From: Owenia fusiformis
Taxonomy: Eukaryota > Annelida > Polychaeta > Sabellida > Oweniidae
Assembly (NCBI GenBank): GCA_903813345.2
Contig: CAIIXF020000001.1
Location: 19,053,915-19,117,914 of the forward strand
Length of the DNA stretch: 64,000 bases
Direction of reading: 5' to 3'
Shown: one piece after another, positions 1 through 64,000 of the stretch
Position numbering within the stretch: the stretch's first letter is position 1
Layout of the letters: each line of letters starts with the position of its first letter
Notes under the pieces: model-generated
What the model was told of the DNA's origin: nothing
What the model saw: only the letters and a program-made list of their open reading frames with translations
The model's database searches: none
Translations under genes and position numbers: made by a program

Positions 1-1110
1 TTTAACCTATTTACAAAAGACAAACTTTATTAGATTCTCTCCATTTGTGCATCTATATATAACCATCCCTCTTCCTACAATATTTGGCAGAAGGTTCACA
101 CTTTAGATTTGACTGAGAAATGGGATTGAAAAGCTTTAAGGTATGGGAAGAGGTCATTTGTCACTAGACTTTTTTGCTGAAAGCCTTCCAAAAGTAACTG
201 TCGTATAAATTCAAACTGTCGTACTTACAAAATGATCAAGATGCTCACCTATGCACCGTCGTACTTGTAATTATTAAGTAGCCATGAATAATGGTACGTA
301 CTTTACCATAGGTTTATTGGGCCTGCTTTTCAACATTTCGAAAAACAATTTCTACAGGGCTTTGTTGTTTTGATGTCACGTGACATGGTTGAGTTCATAT
401 TATTTCAAAATGGGCCTTAATTATTTAGAATATTTTGTGTAGCGAGCTACTCAAGCAAAAACTCTGTCCAAAAAGAACCATTTTTTATGAAAATTTGAAT
501 GAAGCTTTTACTGGTCCATCTGAGCATGGGCTCTACCACCTGATAGAGCCCATGATCTGAGTTTCTAATGAAACATTCAAGAGAAACATTCAAGAGAATC
601 AAGAAATGCTAAGTGGTATGCATAGGCACTATGCCAATATTTAAACTTAGAGCCAGTTTGAAACTTCGTCACTAATAATCACGAAAAAAGTCAAATGATA
701 TATTGCTCTTCCCAATATCTTAGCTCAACTGACAATTAGGAATAAAGTTACTGAACACAGCCGGCTCAAAAGCCAGCTGAGGGAACGTTCAAATATACCC
801 TCTTGTGAAGTGGTTTTCTCCAACTTCCAGCAGGCGCGCTGGAATAAGTAATGGTATTTAAGAAGATAATTGAATGTAACTTGCCCTTTTCATGATGCGT
901 GGTGACAATAAGTTCTACTTGTTGTGTAATTTGCAGTAAAGTGGAGAAATTCCAGACCTGGAGCGTACCATTTTTGAATTTTTTGCGCATACATGCACAT
1001 GCGCATTGTACTTAACATTTGCATGGGCATTGCCGCTGAAAGATCACTGTGACTATTCATATTTAGCTAACGCGAGTTATTTTGTAGCAAATCTTTACTT
1101 TCGAAAGTCA
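1..1110. other. left edge, no feature recognised
   Basis: AT-rich non-coding DNA. The only frame here (a 74-codon minus-strand ORF at 766-990) resembles no protein I know and has no supporting splice or codon signal. Confidence 0.4.
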
Positions 1111-1115
1111 CGAGA

Positions 1116-1139
1116 TCTCGCGAGACCTAAAATGGCTGC
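1116..1139 (+). promoter_or_regulatory. TCTCGCGAGA motif followed by a YY1-like site
   Basis: A perfect TCTCGCGAGA palindrome (the BANP-type CGCG element of CpG promoters) is at 1116-1125. TAAAATGGCTGC, close to the YY1 start-site motif, follows at 1128-1139. The pairing and spacing resemble a housekeeping core promoter firing to the right. About 75 nt on, AAGGTAACA could be a donor of an untranslated first exon. No gene that would use it lies in the window. Confidence 0.4.
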
Positions 1140-1614
1140 AATCTAAATTCAAAAGTTTTGTTGTCTAATAGAACATTGATTTACTACAACAACAGACTGT
1201 TGAAGGAACAAAATAAGGTAACAACAAATAAATTATGTATTGATTCAAATAAATAGCGTTTTATAAACGCTACTCAGCACAGCGTTTAGTCAAAATGGGC
1301 TTGATTTTTTCTCTTCAAGAATTTTCAATACAGCTTCCCAGAGCTGACAGAAAGCTCGGTAGAGTAAGAATAAAGCTAGATCTACATACAGTGGGGGACA
1401 AAAATAAAACTCAACGTTCACAAGTTGTCACAATGAGCTAATTTCCAATTTTCGTGTCTCAAACTCTCCCAAGCGGTAGAAAAATAATTCCCGTTCACTA
1501 AAGTAGCACAATAAATGAATCCAAAGCTTCATACCTGCAAATAATGTATAAATCCCTACCAAATCGAATGAATGTTTTCATGAATCGCCATGTTTGTTAT
1601 CCAAGGACGGTTGA

Positions 1615-1717
1615 CTCCCAGAATGCAACATCAGATAACCGTATTTACTCATGACAGGTTTCAAAATGGCGGAACAGCATTTTGAAAGCTGGCACGTGTC
1701 ATGTTGCATTCTGGGAG
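1615..1717. promoter_or_regulatory. inverted pair of ZNF143/SBS-like motifs around a YY1-like site
   Basis: CTCCCAGAATGCAACAT on the plus strand (from 1615) is mirrored on the minus strand (motif core 1717-1706). Both resemble the TTCCCAGAATGC core bound by ZNF143/THAP11 in animal promoters. CAAAATGGCGG at 1662-1672 lies between them. This may be a bidirectional promoter or simply a small inverted repeat; the sequence does not settle it. Confidence 0.3.
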
Positions 1718-1842
1718 CCAATCCTCCGTTCCGGCGCAATCGGGCGACAAAATCACCTCAACATTTGAAGAGTCGGCATAACATGTGAATATCCAATTCA
1801 ACTTTTGAAGTTCTTATTTGTCATTAGGGACACAAATTCCAC

Positions 1843-3622
1843 TACTCCTTGTTAACTGTTAAAAATAATAAGCACATAACTTCGACATATGAGTGTTACC
1901 TGATGAATGGGACCCTCACGTGCCTTCTAAATGGTAGTAAACGAACGCTAGTGTAACTACATCAGCTTATCTTTCTGTCCGATCAACAATAAGTACAGTT
2001 ATACAAGAAATGTAAACGAAGTGAAAATATTTCCAAAACTTTTCCGAAAGGCATGTCATTCCGGAAGTTATGATACGTTATGGTGTCACTACGGTTAATC
2101 ATTGAAAAATATTGAAAAAATCACAAAATTCAAGTTCTGGTGTGAGGTTCCATATCCATCCGCCAAAAGGTATGACCCGATATAGTCCATTTAAAAATTT
2201 GTGGTTTTGTTCTAAATAACGCCATAGTTGGCTTCTAGGGTACCTAGTATGCCTCTATTTGGTATCAAAATAAAGAGGAGGAGTTCAACTTTCATTTGAA
2301 TTACGAAAATACCGATGCAGGTCAAAATAGTTCCGGCGTGAGCATGTTTACTACGCGTTTGCCAATCATCTCAGAATTGAGGAAATGGTAGCAAACGCGA
2401 GTTACAATAAATGGACGCTGATATCTCAAAAAGAATTAGCCCATACAATGACTATATTTTTGCAATCCCCTATACATAACCTTCATCTTGACACTATATT
2501 TAACATAGGGTTTGTGTCTCGATTTTTAAATATCGCTACGCCAACATAGGGACTCATTTTTAGGTGAAATCCCTGCTTCCCCGATGAAAATTAATGAATA
2601 AAGTAGTTCCTGTTTAGGGGACCATATTCTTGAGATTTTTTTGCTAAAAATGGCACATTTAGAAAGTACTTGGCCTCAGCTTTACATACATACCTCAAAT
2701 GGCCACAGTACATACACTTACACCTACTATACACACCACTGAAGTTGGCATTGCTTCGTTTTTAAAGTATTAATAAAAAACACTTCCTACCCGGAAGTGA
2801 TATTTACCGTAATAACACCTTATATTACCGAACATGGGTTTAAATGGAATGTTTTTTGATCGCATTATTACACCAAAAGTAGTGCGAAAATGGCCTTTTC
2901 ACGGGTTGGCATAAAGTTTTGATGAAATTTAAAGACACAGTTCCTCCTTCACGTATATTATCTCATGGAAATGGGCATACCAGCGCAAAGATCTTCGTTC
3001 CGTGGTGAAGAAAAGCTATCAAACATTGTCTGAAGAGCAGATTTATCTCCGTAATTCAACTTTTAGCATGGCGACCTTGACCTTGAAAAAAATATAGCCA
3101 TTTGGGCGATAATAGGTGATTCAAAAGTAAAAAATAGTGCTTTTTCGAAGTTTTACTTTTACCATGTCAACTTGATTTTTCAAGGACATCCGCCTGATAG
3201 TTGTTGGGCCAAGTTTGATGGAAAATGGGCCTTGTTTGATATGCTGGCAGTGAGGTTGATTGTGGCAAGTAGTAAAACGGCAAACAATGGTGGAGTCATA
3301 CCCGATGCTTGGATGTTCGCATTTTATTTAGCTCTCGTAAAATGAACGAACAAAAGTTCTATTTTCACGCATGTTCGGTAATATAACGTATCATCACTTC
3401 CGGAAATGACATGCCTTTCGGAAAAGTTTTGGAAATATTTTCACTTCGTTTACATTTCTTGTATAACTGTATTTATTGTTGATCGGATGGAAAGATAAGC
3501 TGATGTAGTTACACTAGCGTTCGTTTACTACAATTTAGAAGGCACGTGAGGGTCCCATTCATCAGGTAACACTCATATTTCGAAGTTATGTTCTTATTAT
3601 TTTTAACAGTTAACAAGGAGTA
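1843..3622. mobile_element. fold-back element with 240-bp terminal inverted repeats
   Basis: The segment 1843-2082 is repeated in inverted orientation at 3622-3383 with high identity. It begins TACTCCTTGTTAACTGTTAA and includes GAATGGGACCCTCACGTGCC. The 1.3-kb interior has no open frame of useful length and contains further short inverted pieces (for example around 2816-2836 against 3370-3388). This is a non-autonomous DNA transposon or fold-back element. No clear target-site duplication was identified. Confidence 0.8.
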
Positions 3623-5220
3623 TATTTGGACTTACTAAGACGGAGAAAATAGAGCACTGAATACACTGAGGTAAGACTTTATTACATGTGCGACAGCATG
3701 TAATTTTCATAGCTTTTGCAATTCTTTATGATCCCCACTGTACTTGTTGATGGCCCTTGATCACATGTGAAGAATATAGGAACCTGAATAAAACTAAATC
3801 AGTGAAGATACATATGCCAAATATGTGCCCAACAAGTTTTTATCATAAGAGCAAAGGGGGATTGAACTGCTAATTTCATAAATAATTTGGCATAATGGAA
3901 ATAATTTCATCTTGATTCTTCACACAATATTTTCTGCAAAATTCCGACCTGGCGACGCCCATTTATCCGTTAGATTTGACATACGTGAGGTATACTACAC
4001 GCCAATTATGATTTAGATATGAAGAATTGCAATTAAAGAACAGTTTGGACTGAATAATGAAGTTATTCTGAGAGGAATAAGTGAGAAAAACAACAAAACT
4101 TACCTAAATTTTAGCTCACTTCGAATTTTTAGTAATATTATTTTGATCGCCCTGCGCATGCGTGAGCGGAAATAAAATTTCCCGGGAAAACTTAAATGGG
4201 GTCTCACAGAGACGCATTTGCGTTAATAAAACTCTTAGATTGATGCCTGGTGAATAACTTCAGTTTAGTGAGTCAAGGAGGAATGATAATTGCATATATG
4301 AATTTTGCTCTCCCCTGGGCCTCTGATCTGTATCAATAATTAAGATCAGTCCCGCCTTTAAAGGGCATGGCGGATTGGGGCCATCATGGGGCTTTCAACA
4401 GATCCATGAAATATTTAACCTCCTCACGGTTTCCCGCATATTCCAATTAGAAACATTTAATAAGAAAATGGATATCTTTGTTTGGATGATTACGAGCACT
4501 AGCGAGGATTTCCCATGCCGGATATATCTAAGCGCCGGGTCAATGACGGTTCTGAGTCCAGTCCATGGGCTTTCAAACAGACCCATTAAGAGGAGGAGGG
4601 CCAGCCGACATAATCCCCTTAGACTTAGACCCATTCCTTTCCTTGGTTGAGATCTATAAAATATATTTACATCATTTAGGCCTACAACATAGCAGGCTAG
4701 CGACCCGAGGACTGAAAATATACCCCTCCCATAGGCGTGGCTGGAGGTTTACGATAGACCGACCACCGATGAATCCTGTGATCGGAGGATGGACCACCGA
4801 CCACCGTGAGTTAAACATGAAAAGCGTAACATCGTAGTGGTCTGTAACGATGCCATATTTTTAAGTGATGTCTCAGTTGTTAGTAGAAGACCACTTTCAT
4901 TCAGGTTAGTCCATTTGGATCATGTTGAGAAAACCACGTAACATAACATAATCATTAAGTTCAGTATAAAAAGAAAAAAAACTTAAAGTCGGTTTTTAAA
5001 ATCACGTCGTCATCTTTTTTAAAGATTAAACGCAATGTTTTCTCAGTTGTTAAACGTCAATCTGTTAAATCTACATGGATATTCAATATGACAAAAATAG
5101 CTTTCCAATGGTGTGCTTAAATTGTTAGTCACTTTTGATCCCTGGCAAGAGAACTCACGTATTTGTTAATCATTTTCATTAGAAATACGTAATTTTCATT
5201 CTGAGCCTACACCCCTAATA
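3623..5220. other. intergenic, no gene recognised
   Basis: Contains the NRF1-like site at 4153 and a GC-richer patch at about 4360-4840 with short overlapping frames on both strands. The patch repeats GGGCTTTCAACAGATCCAT and GGGCTTTCAAACAGACCCAT about 180 bp apart, which suggests a repeat and not a gene. Confidence 0.4.
4153..4163. promoter_or_regulatory. NRF1-like palindrome
   Basis: TGCGCATGCG matches the NRF1 consensus (YGCGCAYGCGC) and sits in a small patch of raised CpG (about 4140-4230). A single site is weak evidence for a promoter, and no gene start is recognised near it. Confidence 0.2.
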
Positions 5221-5930
5221 CACACCAAACTAGTTCTCAACCGTTCTTTTCAGTTCTACAAAAAAACTCGTAAAACGGGGTTTTGGCTGTGGTCGGGAAA
5301 TATGTCTAAAATAATTACAGTACTTCGTTCATAATTATCACAGTGTTCAATACGTCCATCGATCGCAGTTCGTTCATATCGCACCATGTCGGTGTGCATC
5401 TTGGATTTCCAAGGTATAATGTTTTGAAAATCAAACTGAGAAACGAGTATGGTCGGTGTCCGATAGTACAACGTCGTTAACGCGTCCCTATTAGTATCGA
5501 AGTACGGCAATTACGGCCTAGTTGTCTCACGATTTAGTTACAGAACGGTATGGTCGCCATCGAATTTAAGTGATTCAAAATTCTAAATCACCTTCCCGTC
5601 CAAACACGTTCATTAAGTATTCATTAAGTTCGTAAATAGATCATGGAAAGTTGTAGCTATGTTCATTCCACAGTTTAAAACCAGTTTGGCAACGTTTTTT
5701 AGAACGCAGGCAACTAGTTTGGTATGATAGCTATATTTTTGCTAACTCGTTCATAAGCAGTCTTTGATACGTCCTTAATCAGATTAAACTCGTTTGCAAT
5801 TAGTTCTACCTAAAACGTTCCTACTAGGAGTGAAGTACGACGCGTTCGTAGTATGTCCAGCTCGTCTTACAGATGTTACGATCATCAGAAAATGGAGGAC
5901 CTACCCGTTCGAGTACGTTAACCTAAAAAT
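5221..5930. mobile_element. truncated copy of the 798-bp composite TIR element
   Basis: Begins CACACCAAACTAGTTCTCA and matches, in reverse orientation, most of the element at 47082-47879, including GGCTGTGGTCGGGAAATATG (5287-5306) and GGTATGGTCGCCATCGAA. Its right end fades out near 5930 after GACCTACCCGTTCGAGTACG, so one terminus is lost. Confidence 0.75.
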
Positions 5931-6107
5931 AAAGATTTCATTGTTGTGTATAATTGATAGGCTTACTATGATTGTTTTTGAACAGTTGGGGTTGTCCTTG
6001 TTTTGGTTGTGTTTTCGTTATATGATGAGGTTAAGATTGTGATTATTGTTGGACATTTTATTATACGATTGTATGGTGTTTTAACTAGAAATGATAATGA
6101 ATATTTT

Positions 6108-6276
6108 TAGTCTTGCTTCAAGAATCAAGACTGTGAACCTCCCCCTTATTTCCTTCACCAACATAACGCACTTGAGAGGAGGTGCGTAAATGCACTTGCG
6201 AGGAGGTGCGTCAATGCATTCGTGAGGAGGTGCGTAAATGTGGGGGAGGGGCTTACAGGGGCTTGTCACTAGACTA
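6108..6276. mobile_element. short TIR element (TAGTC...GACTA family) with internal tandem repeats
   Basis: Starts TAGTCTTGCTTCAAG and ends CTTGTCACTAGACTA, sharing ends and an internal TTCACCAACATA motif with the copy at 51711-51833. Three tandem units of GAGGAGGTGCGT plus AAATGCA-type sequence (about 6175-6240) fill its centre. No coding capacity. Confidence 0.65.
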
Positions 6277-6506
6277 GAATATTTTATGCAGATCGTTCAA
6301 ACTGAAAATGTATTCGTTATGAAATCGTGATTGCGTTTCATTAAATAGATAAGTTGTAATTGTTTTATCGAGTGGTTATTTAAGCTTTGCTGTTTTATTG
6401 CGCATTTAGGTTGTGATTATTAAAGTAAAGGTTATCCTTTACTTATTAAAACGTAAATGAATAGGAGCGAGATTGTGATTGAAAAAGAGCTGACGTTGTA
6501 TCTCCA

Positions 6507-6936
6507 AGTGTGGGTGGAAATAAAAAAGGCAACATCAATTTTCAGAATTAATGCTATATATAGAAATTCATTATTAATTGCCTATTTTGCTACCCTTTGC
6601 ATTCGTTCGACTTCACTTCCTAAAAGAGAGCTTCATCTTCAGTAGTTTATAACTCGACTCTGCGCGCGGGGTACTATTTTGCGTACACACAATCATGAAT
6701 TTTTGAATTCAGATTTTGATTTGAATTTTTGGGGTTGTAATTGTGCTTTATTTGATTGAGTATGGCACATGTGGGTGTAAATAAAAAGGCAACATCAATT
6801 TTCAGAATGAATGCATATATTAGACATTCATTATTAATTGCCCATTTTGCGTACACGTAATCGTGTATTTTTGAATTCAGATTTTAATTTGAATTGTTGG
6901 GGTTGTAATTGTGTTTTTATTTGATTGAGTATGGCA
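6507..6936. repeat. tandem duplication, about 168-bp period, about 2.5 copies
   Basis: The block with GGCAACATCAATTTTCAGAA and TTCATTATTAATTGCC occurs at about 6528 and 6789. The following block (TTTTGCGTACAC ... TTTGATTGAGTATGGCA) occurs at about 6677 and 6846. The first copy is interrupted by about 80 bp of unrelated sequence. Short frames over this region are by-products of the repeat. Confidence 0.75.
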
Positions 6937-7920
6937 CTTCTAAGAAGTAGTAACATTTTGTTATTGCCACCGTTTCCGAGTGTTACATTCACTTCAGCGG
7001 TTGTAACGCATTGTTACACATTCGACGGATTCTCAACCGCTCAATTGTCAATTACTTCATTGCAGTATTATAAATATTTTTCTCAAATTTTTAAATTGAT
7101 AGTTTCAAGTTTGTTAAAGTGGTACTTTGTCTTTTTACTATTTTCCAATATCCAATACCCGAAGAAACTTGAAACTTTAAATGGAGTAAGTAGGAACATG
7201 TAATATCAAACAGCTAGATCACTAAGATGGCATTCTGATACTCATAGCATCTTTCTGTTTCACCATCTCCAGGGTTGAGAAAAATTGAGATGCCAAGGTT
7301 TATCATGATGCTAAGATGGCTATATGGTTGGGATTGTCTTCTCGAACGAAGGGTTTGATTGTGGTTGATTGTGTTTCATTAAACTTGTAATTATCTGAAT
7401 GTGATATATCAAATGCTTAGTTGTTTTCATTTCCTTGGAATACTCAAAACCTCTAGAACCAATAAGAAATAAATCATTAGGTCACACTGACTTAATAGAA
7501 GTGAAATATCGACAATCTAGTTTAGAGCGATTGATAATGTTAACAGTACGGGGTTAATGGGAGTTCCAATGGAGCCTTGGGTTTAATTCCACAAAGACAT
7601 CTTTGTTTAGTAGATCAATACTTAATCTGTATCATGTTGGTTGCTATGGTAACAACATCAGAAGCGTGTATTGAAACGACTGTTGAAGATTTAGTGGATG
7701 GCTATACATCCACTGCGATTATCCAGAGACGACCTGTTGAGCTTTGAAAACATGATTCATTGGAAAGTGATAATATGCAATGCCTGAGGGTTCTGCTAAA
7801 GTTATTAACGGCCATCAGGGTCGTACTATTTGGCACACTTGCTCTTCTGGCAATAACTTGTAGAATTTGGGAACATTGATTTTCCCAGTCCTTCTTTGCT
7901 GCAATTCCATGCATACAAGG

Positions 7921-8010
7921 TGGGCCAGAAAACTTCCACTTTTTATGTCACCACTAGAAGTGGTGACATATTGTTAGTCTCCCAACCTTTTGTGAATGGT
8001 GTTGTGTCCG
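7921..8010. repeat. dispersed repeat with perfect 12-bp-arm palindrome
   Basis: TATGTCACCACT-AGA-AGTGGTGACATA at 7944-7970 is a perfect hairpin. The surrounding 90 bp, through CCCAACCTTTTGTGAATGGTG, match in reverse orientation the segment at about 23330-23425, where the palindrome has decayed. Likely a short mobile-element derivative. Confidence 0.55.
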
Positions 8011-10562
8011 TGCATGTAATGGCTTATTTATTTTGCAATAATTTTTTTACTAAGTCATGTATTAGAAAATATGTTTTTATGAGCACATTAGGGGGATTAT
8101 TGAAAATTCCTCAAGGTAACTTAGACTCATATTTACAGTATTTGTTATACTTAAAAGTATTTAAAGAATTAGGTATCTTGAACAGTCTCTCATAGAGGCA
8201 CAATATGCATTGTTCTTACTCTTAGTTCTTACGATATTGCAGTTGTTTATCTGTTCAAAACTGGAATGTTGGGAATGTATTGAATGAACTGGTTGAACAA
8301 CAGGCAAAATGGATATGGTTCCCAAAAAAACTTTATGTACCAGGTACAAGCTTAAGTCCAAACATTAAAATGCAAGTTTTTTGCTCAGTTTGGGAGCTTT
8401 TATTTATGATCTTTCCCACAAATGAAATATCTAACTAAAGTTTAATCCATTGTTAGATTTCCCATAGTCATCCTTTTCTTCAGAGCTGTATCATTTTTTC
8501 TTCATCACTATTTTTGTCATCACTTTTTCTGATTAGTTTCAAAATATTGAGCAGTGAGCACCCTGACCATAAATCTCTGGGACATAATTTATAAGACTCA
8601 ACCGACTTATAATTTAAGGCATCACCAAAATCACTGTAAAATTGTTCCATAATCATGTCACGGAAAATTTGCACTTAATGAAACTTTTGCCACATTTTAT
8701 ATACTGGGTCTTAGATTTTTAAGGATTAATGGGCTTAATGAAGTGAGGACGATTTTAAGCACAAATGTCAAATGACTTTGGTCGAGGGCAGGAGCCAAAA
8801 TTCAAAGGTTAGGATACAAGAAATTGCAAATGATTTTGTACTGGATCACTAAAAAGAAAAAGAATGAAATTCAACCAGAAATTTTTGCAAGTGTTTTGCA
8901 ATGTTTGAGCATTTGTGAGAATAAAATTTTCCTCAATAAAATGAGGCCGAGAAATTCATTTTAAGGGATATGACCAGAACCAAATAATTTTTACATCAAG
9001 TCTCTGCACCCCTCCTCTAGAACACTCACCTCCACAGTAAAGTATATTGGACAAATGTTGGAAGGGGAGGGACCAGAGCCTTAGTGGAACACTTAAGTTT
9101 CAGTTTCATCTCAGTAATAATTGGGATGCTTGTAGATTTGATCATATTTTGATGCAATCTCTAAACTAGGTCGTAATTCTCTCAACAACACACCACAACA
9201 GAAAGCATAAATAATGTTTCAGATATGCATTTATTTATTTACTCTGTAAGACAAGATATTTTCTTATCTTTACTATGTCTCTATCTACTTATGTGATATC
9301 TTTATACACAACTTTATACACAATATTTTAAAATACAAAATACACACCTTCAACAATTAATGGTTTTGACTTTTGACTTTGAGTTGTTTCAATAATATAC
9401 ATTATAAATATGGCAATTAATTAGTATAGTACATATTTATAATAAAAACCTTGTTAAGATGTACATACATGTAGTTAAATAGTTTGAAGATCATTTCCTC
9501 ATTAAATATATATCTTGTAAATACTAAATAGAGTTCCTTGGATGAGTTACTGGAAAATGTCTTTACTTCTCAGTGCATTGGACAACACTGTAAACCTAGA
9601 AAATTACAGGCAATTAAATTTTGCAAATTTGCTCCGATTTGCAATTATGCATGTTGGCTAGACTTTTTCACATTTTCTGGACAATTTGGTAATACAGTTA
9701 CAGGCTAGACTAAAAGATTGAATCCAATTGTCAAATCGAAGCCCTGTCTATATAAGCGTAATATCATACCAAAAATATCTAGGTTTCCAGTTCATTTTTT
9801 GTCCAGTTAATGCGATGAAGATCATTTCCTTACAAAAACAGAACACTGTATTTGTACCAAAATATTGTTACAATTACTGTACCATGAGATAATGTCTGCT
9901 TCCATATATCCAATATGATTAAAAAAAATCTTGTATGAACTCTTCAACTAAAATCATAAAATATTTTCATAAAGGAACTCCTTTATGGTTTGTGTACTTG
10001 TCAGTACTACTTACAAATCTTATATTTTCGTAATTTGAATTGATATTTAAAGTCCTGAACACTCATTCTTGCACTGAACATGGGCCTAGCTAGGTTTGAG
10101 GTAGGTAAGGCTATTGCCAAACCAGAAGTTTAATAAAAAAAATGGTTTTGACATTTTAGCAACAGTGGCTTTGAAAATGATGTGTCATAGCAATAATATA
10201 TCCTCTTTGGGTAAAGTCCTGTCTCAGCTTTTTAAATGTAAATCACCTATTTTTGGAATATGTCTATGCCCCTGCTGACTTTGCAAGATCTTTTAACTCT
10301 GTTGATAACTTCCATATTTTTATGTCATTGATTTTAGTGATAAAGAGGAAGCAAGTGATCATTAATTGTTAATGGCAGGTTAAGTTAATTACAATAAGGC
10401 AGTCATAATTGTTCAGAGATAAAAATTATAATTTGAATAAATTGGTTTGCTCAAGATTTAATCAAAGAGAATGAATCAAAAGAAAACTAAAATAAGCTAA
10501 ATAAAGATAAATTAACTTAAGAACAATGCACAGTGAAAACTTCTATTTAATGAGATGGTGTA

Positions 10563-10743
10563 GTGTGCAGTTTAATGTCTGAGAAGATTGTGCTTATATT
10601 GCATCTGATGCTCAATGATCACGTTGATCCTGGTGGGAGTCATCTTCACTTGATCTCGATCCACCAGGGAGACTTCATTGTGTCATTTCCATATGGCGTC
10701 TGCTTCTGGGAGGCTCCATTGTTTCCATTTCATTCTCCAAACA
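10563..10743 (-). other. unexplained exon-like segment
   Basis: On the minus strand a good acceptor-like tract (ctggtcttcaacag) precedes about 180 nt that are richer in GC than their surroundings. Possible short reading frames include one beginning CLENEMETMEPPRSRRHMEM, which stops after 22 codons. The plus strand is open for 67 codons. It might be a terminal exon of an alternative transcript or a conserved non-coding piece. I do not recognise it. Confidence 0.2.
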
Positions 10744-12952
10744 CTGTTGAAGACCAGAAAAAATAAATATAAAATTTCTGTTCGCAAATGATATCCTGAA
10801 TGAAATTTCACAAAAGGACCCATTCTCCATGCAGCATTCTTGAATCACGGAAGTATAGAACTAGTTACGAACCCCTTTACCTGGGGATGCCATGCAAGGG
10901 AGTGTGCATGACTGTTCCCAAACCAACAGCATGCAATAACAGTATAAACTTTGAATGAAACTTGTGCATGTTATTATTTTGTTTGTGTAGTCACCTATAG
11001 TGTTCTCCCCATGATTCTCAACTGGGTGATCTTCTCATCTGTTATCTACTGCAAAATTATTTTCTCATTTCAAATTGGTGCTGCACCTGGTTGACTGACC
11101 ACTCGGGAGATCACTGCATTGGTAGTGAGGGTTTATTGGTTCATTGACGGCAATAGCAGGCCACCTCTCTGATGCATTCAATTGCAACAACATGACAATC
11201 AGTCGTTGAATCTAAACCTCATTACATTTGAGAGAAGTGCCCCCTACCCCAGTGCAACATACAGGTGTATTAACAGAGTCCAGAACAAACAATACATTGT
11301 CTATATAAACAAGTGATGAAGCACTGATTAATTAATGTGATGTGATGCAAAACAAAAACTCAAAATTAAATGAATTCATCCCAGATCTTCTCATAGATTC
11401 TCACAGCTCAGTCCAAATTAATATGCACAACTTCAATGCTTTTGATTTTATTAACTAGAATGTATTTTCAACAATCCATCAAACTCTGGGATTTCGCTTT
11501 GCATTGCAAAAACATGGTGCTTAATATAAATGGTGCTTAAAAAGTGCACATAACTACATTATCTATGTACGCATCTTGCATTACAAGCCTATAACATACC
11601 AGGCTTTAAAAATTAATCACATTGTGGATTAGTATCATAGGAGGCGTTAATACTAAAACTGGTGAATAACAAACAAATGTGACTACAGAAAGTGCTTGTG
11701 CAATATAAATTCTCAATAAAATACATCCTTTCAGCCTAACCTATTTACAAGGTGCATCATAATCAAGGAAACATGGATGGTACCAAGGGAAAAGGTGGTC
11801 AACAAATATGTTAAATAAAGCACATATACGAGGATTGTCCCAAAAGTATGAAACGCATTTGAATCATTTGTTGAAGGCAGCAGAGCAGTATTTCAAGAGT
11901 AGGAGTTCTGATTGAATAGGCTAAAACAGACATGCTATTAAGCCTCCTAAATTGAAAAATGAGTTTAATTCTGACATTTATGTTCCCTTAGGTAACATCA
12001 CAAGTTTCATTAATTATTGAACACCTTGTATAATCCTAGGATTTTCAAGTGCAGGTATAAAATCTTAGTATACTATGTTAATTTAATTAATAAAATAATA
12101 AAAAGATGTGCCAGAGATACACTGATACAGGGTGTACTGAATTGGATCTTAAAATTAACAAGTAGTGAAATTTTTAAATATTTGTTCATTTCTGTATGTG
12201 ACTCAAATGCAATGTTTTGATACCATGTCTTTCACAAACGTTACAATAGTCAAATCATAAAAACTAATTGAATTCCATCAATTACAGGCTTTCAAATATG
12301 GAACAAAACTGTGCATTGTGACATTTACAAGACCTCTTGATAAGGATGAAAAGTTTTCTGCCATTTGATATATTTCCCCGTAAATTGACTGCTATCCCAA
12401 GGGTGGTGTAAACTAGATGTGATACAAAACTGTACAAGCGATAAAAGTGGCAGAATGAAAGCATTTTCTCATAAATCCCGCCTGTTCACACAAAAGTTCA
12501 AAAATAATCCTTACAGATTGTATACAAATCTATAGACAATCACCATGATATCTTGTAATGTAAGGCAAAAATCCCAAAAAGTTCAAGCAATGGGAAATTA
12601 TCAACTTAACAAAATAAGAAATTTATGATTAATAACTTGATCACTAAAACAACTATAGCAAGGTGTTGTAATGCATTAGCATTTCACGAGATTAAATGGC
12701 ACAAATGGATACTGTATCAATATTTAATCTCCATTACCATGAAAGCATTACTAAGTGAAAATAGATCACATTAACAGTGTTTCAATTCCGTTATTGGGAG
12801 TACCATATACAAATGTACATATATGAACAAATTGTTCATATTTCCTCATACTTAGATTGTCATTTAATGGAGAAAATAATAATCTGGCATCAAGTAGTTC
12901 TTTCAACACCATGTCTTATTGTACAAGTAACAGGCAGTAACAATTCTTGCAT

Positions 12953-13225
12953 CAAGTCCCTAAAATCACACCTCCTTCACCCTTACAAGTCTTGAATATC
13001 ACTCCTCCTTTTCCCCCATAAGTCCCTAATATAGCCCTCCTTTTCCTCATAAGTCCCTAATATAGCCCTCCTTCTCCCCAGAAGTCCCTAATATAGCTCT
13101 CCTTCTCCCCAGAAGTCTCAACTGTCCTCCTTTATCACTCAAGTCCCTAATATTATCCTTTTTTTCTCCCAAAGTCCCAAATATTGCCTTCGATTTCCCT
13201 AATATTGGCATTCCTTTGTGTTCTG
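12953..13225. repeat. minisatellite, about 33-bp unit, about 8 copies
   Basis: Units of the form AAGTCCCTAATATAGCCCTC plus CTTCTCCCCA repeat with increasing divergence toward both ends. The best copies are at about 13019-13115. The minus-strand frame across it (13047-13277) is repeat-encoded and not a gene. Confidence 0.85.
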
Positions 13226-16040
13226 GAGAAGGGGGTGTAAATGGAGAAATATAACAGGACATAAGGACTTGATACAAGAAAAGTAAGTCACCTGAATTTT
13301 ATTTAAATCATAACTATTACATGAGAACATCACATGTACAGACGGCCAGAATTAGGGTGAGAAAGAATGTAGTTTGTTCAACTTATACTCTATACTCTAT
13401 GTTAAGGTTATTTATTCAGATATTGTGTAAAATGAAGTCAAGATGAAATTCATTTTATGGTTGAGCATACATTGATAGTTTGATGCAATCGTTAACAATA
13501 CATGCACGCAGCAGCTTGTGTCTCATTAAATAACACTTACTTTTTTGATATAGCAAAAGGGTGCAGGGACAATTCAACACAAACTTATTTACTGGGATAG
13601 ACAATATAAGTGTTTGTATTGTATACTGACCATTATATGTCAATACCATAGGCATTCTAAATGTATACAGACCATGTAACATCCCACAACTAAGTTTGTG
13701 TTAATTGTAATGTACATACATAAAATTGTGCATTGATTACTCAATGATTTTGATGCTTATTCTAGATAGGACATGTGTTTTGAAGCATTGCATAGTACTT
13801 ATAATATCCAATTTGTTCAAATATTTAGCACTTTTTGTTACGCTTGGGTGACATTTCAGGATAATATGCAAAGCAGGAGTATTTAGTTTACTAACCAGAC
13901 TTGTGTTTTATTAAAGGAATAGAGACTGTGATTCTATGAATTCTGGCATGATATATGACCACTGATTTTTCTTTCTAACATTGTTAAAAGTCCAAAATCA
14001 TGAGGCAATAACTGATGTCTTTGGTAATGGGTTGAGTTTAGTGAAATGTCATATATTTTACTTTAATCATAGAATCAAGCTTTGTTCCAATTCTAATATG
14101 AAGATGACAAAAAAAGTTAACATCTATTTCACAATTCATTTTCAATTAAGGCCATTACCTAATTAGAAATAATACAGGGTGTCCATATTCTCTATACTTA
14201 ACACAGACTGTATTGGAATTGTAAAGAGGCTTTATGGGCACGCTGTATGTTCATATTCCAGTAATTCAAATGTTTGCTTAATATTTAAATGTCAGTCATA
14301 CATCATATTAGAATTCCTATTCAGAAGTGTTTTTACAAATCATGTATCCAGTAGGTGTCTACATTCAGTATTTCACCAAGGTAATTAAATGAGTCTAACA
14401 TCTTCAATGTGTGGCCATTTTGAGATTTATGCAAACAAGAACCAGTGACATCAAATACCCACACCATTTTTTCATGCAGTATTAGAATAACATATAACAC
14501 AAGATAGCTGTGGTATGGTATTGATATTATTCTGTATTAAACTGACTAGCGACAGCTACACTTAATGATCAAATCTCCCCATGCTGGTTAGATTAATCAC
14601 AATACAAAAACGAGTCCATCAATTTCCAATTCTCAACTCAACTCCAGACATGACTAATCAATCAGATTTCATCAATTAATCAATCAACAAATAAGTCCGA
14701 CTGACATTGTTTCATTGTCAGATTGTCATAATAAAGTTCATGATCAATTGTCTATTATGTGTTTTAGGTTGCTTCCATTAAACTCTCAAATGACACGAAG
14801 ACTATATTTTCCCGTTGAATTAAGTGTCCTACTTTATCCTCATAGTTGCACAGCTAAAAGAACAGACATTCAATTATTGAAAACTGATTAACGAGACTGA
14901 TATCTATCAATAAGGATAAAAGAATTTAGGAAACATTTGAAAAATGATTAAAGGGGTTCCATCTAAGTCTACATGTAAAGGTCAACTGATGCTACCATCT
15001 AGTAAAGATTATGTACAGTTTTAAAGATTGGTTCATGATAGGAAAGTAAAAAAAACATCTACAAGATATTATGACTATTTTTATATTATATTTAATTCTG
15101 AGAATTATTATTTATTATGATTTTTAGTAGGATTACATTTTGAAGTACATACTACTAAATAAAACATGATGCACGCTAAGCATTAGTGAATTACATTACA
15201 TGTAGCAAGCAGGTTCTGGGTGAACGCTGAATCATTCCAACAAAAATAAATAATGATTTTCTTAATGAACAAAGGTTGTTTGTAAAAAATTGAAACTGAT
15301 CAAATAATTATTGCACTTTCTATTAAAATGATTCATGATTAACATGCAATTTTCTAGCTAGTGATACTATTTACAGGGTGACCAAATCACATGCTTAACT
15401 TTTTTGCCCACTCTGTAGTTACACTACATTCAGAATATCTCACAGACTCTTTCAAATCAATTGCCATACAGATACATATACAAAATACTATGTCAACCAT
15501 AGCAGATCCAAGATGATAACCATACCTTATATTTCAAAGTTCATATAGAGTCTAGTTTGGTAAAAATTGCTTTGATGGAACTTTGAATAAATCATAAAAT
15601 CCAAAAAATAATTTGCTGCTCAATCAAATAATATTCAATAGTATGAATGTTATACGATGAAATGAACCTAAGGTTTATGCGTATATACTACCAAGAGCAT
15701 GTTTAAGCTCCAAGTGGCCCACTGTTAAATTTCGAATAGGAAATTGCAATTATATTGCAATGGCAGTATGTGTTATATCATCTATATGGCAAAGTATACA
15801 ACCCATGTTAAAATATCACAATGGTCCACTCATTTTCATCAAAATACTGATTTTCAGTTTACTTCTATAAAATGAAGAGTGACAACTATTCTCAATACAC
15901 AAGCTGTAAAGCTACTATTTGACACAATTTCATATTTGGAATTTTTTCGACCATTATAACATTTTCTACATGGGCAGAGAGTAGATAGGATAGGGATAGT
16001 GAACCTAATGACAAATTATCTATTTGGTATATAAGTACAG

Positions 16041-16161
16041 TACAGTAAAACCTGGGTGTGTGAACTCAAAACATAAAACCTTATAATGTGAACCAAAAGG
16101 TGTTCAATGATAACATTCTGAACCTGTTTAGTGGTGTTCACTTGAAACAGAGTTTACTGTA
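16041..16161. mobile_element. MITE, CAGTAAAACCTG family, copy 1
   Basis: Begins TACAGTAAAACCTGGGTG and ends AGTTTACTGTA, with internal GTTCA/TGAAC motifs. TA at both ends fits a Tc1/mariner-type target site. No coding capacity. Confidence 0.6.
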
Positions 16162-16581
16162 TTATATTATATTACTATGTACTACATGAACATCATAAGT
16201 GAATATCTATTATCTAACCATATTTTTACAAACAAAAATACATAGGAAATTGAAATTGACTAAAATTGTTATGAAATCAACATATTAAATAATAAAAAGA
16301 ATTACAACTTCATGCAGCTTGTTTGAAATAAAATCATATCTGATATTTTTTGTACAACTAAAAATAATTTTGCACTAACTGGTGCACAAATTGAGATAGA
16401 ACATCATTCATTTTCAGAAGTCCAGAGAGATTATACATAATGATTTGGACTGTTTCAATGAAACGATTTCTATTTCATGAAATCAATAAAACCCAGCAAG
16501 GCGGTACTATTCTATATACACTATGTACAGAGACATCTATAAAAACTCAAACAGAACTTAAATGGGATCTAAATAGGGAGA

Positions 16582-16868
16582 TCACATGACGTCGACAAAG
16601 TACAACTCACAGGGGTTTCCCATCGCCATGCGGAATGATTGGCGGCTTCCACTGACGTCTGGACTGACTTGAGCTAAGTCTCTCGGGGGAGGAATTGGTT
16701 TAGCTGCTGGATCTGGTTTTGTTGGTAAAACAGAAGGATTGGGATTTATGGGTGTGACTCGGCGCATACTCGCCAGAGAAGCTGTGTCTGTGTCACTACC
16801 GCTCCCACTAGCTGACTTGCGATCCAGATTGTTCTTTTTACTGCGACTACTACCAGAAGTGCTGCTAC
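16582..16868 (-). CDS. dsh: dsh exon 16: C-terminus and stop
   Basis: Encodes residues 807-901 and TGA. Ser/Gly-rich [11 protein letters not shown] is followed by a [15 protein letters not shown] segment and proline-rich [15 protein letters not shown]. The final [12 protein letters not shown]...FVDVM is the hallmark C-terminus of the family, which in vertebrate DVLs can fold back onto the PDZ groove. It reads [11 protein letters not shown] where vertebrates have NPSEFFVDVM: one residue longer, with Cys for Ser. The acceptor is gtttgcttacag. Confidence 0.96.
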
Positions 16869-19800
16869 CTGTAAGCAAACATACAATATTAAGTTAAGAA
16901 AACAAATATCGCCATAACGATAACATCTTTTAAATAGTGGATTTCCGAAAAATAAATTATCTTGATACTTAATTATCAAACATAAATTGAAATTAATCTT
17001 GTCTAAATTTGCTTTCATTTAGAAGTATTAATCAATATCAAATTTTAGCTATTGATTATCAAAATGTGTCTCAAGATAATCACCCTCCCGGCCTAAAAAC
17101 ACATGCAGCAATTTTTGACAATGACTTTCCTCTTTTGTTTCTCAATTTTACTCTTAAATTCCATTTACATTTGGTAGAACAGAGAGGGCATCAAACCATG
17201 CAATTGTTAGTTTAACAAATGTCCCACTTCCTAGCAAAATGCAACATTGCAATAGTAGTACAATGGTGATCATTTTCATTTCTCAATCATGCATTCACAA
17301 TATATCATTTTCCGTATTTTTCTACAATTATACACAAAAAGACTTCATTTTTACTGAACACCTAGTTTTGTTAGTTTGATCGATAATAGTGTCAGGGCCA
17401 TGCATACAATACTGCTCTCAATAAATAGATCATCTTTCAAATCATTTTCATTTTCAAATACATACGAGTATAAATATTTAGCCTTTGAAATAGGCATGCA
17501 ATTCATTTCCATCAATTACAATGTACATTTCATAATCATTGTTGCCACATTTAATCACTGATATTATACATCAATCTTTTTGAAAACTGGAAAAACATAA
17601 AAGTGATTGGTTGATACGAGCGTTGTGATACAATATTACGAAGCCAACTAAAACATAAAAACACACACCACTCGGGCAACATAAAATGGAAGCCATACCC
17701 GACAAATATGCATCTCAAGTTTCTCTGGGTTATATATGGCCAAAATTTGAACATTTATTAGACAGATGAGGTGTCAGAAAGCATGAAAACAGAAATTATC
17801 ATCAATTTTCTGAACATATGGTATAAAGGGACTATATTATCAATGTAGAGGGAGTATTAGAATATATCTCACAATGCCTGGAAAATGCAGGACAGAACAA
17901 GATCGTGTTTAAGACCCTTTAAAACATGCAAGTGGAGAGGGTTTTGTTTTATTTTATCAGGTTTTGTCTGTATTGAGCAAGTAGGGAATTTTCCATAGGA
18001 GGACTTAAGGATTTTAATATTACAAACTCAGGATATTTTATGGTTTCTCAATATCAAATTTGAGAGCATGCCAACTAACACACATTTTCAAATATCACAA
18101 TTGTTCAATTTCAATTTCACAAAAAAAAAATATCATGAGTTTTGCGATAGAGGGGTACTGGTAGAGATGCATATCTGGGTTCGCCGAATGCTCTAAGGTT
18201 CCTGGACTATTGAAACTGTAGTTAGGTATACGTCTACCTGACGATGAACCTCCAACTTCCTGTTCACTAGCTGCTCCATCATTATTATTCAACTCAAGTT
18301 CTGGATCATCTGTAGATTCATTTTCACTGGTTTTGTGATCTGTCTGGATATTGGGAGGTGGGGGTAGCGCTGGGGGTGGCGCTTTGGGCTTGGGCTTGAT
18401 GTTGAGGGGGAGGCAACGGCACACCCCACCATGGGCTGTTGTCATAGTTGTCACTGTGTGTGATGATATGGTGTCAGGGAATGGAGGAGGGACAAAAACA
18501 AACCAGACAAGAGTTACTACATGGTGTCAGTATCATTACATGTAAAACTCATTCAATCCAATCCAACAAGACAAATCTTACATCAACAGGAAATGTTAAC
18601 ATAGAATTACATATGAAACATCCTGAACAGGAGCAATCAAAAATTAATCTTAAATTAAAGTAACATTTATATGCGGCTTTTAATTCAGTTTAAGGATCCT
18701 TTACATAACCATATTAGTAACAAAAAGTAACACAATCATCATTTTCATTGTGCACAATTCATTTTGATCACTTTTACAACTCATTATGATAAATGCATGA
18801 TTGAGAAATGAATGCAGGTTAGACTGGTTACATTCATAATTTCAGACACCGCTTCAACATAACAAAAATTAAAGGGCTAATAGCTGTTATTCTCATTCTA
18901 AATAACCATCTAATTTAATTCATTAAGATAGGTCACTTTCATAATCAATAGATTTTGATACAGACCTTTGTTTCTGTAATAATTGTAGCTTAAAAACTAT
19001 CCATGTAGAAAATGCCTTGTTGAAATTGAAAAAGTGTACATTTTTTTTAATTTGTAATCTATCATACTGCTTTCAAGGTGAGGACTTTTTATCAAATGTT
19101 GTTATTTTCCGTGGAAAGTTCATATTGAAATCTATTAATTACATACATGTACTGTGTTACTTATCTTTATGAATTAAATATATTTCAGGGTTACTGAGGA
19201 TGAGAATTACAGGATTAGGGCCTTTAATATTCAAATAAAAAAACTGCTTTGTGTGATTGTGCAACACTACTACATATATGTGTCTTGTCTCAAAAAGCAA
19301 ATTGCATTTATATCCATGTAAATTGAATGTTATGGGTAGATATTTTTTGTTTATTTGAAACAAGACTATCTATGATAATTTCACAATCTAAATAATACCA
19401 AATAAAAATAACTACTGTGCTAGTGCCTGTATCACAAAATAAACTGAAAGTGCATTGCATATGAAATTCCCTGCTCTGAAGCCCTATTTTTATATCCATT
19501 TAGACCCCTTAGTACTCATTTGTGATACAATATTGCCCTGTCGGAAAATTTAGATGTACTAGTATTAATATGAAGCTTCTACACCCTCGATGACACATGA
19601 ATATAGAATGAAGATACAAATGAATCAAACACTGAAATAATGAACGTCATAAGGAAACATGAAGACTTTAGGACACACATAAAGAACAAAGGGCAAAGAT
19701 GCGACTTAAATAATCAAACAGAGGTAGAGGGTTAAGAAATTAATTAACATAGAGGCATAATTAGAGTAGAAGGGTTTGTGGTGTCGTAGAGGGGTTCATG

Positions 19801-22800
19801 TGTAAAATGACAAAATTTCTACAAACCAGTGCTACTACTCGTGCTGCGGTCTATATCAAATTCATCAGGGAGATCAGATTTAGAATCGGCAAGAAAACCA
19901 CTCTCCTTGGCCGCTTTTTTGGCTAGTTTTTCCTTTTGTTCTTGATTTAGCGCATTCTCTTTGTCCTTATTGACCCAGAGTTTGCGTAGATGTTTATACG
20001 TGTGATTTACAACATTACAGGCACATGCCGCATTATTATGTGAGGTGGCGTGAGTCAGGGCTACAAGACAAACACAAGAGAACCAAGGTCAGCAGGCAGT
20101 CGGCACTTGCAGGCCCAGGCTTGCAGGATCTGTCCAGTCAAACATGGCAGCCAAGCAAACAGCACACGCACAAACTTATCCCAAAATTGTAACCCAAGAG
20201 ATGTCCCATGCATTTCAAAGTGGAATAACAGGTCCAGACCCCAGACCATGCAAAATTAAATGGAGATATGTTTCCGTTTGAAATCAATGAAATTAGTACA
20301 GATTGCAAAATAATAATTCAGATAGAAGTAATCAATGATAATTCAAACAAATAAAAAGTAAACCAAATCAATGTGTAAAATACCAAATCCAAAATAAAAT
20401 CAACATATTCCAGGTCTGACATCCAATTACATGCAGAATCACCATTGGTATCCTTTTAGTGTAAAATCAACAAATATGATCAAATCGCAACATGCTTTAA
20501 GGTATGGCAGAGTAGAAGTAGCAGCAGAGTAATCTGTCAGTTTGCATACTGACATCATGTGCAAAGTTTCCCTACATGACCCACCTTAAAGCATGCATGT
20601 ATCAAACGTATAACATCATTTCACATGAACAAGCAGTGCAAAAAAACATGAAGGAAAAATAGAGATGAAAACTGTTGTCAGCCAAACTTATTTTCATTTA
20701 AAGTCATAAATAAATAAACAAATAAAAAATTGGGATTTACGACGATCACTCTTAAAATCGTCAAGCTTTATAATTGAAAATCTAAAAGCAACATGTAGTG
20801 GGTGTACTCAGATGCATTCAATGAATGGATGTACTGTAGGTATGGTTTGCTAGGCTGCACATGTAAAGCTCCCAATAGACCTAGTATTAGTTTCCCTATA
20901 CTAAATGGCCATACTGGGTTAAAATCTGAACAATCTAGCACCATTTTATATTTATCACAAATGAAAATAGATATTCAATGACTATTACAAGTATTATAAT
21001 AACAAGTGCAAGAGAATAATTTTTTTCAATGGTGATAGACTGCTCATAATTCAAATTAATAAATGGACTACCAATATCACAAGTTTTAGCCACTTTCATC
21101 AATATTAATCAGAACTAAAAAGTTTCATATTAAATTAAAATATTTTTATGACACATCAGTTTTGTGCATTTAATCTTGTGAAGTTATGAGAGTTATTCAA
21201 CCATTTTTAATGTTAGAAACTCTAATAGAGGTCATGAGAGTTTTCCATTAATGACTACAAGTAATCTACAAAGTAAGATAAGTGACTAAAACTTGTTGTT
21301 TTCTATGACAAGCATCATAAGGTACAAATTCACAAAGAAATTTGAGAACTGAACATGAAATAAAATGGGCAGCAAAAATGAGGTAAAATAAGTTGAAAAT
21401 AGTGATCAAAAGTAAATTCAGCTCTATAAGTATCTAAATCAGATTTTTAATGTTTTAATCCCATTTTACTGGCATTCCGAGTCTTGAGAAGATTTAGCAT
21501 ATCCTGCCTATAAGCACATAGGAGAGATAGCTACAGGCTGTTGTTAGTCAGTCGAACTCCAAGCGCTGCATCAAAATGCACCGCAGGTCATTCCAACAAT
21601 AATATCAACTCAACTTTAAAACTGTTAAAACATTAGAAAGAAACTGACGAATCAGAGAAGAGGTTTCATAACAGCCAACCAATCATGTGTCAGCTTACAA
21701 ACTCACCTGAACCACTGTGGACACTTTCGTTGCCATGTTCTGTGCATGTCTGGCTCATACTAGTGCAACTAGTCATATCATTGGTGAAATTTGGAGGGGG
21801 TGGCGCGTAACTTATCGGGACTTGTGGTGGAGCAGGTGGTTTTGCCGTCGTAAAGTTAGGTCCATATGAGTATTGTGGGTTCCAGGCAGGAGGGGGTAGG
21901 GGTGCTAATGTGTCTCTATCTGCTTCTGATACACTGTCTACATCCTCCAAACTTAGCTGGGACATGTCTACTGGATACGCTGTAACATGAAACAATTAAA
22001 GTGAATAGACATTCCCTGTAAAGAGTTTTGTTTTCAAACAAAATGTTAAGCTATATTATTTAGTGTATCACTAATTAAGAGAGTTTTGTGAAATATTAAC
22101 AACGTAAATATTCTTCAATATAGTCTAATAAATCAGCAGTGACTTAGAATCTAATTAAATTCTTAATGACGCAGAATAGTCGACTTTGAAAAAGTGATCA
22201 CTTACTACTTCCACACATGTCCCCAAATATATAGTAACACTGTTCAGAGAAGGTGATTTTGTTCACTGTATGTTTGATGTAGCCAGCTTTTAGTAAATTA
22301 CATGCATAACGTCGGGAGTCTCTCCTATCAGCAAAGCCTTCCACGTGTGTGTGTAACCATTCTACTAAATCTGATCCTGCAACAGAAATCAACAGAATAT
22401 TCATATTCAGCTGTGTTACGATTAAGTATTTTTAAGTGGGTTTGGAGGGATAACGTTTGAAAAATATTTGGATATAATCTTGTGCTTTTTCAAAATGGCT
22501 AATTGAATTTTGCATTAGCACCAACAAAAGTTCCTATCATAAATGTCCAGCAGTTGTCCATAAAATTCAGAATTTAATCATCCTTCGCTAATTAGTAGTT
22601 CCACTCCATAGACCCCATGTTAAATGGTTCCCCTTTGGAATCACTTTATAGGCAATAACCCTGAGATTATGGATCAGGCTGTCAGGAAATAACCTCTACA
22701 TTAAGATTACGTCATAAATCCTTTACTTTTTGGCGTTTAATTTACTCATAGTAAAAACTCTACTCAGATGTAAGTGACTTCAGTTTTTGATTGATCAGGT

Positions 22801-25800
22801 CTATCACACAATGAAAGCATACAAACAGAAATAGCCAAATCTGATGGGGAAGTATGTTATTGATGTCTAGTGGGTTTCTAAATGAAGTCTCCCCTCTACA
22901 TATTCTCATCATTCTTTAAAGTAATTTCAACTTTACTCCGCGACAAGCCACGCTAATAGGACATAAAATCAATAATTCTGGTAATGAATTCTCAAAATAG
23001 AACCAAGAAGATCCAATAAAACCCATGTCTTCTCCATCGTGTTTTGAGTTGAAAACTAGAGTGAAAAGATGAGAATCAGCAAGGAATAAAGTACACATGA
23101 TGTGTTATGTACATAAAGGTGGTCTTGTTCCTAATTTGTCCCCTCCCATTAGCAATTTCCCTAACAGTACCCTGTGTAAGCTTGTACATTAAATGGTGAG
23201 TGAGAGGTATCCTTAGAATTGACATAGACTTACATGTAGTTGATTTTTGAAATAATACACAAATGCCAGGATATAAAACAAGGCAAAATGTCACCACCAG
23301 CCATTTGAAACAGACAATGAACACCAAACAATGAGTGCTGAATGCCAAACACCAATCACCGAACACCACCCACAAAAAGTTGGGGACCATAACAATATAT
23401 CATCACTTCTGGTGTTGACATAAAAATCAAGTTTATGTGTGTAATTGAGTTTATGTGTGTAATCGAGTTTATGTGTGTAATCGAGTGAAATTAACATTTT
23501 ATACAAGAAGTTTTCTGCGTGATTGGGAATGGCACAAAATTAAGTACCTCGTTACAACGGAGTGGATTAAATATAATATGACAAGTGAGAGGTTTTATGC
23601 ATGGGTTGACTAGCTACGTTGATCTTCAGTGTTTTTTTGACTAGGGATATAGTGAATACAAAGAATTCATGTCATGCAATAGTTCATCCACTGTCTTTCA
23701 GTTTCTATTTTCAAAGCAAGCAATGCCACAAATGTATTTTCTGACTCCAAACTGGAAAAACATTGTGAATATATATGTATCTACTGTACAGCTGGAGCCA
23801 ATGGATTAAATAAATAGAGGATAAGCTTACCTATAAAAGCATTTGGTATTGTTATTTTCAGCCACATCCTGTCCCTAATTTCTAGGCCTGAGTCCGGCTG
23901 GGCCATACATTTCACTACCGAGGCCATGTCTGAATTAACTGACAGGTTAAAGTCATCATAGCCTGCAAAAACAACAGGCAAATATTATACCATTTGTTTT
24001 GGAATTTTTGTTGGGTATTACATACTACATTCAGCTTCAGGAATTGTTAAATCAGGAATCGTGATCGATAATGTGTTCCAGAAACAACTCTCCTATGGAT
24101 CAGATGCTTGACTCAAGCAAGAAATATATAAGCAGATTTATTGTCGATATCTGTGCATGACTGCTCAAAAAAGCAAGAAAAGAATAAGCACACTTTACAC
24201 TGAATATGCACATGGTACAGTAAAAACCTATCAAGTCTAACATTTTCTGTGTGGGGGTCAATTGACATAAACCCTCTTGATTCTTGTTTTACATGTAAAA
24301 TAAAATATCTCTACTAAAGATGACAAGTTTTTTTATGGTAAACTAGTGTTAGACTTGGATATTGAGATTCACTGTAACATATCATTTCAATGACAACTGA
24401 AATAGTAATTCAAACCTAAAGGAATCAATTTAACATTACATTGGCATGCAACAAAACTCTTTAAACACTTACGTTCAGATTCTGGAATTGAACTAGTTAA
24501 GCTCTGCATCCACTTACGTTCTGACTCAGGTATTGAACTAGTTAAAGATGAAGAGGTTGAGGTCATGGTCGCTACACTGCCGGGTCCGTGAGGAGGTTTA
24601 CCCATTATCTCCCGCTGCATGGCTGTAGTATGGGCAACCCAAGCTGATGGGTCTATCGGCCTCACAGGCTCCTGACGGGGTATCGTGAAGTATCCTTTAG
24701 GGTTAGGGTCCCAACATTTGGCAACTACCAGTGTAACTGGTTGGGGAGCATTTCCATAGCTGAAAGAAAATATTTGGTTTTTGAATATACTAATTTTAAA
24801 CAGTCAGAGGAAACATCTGGGACAATCTATAAATCTTGCGAGCACCCTTATAAGGCAAAGCATGAATGAAGATTCTTACCCAGGTCTTTGGACTGCTTCT
24901 CGTAAGGTTTTTACTGCATCGTCATTGCTCATATTTTCAAAGCTAATACCATTCACTTCCAGAATCATATCTCCTGGTTCTATACGGCCATCTTGGGCAA
25001 CAGCACCTCTGAAAGTGAAATGTAAAATATTAAGAAAAACATAAAGAGGTTATTTACTGAGAGGAATTGAATATGGGTTTTTACAGAGGGGTAATATGAT
25101 ATAAATCCTCATATTCTTCTGTTATTTGTGATGAATGTAGACAGTTATTAGTCTATATGTTCAAGGATTATAATTTTCTATAAATTTCTATAAACATCCA
25201 AATGGTAGTGCCTCTACTCTAAATAATTTTCTCATCTCTGATGTCCACTCTATTTTCCATTCTGAAACATGACCACTATATTCTTCTCATAGATACCTAC
25301 CCCTTCATGATGGAGCCGACATATATACCACCATCTCCGCCCTTGTTACTCTGGCCTACTATGCTGATTCCAAGGAAATTCACCGTTTCTGAAAAACAGG
25401 TAGACTTTCGTTTAAACGTGACAGAGAAACAATCTTTTGTTTCTAATTTTATGAAGTGTAAACTTGACAATCTCTCTTGAAGTTAATCCTTTATCTAGGA
25501 GTTCATATGACTGAATCAAGTAAGATTAGTTCTCAACTAGAATTTTGTAAAACTGATAAATTGTCACCTAGGCAAAATTACAACACTATACTTATAAATG
25601 GGGGAAGAACAGTTCTAATCTATGTTATCTTTTTGCTGAACAAATTATAGCTTACCCATATTTAAAGTGACTGTGATAATATTTAATGACATAGTTGAAT
25701 CGGTTATGCTGCTAAATGAAGAAGCCTGAAAGTAAATGAAAACAAATTGAAAAATATTGCATAAATGGACAGACAGATACATGGATAAATGGAAAGACAG

Positions 25801-28800
25801 AGCCAAAGACAGACAGGTGAGTGTGTGATTCTATAGGCTCTAAGAGTTAACTTTGAAATAAACAATATTTAATGGCAAATAACCAACATTTAAGAGATAA
25901 ATCTAAATGAAAGTAAAATATCTTATATCATAGCTGTCATACATAAAATAATGACCAGTTTCATACGATTTTTCACATTTCAATGTTTTCTGTTCTTGCA
26001 AATCAAAATTCATTATTTTCAGCATTTCTTTAATATTTGAAATGGTCAAAATCTTAAAAACACACAAGAATAAGTTATTTCTACTAAAGGCGCATCTAGA
26101 CCTGAAGTATCTTGACTCTTGAGTGCTCTCAAGTGGATCTATCTTCTGTTAGTAAACTGTGAATAAATCGAACAGTCTAATTATCTTGACACAACAGAGC
26201 TTTAATAAGATATACAGTGTATGTATCAAATCCATTTGACCTGCATAGTGCATCACCCTGATTTAAAGTGCTCAGGCATCCTTCCTTCTCCCTCTGAGGT
26301 ATTTCTGAGATCTTATTATCCACCGCATTCAACTTTGATATCAGTAGGTCAAGAATCCAAGGGAATGAAGGTTTTTCATTCATTTGACTGTTCTGAAGTT
26401 CAGAGTGCCTCTGATATAATTTGATTAACAGGTTAATAATTGACTGGTGTTAATTCTTTATGACCATCAGTAACCTGCAGCTCTGGCTGTATTCCAGAGG
26501 GAGAAAGAGAACTAGTGAAACTAAGGTTGACTCCATTGTTCCAAATATATAAATAATTTACTTACTCTACTAATAGGTGGCAGTTTATGCCGCCTTCTCC
26601 GCCTTTGCCGATGACGCCCATATTTGGATGATCGGGTTGTTGTGTCAGTGATTGTAGAAAAGCGGCTGTCATCCTCTGAGTCAAAGAAACTGGTAGATTC
26701 CAAGTCACTAGACATCATTGAGGACGAGCCATCAAAGCCATAGTTCCGTTCACGTGGGTCTCGATGTTTGCTGTGACCATTTATTCTTGGGACTGCAAGT
26801 AGAGTAAGAATATGTTAAACTTAATAATGCACAATATAACCATATTCAGTTGGAGCTTTATTTGTTTTTATTCATTTCCAAGAATTAACAACTAATTTGT
26901 TATAAAGGCAGGGAATGATTTGTACTTATACTTCACAAAAGCTCATATTCTCTAATCTAAATGGAAGTTTTCTAGTTTCTCTTAACATAGGACTTTTTCT
27001 GTATCATTTTCCCTCTAGGAAGTGACATTTCAGGAATTCTTCCTACTAATAGTTAAAGGACTGCAGAGTATTTTCCCAGCAGCCCAAATACCTTCCTAGC
27101 TACATAAACATAACACACAGTTCCAGACGACAACTTGGAATCTACCATTTTGTCTCTAAGAACCTTGTATGGATTTCATTCGAGATAACTTCCACCGAGG
27201 GACGTCATAAAACATATTTGTGATGTGAAAACCATCTCTACGAGGTAATAAATATTCTTTGACGTACATATTGATTAGCTGTTGGTAAAATATATGAGCT
27301 GAGGTCTAAGTTGGAAGGATAACTTATCAACTCATCATACAGCTTTGAAATGAAAATTACACGATTTTGGAATATTTCCGAACTGTGGATCTACTTTACT
27401 TGCCCTTTGCGATCATTCTGATAATTTTATATCTTAACTCTTCCCTAAAATCAGCAGATCCTTATTTATGTAGAGTTTGCCTCAAAACTCAGCTTGAACG
27501 TAACCATTTGTTAAACAATTCCAATTATTGCTCTTTTTCATGTTTTACACTTAAAAAGGATGAACACAAAGATGACTTATGTAAGAGTCTAAATGTCGTA
27601 GTCAATCATAACTGTTATTAATCAACCAGGCCCAACATCAATCATCCCTGTGTGCTATATGTTCCACGAATTCTACAAGATAGAGAGATCTTCAGATGCT
27701 GGTAGATCTGATGAGAATTTGACAACCATCATGTTGCTTTAACCACATACCTTGAAATCCATAGATTTTATTTGAGGTAACAGTGTTTTTTGCTTTAAAA
27801 AGAAAACACCATTTAAAAAACTGACATGGTTAGAATTTCAAACGAAACCACAAAGCCAAAGAATATATGCAACTTTTGATTGAAATGTATTTATAATATG
27901 GAGTAATATGCTTCAGATCCATATAACTGGGTTTACTAAATTATAGGATTTCTACTTGAGTTGATGTTTCAAATTTGTTACATATTTTTCACATAATCTT
28001 TAGGGATTTGGATTTTTATGTTTTCAAGTTAAAGTGATTTCTTACATCTTAAGTTACTTAAACGGTGTAGAATATCAGTGAAACATTCCCATATACCATT
28101 GTTTAAAAAATAGTCTCACAATTGTTTTAGCCGCCTATCAAATAATTTAAATGCAAACCAACACTTTTCACCTTATGTGTGATACAAGACCAATGTAGTC
28201 ATTCTGATTGAATAGCTTGATATTCCAATTCAAAAGAATACAGCCATTGTAAAATCCAATTCCATAATTAGGTTATAGCACCATAAAAATAGTATCGCTT
28301 AAATCACTATCCATGTTTTTCACACAAATATGCTGTTTTCTAATAATATTTTGCCTAACACGCTATGTTATGACACAATCAAGTTTATAAATGTGATCAA
28401 CAAATAGAGATTGTTTAAAGGTTTCCCTTGTCGAAGTAAACAATGTATTTCTTCTTTCTTTTTAATTATTATTAAATATACCTAATGGAACATAAAATAT
28501 TTCATAGTCACTTTGATACATGTCCTATTAACATCTCATGTTTAACCTTGAAATCAAAACAAAGTATCCATATATTTGAAATTGACTCAGTTTTAAAATC
28601 TTTTTTATCACATGACTCTATTAATTATAATATCAAGCAAAATTTTGACAGTGCATCTCAGTGACAGTCTCCATTTCTAGTTTGCATTGTTAAGATTTCT
28701 GAGAGATACTGAATCGCCGTAGACTTGCTTTAATGCAAAGAAGATCTCATCTCAAACAAAACATCATCAGTATGGATGTGAAATAAATATTAGTTGCATT

Positions 28801-31800
28801 ACACAAGTATTATGCAAAAATGCATGGTCTGAATGGCTCAAGACTAGATCAAAAAACTATTTTTTATTTCAAGAGAATAACCCAAGAGCTCTCACAGAAG
28901 GTAACACTTAACCAGACTTACCATCTATCTCGTAAGTATCAAACACTACACTTCTGGGTATAAGATCTGGCAAAGGTTTCCAAATATCCTCCATTCCATA
29001 ATTATTTGTTATGTAATTTCCATTGATGTAATCATTTCTTTGGATGTCTCCTGTATCTTTAATGTAACTATCTTTGCAATATCCACAATGACAAACAACA
29101 TCTTCTTCAATAAAACTCTGCATCTTTGCAGTAAGAACATCATCATCTTCATCTATTGCTTTGTTTCTTTTACGTTTCTTAAACAATTTACGAAATAACT
29201 TCGATACAAATGGCATTTTACTGTCTTTTGTTGTTCTCAGTTTATGGTAGTTCTTTTTCCAATGAAACCCTATGCAGTAGTCCAACATGACATGTGATCT
29301 TACAAGAGGACCACCTCTAACTTTAAGCGAAATGAACTATAAAACATCTCTCTGTTTAATCAGTATGAAGTAATCCACAGCTTATATTCTTGACATTTGC
29401 TAAATTCTAGTGCCTTGTAATAGCAAATGTTGGATTATCCAGCTACTTCAGGCATGCCACTTTTATAACATGTTATAATCTACTTTTATTTTTGTAATAT
29501 TTTTTTGTCTAAAAGTGTGTGTTTATTCGCCTGGTTAAGCCTATAATAGTAAGCTCTCGACTGGTGAGATTACGATCAACATTACAAATCTGTTCATTGG
29601 TTCTGCAATTGGTGAAACCTCAATCCACATAATATAGATGATATGGCAATTTATCATATATAGACTAATAGTCAAATTCTCTCCAGAGGTTCCAATTCAA
29701 TTTATACTGATCAAATTGCTTCCGTTAAAACATCCGCAGATCTTTATTTCGGTATTATTCAATCATATGCAAAACTTGATCCTCATTTGTAAATGACATT
29801 TCTTTCTCCTTTACTGAGTTAATCAAATTGTTTTGTCTGATTTCTGTAACAAGTGAATGCTGTATTGAAATTGGCAGAAATCGTGGTAGTGCCTTCACCA
29901 TATATTCCGCCTGTAGTTCTGGTTTCTATTCTAACCACTGTCTATTAACAGCTCACTTTCCCAGTGTTAATGCTTGCTATCTGAGGTCTGTAAGAAGTGA
30001 GGGGGTATTGACAGGTACTGTAGAGGATGTTACTCTCTCTATTATGTATCCTTACAACGCAACATCACTCTATAGATTACACAACCCCTCAACTCTTTAT
30101 TTTAAGCTTTCAGACTCACTGAGAATTGATTCAAATTGATTCCACTATCTTCAATGGAATTTCTATCATTCCATACCCTACTGGTCCTTAGCAGATAACC
30201 TAAATGTTCAATGTATTTTACGTATAGTTCAGCTTCAAGACAAAAGAGCATTTTTTATCATTGTAAACCGAATATATTTTGTGAATTTGTCTGCTGGTAT
30301 AACTGAATGAATTCTCTATGTTGACCAGTTTAATGCTTTGCGAATTTTTCATTCATTCTAATCATTCATGTGAAAATCCTTCCCCGGGCCTCAACAAGAT
30401 ATGTCTTACATAATCCAGTCCATTTACAAAAAATATTTAACACTTGAAAATAATAGTACAGTGATTGAGATAAATTAGGTTTGCATTGTGGATAAGAAGG
30501 CTATCAACACTGTGCCAACTTATATGTTTTCCTGTCATGATACTTTTCAATCTCTGCCAATTTTTGATTGCTTCTTTACTCATCCAATCACCTCTCTGAT
30601 GACCATCTTACTTGTGTGGCCACATCTAAATGGCGTTATCACGAAGTATGCTGGAAATTATAGCCTTATACTTCGATCCTTATCTAATTTACTAATAGGT
30701 TTGATGTGTTAAATCACCTTAATGTAATAATGATCAAAAGTGTCATGTTATTTTTGTATCTTTTTAGAAATCTACTTTCATTATCTATTTTATTTTAGTA
30801 TTGCTATTACCCCATATTATGTACATGTATATGTAGCTATTATGTATCTCGAAAGTAATTTGGTAGATGTTAACATTTGGCATCAATATTGGCACTAAAA
30901 GTGTAATGGTACAACTGAGTGGATACTGGATGGTACTTGAAGTCAATTAAATTACACAATTTGTGTTTGTCCATTATCAACCTACCTAAATCCTGGTAAG
31001 TTTGGCATGCATAATTCATAATATCTAAAATAGGAACACTTCGATATACAATCTTCACTGAATTCCCATAAAGATTCTGGCCAGGTTACTTAGAATATCA
31101 GCATGACTTGGAGTATTTTCATCACATCTTCAGTCATAATGTTGATATTTTCTAAAAGGTGTGTAAGCTCACGTTTCATCACTACATTGTAGGTGTTCGC
31201 TATATCAAACGGCAAAGTTAGTTTTAGCAAATGAAACAAAGTTATCTTGGTTAACTGAATCATCTTAGAATATCAAACAAATGTCAAATAAGATGTCTAA
31301 TTTTGTAAGTACACAGAAAATTCACACTAAAACTAATCAAAAAACGGTTAAATCCAGCTTAAAGAATCTGAGCTTAACATAGGAAACGTTTGCTACGGGA
31401 AAATACAATTTTTTATTCTCAAACAAAACATGTATTTGTGTTAAGATATTAATAAGATTATAGATAATTAGATTAATTGATTTAAATACATTTGGTTGAA
31501 TGAAGGTGGCCATGTTTTGTTCAAGTTAAAACTTGCCAAACTGACAATTTCCCACCATCCAGATTATTCCGTCATACCACACATCACACCGGTATATAAT
31601 TCACTAATTCGCAATTTTCATGCTTTTTAAATTCACCGACACATTGGATTCACTAATCCATTTCATATGATTTCAATCGTAAAATCACTTATTTGTGACA
31701 TCATGTTCACGAATGGATCCATTAGGGAAATTAAGCTTCAAGTGAAAGTAATATGTTATTTAGTATGATCTAATTATAGGTTCCCATCTAAGGGAGTAAC

Positions 31801-34800
31801 TTCCATTAAAGGTATAGCGTGAGATAAACAGTCTGCCATTAGACCCACTTCCAATCATTCTATATAATATATAAACAAGACATTAACATGGAAAATATCA
31901 CAGCCTGCCATTTGTTACAGAAGCCAAAACGGCATCACAAATTGGAAACCAAAACAGTGTCACTACTTTTGATGAAAAAATGACTTGGTTGGCGTGCAGG
32001 GTCAGGATGCAAGACTAGAGACAGGTTAAACATCTCCCAAGGGATAATAACAATATAGAGATGTCAACAACCATGATTAAATTATAGTAAGATCTCAATA
32101 CACTGAATCACTAAATCTAATTGTTCCAACCTGTGTTATAACCACCTTTGGAGTTACAGATGGGCTAAAAGTATATTACATTCCAGTTTCATCAGCAATC
32201 TGTCACAAACAGGCACATAAGCATATTACTTTGCATTTATTCAGAAAAGTTAACATTACAAAATTGAGCAGAAGCATGAAAAACAATGAGCACCCACTGT
32301 GTGACCTTATCTGGCACTTTATGTCAGTATATATTAGGGAAATCACATTTCGTCAGGTCCTTGAACATAAAAAACAAAGTTGACATGATGTCAATCAAAC
32401 ATTGATGAGATAACACCATGATTTTGAACAAGGAAATTATCCTGTTGTTGACTCTGATTTATCAAAAATGCAATCAGTGTTAATGGTCAAGTAAAGATAC
32501 CAATGTCTACCCAATCATGTAATTATCAACTCAATCGTTTCAATATGTGACACCATAGATTTTTTACAAATCATTTACAAATTAAATGCATGCAGGTTAA
32601 GAAATCGACATGTGAGGTTTGATTGAAAATAGGAGAAATGGTGAATCTAGTGAGGCGGAAAAATTAATAATGCTATTTGATGGGTATATACTTTGAACAT
32701 ATCCCTTGGTTTTTGACCTGACCCCTTACCTCATTTTTTATTGCATCTTCTAATTGTTGTTCTTTTCTAACAGAATACAAATGTAAAAACAAACAAGAAA
32801 TAGTTTTTCAGAAGAGTTATTTCCAATTAACTTGTAGTTGTTATAACCTTCTATTCTGACAGTTCAGTTTTGGCAATAACTATGTTTCCCAAAGCTATAC
32901 GATTATATACTAGCTAAAAAGACATATAAGAAATCTTGGCGCCAATAGAGGTAATTGATGAAGTCGCAAATTTTATCAATTTATAGTACACATATGCAAA
33001 GACTAGATAAAGCATACATGATGGAAAAAGTATGTTTGAATTCATTACAATTAATGAGATAATGTATCCTGTGACAAGGATATCATAAACTTCATCCTAG
33101 ATCATTTATCCATCATCCCCTAAAGGTAGATATACCCCACAAATAAAACATCGTCTTGGTTAAACTTTCAAACATGAAACCCAGATGACAAAAGGATATC
33201 AGTATGAACCAATATAAAAACAAAGATTTAAAATCAACACCCTTAACTGCAAAAAAAATTCAAAAAGAGAAATCTTATTCAGATTAAAGAGAAGAGGAAC
33301 GTGTAATCAATATGTTTGAGTGAAAATGAGGGCAAGGGTGGGAAATTCAGAAAGCATCCTGAAATCAATTTCTTTGTGAGAATCAAAGAGGCTTGCTGAA
33401 AAGCCTATCAATTAATCAATTTCTTAGGAGAAATTTTGACATTTCTGAATTGCGGGAGAGTAGGTATTTCTGTGTTAGATTTTAGTTTGGTATAGTGGGG
33501 CTTGTTTTCATTATGACTAACTGGTTTCTTTCTTGTATGTTTATTTTTGATAATGCGATTTACAATCCACTTTGATCTTTTCTTTTTTGTAACTTGTGCT
33601 TTTATACTTAAATAAATGACCTCCACATGATCAGGTATGTTATGATGGCAGTACATCTCCAAAAATATTATTCAAACATGACATCTCGAAGATTAATGCC
33701 TAAAATATATCAGGAAGACATATGACCTGCTTGTATGATGAGGATCATTTCAAGATTATTTCAACACGCAAACCATCTAGGTAATATGATAGACGCATCT
33801 GCCTTTAATCATACCTCAACTAAAAGGAGTGAAAATCTCTCCAGTAATTAACTCAAATAGTCATTTCTCTTTACTAATAACCTGAACATCTTTGATCTTT
33901 GGGGTGGCCATGTTATTCTGCCCTAGGAAGATTCAGAACATTTTACCACAGAAACACGTACAGAGAATCAGTTTGTTTAGACAGGTATACAGTAGATGGA
34001 TATTTCCGTTATGCAGTAGTCTTGCATCAAACCCCTGTTACCTCTTATGTTAACCCTAATGCAATAATGAGAGAACTGAAGTAGTTTTATGCAAGACTAG
34101 CTAAGCAGCCACAAAATTAATTTCACCTTCATAACATAAATTATTGATATCGGAATAAAAAACAGAAATCTGTTTAACATCAGCAGCTAGATTGAAATGT
34201 TGAAATGCCAAACCTGTTTATTTGTTTATTGAATGAGCTCTCATTTAATTATCTGAGATTTCTTAAGACAACTTGCTAAGAAGGAATCAGAGGAAGAGTT
34301 CATAAGATCTGACCAATGTTTTGGTGAGACAGTTTCTAAATAGCGTCAGACTCTCAGTAAGGAATTAAGAAAGTTCTACTTTGATTAAATTAGCTCAGTA
34401 GGAGATGCAGAGCTACTACCAATTACTAAAAGCAACTGTTACCCTCTTCAAGAGCCCCACTTGGTCTATAGGGCTATACTCTTCTTTCATCAAGCCCATA
34501 TCAAATCAGATTGTGTAGCTAGAAAATCATGACATTATTTTTTCTGGCTTTAAGTAGAGAGCACTCAAGAACATTAAAACAGTTAGCATACATAAATGCC
34601 ATAATTGCTCCATTTAAGATTGTTAAGATCTTATCGAAAAATCATTTGTAAATTAGAGGATACATCATTTTTTCATCATGAGATTTAGGGTAAGCAACCT
34701 TGGGTTGAAGGCTTTAGATTGATATAGGTACTTGAATATAGACTCTTATAACATGAAGTCAGCTTAACCAAGGTAATGAGAAAAAATATGTACTTTTTAA

Positions 34801-37800
34801 TCTAAAGAGCAACAAATATTTAAATGGAGAATCAGAAATAGCAAGCAATTTTAGCAAAATTGTACCAATTTCAAGAATATCACTTCAAGACTTATATCAC
34901 ATAGAGGCCTATTAATATTGTAAAATAACCTCCCATAGTATACGACTCATAGACAGATAATCAAATCAAAACGATTCTTCATAATACGATAACAGTAAAC
35001 ATCCTGGCTGTCAAAAGAGCTAGAAGTTTTCTAATCTAGATTGACAAAACTGTCTTAGAAAATGGCATGTCCCGATAACTCTTTCTACATATAACTCACT
35101 GCACTAATCTCATATTCTGATATTCTGCCATGGATATTATTGATTTAACCATGGAAAGATTTGTAGAAGTGATATTTTCTGAAAAAATCATTCAAGTTTG
35201 TATCTTTACCATATGAGAGATCTCTGTGGGATTTCTAACAATACAAGTGATCTCCCCAGCATTGAAGCAAGTATCCATTTGAGATTTTTAAAAAAATTGC
35301 ACTTGCAAAAAATGGTCATCTTTGGTCAAAATTGTGAAAACTAGAATTTTATACCCATTTGAGGTGTAATTTCTATTTCTAGAGTATTTCCTTCATTTTT
35401 CAGGGAAAAATATTCTCTAGGACTACTCATTTCAATCACTTCGCATTATTTGAATTTCAATCAAGAAAGGAAATTAAAATAGAGGTGCAATACTGTCCTC
35501 ATCATATTAATATATTTTTCTTGCAATTTTCTCATCCATGTCTTATCATTCCATAATCTGCCCATAATTTGGAACCATTCAATCTATTTTACTCATCACA
35601 ATATACACAAGGAGTTAAATGAGAAAATCCTTGAAATGAAACATCAAAGTAAACCGCGATCAAAACAAAGAATTGACGAACAAGCAAACTGCTTGAGCAA
35701 ATACCAAAAGTGAGGGTTAATTATGAGTTTAATGATTTGTGAATTTAGTTTGAGTAGGTTTTAGGGTCAAGCCTTTTGAAATAAATTCAGTGAAAAAATC
35801 AGTGGAAGTATATGGACTGATTGCACGTAGGAGTGATTGCAACGCCATCCGTTGTCAAAACAAGAGATAACTTCTCAGTTAGATCCTTCATGTCTTTTGA
35901 TTCAAAGACCACCAGTACTGAATAGTATAAAATTCCAATTCTCATGAAGTGTTTAATTTGCACTTTTTCAAGTCCCTATTGGCTAACTGTACACATAGAT
36001 TTCATGGCTATTAATGGGGGTTTGAATATAAATGAAAATTAACTCCTTTTAGTCACAAAAAGAAGTGTCATAGTTCTCTGACTGCATATTCTAGATACAC
36101 ATGACTTCCAAAGTGTTATCTCAAATTTGGAGCATGAAGAAATTCCAGAATGTCTCATGGATATACAGACTTGAATACCAGAAGTCTGAAATGACATTTC
36201 TCTGTGCCATTGTATAGAATAAATGATATTAACTCCCAGTAAACACTTAATAAAAATTGTCTGGTCCATTCCAGATCCACTGGTGTCATTTTTCACAACG
36301 CCAACTTGAAATCTGGATTTCTTCAAGTTGTTCACTGTGAAACCTGGTTAACCGTATAACAAATATTATTTAAATATACAGTACAATCTAAATCAAATAC
36401 ATGTACATGTATATGTATGTACATGTATATGAAATGTTGCCTAAAAAAATAAATACGAAATATTTTTGAAAATCATAACTTTGTTCCAATACTGATATGA
36501 ACTACACACAACACACACACACATACAAACAAAGCTAAGCATTTATGGACATATCTGCCGAATACCTCCTACCCTATTATATTTCTAGGCAATTGTATAT
36601 ATTATATTTAGGCAAGCAGCAAGGTAACCTTTATTAGAAACATGGTAATTTATCTTTAAGTCACTATTACTGTGAATTATTCAGGATCCAATTATTTTAC
36701 CCTTGCAATGTACCAAAATGTATCATGGGATTCTTCCAGTAAACCCTTTGCTCAATGCTATAGACCCATTTCTCAGATGTATTCGGGCACACAGTTCATC
36801 TTTGAAACTCACCATTTGGATGGTACTGCGGGTGTGATGGTTGCCCTCTCAAGGCGGGATGCATTCGAGGGTCGTAAAACCTCGGATCCTGAGGGTGCAT
36901 GAAACCCTGAGGCTGAGGGGGGTTATAGTGGATGTTACCATGGCTTCCTATTTGGCCTGACAAATAAAGAACATAAACATGTCGCAAAATAAAATAACAA
37001 AAATCGTGCATTAAGCAAGACATCTGAGTACCAAGAAAACTTCGAATAATAATACTCTCATTAAAAAATTTAACGAAGGTTTCTTGGCATCTATCAAATG
37101 CATATAAGCAACCATGCAACACGTGTATTTCCACCATCAGTGAAGATCAACTCCCATAAGCATCAAACTTCCCATGATGCACTATGTCACAACAGAATGG
37201 AAGCTGAAAGAATGAAATAAGCAAAAGCATTAATTTCTGTCCGACCCTTCCTACTTTTGTCCAAGCATTAGATGAATAGCTCTGTTATATATTCTGAATA
37301 AACAATTGAAAAAGATCTGCTCCAGGGAGCATATTAGTATTATTGCCCATTGTTGATCAAAGATGTTAAAAAGCAAGTCTGTTACATGTTCACTGAATAT
37401 TGAAGCTGGCTGTTTATTGAAGCATGACCATATTCAAGCCCCAACTAGTCATGCTTAAAATATATAGACTGTTGACACGCAATAATACGTTGATGAAATC
37501 TGAAATGTTCTTGCCCAATGTAAATCCATGCTTTCATGACATAGTAGAAACTTGAATGAGATAACCACATTATACTGGGTGTTGCCTAGCCATATAAATA
37601 CCTTTCAAAAGAATGGCCTTCAGTATGACTCCCATAAATGTGATGGTATGTATGGTAGATTTCAAGTTTTTTATTCTGTTTCTCCATGCATACTTCATGC
37701 CAATTCAAATTCAGCAAATTAAAAAATGACAAATTTTTGATTTCTAAAACCTTCAATTTGATTTTAGGTTTGACATACGAGGGTAGAAAACTTCAATCCC

Positions 37801-40800
37801 ATATCAGTATCCCCATATATGGTCAAGCTCAATTCAGAAATTTCAATTCTAGGCAGTATAAATATATGTGGATACATATTTAAGCTGTACACCTTGCAAA
37901 AAAAGAATTCAAAGCATGATGCATGACATCTATTCGAACTTTTTGAAGATACCACAACAAGGCTGAAACAAATCCAATTATAAAAAAATACAATGATGAT
38001 AAAATATTCAAACAAAAGTACCAAAAAGCATGAGCTTTGACTACATTTATTTCAACTACATCAAATATCTAAGAATGCAAGTCAGCTACAACAAAAGCAT
38101 ATCAGTATTGTACATCATTCTTAGGTCACAGTTGAGATAGAAATGAGTTGAAATTGATGAATAAATCAGTACTTTTGCAACTCGAAAACAGTCACTCCAG
38201 TTAAGTTGCAAATCCCAACGAACAATATATCATTACTCAAACATTAAAGTAGATTTATTAAAGCCTGCATAACATAAAGTCTTACAATATTTCTATGAAT
38301 AATAGTAGGCTCTCTCAAGAGGGGGAATAACACCAGGGTTCAGAGATGACAAACATCTATTATGTAAATCTGTATTGACATGACATTGTCACTGATTGGT
38401 CAAATCGACAGACAAATGACGTCATTCAAAAATAGATTGGCTTTCCCCAAGTTGGTGATCATTATTGATATCCAAGGCACAATAAAACAACATGATTTCA
38501 TATTTGTAATGTACATGTACTACTTTAAGGCACACAGCGGCGTAACCAGGTTTTTGATAGCAGTTATGCAAGGCTGAAGACCGAGTAAAACTTTATTCTT
38601 TTTAACTTTGTTCATTGGGATTATAATAGGATAGATTGTAAAAATGAAATCTGTCTCCCAATCATGACCATCTGACAACAGAACCATCTATTATTACCTT
38701 CAACAAATAAAAAATACATACAGGGGAATCTTTTTAGAAATATAGCTGAGCAGCAATACTTGTGCTGCCATCTTTCAATAGAAAGAAAACCAGAACAAAT
38801 AACCACAATTTTTGTTTGGAAAAAGACAATCCTCAATGTTATAGACTAATAATAAGAAGGATCTCTACATTACAAAATGTACAACAAACACAAATTACAC
38901 AAGAACTAAAAGAAATGATACACAGAATATGCTGTGTTAACTGTGTGAACTTTAAAATCTCCAAACAGCCCGTATTTGCCATAGAACTGTGTTATTTTTG
39001 CTAAATCTGTATTGACGATCTATACACAGAGGTGAGATAAGTTTCCTGAAGATAAACATATATCTGCAATCAGGAAAATCAGTTCAGGTCTACTGCCTTG
39101 CATTGCTCAGCTAGAACAGTTAAAGAATCCAGTTCCTGAGATTTATCATGATGAGATGAGCCTATAAAAACAACTTCTTATACAGATAAAACAAAGATGC
39201 AGAATGCATATGAGATCTTGGAGCTATTGTTCATAGGATCAAATCATAAGTTATACAAACGTCAAGGCTATTATGTAGAGCGGAGGTCCTTGATTTTTTC
39301 GTATATACTGTATGTTACCCTACACAGGGATTCTCTCCCTATTCTTATTCATGCACCAATGATCACAGCCACATCCTTACAACCCATAGCACACATTCAG
39401 CTTGAATGCACACGAGTCCCAAAATGTACAGGTTCGACCAAAGGTCTGGTCTGTTTAGTGAATAACTTAACCTTGATTGAACCCTAACTTACCTCCTCTT
39501 CTTGAACTGATTAAGGAATCTGTCTCTGTACATGTATCACAGCTGTCTTGATCACCTCCTACATTGGCACTGGAAATACAAATAATATACACAATAGAAT
39601 CAACAAATTCAATACTCATTAAAAATGAAAGAAAAAGTCGAACATTTTCAAAATGTTATTGTTATTTCTCCATGACAACGAGAGGGGGAAACACAGTCAC
39701 TCGCTACACAGTAATAGTTGGGCAATACTGAAACCCAGAATTAGCAATAGTTAAAATGTTGCTTATATACTCAAAATGCTTCAAATACAGAAGTTCTTGA
39801 TACTCTATGATGTCATTCATTATCAACTATGTAAATAAATAATAAATAAAAAACTTGAATAGTATATGTTTTTCTCAAACAGAATACTTGATTTCAGACT
39901 AGAACAAAGATGGAAAAATTCAGTTACAAAAAACATTATGGTATTTCAAATTCTGTATGGGTTTCCTATTCTAAGTACAGTACTATTATCTTTACAAGAG
40001 GTTTGAAAGCACTGAATACCATATGCTTGCTAGGGATAGCGCATCAATGTTTTCTGATAAGTACTGTACAGCATTTACAGAATCACACCTGTGCTAAATG
40101 GAAAGCTGAACAACATTGTGCTGACATTCGTTTGAAATTCTTGGACTGATTTGATGTGTTTGTTATCAAATCTGTGTGGTATGGGGCATCTTAGGCATCT
40201 TACCCGATGAAGCTTCAGACCTCCTGACTGACCACCTCCTGTCTGACCATAGCAAAGTCTAGATAGATGAAGCAAATCTCAAATACAAGTAATATCAAAC
40301 AAAATGTTCACATCAATTTCTTTCACTGAATGTATCAAAGTATATATCAATTGCATGATATTAACATGCATAACATTTCACCATCTGCCATTTGTTACAG
40401 ATGTCAAACTCCGAATGCCAAACACCTACTGTCAATTGTCAACCGTCAAACACTGTTCACAAATAACCTACATATTAATGTCTCTTTAGCTAAACATGGG
40501 CACGTGTACCTTGGTTACCATAGTGATATGGGGAGTCCGACACTTCCAGTAGCTCATGCCCTTCCCCTATGGAATTATAAAATCCATAAGTATTTCTTCT
40601 TGCTAATACAAAACCTTTACTTTGATGTTAAAAGCATCTGGAGAATTTTGAATGTATTTAGATGGTTAATTTCTCATGTGTAATAAAACACATAAGGGCA
40701 GATACTCAGGAGTAGCTTGCTATTTGAAACCTAACAGAAGGCTACTAAGGAATGAAAGTAATTACTTAAATATGATGTAACACATCTATTTATAAGAGAT

Positions 40801-43800
40801 AAACATCATGCATCATAGCTTCTTTACATAAAGATCCTCTTGTGTCAGCTCCTTGTGATAAGAAACATGTAGCTGCCTTCTGTAATTATTGTAGCATTCT
40901 TATTTCACTGGTTCTAAACAAAAAGCCTTAATTGGTCAAAATGTCCAGTCAACATTTTCTAAATTTTAATTGGGCTCAAATTCAACTGCATGCCATACTC
41001 AGATATGTGATATTAAGGCAATCACTGTACAAAAGGGGAATTCCTCTTCATCTCTCTAGACTTGCATTTGGACCAGGTGTTTCATCCATGCGCTTCGCTT
41101 TCTCAATATAGTCTTACATGGAAATAAATGAGAAGGGGGTTAGAGACTTGATCTATGACCAACAGAGGCTGAGAATGAAGAATCCAAGCCTAAACATAGA
41201 AATCTACCAATCTTCCTGCATACCCCTCCATAGCCAGCCATGGTGGCTTGTAAAGATTATACCCCTTTTGGCACATTATGATATAAATTACCCACCTCAG
41301 TGGCCTTACAGTAACTTCTAAGGCACCTTGCACAGAAGAGCATAATTACACCCATTTTACATCAGCATGATTATGAAGTTAAAATGTCAGTTAAGTATTT
41401 GGGTGCTTGGATCTTTCAACTTAAAAGTATATTTGTTGCTTTTGGTCTCAATGTATTACATTGCTTGTGAATGCTTTTGAAGCCTTGTGTAGCTTATTTA
41501 AAGAATTTCTGTGGCATATTTGTAGTTGATAGAAGTGCTCCTTTATGATCATTAATAACAATATGTGATGAACATAACCTGGTGAAAATTCAATAGATCG
41601 TTCTGATAAATCCTGCCACCTTTACAGATATAGAGAGACTAAGATATATTGGTTTGCTTGTTAATATAATATACACTCGGAATTTGTTGAATTGTAAAGA
41701 CCTGGAATGATAACATTGGCAGTTAGCAAAAATATAACATTTACTTAATTGAGAAAAATTTCTGAAGAGAACAATACAATGATAAAAAATACATTTCTAA
41801 ACTTAGTTAAATTTCAATCAACTCTGACCCATGTATATCAAATATTCGACAAAAAGCCAGCAGATTTAGCTAACTGGATCCCATAAAATAACATCCATAA
41901 AGACCTTTCCCAATGCATGTTTATGTTTGGTTAAGCCATTGAAGGTACTGGGCAAGAATATTCTTAATCTCTAATCCTCCTCATAATGTTTAGATTTATT
42001 TCCAGGTGTGCTATATAAAAACCTCATGTTGGCCAAGATGAAAGCGATAGAAGAAATCATTATTTGCACTCACATCAACCCAGTCTTAAGAAATCTGAAC
42101 ATAACAAGCAAGCCTTTCCATTTACGAAAATAATTATAAACGGTTTAAAATGGTCGATTATCATTTTCGGTTCTTTTGTTGAAACATACCATTTTTAATA
42201 AACATAACAAATGATAGAAACCTAAAAAGATACGAGGAAAATATATATTCAGCATTATCACAACTAAGAGCTCTATTGTAAAGAGGGCCTGAAGACACTC
42301 TGCCACCATGCTGCAAACATGTTGGCCTCAAATGAATCAGACAACATGAAAAAACATGAGGAAGGATTGATCTGCTCAATCTAAAGTCACTCACTTTTTC
42401 AAGTAGATCAGAAACAAAGATGTACATACTTCAGAAAAGCACATATGCACTTTTTAAATGGGCAACTACAACTTTGAATGAGAAAAGATATTAAGATGGA
42501 TTTTAAGAATTTCATTCGATTCTGAAGAAGAGACAACCTGCAGTTTTATTCTGATAAGTTGTTTCTGCTGGCACTAAAATACTGAGCAAGACAAATTATG
42601 GAATGAAGAATCGAGAGCCATATCATGTTTGGGGATGAAATAGAGATGCTGATTGTTCGTTGATGGAATCGATAGCAAGAAATGGTATTCAATCAGACCT
42701 AATTGGTAATTATCCAGTATAAGTAAATCTCAATTTCTTTTTGTAAGCTCAATTTCCTCAAAGAGACCTACAAAACAGATATTTAAGAGATTCATTTCGC
42801 TGGCATCAGATATCATTTCTCTATTCCAAGCTCATCAGCTATTGCATCGTGATTTCTAATAATTACAGGTGACTTAAGCTTGCACCCACATGAAAATCCA
42901 TTTGCACTCACTTGAAAATGAATGAAATCATGAAAAAAAAATTAAAAATGAGAATACTGCATAGTGCAAACCCTTGTAAAAGAATCCTGGCTGTATCAAA
43001 AAAAATCGTAGACACAAGCAAATATTTAGAAACTAATTTCTAGTCATGTTACTCCTGTTATCAATACTTCTTTAATGTAATACTTACTGAAAGGAAGGGG
43101 GTCTACTGTCTCCAATGCCCCCCAGGCGTTCTGTTGGGGGTGGAGGCTGTGTAAGTGGGGCATCCCCGTGGTTGGAATCAGCACATTGAGAACCATTGTC
43201 AGATGCACTGTTATCTGCAGCAACAAGCTGGAAATACAGAAAAACACAATTTATTAGATTCCACATTCATTATTCTTAAGAGGGTGGTTTCCTAAAGCCC
43301 ATGGATGACTGATTTTGGTTTCAGTTTTGATGCTGTAATTTGTTTATTAAATATACAATATTTTTTTGGTGATTTCACATCCATATATCGTTAATATCTT
43401 TATACCTCATTAATACATAAATAGAGAATTAGCAGTAGAGTTTAAATAATACACTGGTAGAACATATCAATATTTATTTAGTGTTAGTAGTGTTTATTTC
43501 CCTGGTTATTTTGAAACTATAAGAAGTGAAGTTTCTTTGATGTTCACTGTTTTTTCAATAGTCATGGCCCAAGGAAATAGTATTATTGATTATCTCTGCA
43601 AATACCCACCCCTGTAACAGCAGGTAAGGCAGGATTGAATTCTATAGATTTTAGAGAAATGTATAAAGCATGCATACTATTACATACTTTTCACATTTTA
43701 AAGACACTCACAATTCAATTCTACAGTGCTATTAACAATCTTCAAAACACTAAAATGTGAATAACTTGAAACCTATTACATGTATGATAAATCTGAATAC

Positions 43801-46800
43801 ATCTCATGTTATTTGATTCTGAAGAAGTGTGAACAGAGATATAAATACTCTAGATTTTACATGGAGTGTTTTTCCACATTTTTTGTCATTTATTAATGTT
43901 TTGAAGCACCCCTTATCATTAGAGAGTGGAATGTTGTTCAATAAGAACTATTACTTTTAAAGCTTAACTTCCCCTTAAGCATACAGGTATTCTCCCAAGT
44001 TTATTTCATCATACTGTTATTATAGCCAAGCTACAAGCCCCCGTGACCCCCTCTCACTATTTGACTACACATCTTCTCACACAGGAGGGAGGGGTTTATT
44101 GGGGGGCTCACAAGGACTTGTAGCTAGGCTACTATTATTATAGCAAGCACCAAGACCCTGCCCCTCTCCCTCTCCCCCCTCCCTGTTATCTATTTCCCCA
44201 CTCTTTCTCTATCATGGGTTAGGTGGAAGTAAGGAGCACAGACTTGACTAGATTAACCATATGACCATTAATTGAACCATTTGTATAGCATGTCTTATAT
44301 GTTTACTCCCAGGAAGCAATGTGAAGGAGCTACTTTAACTTACATGCAATAAATGAGGGGGTATCTTAGAAACCAGTTCATGTTATATAAACCAATGTCT
44401 TGAATAGTGAAAGTCAATGCGAACTATACACATTGAAAATTCAGACAGACCTATCATTTAACAATATGGTTAGATATATTTTCAAAGCATTTCATATACG
44501 TATATGTAACCAACTTTATATATCTGGTTTTATTTGCTCCAACTTAGTATAACTACCTTGAAAAATGCAATTTATTAGAGACAAAGCGAATACATATATC
44601 ATTAATTCAGTATTCTTTCTTTCAAAACAAGTATGAAACCGGTGTCAACTGAATTCTACACATTTGTCAAAATATCTGTTTGCCTATGTGTTTTGCAAAG
44701 TCTTGCTTCATGCCATTGTGACATGATGCAAGAGTACTACTGCAATAGTAGAAGTTATTGTACTGTACATCAAAACCTGTCTGATGAAATTCCTTTCTGT
44801 GAGGAACACCTCCTAGAAGGAACTTTTTTCATAAAAAACACACATTTTCCCATTGACTTACATAATGGCTCTCAGTAAGGAACACTTTACCTGGGAATAG
44901 TTTCAGCCAGTACAGAGGATGGTCCTTGTTCACAGGTTTTACTGTATTCTCATAATAATAAGTAGTGATGAAGTGATAGAGAGTCCATTTGTATATCAAG
45001 AATAATGATTAAGCACTATGTTAAGAAAAAATTCTGGAGACCACTGTATATTTTGTTTGTCATATAAGATGCAAGTAGCAACAGATTATTTATTCTTGGA
45101 CCAACTACCACTTGTGAAAAGAAGCTGCAGTTCGTCATCTTGTTTAGACGAAGCATTATTTCCCAATTGACAACATATCAGTTTACTAATCATGTAGTAA
45201 CTGAAATAATGAAGTTGATATGGAGGATTTTTGGGAAAGGTAAGAAGTGAGATACTGGAAGAATTATATACAAAAATATCTTCTGGACTTCTCCATACTG
45301 TGTCAGAAATCTATTATTCTAGGGAATATCTAGTTTTTCCCATACATCAATTCGATGACTCATATGATAAATTACGGCCACTAATTAACTTCTATATTAT
45401 ACTCATAGACTCCTTCAGATTGTTCAGAAGAGGTTATTCCGTGACTTCTGATGCATGGGTTCAGCTTATCATAGCATAACACATTGTAATACAGTATCAT
45501 GATGTAGGAGTGGCAACACCCTTTTGTCAGAGGTTGACTTTGTGTTACCAAAAGCATCTTTATCTATGAAGGCTAGACTGCTTTCTAAATGTGTCCAAAA
45601 GAGGCCCTTATCTATAAAATGTGGCAGTACTGTGATGGGTTTCATGGCATATGATTCCCAGGGGCATAATGGTAATAACAATCCATAAATAGGTCATAGC
45701 CTCAATCATAATCAATTTGTCTTTCAAACCTGACAATGAAGAGATCATTTGTGCCTTAGAAAATGCTCTTTTGACATGAAACTATAGCACATAAATATCT
45801 ACAAAAGGATGTTGAATTAATTATCTTGCACTGGGCCCTTGTAATCTGTCTCAAAAAATAAATTCAACACCAACCAGGGCTTTATGTAAGATGAGAAGTC
45901 AGTGCATTCAACAAGCAGGTTTTGCTAATTTTGCACCTTTATTCACCACTCATCCCTATCTGATTCCCGAAAAGTGAAAATGGAAGGAATAACACATGGT
46001 GTTGATGCAAGACTATCCAGGAAACAAAATTTCTCTTTACTCTATTGGAAGAACAAAGAAACTTGTGGTTGAGTAGTTCCTGAGCCTTGATCCAGATGAT
46101 GACTTCCAGTGTTTCCATAAAGACAAGACAGATACATATAATTTACATGGCCCTTGATACAAGTACCAATCAGTACACAAGACCAATACCTCATTCCCTG
46201 ATTGCTTATGAATTAATACTTAATGATGGATGTCATCTCCAGCTTCTTGCTTCATTGCCACCGATTCATTATGACATAATAATACTGGCTATGACACCCC
46301 CAATGTGCCTGTAATTTCCATAGACACAACATAATAGTCATATTGCAAATATCATTTCCATCAAGCCAAATTACTATCCATCTCTCTTGAGAATGGCAGC
46401 TAAATATTAGCTATAGGATGAAGATTGATATATTTGTACGGGGTTAACATGAGTCATCCATCTGTAGATTTATCCTATATTATGATCTAGGTACTGTATA
46501 GGTACTACCTACTAGGTAGAGTAGCACTACAGTGCAATTTGATCTATGTTGATCAGGAATCAGTATTTTCAATACTTGATGTATACCTTTGAAAGGTGAG
46601 GGTGAGGACATCTACCAATCGCCAATGCTTTCATTAAATGTGGCACAGGTGTGTTTGATCACACATGAGAGAGAGAGGTTCGCTTCCTAGCTAGACAGCA
46701 ACAATTATGTAATTTGGTTTAATTGAATTATCATGTTTTATAGACTCATGATCAGGGAAGCGAAAGTAACATATGTTTTTGGGCATCTTGGGGCACTTAT

Positions 46801-49800
46801 AACAGTAGAACCTGTATAAGAGGAACATCCCTGGGCCCACAAAGTGTTCAAATTACTAGGTATTTCACTTACTAAGGTTCACTTAAGCATGGAGTCAATG
46901 GACTGCAGGACTTCAAAAAACTGTTCAACTTGTGAGGTATTCTACTTAAGAGATGTTCCACAGTTTCTACTGTGCTTTGCTTTGGATAGTCCCTTACCAT
47001 AAAGAATTGGAGAGTTCAAAGGTAATACTGGTGAAACTTTTCAATCCTTATCGACAACATGAAAAGCACAAAGTAACCCTACTATCACACCAAACTAGTT
47101 CTCACTAAGTTCTCGAAAACGGGCTTCAACTGTGTACGAATGGAGTAGACGTACTTAGAACCGTTTGGGGTCTATTTACAAACTCCATCGAACGTACTTG
47201 AACGGGTAGGTCCTCTAGAACTTAGAACATGCTCAAAATACTCTCGTGGTCGCCACGTTCTACAATTAGAATGAGTGACAATGTAATAATGACGAGCTGG
47301 ACGTACTACGAAAGGAACCGTCGTACTTCAATCCTACTAGGGACGTTTTTACAAAGAGTTGAACTGTCTGAGGACGTATTGAGAACGAGGTAGAACAAAT
47401 TGCAAACGGGTTTGAACTGATTAAGAACGTATTAAAGACTGCTTATGAACCTGTTAGCAAAAATATAGCTATCACACCAAACAAGTTGCCACTGCGTTCT
47501 TCAAAACTGGTTTTAAACTGTGTGCGATCAGAATGAACGTAGCTGCAACTTTCTAAGGACTATTTACAAACTTCATGAACGTTCTAAGACGGGAAGGTGA
47601 TTTTAGAATTTTGAAATGATTCAAAATTCGATGGCGACCATACCGTTCTGTAATCAGGTCTCGATGACCTTCTAGACTAAGGGATGCGTTATACGACGTT
47701 GCACACCGACGTGGTGCGACCTGAACGAACTGCGAATGAGATGGACGTATTGAAGACTGTTTATGAACGAAGTAGCTAATTATTTTAGACATATTTCCCG
47801 ACCACAGCCAGATTGAGCCCATTTAACGATGTTTTCGGAGGACTGGCAAGAATGGGTAAGAACTAGTTTGGTGTGATAGGGGGGTAAGGAGTCGATTGAC
47901 ATATAAACATTATGTAACTAGAGAACTTTAACCTCTCCACAAGCCTTGGGAAGACTGATGCATATAAAATACCAACACTGACAACCAAAATTCATGTATA
48001 TATAAAATATCTCATTTTGGCAGCAGACCATAAAACATACAGCCATTTTACAACTGTCACCATACCACAAACAAAATATTTGGCAATTATTATTAAATGT
48101 CATAACACAACAATAGTCAGTGTCAAAATATTTTGTAATATGTTTTATATCGGTTTACTGCAGTGATGATTTCATGTGATTGTGAGATTAAATTGGCCCC
48201 GAATTATATACCCCAAGTAGAGGGTACAAACTCGAGAGTATATTATTTTCCTTTGAATGATAACAGGATTGTGAGACTGACTGTCTTACATTCATTTATA
48301 TTGCAGGTGAAGCTTGAGAAGCAGAATCAAACTACTGTACTGAAGAGGGTACAAAAATGGCAAAATATTTGTAACAAAGGGGGGAGGGGTGATCAAATTT
48401 TGAGCCACAAAAAATTGGGGGGGGAGAAACGAAAATTGGGTCCATATTTTCAAAAAGTGAAGGCCCATTTTTTGATAGAGGGGGAGGGGCATAAAAAGGC
48501 CTAAAAAGGCAACAACAATAGATGTGATATATGTCTTCATCCTTCAAGAAAGTAATCCTGTGCTTGGGTTGACCAGTGCCCAGTGGTCCATAGAACATAT
48601 TGAAAGAGAGCAGATGCAATATGACCTTATTATGGGTTTTGAGGATAACATCCTATGTATCTACTCTCTTCAGAGGTCAGATATCCCCTGAAGACCAATT
48701 AGTAAAGGAAGGTGTGAGTTATGTAGAAAGACCATAATGTTCCATCAGTACATTCCTATCAGTCACATGATAGATCAAGATACAAATCATACAGAGAAAA
48801 CTATATTGAACTAGCTTGGAAAATCTTAAACATATTGAGCAGTAGTCCAGTACTTATTTCAGTATTTCATATGAATGAGCTGGAATAAGGCTGACACTGA
48901 CACTCACTTCTGGCTACTTTGAATACTAGTGAAGTACTTCCAAAAATAACAGCAGATAAGTTCCTTCAAGATCCAACTTGAGTAAATAATATCATTGGAT
49001 GGATCCAAATAGAAACTACATACCTAGCAACTAAAGGGAGACCAAGAATGATTTGTAAGCATTAAATATATTCATTTGAACAAATGAATTTTCAAAATAA
49101 TCTCAGAAAATCATGGTCTACTTCTTTCATTTAGTATATCACATTCATTCATCACCTCAGTGATATTCATTTAATACTGCCAACTGTTGATGCTTTTGAC
49201 ATTTCTTTAAATCTACATCTTTTTTGTTTTTATTTTATTTTGAATAGTGTCTCATAAATTCTACCATTACAAGTGACATGCCACCAACAGCTGGTACCCA
49301 AGGTCATCCAGTAGGCCAGTATATCATTCTAAACACCCTGGATCCCCACCAGATAACCATACATCCCTCTGACTACAACAGACAACTTTAGTTTTGAAAC
49401 TAATAAGATCTTCAGAGTATTATAGCATTATGATTTTCTGGTATCTAGTTTGATTACCGATGCATACGATTCTTGTCATCCATGTTGATATGTGTAGTAG
49501 GGTCATCAACAACTTCATTTGCCAGACTCAATTGTCCATAAAGAGGCGAGATGCCTACTTGGAGCATGTTTTGTTAGGTAAAGTAGTTTTTTACTCAATA
49601 GGCAGATTATCATCAAACATTCGCAACAAAATTCACATTGAATGAACTTAATACTGAAATTGCAAGGCAGAATGCAATATGCAACTTTTATTTTCTTCGG
49701 TCCTGTTATATGAACACTCTGTATTTCATTAGAGAATCCCCTCCTTTTGTCGTTGATATGTTTTCGACATTTTGATACGACCTAGATTACTTGATGACAT

Positions 49801-52800
49801 CTACTTTGGCATACTAAACCAGCTTCCGAGTTTCACCATTGATATGGCATATAATGGCATATGTGTATGAAACTAATATGTGGTTTCCTCTATTTGTAAA
49901 AATGATATGTTTATAATAGAACCACGACAGCTTGATGAAATGTCTTGGCTCCTGCACAGCCACAATCCAGTCACTCTGACCGTATGCATGCCATAAAGAC
50001 CTACATATACTCTGTTTAATACAAATATATAACATGCAAGCATGTCAGGGTCTTTAAAAATCTGAATTGATTTTAAGATAAAATAAGGCATTGATATGAC
50101 AAAATTCAACCACCTGGTAAGTTATTGCAAAAGGTTAAAGAAGTGCCCATTGACACACATCAAACCCTGGCCTAAAAAAGGCTGTGTTGTAATAATATTA
50201 CTGGTCAACAAAAAGAAAAGGTGAAAATGTATAAGTCTGCTGAAACAATAAAAGAGAAGTGAACCGTAAACTGAATCTAAAAGTTATAATATTGTTATTT
50301 ATACTCAGAAAAACACTGAAAAGATGATCCTAATAGAACAATATTGGGGTATCAGCAGAGACCAATTGCCCACAAGCAATCCTCTACATATCAACATGGT
50401 CAGTTTGCAGGACTTTTATGGAGCTGTCCATGTGACTAACTAGAGAGAAACCAGACCTCAACTGGGACAAGTGGCTCATTCATCTTGCAAGAATGTAATA
50501 CACTACCCTATAACTGGTAACACCAACAGGCACTATCAAATTAGTATAAGCTAACTGACCTATTATGGATATGCTGTATATGTTTTTGATCAACACAAGA
50601 TGGGGTTTCTCAAAACAAATGATATTTGTCAGAAAGTTCATGATAATTATTCATACACTCAAGCCCACTCTCCATGTTTTGATTTATGGTATCTCTTAAA
50701 AGCACATCAAATAGTTGTTTTACTGGGAATCATTTCCTGAGAAAACACAAGTACCATGTCAAAACATCCTTTCCTATAACAACCCCAAGATCTCTAGCAA
50801 TAACCACCCGCTGTATCATTTATTTATACATGTAGTATTGTCCATCAAAATGATATAATCAATCACAGATGACCTTACAAGATTATTGAAAAGAAGGAAA
50901 CCTGTTCAAACTCCTCAACCAGACCGATTCAAAACTGTTTTACCAGTCCTAATTTTGATTAGATTTCCACCCCCCCCCTCAACCTTCATAGCTGATTTTC
51001 AAAAATGTGACTGGAAAAAGACACATGTGCAGTAAAGAATATTGTACCTGCTTCCAGTTTGATTACCAAAGCTTGAAACCTTGGATAACCAAAATGCACT
51101 GAATAGCCTGAATCTTTGATTTGAAACATATTTATTCTGGCTAGCTCTATCATTGCACTTTTGTAAAGAGACACAGCTTCATTTGTTGAATGGTAGCCTC
51201 AGCATTTTGGGTACTGTGTGCATGGACACCAATAGACTAATTTAGATTTTACTTTACTTTCAGATTTTTGGAATCTGTATCAGAACAAAATCATGGAAAA
51301 ATATAAATCATTCACAAAATAGGATTGACACAAAGGCCGGGAAAATTGCACGAATGCCACAATAATTCAGGATGATGTCATTTCATTGTAGAACAAAAGC
51401 CATTTGTTTGAATATTTAATCGGGAATCTGACAATAAATCTTATTTTTTATGTCATTTATTAGTTGTTAGTCATAGGTTTCTCATATTGAACAATATATC
51501 ACTAGTAGAACCATATGTGTGTTAATCCAAAAGGACAATGATGTTGATTTACAGGTTGTCTGAAAACAGTAGAAAACGGTAATAATGCTTGAGCAGAATT
51601 ACAAAATACTATGTATTAAGACAGTTCTTGATGGAATCTCATGAACCAGAAAATGTTTGCTGGCAGATAGATCATTGCTGAAGTTTTCTCATATAAACTG
51701 AAGGTAATTGTAGTCTTGCTTTAAAACTGGACTATACCCCCCACCTTATATACTATCTACTTCACCAACATATTGTGGGGAGGTGTATAGTGGTTGGGAG
51801 GGGGGGGGCTCACAAGGGCTTGTAGCTAGACTAAGATAATGGCAAGAGTAAGGCTAATATAGACGTAATATTTACATTGAGGGGGTTGGGATAATATTTG
51901 AGAATAAATAATCAAACATATCAAAGAGCCATCAAACCCACTTTAACACTACCTACGTGAACTATTTTGGAACATACAGTGAAATCAGTATATCCCAACA
52001 GCTCTCTACTGAACACCCCTTAGTATGAAAATTTGGTCAAAATTTTTGGGTTATTCCCTGCGTTGACTCACATGTTTATAAAACCTTGGAATGTGAACAC
52101 CTGCTAATCTGAACACTTTTAGGCAGTTCCAGAGACATTCAGATTAGACAGGTTTTATTGTATTGCTATCATGCTTAGGTATGATTCATGAGAGAATCTA
52201 CCTATCATCAACAACCATGCCTGGCCCAACTGAATATAATTGAACACAGTGATCTGACCACAAAAAACCTCAAATGTAGCATTGAATAAAAGTAAGCCAT
52301 GTATTATTTCCATAAAAGCACAGCACTGCTACAGTCTCCTAAGTCCTACACTCATAAAAATAGTCTCTTTAAGGATAATCCTCAAATGAGAATGAAATGA
52401 GACATTGTCAGCCCAAAGATAAAACTTATGTATAATACTTGGTCTTTCCCCTTTTTCAATTACCCATTTCTATGTTAAGCACCTCCTCTGTATACACGGC
52501 CTATGGAGTAATTAACCTTTAGCGTGCTGCCGGCGGACGAGTCCGCCGAGACTAAAATGTCTCTCACAACTGCCGGCGGACCCGTACGCCCGATTTCAAA
52601 CTTTTAAAAACTTTACTTTTTCGCGCCATTCGTATTGTCCAATTAGATTGCCCGATTTATTCAGTGCCTAACATGACTTCCTGTTGACCTAGAAATGGCG
52701 ATATTTCGAAAAATAATTCTCAATTCAACAATTTAAACAGTGTTTTAGTCGTTTTTAGTGAACGAATCGTACAAAATGGTGGACAAATACGATCACAACG

Positions 52801-55800
52801 AAAATGTGGAGGAAATGGATTACGATTTCGAGCTCTTTAGGCTCTTGGAAGCCGATAACGGTCATCGAAAAAAAAACTAGAATATTTTCTGAATTGAAAA
52901 ATTGAACATTCGAATCGCTGCAAATTCAGATTTGGATTCTGACCAGACGAAGAGGCGGAGCGGCGGATTCCGGAGGAGTATTCATGGTATATTTATGCCC
53001 AGTCGTGTTAATGTACGAAAAAATTCATGAGAACATTTTTTTTCATGAGCCAGGCCACTGTATCTTCCCTTTGTGAAAATTTTATCCAGATTCATTCGGT
53101 AGTTATTGAGATATTAATTATTTAGTCCAGGCATATCATTTTTTGCACTCTTTGAAAAATAAGCCAGTTGCGTGGGATATATTTGCTGAAATAAGGCAGC
53201 ATGGTAAAGGTTAATGTGTGTACTTACCCATGATACAACTCTGCCATTAAAACATGGCAGATGAGCTTCTTCATCTACAATTTCTTCTTTTACCACCCTG
53301 AAACACAAAAATGAACACACGTTTAGTATACAAATATGGTTATACATCAAGATAATGAACTCTATTCTCTCTCCATCTCTATTCCATTGTTAGGCTGGGG
53401 TTTGTTTTTGGAATGGTTGTAACTTACGATTTGGTTGAAAGTCAATGTTTGTCAAAAAGTAGACAATGATTTCCTGGAATTGTTCGCTAAGATTTTAACG
53501 AAAACTAACCCCTGAGTAAATGAGAAGAGAAAGAAAGGGTAAAGGAAAGGAGTTTGATGCAAGACAAATTATACTTATATCTGACTGACCAGACTTAATG
53601 TAAGACTATTAAATATTTGACCAGTGTTAGATTCCGTTCCATGGAGTAAAAAATCCTCAGAGAAACACTTATATCATTGAAGACGTTTGATGTTGAAGCC
53701 TGAGTGACAAATCAGGGGTATCCAGGCCACACATAAACATGCAATAAAAATAAGTTTATCAGTATCTTCATTGATGTCTTATTTTCAAAGTTCTTATCTT
53801 GCAATAAAACTATCACAACAAGGAGACACAATAATGATAGTACCTGGCCTGGATATAAGTTTCATATCAGAGAAGGTCAAATCTGAATGAACAAGTGTAT
53901 TGATTTCAAATAAAGGGAAAGCTATCAAATCAGTAACCACAATCTACCTCTCTAGTGAAGTTCCTACAGAAAAGACAGTTAGTACACTCCCATAAATATG
54001 GAGTTTTTTGCTTTTAATATTTTCTACTCGCCAAAACAACAGTCCCACGATTTAAACCTCTCAAAATCTTAAGTTGAGTAGTTTCTTAGAATGCGGTGAC
54101 TTTAGATCTTGAATAGCTTTGCATAGTGAGGATAGTTCAGTACTATCAAGACCTGCGGAGCCACCTACCCTCACATTCGTAGAGTCTAAGCACCAGTTCA
54201 CTGGACAAGTCTCAAAAATATCATTGAGTTAAGTTATCTGAAAGGTCTGACAAAAATCAAACAATTTGTTATATACTGCTATACAGCATTTTCTTATTGC
54301 TGATATGAATATGCATTGCTCTGGACAACTCAATGAAATCTGATTGAAAGAATAAAAGGAAAGTTGAAAGGCATGAAGTAACTGACTGACAGGCTGAGGT
54401 CAGAAATCTGGCCAAACATCAACACTAAAATGTACCCTGGAGTCAACATCAAGTGTACTACCCTCTTACAAAGACCAATACTTTTACAACTTGCCATTCA
54501 ATCCTTTGCCCTGAGCTCACCACTAGAATACTTATCTCTAAGGACCAATGTAGACTAGATACGAGAAGAAATATTCTTGATTTAAGTTATTAAATATTCA
54601 AAATTCAGTCAAAATGATGTTATATTTGAAATCTACATGTAAAGGTACATGTAGAAATATGAAAATTGTTTATCAACTTTGAAAATTTAATTTTTTTTGA
54701 AAATGTGACTTCTAGTTAAAGGAGATTCCCCATAGACCCCCATGTTATTGTCACAAAAAGTGAAATGTCTCTTCTTGTATTGGAAGATACATTTTTTTCT
54801 TTTACTGGACATATTCTAATTTGCATAACTATTAGATGAAAATTGAACCACTAAAACAGATGAATATCTAAGTTAAAGGGAACTTTCTACTATACCCGCC
54901 ATGTTATCTGACCTGAACGAGCCACCCGACGGTAAAACTGTAACTACTTGCTCGCTTCTGAGTTATTATTTTATAGTTCGGCATTCAACCCTTTATCCTG
55001 AGGGTTGGAACTGAACTCCTTGGATTTTTCTTTTTCAGAAATAAAATTACTATTGAAAGGGTCCCAACCAGCCAGTCTGTAGCACAGCAATCTCACTGTG
55101 ATTTGTTTACTTTTTCAATGACTGGCTCTGAATTGTCACAGTCAATTTTGCTGTTAATCGTTTAAATAAAGAGTGTAAGGTGAAATCAATCACTCTGGCA
55201 AAGGGTTATGCAAACCAACAAAATATCATCATTTCAACAACTTGCTAGCAGCTATCAAGAAACAAAAAATTACTTTGAAATCTTTTTTGATGATTCTGTT
55301 TGAAAGAAATCGTTTGATGCTCAGAATTCTACCAAAGGTCAACACAGAAGATGCAACATCAGAAAATATGCCCTAATTAACCTGTTAATTACTGGAGAGG
55401 GAACATGAAAGAGATTTTTGGTAGATTAACACCGCCTTACATAAACAAGTTACAGAAATCCTTACATATGCAGATATCCTTATATACACAACGCTAATCA
55501 TTTCCAAAACAATCAAGTAGCCTACATAACTTTAATGTAACTTATGAAGAGAATATATACTTTAATAGGTCAGTTCAATGATCTCCACAAGATTTAAGTG
55601 GGTGCAAATAGATTCTCAGGTGGGTGCAAGCATATTATCAGAATCTCAGGTGGGTGATGCGCCCTCTTGCTTTAATCACTGCAGTTATTCATGATCTTGG
55701 TATTGTTTGAGAATTGTTATATGAGAAAAACAAACTGTAAAATTAATAATCATAATACATCACTGGCTTCATTTGAAAATCTTTACAATCTGGGAATATC

Positions 55801-58800
55801 TACGGGGGGAGGTGGATCCCTAACAATAACTTTTTATTTATTTTCAAAGCCTGTGCACCTCACATTTGGGAGGGGGCTCATACCATATGTTTATATGCCT
55901 AAATCTTCATTAGAAATTCTTATACATTATATAACCTTATGTTTTTTGAAACTATACAAAATGCCACTGTTAAACTTATATCTGCAATTATCAATTGTAA
56001 CAAAATTAATCCTTCAACATGTTACTCAGAACTTAATGGTTAACTTGGTTTCACTGTATACATTGAAATCTGAGAAATTATGGAGATTACAGGCAGTTAT
56101 CAAATGGTTTAACACATTCCTGTTGGTTTTATAGATTAAAGTTCAGCTGGGTTTTCTATACAGATGTAATGTGAAGTTTTCATCCAGCTGTAACCAAGCT
56201 ACATTCACAAAATTAAATTAAACAAGCTTGATTCTCTTTCCAAGGAAAGGCAATGGGTGCTCAGTATGTGAATATGGTACATGTTTATCTGCTTCACATC
56301 TAGAACTTTCTCTCGTGAAAGTGAGGTTTTAAGAGGGAGAGAGGGTCACAATGTCGAAAATCAACAAGAACATGGTCCGGTAAAGGTAGCAGGCTAACTA
56401 TGCTTAATCCTTCATTCTAGTGCCTTGTTGCAAACATGATGTAATGTCAGAACGATACAACATCTTGTTTTATTGTAAAAGCACCATTAGTCTGTAAAAT
56501 AACCCCTTTTTAGCTGTACCTATCCAAAAGTCCAAAAGAAGAAACAAAATCAAAATATTGAAAATGGTACTATTTAAATAAAATAAAGCATCAGTCTACA
56601 AAGGGATATCATGATACGAGCTTCTAGTAGTACCATAAATGAACTTTTTTTAAAGAACACAAAATTTTTGAAACGGGTACCAGATGCTAATAAATTACAA
56701 ACAAATTCTATTTAGAGAGGATTATCACAGACCTGTGCCTCTCTACCAACTGCCCAAGATCAATAGTAATAAGAAGATCTCTAACTTTCTAATATATATT
56801 TTTCCCATGCGGCAAATCACTTTCCAATTAACTTAACAAATTCATTCATCAATAAACCATAAACCAACCATTTTTTCTATATATGACCGTGCTTTTGGCT
56901 CCAACAAAAAAATCAGGGTCCATGACCCCAGTCATTCTGGAAAACTTCTTTCAAATATCACTGAGGAACAATCACCAAAAAATGTCTGCAATAGTTCAGA
57001 TGATATACCACTATAAGGTCAAAAAGGTATCGAAACAAGAGAATACAACAACTCACGGTCTCACAATTTCCAAATAGAGAAACTTTTATTCTAAAACCTT
57101 TAAAACAAGATAAATATACAAATTGATGGCAACATAATTTGGTTGATTCTCATCAATTCAAGATTTCCCTTATCTTACAATGTGATACATATATAGGACT
57201 TAATACGGATCATTTTACCCTTTACAAAAGCAAGAATATGCTACTGTGGCTTTTGCCAATGGGAATTCAGGATATATCTCATCTCCTTAGTAAACTCATA
57301 ATGGATGATCATATTACAGACACAGATCTCTTCATATGCAATAATAGAATTTATCATTATAATTACTGTACTTTAGTATAATTACATTGAATTGTTAGTT
57401 CTGTGTTGTTCAAAATAGAGGAATTTTGTTATTAGACATGGGCGAATGATAATTTTTCATTGCATAATAGATCCTTATTAGTGTCAGATATACAGAGGAA
57501 ATCAGATTATGGAATTGAACCCCCTGTAGGCAAGTTATTATCAATTTTCTTTATAACTGTCTTTCCAGACATTATAGAATAATATTGCAGATTCACCAAC
57601 TGTATGATGTAATCATCTACCAGAAAACATTCACATAAACAGGCAATCGCTAACAGTACCGCATGGAATGATTTTGGCACATTTGTGAAATATGGTACCG
57701 TGTGGTATAGAAGACTAAAACAGTACCATGAACACTGTAAGGCATGAAAAGAAGGAAAGAAAGATAGGAAATTTGAGGATGGGTAAAATTTCACAAAAGT
57801 CTTACCAAAATAGAATGTACCTCAGGACAAAGAGAAATTAGATAAAATAGTTCATCACAATGATGCAATGGCAGACACTAAGAAATGAAACACAACAGTC
57901 ATGTATCTACAATATACAGCAATTATCACATAACTAAACCTTTTAAGCATGAGAAAGGGACCATATTGACCATTCATTTAGCAACCTTACTTGACATTTC
58001 CTCTCATTATACTAGGCAAATAATTAATCAGAATTCCATAATATCCAGTCAAATAGCTACTGTCTATATACCTGCAACAGCTAGATCAATATAACCAGCC
58101 TCTGATAAGAATTCCTTTATACCCTGTGCAAGAGATTGGCTATGCTCATACTCTGGAATATTTAGAGATATTCATTTGAACCTACATCTTAATAGACTAT
58201 AAAAATATCAAGAAACTTCATTTTCATCTAAATGTCCCTCGTGCACATTAATTTCGTATTCAAACTCCTATAAAAGACTATGAAAGCTGCATTTGAGCTC
58301 GTTAAGATCATAAGAATATCAAAACAGAGGGTGGTATGACTTGACAATGGGGGTTCAGGGTAAAAGTTCTTGAAATGACACATTTCACTGATATATCTAA
58401 GATCAATAGCCTACATATGATACATTTCCACAATCAACATATTGATTAGCTATCATAGTTGACGTCTCTGAATCTAACTTCATATGCCTGTCAGAGATGT
58501 TGATAATGAGAAGCTGAGAGGGGATTTTATTAGTACCATAATAGTGACAGTGTAGTTACAGGCCCTCGTGAGTGGGGATCACAGGGGCTTGTAGCTAGAC
58601 TATGAGCATTGGTAATATAGCGTAGTATTGTAGAGTAGTAAAATTTGACAAAATTGATGTTAGCGTCTCCCATGTTTTGAAAATTATCTTACATCCATCT
58701 TGAAACCTGCACATCTTGAAAACTGTCACAATAGGAAATCTTGCTCTTTACATGAAGATGAAGCTCCCTTTTAAGAGGCAAAGTCAAATAGATGGAAAGA

Positions 58801-61666
58801 GTATGCTGTAATAAGGTTTATCTTTTGTATTTTTCCTAATATTATGAAGAACCCAAAAATATAATAGAACATAGCGAAAAAAATAATATCAAGATCTCAG
58901 AGTATACCATTCAAAACGAAAACAAACCCCAACTATCCCAAATGTTGATCCAAAGTAAAAAGAAACAATGTCTAATCAAGTACAATTATCACAGTGTAAT
59001 ACCTAAGATATTTCATTCACTGTGAAGTCATTACAATACATGATTCTCAATGCATTGAAAAAAGTTGAAGATACTAGCATTCTTTCAAGATGAACCATTC
59101 AGTCTCAAATGATGTGGGACAGACAAATACAGTCTCTAGGTTCATAAGTGTATCAAAGGGGCAACATCCATCCGTAAAGAGATGGCATAACACATAAAAC
59201 AAAATATTTCAAAATGGTCATCAGGAGAAAACTATGGCTGATTTTGATACATACATCCATTCAGTAAAACAGGCAAATCAACCACTGTCACTTTGACCCA
59301 TTGTTTTTAAAGAATACAGCAGCTGATTACCAATCACTTCTAATGATGCAGATTGATCCAGTGAGGTCTAGTATGTTAATCATTTGGCAATAAGTTAACA
59401 GTGTGTTGTTCACTTGGAATAGTGTACTAGAAACACAACGATACAGTAAAACCTGTATAAATGAAAACCCTTGGTACCTAAAGAGTGTGTTTTACTTGCA
59501 AGGTGTTCTACTTGCAGGAGTTTGTTTTATATAATATTTTCATTTTGAAGGTGTTTTGTTTTAAGAAGTGTTCCAATAAACAGGTTTTACTTTTTATGAT
59601 GTGATAAGCAAAACATCTGATACTGTATGTAACATCTAAATTTGTTTTGTACCTAGCAACAGCAATAATGAAAAAAATAAAAGAGATGGCATGGTTTATT
59701 ATATGCAGCATCTACTTTTCTAAGGAGATAGACAAAAGGGTCAGAAAATCAGAATTCATGAGAATTGCAAGAATTCAAAGACTCGCTACATAACTACAAT
59801 GATCTCCAGAGGATTTTTTTCTCAAGCGGGTGCAATATTCTCATTTTCCGTGTACATGTAGGTGCAAATGAATTCTTGGGTGGGTGCAAGCCTTTTATCA
59901 AAATCTAAAGTGGGTGCTGCGCCCACTTGCGTTAATGCTGGGGAGATCATTGAACTAAGACTTTTTACATAACATATAGACTTGTACACTGATATTATCA
60001 TGAGCAATCAGCCTTAATAACTCACTCTGATCTACTTGAGAAAGGGATTACAAAAATTTCAACATACATGTAGTTATATGTCACCTTACTAGACACTGTT
60101 ATAACAACAAACACAGTAGGGAAACCTGGCCATGTGAATCAAATCATAAAGCATGAATTTTGTAAAATAACATTTTTACAACAATGTGCTTTTAAATTGG
60201 GATATTAAGATTGCATTGATCATGAAATGATACCTATTAGTACCATGACACAATGATTAGAGTGCACATTAAATCAGAACGAATAATTTGATGTAATAAA
60301 ATATTTTTTCCCTGCAGGCATTTTTATGACATATATGAAATACTGCTTCATATACATAGACTGAAATTGACTGTCCTTATCTAAACCTGTTCCATTTGTT
60401 AAGTTGCACATTTGAAGTAATACAACCAACAGTTGGAAACATTCTTCGATGTTTGTTAGGAGCCCATGATAAAGTGACGTATCACTCTATACAAGAGAGA
60501 ATATCTGCATAACATTTCTGTTTCCAAAATATCAATATGCCTTCTATAATGTAGATAGAAAGAATATGATCTTAAAAGATTATTACCGGTATGTGTTATT
60601 GAGGTCTATGTGAATTCCTTATGACAAGAGATGGTTCAACAAGTTTCATCAATCACATATCTTTATTGATTATTATCTGAATAATTAAACCTGAACAAAT
60701 CATTAATTCTGTAAACGTATCATCTTTGTCGCAAAATGTTATCTTTTATTTATTCATAAAGGTTTAATAAAAATTCTCTCATTGGCAATACATGTAATAT
60801 ACAGATAAATTCATCCATAGATCATAAATCAGTCAAACCAATTGTTGTACGAAACAAAAAACAAGCCAAGGTCTGCTGGGCTAATGATACTTTGAACAAG
60901 ACAAGGCTTTGATTATCTAACTATGAGACCAATCGGTACAGTTAAATTACCCTTTTACAGTCAGGAATATACTGATATAGGAAATATTTGTCAGTTCTGC
61001 ACGTTTCATACCCCCAAGAGAACCTTGATGAGAGATAATATATGCTTTGCGTTCTCAAGTAAGAAAACTGGAGCATGATAATGTACATGTATCAATTGCA
61101 CTCACCCTACAGTATTTGAAAGACGTAACCAGTTTCTAAATAGACATACTGTTATCAGAGTTCTTTAGAAATTTTGAACTACAACTGGTACCAGCCTACA
61201 AGAATTGAAACATCACTGTTGATCAATTGTTGTTCAAATACAGATATTCACAAAAAGAGTTCACAGGATCAAAGTGAGTCATGCAAATACAAATTATATA
61301 AATGCTAATGGTTTTGATATGTAGGCATACAGTTGTCTCAACTTTTGAGAAAAAATATCAAAATTTACCTTTACAAAAATGGTATATCTTTTTAAATTAC
61401 CAACCGATTCTGGTAGAATTTGTAATTTTAGCGGGTGGCCTTGTATCCCACATAATGGCACTCATATGAAAATAATAAACCCAGTTATTTTAAAGATATT
61501 CTTACCCAAAATCATCATCCATAGACTTGAAGAAAAATTTGTAATTCGGACGATTCAAAGCATTCTTTAAATCGCCTAAAGTAACCTTATCCGGTGGTTG
61601 TGAGAGTTTAATTAGGTATGGAGTATCCTCATCATCGATGTGGTATATGATCTTAGTTTCCTCCAT
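16582..61666 (-). CDS. dsh: Dishevelled (Wnt pathway scaffold), whole coding region, 16 exons
   Basis: Orthologue of Dishevelled/DVL, the cytoplasmic scaffold that relays signals from Frizzled receptors to the beta-catenin destruction complex and to planar-polarity effectors. Coding exons, 5' to 3' on the minus strand: 61666-61506, 53297-53228, 43227-43088, 39569-39493, 36956-36813, 26792-26566, 25725-25656, 25388-25301, 25008-24880, 24759-24473, 23962-23831, 22376-22206, 21979-21707, 20060-19827, 18453-18238, 16868-16582. All junctions are GT-AG and all phases match, giving 2706 nt and 901 residues with the longest options. Seen in the translation: DIX about 1-77, acidic/serine linker, basic patch [11 protein letters not shown] at 257-267, PDZ about 286-383, DEP about 477-561, proline-rich linker, and C-terminal FVDVM. 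Vertebrate DVLs are about 670-740 residues; the extra length lies mainly in exons 14 and 15. Skipping exon 14 gives 823 residues and the upstream exon 10 donor removes another 15. The family call is certain; exons 14 and 15 are the least certain parts. Confidence 0.97.
16869..18237 (-). other. dsh: dsh intron 15 (1.4 kb)
   Basis: The first 143 nt stay open in the exon 15 frame; the rest is AT-rich with nothing recognised. Confidence 0.7.
18095..18237 (-). CDS. possible intron-retention extension of dsh exon 15
   Basis: Past the exon 15 donor the frame continues for 47 codons ([20 protein letters not shown], then [14 protein letters not shown]) before TGA. The first 30 or so look coding-like and are reminiscent of the Tyr/Pro segment downstream of DEP in other DVLs. 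The last part is low-complexity and hydrophobic and looks like intron. Retention would replace the FVDVM tail. No nearby AATAAA was seen on this strand, which weakens the idea. Confidence 0.3.
18238..18453 (-). CDS. dsh: dsh exon 15: proline-rich and acidic linker
   Basis: Encodes residues 735-806 plus one base. [20 protein letters not shown] is followed by [18 protein letters not shown] and an acidic Ser/Asn/Glu stretch ending GGSSSG. The acceptor is atcacacacag and the donor is CAGGTAGAC. The phase matches exon 16, which continues [11 protein letters not shown], a natural join. The frame stays open beyond the donor to a stop at 18095, so an alternative ending is possible. Confidence 0.82.
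18454..19826 (-). other. dsh: dsh intron 14 (1.4 kb)
   Basis: AT-rich intron, nothing recognised. It is part of a single longer intron if exon 14 is skipped. Confidence 0.7.
19827..20060 (-). CDS. dsh: dsh exon 14: extra, probably optional exon
   Basis: An open 234-nt segment (78 codons, phase 1 at both ends) preceded by a good acceptor (gtgtttgtcttgtag) and clearly richer in GC than the flanking introns. It encodes residues 657-734, from [16 protein letters not shown] through a basic stretch [17 protein letters not shown], an Ala/Lys/Glu-rich putative helix and an acidic end. I do not recognise it in vertebrate DVLs. The proposed donor GTTTGT is weak, which with the symmetric phase suggests alternative inclusion. 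KEN at 690-692 resembles an APC/C degron, but so short a motif may be chance. The exon could also be spurious, although a 78-codon frame of exactly the right phase argues against that. Confidence 0.65.
20061..21706 (-). other. dsh: dsh intron 13 (1.65 kb)
   Basis: AT-rich intron between exons 13 and 14; no further exon or repeat recognised. Confidence 0.7.
21707..21979 (-). CDS. dsh: dsh exon 13: proline-rich region after DEP
   Basis: Encodes residues 566-656 plus one base. It includes [20 protein letters not shown], matching the family's DxDTLAPLPxP motif that follows DEP, then proline-rich YAPPPPNF and a Ser/Thr/Cys-rich tail. Such segments are candidate SH3/WW ligands in this family, which is inference here. 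The acceptor is catgttacag and the donor is CAGGTGAGT. Confidence 0.95.
22206..22376 (-). CDS. dsh: dsh exon 12: second half of DEP domain
   Basis: Encodes residues 509-565 plus one base. [20 protein letters not shown], then [20 protein letters not shown] and [11 protein letters not shown] are the DEP helices and strands, nearly identical to vertebrate DVLs. The acceptor is ttctgttgcag and the donor is AGTAGTAAGT. Confidence 0.97.
23330..23425. repeat. second copy of the 7921-8010 repeat
   Basis: In reverse orientation it reads TTTTTATGTCAACACCAGAA, then GATATATTGTTATGGTCCCC and CAACTTTTTGTGGGTGGTG, closely paralleling 7940-8000. It lies in intron 11 of dsh. Confidence 0.5.
23429..23485. repeat. 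18-bp tandem repeat, about 3 copies
   Basis: GAGTTTATGTGTGTAATC is repeated three times in intron 11 of dsh, with one or two substitutions. Confidence 0.85.
23831..23962 (-). CDS. dsh: dsh exon 11: first half of DEP domain
   Basis: Encodes residues 465-508 plus one base: [17 protein letters not shown] followed by [19 protein letters not shown]. The DEP domain mediates membrane recruitment, Frizzled binding and planar-polarity signalling; the Lys in WLKIT lies in the conserved basic surface. The acceptor is tgtttttgcag and the donor is TAGGTAAGC. Both ends are phase 1. Confidence 0.97.
24216..24376. mobile_element. MITE, CAGTAAAACCTG family, copy 2
   Basis: Begins TACAGTAAAAACCTATC and ends GAGATTCACTGTA. 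It lies in intron 10 of dsh, about 100 bp from the exon 10 donor. More diverged than copies 1 and 4. Confidence 0.45.
24473..24759 (-). CDS. dsh: dsh exon 10: end of PDZ and linker to DEP, with two tandem donors
   Basis: Encodes residues 369-464 plus one base. [20 protein letters not shown] closes the PDZ, and [17 protein letters not shown] is the conserved linker. The exon end is duplicated: [11 protein letters not shown] occurs twice, 15 codons apart, and each copy is followed by GTAAGTG. Using the upstream donor (exon end 24518) removes 15 codons and keeps phase 1; the downstream donor (24473) keeps both copies. Either form joins exon 11 to restore ESERYDDFNL, as in other Dishevelleds. Confidence 0.96.
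24474..24563 (-). repeat. 45-bp in-frame tandem duplication including splice donor
   Basis: Two adjacent 45-bp units at the 3' end of dsh exon 10 each encode [11 protein letters not shown] and end in AACGTAAGTG. Synonymous differences (for example ATACCTGAGTCA against ATTCCAGAATCT) show the duplication is not brand new, while the protein sequence has been kept. Boundaries are approximate to a few bases. Confidence 0.85.
24880..25008 (-). CDS. dsh: dsh exon 9: central PDZ domain
   Basis: Encodes residues 326-368 plus two bases: [20 protein letters not shown], then [18 protein letters not shown]. This is the conserved core and ligand-facing helix of the DVL PDZ. The acceptor is tttcactttcag and the donor is GGGTAAGAA. 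Confidence 0.97.
25301..25388 (-). CDS. dsh: dsh exon 8: PDZ carboxylate-binding loop
   Basis: Encodes residues 297-325 plus two bases. It holds [20 protein letters not shown], where FLGISI (301-306) is the peptide-binding loop and second strand of the PDZ domain that contacts Frizzled and other ligands. The acceptor is tgtttttcag; the donor is GTAGGT, slightly weaker than its neighbours. Confidence 0.97.
25656..25725 (-). CDS. dsh: dsh exon 7: start of PDZ domain
   Basis: Encodes residues 274-296 plus one base. [20 protein letters not shown] is nearly identical to vertebrate DVLs and forms the first PDZ strand. Length is 70 nt, with a strong acceptor (actttcag) and donor GGGTAAGC. Confidence 0.97.
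26566..26792 (-). CDS. dsh: dsh exon 6: Ser/Thr-rich region and basic patch
   Basis: Encodes residues 198-273. It contains the conserved block [18 protein letters not shown], typical of Dishevelleds before the PDZ domain, then the basic patch [11 protein letters not shown] (257-267) and LPPISR. The basic region with the PDZ is known to bind kinases and adaptors in the family. The acceptor is ctacttgcag and the donor is AGAGTAAGT. It ends in phase 0. Confidence 0.96.
28922..29288 (-). CDS. candidate alternative first exon of dsh (DIX-less isoform) or nested gene exon
   Basis: An ATG-initiated open frame of 122 codons in intron 5 ends in a consensus donor (GATGGTAAGTC; intron would start at 28921). 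It ends in phase 1, exactly the phase needed to join dsh exon 6. A second ATG at codon 25 begins [19 protein letters not shown], a strongly basic, possibly amphipathic segment. An acidic stretch, a Cys cluster (CHCGYC), and a Pro/Ile-rich end ([19 protein letters not shown]) follow. No good polypyrimidine-AG acceptor is visible at its 5' side, which favours a first exon; a TATA-like TTTATAG lies about 50 bp upstream. Spliced to exon 6 it would give about 826 residues with PDZ and DEP but no DIX. I do not recognise the sequence, and it could instead belong to a separate nested gene. Confidence 0.5.
33408..33656 (-). other. lysine-rich open frame, doubtful
   Basis: From the first ATG it gives 82 codons, [20 protein letters not shown] followed by a Lys/Arg/Asn-rich tail ending KISPKKLIN. 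It is in the same orientation as dsh but no consensus donor follows within the frame and no family is recognised. It could be a small gene or chance in AT-rich DNA. Confidence 0.12.
35247..35312. repeat. short repeat, GATCTCCCCAGCATT family, partial
   Basis: GTGATCTCCCCAGCATTGAA followed by degraded CATTTGAGATTTT and GCACTTGCA matches, in reverse orientation, the right half of the element at 59798-59952. Intron 5 of dsh. Confidence 0.4.
36813..36956 (-). CDS. dsh: dsh exon 5: Pro/His/Gln-rich linker
   Basis: Encodes residues 150-197 plus one base. It is rich in Pro, His, Gln and Tyr, including [20 protein letters not shown]. It shows no recognised domain and has higher GC than the flanking introns. 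Acceptor tttgtcag and donor GTGAGT are consistent, and the phase fits exons 4 and 6. Confidence 0.9.
36957..39492 (-). other. dsh: dsh intron 4 (2.5 kb)
   Basis: AT-rich intron; no exon, repeat family or RNA gene recognised. Confidence 0.75.
39493..39569 (-). CDS. dsh: dsh exon 4: linker with [12 protein letters not shown]
   Basis: Encodes residues 124-149 plus one base. The segment [15 protein letters not shown] matches the family's conserved T/S-E-T-D/E-S-x-x-S motif downstream of DIX, in a phosphorylated region. Length is 77 nt. The acceptor follows ttgtatttccag-type sequence and the donor is GAGGTAAGTT. The fit of phase on both sides supports the call. Confidence 0.92.
39570..43087 (-). 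other. dsh: dsh intron 3 (3.5 kb)
   Basis: AT-rich, with one partial repeat at 42866-42920. The open frames (for example 40330-40683, plus) show no protein-like features. Confidence 0.75.
42866..42920. repeat. short repeat, GTGGGTGCAAG family, partial, inverted
   Basis: Reads GGTGACTTAAGCTTGCACCC and TTTGCACTCACTTGAAAATG, the reverse of the GTGGGTGCAAG core at 59798-59952. Intron 3 of dsh. Confidence 0.45.
43088..43227 (-). CDS. dsh: dsh exon 3: linker after DIX
   Basis: Encodes residues 78-123 plus two bases. It begins [13 protein letters not shown] and contains [19 protein letters not shown]. This low-complexity linker follows DIX in all Dishevelleds and varies between species. Acceptor ctgtatttccag and donor GTAAGTA are both strong. 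No function beyond a flexible linker can be inferred. Confidence 0.92.
44023..44131. mobile_element. 109-bp palindromic MITE, TAGTC/TAGCC family
   Basis: The left end TAGCCAAGCTACAAGCCCCC mirrors the right end GGGGGGCTCACAAGGACTTG-TAGCTAGGCTA. Flanking TTATTA on each side may be a target-site duplication. Intron 2 of dsh. Confidence 0.7.
44761..44946. mobile_element. MITE, CAGTAAAACCTG family, copy 3
   Basis: The right end CACAGGTTTTACTGTA is clear; the left end TACTGTACATCAAAACCTG is degraded. Located in intron 2 of dsh. Confidence 0.45.
46801..46973. mobile_element. MITE, CAGTAAAACCTG family, copy 4
   Basis: Begins ACAGTAGAACCTGTATAAG and ends CACAGTTTCTACTGT. Internal GTTCA-type motifs match the other copies. 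Intron 2 of dsh. Confidence 0.55.
47082..47879. mobile_element. 798-bp composite TIR element, complete copy
   Basis: Begins CTATCACACCAAACTAGTTC and ends GAACTAGTTTGGTGTGATAG, an exact 20-bp inverted end. A third, internal start (CTATCACACCAAACAAGTTG) at 47469 divides it into two similar halves, each packed with GTTC/GAAC and ACGT words. No transposase frame is present, so it is a non-autonomous DNA transposon, apparently two units back to back. Intron 2 of dsh. Confidence 0.8.
51711..51833. mobile_element. MITE, TAGTC...GACTA family
   Basis: Starts TAGTCTTGCTTTAAAACTGG and ends CACAAGGGCTTGTAGCTAGA-CTA after a G-run. Internal TTCACCAACATA is shared with the copy at 6108-6276. Intron 2 of dsh. 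Confidence 0.65.
51975..52162. mobile_element. MITE, CAGTAAAACCTG family, copy 5
   Basis: Begins TACAGTGAAATCAGTATAT and ends AGACAGGTTTTATTGTA. The interior has GAACACC and TGAACAC repeats as in the other copies. Intron 2 of dsh. Confidence 0.5.
52512..53214. mobile_element. non-autonomous piggyBac-like element, TTAA-flanked
   Basis: TTAA (52512-52515) then CCTTTAGCGTGCTGCC at the left; GGCAGCATGGTAAAGG then TTAA (53211-53214) at the right. The 16-bp ends are inverted with two mismatches and the TTAA duplication is the piggyBac signature. The left subterminal region has a CGGCGGAC-GA-GTCCGCCG palindrome (52531-52548). It carries only a 34-codon start of a frame. Inserted in intron 2, 13 nt from the exon 2 donor. 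Confidence 0.85.
52776..52880 (+). pseudogene. remnant of a piggyBac-type transposase N-terminus
   Basis: ATG-initiated 34-codon frame ([20 protein letters not shown], then FRLLEADNG) inside the piggyBac-like element. Its acidic character fits the N-termini of these transposases. It stops at TAG after an A-run, which suggests a slipped frame. A further acidic/basic stretch ([14 protein letters not shown]) lies downstream out of frame. No catalytic region remains. Confidence 0.5.
53228..53297 (-). CDS. dsh: dsh exon 2: end of DIX domain
   Basis: Encodes residues 54-77. VVKEE (55-59) matches the DIX surface that includes Val67/Lys68 of vertebrate DVL2, needed for head-to-tail polymerisation. 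[11 protein letters not shown] closes the domain exactly as in other Dishevelleds. Length is 70 nt. The acceptor is ttttgtgtttcag, the donor is ATGGGTAAGTA and the exon ends in phase 0. A small piggyBac-like element ends only 13 nt beyond the donor. Confidence 0.97.
55576..55683. repeat. short repeat, GTGGGTGCAAG family
   Basis: CAATGATCTCCACAAGATTT, then AAGTGGGTGCAAATAG, AGGTGGGTGCAAGCAT and a GCGCCCTCTTGC motif parallel 59798-59952. Its right inverted end is degraded. Intron 1 of dsh. Confidence 0.6.
58447..58537. repeat. 91-bp repeat, arm A (inverted copy at 62610-62700)
   Basis: Reads TAGCTATCATAGTTGACGTC ... GGGGATTTTATTAGTACC. It matches the reverse complement of 62610-62700 with a single mismatch (AGAGATG against AGATATG). 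Intron 1 of dsh. Confidence 0.9.
58553..58602. mobile_element. 50-bp minimal MITE, TAGTC...GACTA family
   Basis: TAGTTACAGGCCCTCGTGA against GGGATCACAGGGGCTTGTAG-CTAGACTA: almost nothing but the two inverted ends remains. It lies immediately beside the 91-bp repeat at 58447-58537. Confidence 0.6.
59442..59593. mobile_element. MITE, CAGTAAAACCTG family, copy 6
   Basis: Begins TACAGTAAAACCTGTATAA and ends AAACAGGTTTTACTTTT. The termini are well preserved. Intron 1 of dsh. Confidence 0.6.
59798..59952. mobile_element. TIR element, GTGGGTGCAAG family, best copy
   Basis: The left end CAATGATCTCC mirrors the right end GGGAGATCATTG. The interior carries three GGGTGCAA-type repeats and CTGCGCCCACTTGCGTTAAT. 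A non-coding MITE of about 155 bp in intron 1 of dsh. Confidence 0.65.
61506..61666 (-). CDS. dsh: dsh exon 1: start codon and most of DIX domain
   Basis: Encodes residues 1-53 plus two bases of codon 54. It opens [20 protein letters not shown], the hallmark Dishevelled N-terminus, and continues to [11 protein letters not shown]. The DIX domain polymerises head to tail and binds Axin. Tyr17 corresponds to the interface tyrosine known in vertebrate DVLs (Tyr17 of DVL1, Tyr27 of DVL2). The start is fixed because the family always begins MxETK at this point. The donor is GGGTAAGAAT, with the intron starting at 61505. A possible acceptor (tttttag) just upstream at 61690-61688 would make the 5' UTR part of this exon only 21 nt. 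Confidence 0.97.
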
Positions 61667-61687
61667 CCCGGGGGATGGGGTTAAATC
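61667..61687 (-). other. dsh: possible 5' UTR part of dsh exon 1 with upstream acceptor
   Basis: On the minus strand a pyrimidine-rich tract ending in TAG (61690-61688) precedes 21 nt that lead into the dsh ATG. If used, an untranslated leader exon lies further upstream, possibly beyond the window. Alternatively transcription begins near here: a YY1-like motif lies at 61721-61733. The sequence alone does not decide between these. Confidence 0.35.
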
Positions 61688-61720
61688 CTAAAAATTGACA
61701 ATGAAGATTCACCGTCTTCC

Positions 61721-61733
61721 CAAAATGGCGTCT
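61721..61733 (+). promoter_or_regulatory. YY1-like motif close to the dsh start
   Basis: CAAAATGGCGTCT resembles the YY1 core (AAnATGGCGGC), common near animal transcription starts. It lies about 55 bp upstream of the dsh ATG but on the opposite strand. It is a weak hint that the dsh transcription start, or a divergent one, is nearby. Confidence 0.25.
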
Positions 61734-62451
61734 ACCTATTCACGGTGTCTACTGTAATGTGGCTTTAAAGTGCATGGCTGGTATTGATAACGACATGTAA
61801 AAAATTGTTTATAGAAGTCCTTGAGCATACGCTTGTGTCAGATATTTATTTGATATCGGATTTCACTTTCTGCGACTAGAAGTTTACTTTCAAAACTAAA
61901 ATATGGATAATGTTGTCATCCGACATACAATTTTTGCTTTTGAGTCACCAATTCAATTAGTACAAAAATGCTGTTCTCTGTTATGTGCTTACAGCTTCAT
62001 ATCTTTTCATTAAATGTCGATGTCTTTGATAGAAAACTGAATACATTAATAAAATAGGACAGAAAAACATTATGTAAAATTATGTTTCATTTTTTAAACT
62101 CATAATATTTGGTATTATGAAAATAAATTTGTGAAATGAATATTTATGCATATTGGAAAACGACTCAATGTTTGCAAAATTGAACAGCCATAACAAACTT
62201 GGGGAGTATTCGTAATTGATTTTCAATTTTAGGTTGAGTACTTTGTATTGCTGATGTTCAGTTCAGAGACACTGGATGCACACCATTATATGAAGGAAAT
62301 TTGATGAGCAGTGTGTTAGGCTTTTCAAATTGACAATAGCTATATGTACAGGATGGGCCATAGAAATCAATCACCATCGGGTGTGTAGACTATATCCTCT
62401 AGTCTGATATAGACTAATCGGGTGTGGGGGGTTGGGGTAGTCTATATCCAA

Positions 62452-62480
62452 CAGACTGAATTTCCTGAGAATTCAGTCTA
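62452..62480. repeat. short palindrome AGACTGAATT...AATTCAGTCT
   Basis: AGACTGAATT-TCCTGAG-AATTCAGTCT is a 10-bp-arm hairpin. The preceding 80 bp repeat TAGTCTATAT and its reverse several times (62387-62450). It may be the core of a small fold-back element upstream of dsh. Confidence 0.5.
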
Positions 62481-62609
62481 TTGATCATTATGTCCCTCCT
62501 GTGGGAAAAAACAGGAAATTTCCTGCAAACAATTGTCAATTTTAGGAAACTTCACTTCCAAAAAATAAGCATTATGATAATTCAATTAAGTAGTAAGGTA
62601 CAGATAAAA

Positions 62610-62700
62610 GGTACTAATAAAATCCCCTCTCAGCTTCTCATTATCAACATATCTGACAGGCATATGAAGTTAGATTCAGAGACGTCAACTATGATAGCTA
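62610..62700. repeat. 91-bp repeat, arm B (inverted copy at 58447-58537)
   Basis: Reads GGTACTAATAAAATCCCCTC ... GACGTCAACTATGATAGCTA, 90 of 91 bases identical to arm A in reverse. The arms lie on either side of dsh exon 1, about 4.1 kb apart. Confidence 0.9.
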
Positions 62701-64000
62701 GGGGGCTAGGTGCGCGGCCTCCAGGATGGGCCTTGGGCTGAAAATGTGCCAAAAATGGAAAAAATACAGTGGCTGACATTTTTTGGGTACTGAATTTTAT
62801 TTTCAATAGTTAACCTTAAACTCATAATCTAACTACATTGATGTATTCTTTGTGCTGAAAACTGAAAGATCCATATATGGAATGAGTTATGTGTTATGTC
62901 CAATCAGGGTATCCATAAAGTTTTTAAACATACAGAACTGCCTCAGATCACATAGATAAACCATGCGTAACATACTAAAAGAGGGGAAAATTACAACTTC
63001 TCTCATTAAATGTGAAGAAATCTATGAAAGCCCCATGGAAAATGTTCAATACTTCAATACCTTTATCAGCAATAATACCACTTTAAAATATGTACATTAT
63101 TTATGCCATATTGAGATCTTTGCTATCATTTATGAGTTGTTTTATTTTTAAATTGTTTTAATTTACTGACATATAACTTGTTTATCTTTACACTTGTTTA
63201 AACACAGAAACCCAGTTTTAATTTCCCAATATTCCTTCCATACTTGGAGTAAATGATACTGAAATATATTAAAAAGTCACAATATTGATAAAATATGTTT
63301 TTTTAATTCAAAAAGGCTGCATGTGCTACTTATGACAATGATAGTGAGTAAAACCATGCATGTTTTCTGAAATTCAACAGGTCTGACTTTATTTCAAGAT
63401 GATCCTTCTACTTTTAAGGTACTCTGGCAAAGGTTTTGAAAAGAGGGTGTCCCCTTTTGCAATTCTAATGAATTTGGAAATTTTTGCATCTCATATCTCA
63501 TTACCTGTAATTTGAATGTTTGATCTGATATCTATTATAATTTTTAGGGGGGCTAATCTTTAGGATTGTTAGGAATGCCTTTTGAAGATTGTTTGCATTT
63601 ATTAATTATAGAAATGGTAATTGAATAATTTTAAAGATGGCAGGCCCCATATGAAAATGGAAAACTAGACACTCATTCATTTTCAAAAATCAAATGTTCG
63701 ATTTAAGTGTTTTTTACCAAGTCAATCCCAAGAATAGTTTAACTTTTTTTTTTATTTATTGTGATGTATTAAACTTGCATTTTAGAATGTTTGTCATAAC
63801 CATTTCTTTGAATTGAATTTATTCACTCCTTGGAACAAAAGACAAATTTCAAAATGGTGGCAGGAGATTTTAAAATTCTCTCTCACTTCTATTAGGATTA
63901 CTCTTCTACAAGGGGTGAATCACCTTTAAAATTCAAGTAGGTATAAAATAAATGCATTTTTTGATTTAGTTCTGAATTAACTTTACATTTAACCGAAGAT

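Follow-up and report, generated by a model that had tools for sequence, protein, structure and literature searches.

Dishevelled gene and its intron 5

The window, by which we mean the whole 64-kb stretch of DNA that was analyzed, carries a dishevelled (dsh) gene on its minus strand, with the coding start at 61666 and the last base ahead of the stop at 16585. Exons were placed by tblastn with a human DVL2 sequence as the query, and splice sites were set by reading. The assembled product matched the Pfam families DIX (1.7e-30; 3-78), PDZ (1.2e-19; 291-366), DEP (1.5e-16; 475-544), and Dishevelled (5.7e-43), with DIX, PDZ, and DEP in that order, and its top-scoring solved chains in the PDB were DVL1-3 (best 60 of 211 matches). 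At the level of sequence, these matches confirm the host gene as Dishevelled. Exon 6 begins TC CCA AGA... at 26792, and intron 5, which precedes it (36812-26793, minus strand), spans 10,020 bases.

16585-61666, minus strand: dsh coding sequence, first ATG through the last codon ahead of the stop (tblastn, Pfam, and PDB matches; stop position)
36813-36956, minus strand: dsh exon 5, which normally precedes exon 6 and ends ATG/GTGAGT in the same phase as the candidate exon described below
26566-26792, minus strand: dsh exon 6, to which the candidate exon would be expected to splice (acceptor score, 13.4, itself left out of the matrix)

Elsewhere in the gene, the end of exon 10 (about 24563-24473, minus strand) is tandemly duplicated together with its donor. 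Two GAACGTAAGTG sites lie there 45 nt apart and in frame; depending on which donor is used, about 15 residues (a repeated 10-residue motif) would be included or left out. A possible alternative 3′-terminal exon after exon 13 (20060-19819, minus strand) is in phase behind the acceptor tgtttgtcttgtag (score, 7.3); it encodes 80 residues ending ...STSSSTGL, followed by a stop, had no Pfam match, and, if used, would give Dishevelled another C-terminus.

An open frame running into an in-phase donor

Within intron 5, on the dsh strand, an ATG at 29288 opens a frame of 126 codons that ends at the stop 28910-28908; read upstream, the frame continues without a stop as far as 29336, which gives 142 codons from stop to stop. 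Codon 122 is followed by one more base, at 28922, and then directly by GTAAGT (ATG/GTAAGT), and the predicted junction with exon 6 at 26792 reads ID-V-PRING, in phase. Because the phase at the end of exon 5 is identical, the candidate could replace that exon ahead of exon 6.

28922-29288, minus strand: candidate for an alternative first coding exon, running from M1 to ...YEID over 122 codons and one further base (open frame, donor, phase, codon-position bias)
28923-29216, minus strand: shorter version of the frame, from Met25, 98 codons, ATG context AAAATGC, with the strongest coding-like signal
28916-28921, minus strand: splice donor GTAAGT after ATG (matrix score, 9.9)

Donor and acceptor matrices were trained on the gene's own sites, with each site left out of its own matrix. 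The 13 dsh donors, left out in turn, scored 6.0 to 12.6, a range that includes the candidate donor (9.9), and 13 of 3,430 GT sites on the unmasked minus strand scored at least as high as the candidate. The anatomy given by the first-pass annotation (a 122-codon ATG frame on this strand of intron 5, ending in a GTAAGT donor in exact phase to exon 6) is confirmed.

Chance was gauged with 400 simulated stretches of 40 kb, drawn from an order-3 Markov model of the unmasked minus strand. ATG frames of at least 122 codons that led, in this single phase, into a dsh-like donor arose 6 times (0.015 per stretch), and those that ran into GTAAGT in this phase arose twice (0.005 per stretch); counting three phases would treble the simulated chance figure. 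On the real minus strand, with all phases counted, four rows of at least 70 codons led into donors, namely, the candidate and three rows at true dsh exons (one at exon 5 with an open upstream stretch, two at exon 13). The plus strand, again over all phases, held three ATG frames of 80 to 85 codons into dsh-like donors (6931-7185, 44633-44874, and 4565-4805) and none above 85; the model expects about 0.4 (0.085 per 40 kb and phase, at least 80 codons). Since the plus strand exceeds the model, either the simulated 0.015 is optimistic or some of the plus-strand frames are real.

The frame had also been called long for such DNA. Length alone is not striking, since 0.48 frames of at least 142 codons are expected per simulated window on both strands; length combined with an in-phase donor, at the simulated 0.015 per 40 kb, is the stronger point. 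Dinucleotide-keeping shuffles of the candidate sequence were stop free in 1 of 20,000 cases (122 codons), 1 of 20,000 (98 codons), and 0 of 20,000 (142 codons), figures that are not usable as probabilities because the frame was picked for being open. The longest stop-free frame of the window lies elsewhere (55676-56131, plus strand, 152 codons) and had no Pfam match.

Codon-position statistics were compared with 423 simulated ATG frames of at least 90 codons. The excess of G at codon position 1 for the 122 codons was reached by 8 of these and that of the Met25 frame (0.153) by a single one, when every simulated frame could use its best ATG. For the overall codon-position chi value, 38 of the 423 matched or exceeded the 122 codons, and 10 of the 423, with the best ATG again allowed, did so for the 98. 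A second comparison, with 526 simulated stop-to-stop frames of at least 100 codons, gave, for G and chi respectively, 3.6% and 8.0% with the 122 codons and 2.5% and 2.7% with the 142. The G excess at codon position 1 is coding-like and favors a real exon.

Codon usage was less telling. The candidate scored −0.104 per codon, compared with a mean of −0.251 (standard deviation [SD], 0.126) for 130 intronic frames and a range of −0.20 to 0.275 for the 13 dsh exons left out in turn, which places it between the intronic frames and most exons; the synonymous part of its score equals the intronic mean. Scoring trained on dsh has low power here, because dsh exon 1 itself scores −0.20 when left out. In residue composition (−0.013 per codon), the candidate lies nearer to general proteins than do the 130 intronic frames (mean, −0.133; SD, 0.091).

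An intronic open frame might, then, have met a good in-phase donor by chance and been spotted after 64 kb had been read. The expected 0.48 frames of 142 codons, the 152-codon frame that had no Pfam match, the three plus-strand frames above the model, and a codon usage that is not dsh-like all speak for such an accident, but it must combine a long frame, a donor equalled by so few GT sites, the phase, a TATA box (see below), and the G excess, and the plus-strand frames into donors never exceed 85 codons. We regard coincidence as somewhat unlikely.

Near the start of the candidate product, a basic 19-residue stretch has a net charge of +9; the hydrophobic moment, taken over 11-residue windows within and next to it, rises as high as 0.85. 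A high hydrophobic moment is a trait of membrane-binding amphipathic segments. Single-sequence structure prediction of the candidate was uninformative (mean pLDDT, 31.6). The frame found no relative in Pfam (best E, 0.22), in the PDB (best E, 0.42), or among viral contigs and prokaryote genomes; these negatives count weakly against an exon, because none of the collections searched is of animal genomes.

Putative promoter, acceptors, and rival structures

29460-29467, minus strand: TATA box TATAAAAG, one of two copies of this octamer on the window's minus strand
28922-29320, minus strand: rival cassette exon, 399 nt (acceptor at 29320 scoring 1.3; phases from exon lengths)
28863-28868, minus strand: AATAAA, 40 nt beyond the in-frame stop, which could be the poly(A) signal of a short product made without splicing

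The octamer TATAAAAG at 29467 lies 179 nt upstream of the candidate ATG; for looser TATA forms, the counts on that strand of the window are 12 and 24. Usual TATA spacing would put the start of transcription near 29436, and, given that start, three upstream ATGs (29396, 29347, and 29293) open short frames ahead of Met1, a point against the first-exon reading.

No strong acceptor lies near the start of the frame. Between 28925 and 29600 there are 53 AG sites; the highest score upstream of Met1 was 1.3 (29320) and the highest within the frame 3.4 (28966). The 12 dsh acceptors, left out in turn, ranged from −2.0 to 15.0, with 1 of 12 below 1.3 (at −2.0), 2 of 12 below 3.4, and 11 of 12 at 2.2 or higher. 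The weak acceptors point to a 5′-terminal exon, short of proof, because true dsh acceptors score −2.0 and 2.2 when left out. Farther upstream on the minus strand, acceptors scoring 8.8 at 29987 and 30232 could serve an untranslated upstream exon.

A 399-nt exon starting at 29320 would be in phase with exons 4, 5, and 6, for which reason an internal cassette has to be weighed as well; spliced between exon 4 or 5 and exon 6 (29320-28922), it would insert about 133 residues and keep DIX. The frame is open back to 29336, and exons 4 and 5 both end in the phase that such an exon requires. Its acceptor (1.3), however, falls below 11 of the 12 left-out dsh acceptors, 14% of unmasked AG sites reach 0.7, and the TATA box is left unexplained, so that a cassette seems improbable.

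Downstream of the candidate, the strongest acceptor is that of exon 6 (13.4 left out) and the next best lies at 28546 (9.5; removing exon 6 from the matrix raises this to 10.1), where a stop follows after one codon in the candidate's phase. An AATAAA 40 nt beyond the stop makes a compact gene nested in dsh intron 5 a live rival: from the TATA box at 29467, it would use an unspliced frame of 126 (or 102) codons with its stop at 28910-28908 and the AATAAA at 28868, or it would be spliced to a 3′ exon within the intron, for example at 28546, and the phase match to exon 6 would be fortuitous. TATA box, frame, and AATAAA do stand in order within about 600 nt, and the acceptor at 28546 would end the frame after its one codon. 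Against this, an AATAAA occurs within 60 nt at 6.4% of sampled minus-strand positions, the donor goes unexplained if the product is unspliced, and the exon 6 acceptor is the stronger of the two. We judge a nested gene quite unlikely.

A mobile-element remnant or retrocopy would suit a large intron, but a second copy is absent from the window, and the frame had neither a Pfam match nor a relative in the viral contigs; this origin appears very improbable.

The reading of the frame as an alternative first exon, made in the first-pass annotation, gains from the acceptors, the TATA box, the donor, exon 6, and the G excess; it does not gain from codon usage, which is not decisive, and the nested gene is a live rival to it, the cassette a less likely one. 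We consider it plausible, at slightly under even odds (probability of about 0.45), that dishevelled has an alternative 5′-terminal exon whose coding part is this frame.

Predicted isoform and known DIX-less Dishevelled

In the isoform predicted from this alternative first exon, the intronic promoter (TATA box at 29467, start near 29436) would drive a transcript beginning in intron 5; splicing would then connect 28922, just ahead of the donor, with the first base of exon 6 at 26792. Exons 1 to 5, encoding DIX and the linker after it, would be replaced by 122 residues, or by 98 if translation began at Met25. The new N-terminus would carry the basic amphipathic stretch near its start, which may help membrane attachment, and the product would retain the basic patch, PDZ, and DEP. 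The DNA itself shows the host gene, the open frame, its donor and phase, the TATA sequence, and the absence of a strong acceptor; from these we infer transcription, splicing, translation, and each step of function.

Pfam, applied to the predicted fusion through exon 9 only (294 residues), kept the Dishevelled and PDZ matches and gave no DIX match; DEP is encoded beyond exon 9, further down dsh. If such a transcript is made, this predicted fusion would fit the earlier expectation that DIX is lost and PDZ kept; the rival cassette exon would keep DIX. A product that lacks DIX would not undergo head-to-tail DIX polymerization and would thus be expected in DIX-independent signaling (Frizzled/Ror, polarity/outgrowth), like dsh-1b of Caenorhabditis elegans. 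A role as a natural antagonist is possible, and nothing here supports it.

Taken as a whole, the proposal is that a second, TATA-bearing intronic promoter, with a first exon that swaps DIX for an N-terminus of 98 to 122 residues (basic amphipathic lead, CHCGYC cluster), yields a Dishevelled dedicated to polarity, which would rely on that N-terminus, and not on DIX assembly, to reach the membrane or its partners. We put this forward as a speculative scheme that is, on balance, rather unlikely. How one Dishevelled is steered between beta-catenin and polarity signaling is an old question, and a promoter that swaps DIX for another N-terminus would, if true, be a directly testable gene-level switch, parallel to nematode dsh-1b.

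The first-pass annotation knew of no described isoform of this kind, but a DIX-less Dishevelled has a precedent: dsh-1b of C. elegans is a Dishevelled isoform without DIX and rescues a dsh-1 null (PMC3564985, relaying Song et al. 2010). The same paper, again relaying Song et al. 2010, maps Ror/CAM-1 binding to PDZ and DEP and gives dsh-1b as the only form shown to be expressed in RME cells. Asuu-dsh-1 and Ppac-dsh-1 are stated there to be nematode orthologues without DIX; PMC3564985 elsewhere gives DIX as present in Ppac-dsh-1. In dsh-1 null muscle, DSH-1a minus DIX restores the localization of TWK-28 (muscle polarity), for which PDZ and DEP are required (PMC11164867). DIX-independent function of Dishevelled has precedent, and the known DIX-less isoform, dsh-1b, is a working outgrowth form.

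Because dsh-1b already lacks DIX, the novelty of the predicted isoform is reduced. What would remain new is the predicted intronic promoter with its replacement N-terminus of 98 to 122 residues; literature searches on Dishevelled isoforms, DIX loss, and alternative promoters turned up no description of a dishevelled first exon lying in an intron. The C. elegans form dsh-1b resembles our prediction in being a DIX-less isoform of a Dishevelled gene and differs in being from a nematode; a long new N-terminal extension from an intronic first exon belongs to the prediction made here. Asuu-dsh-1 and Ppac-dsh-1 are, as annotated in the same source, whole orthologues, in contrast to an isoform added to a gene that encodes DIX. 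DSH-1a minus DIX (PMC11164867) is an artificial truncation that carries no replacement N-terminus, unlike the product predicted for this locus, in which 98 to 122 residues would take the place of DIX.
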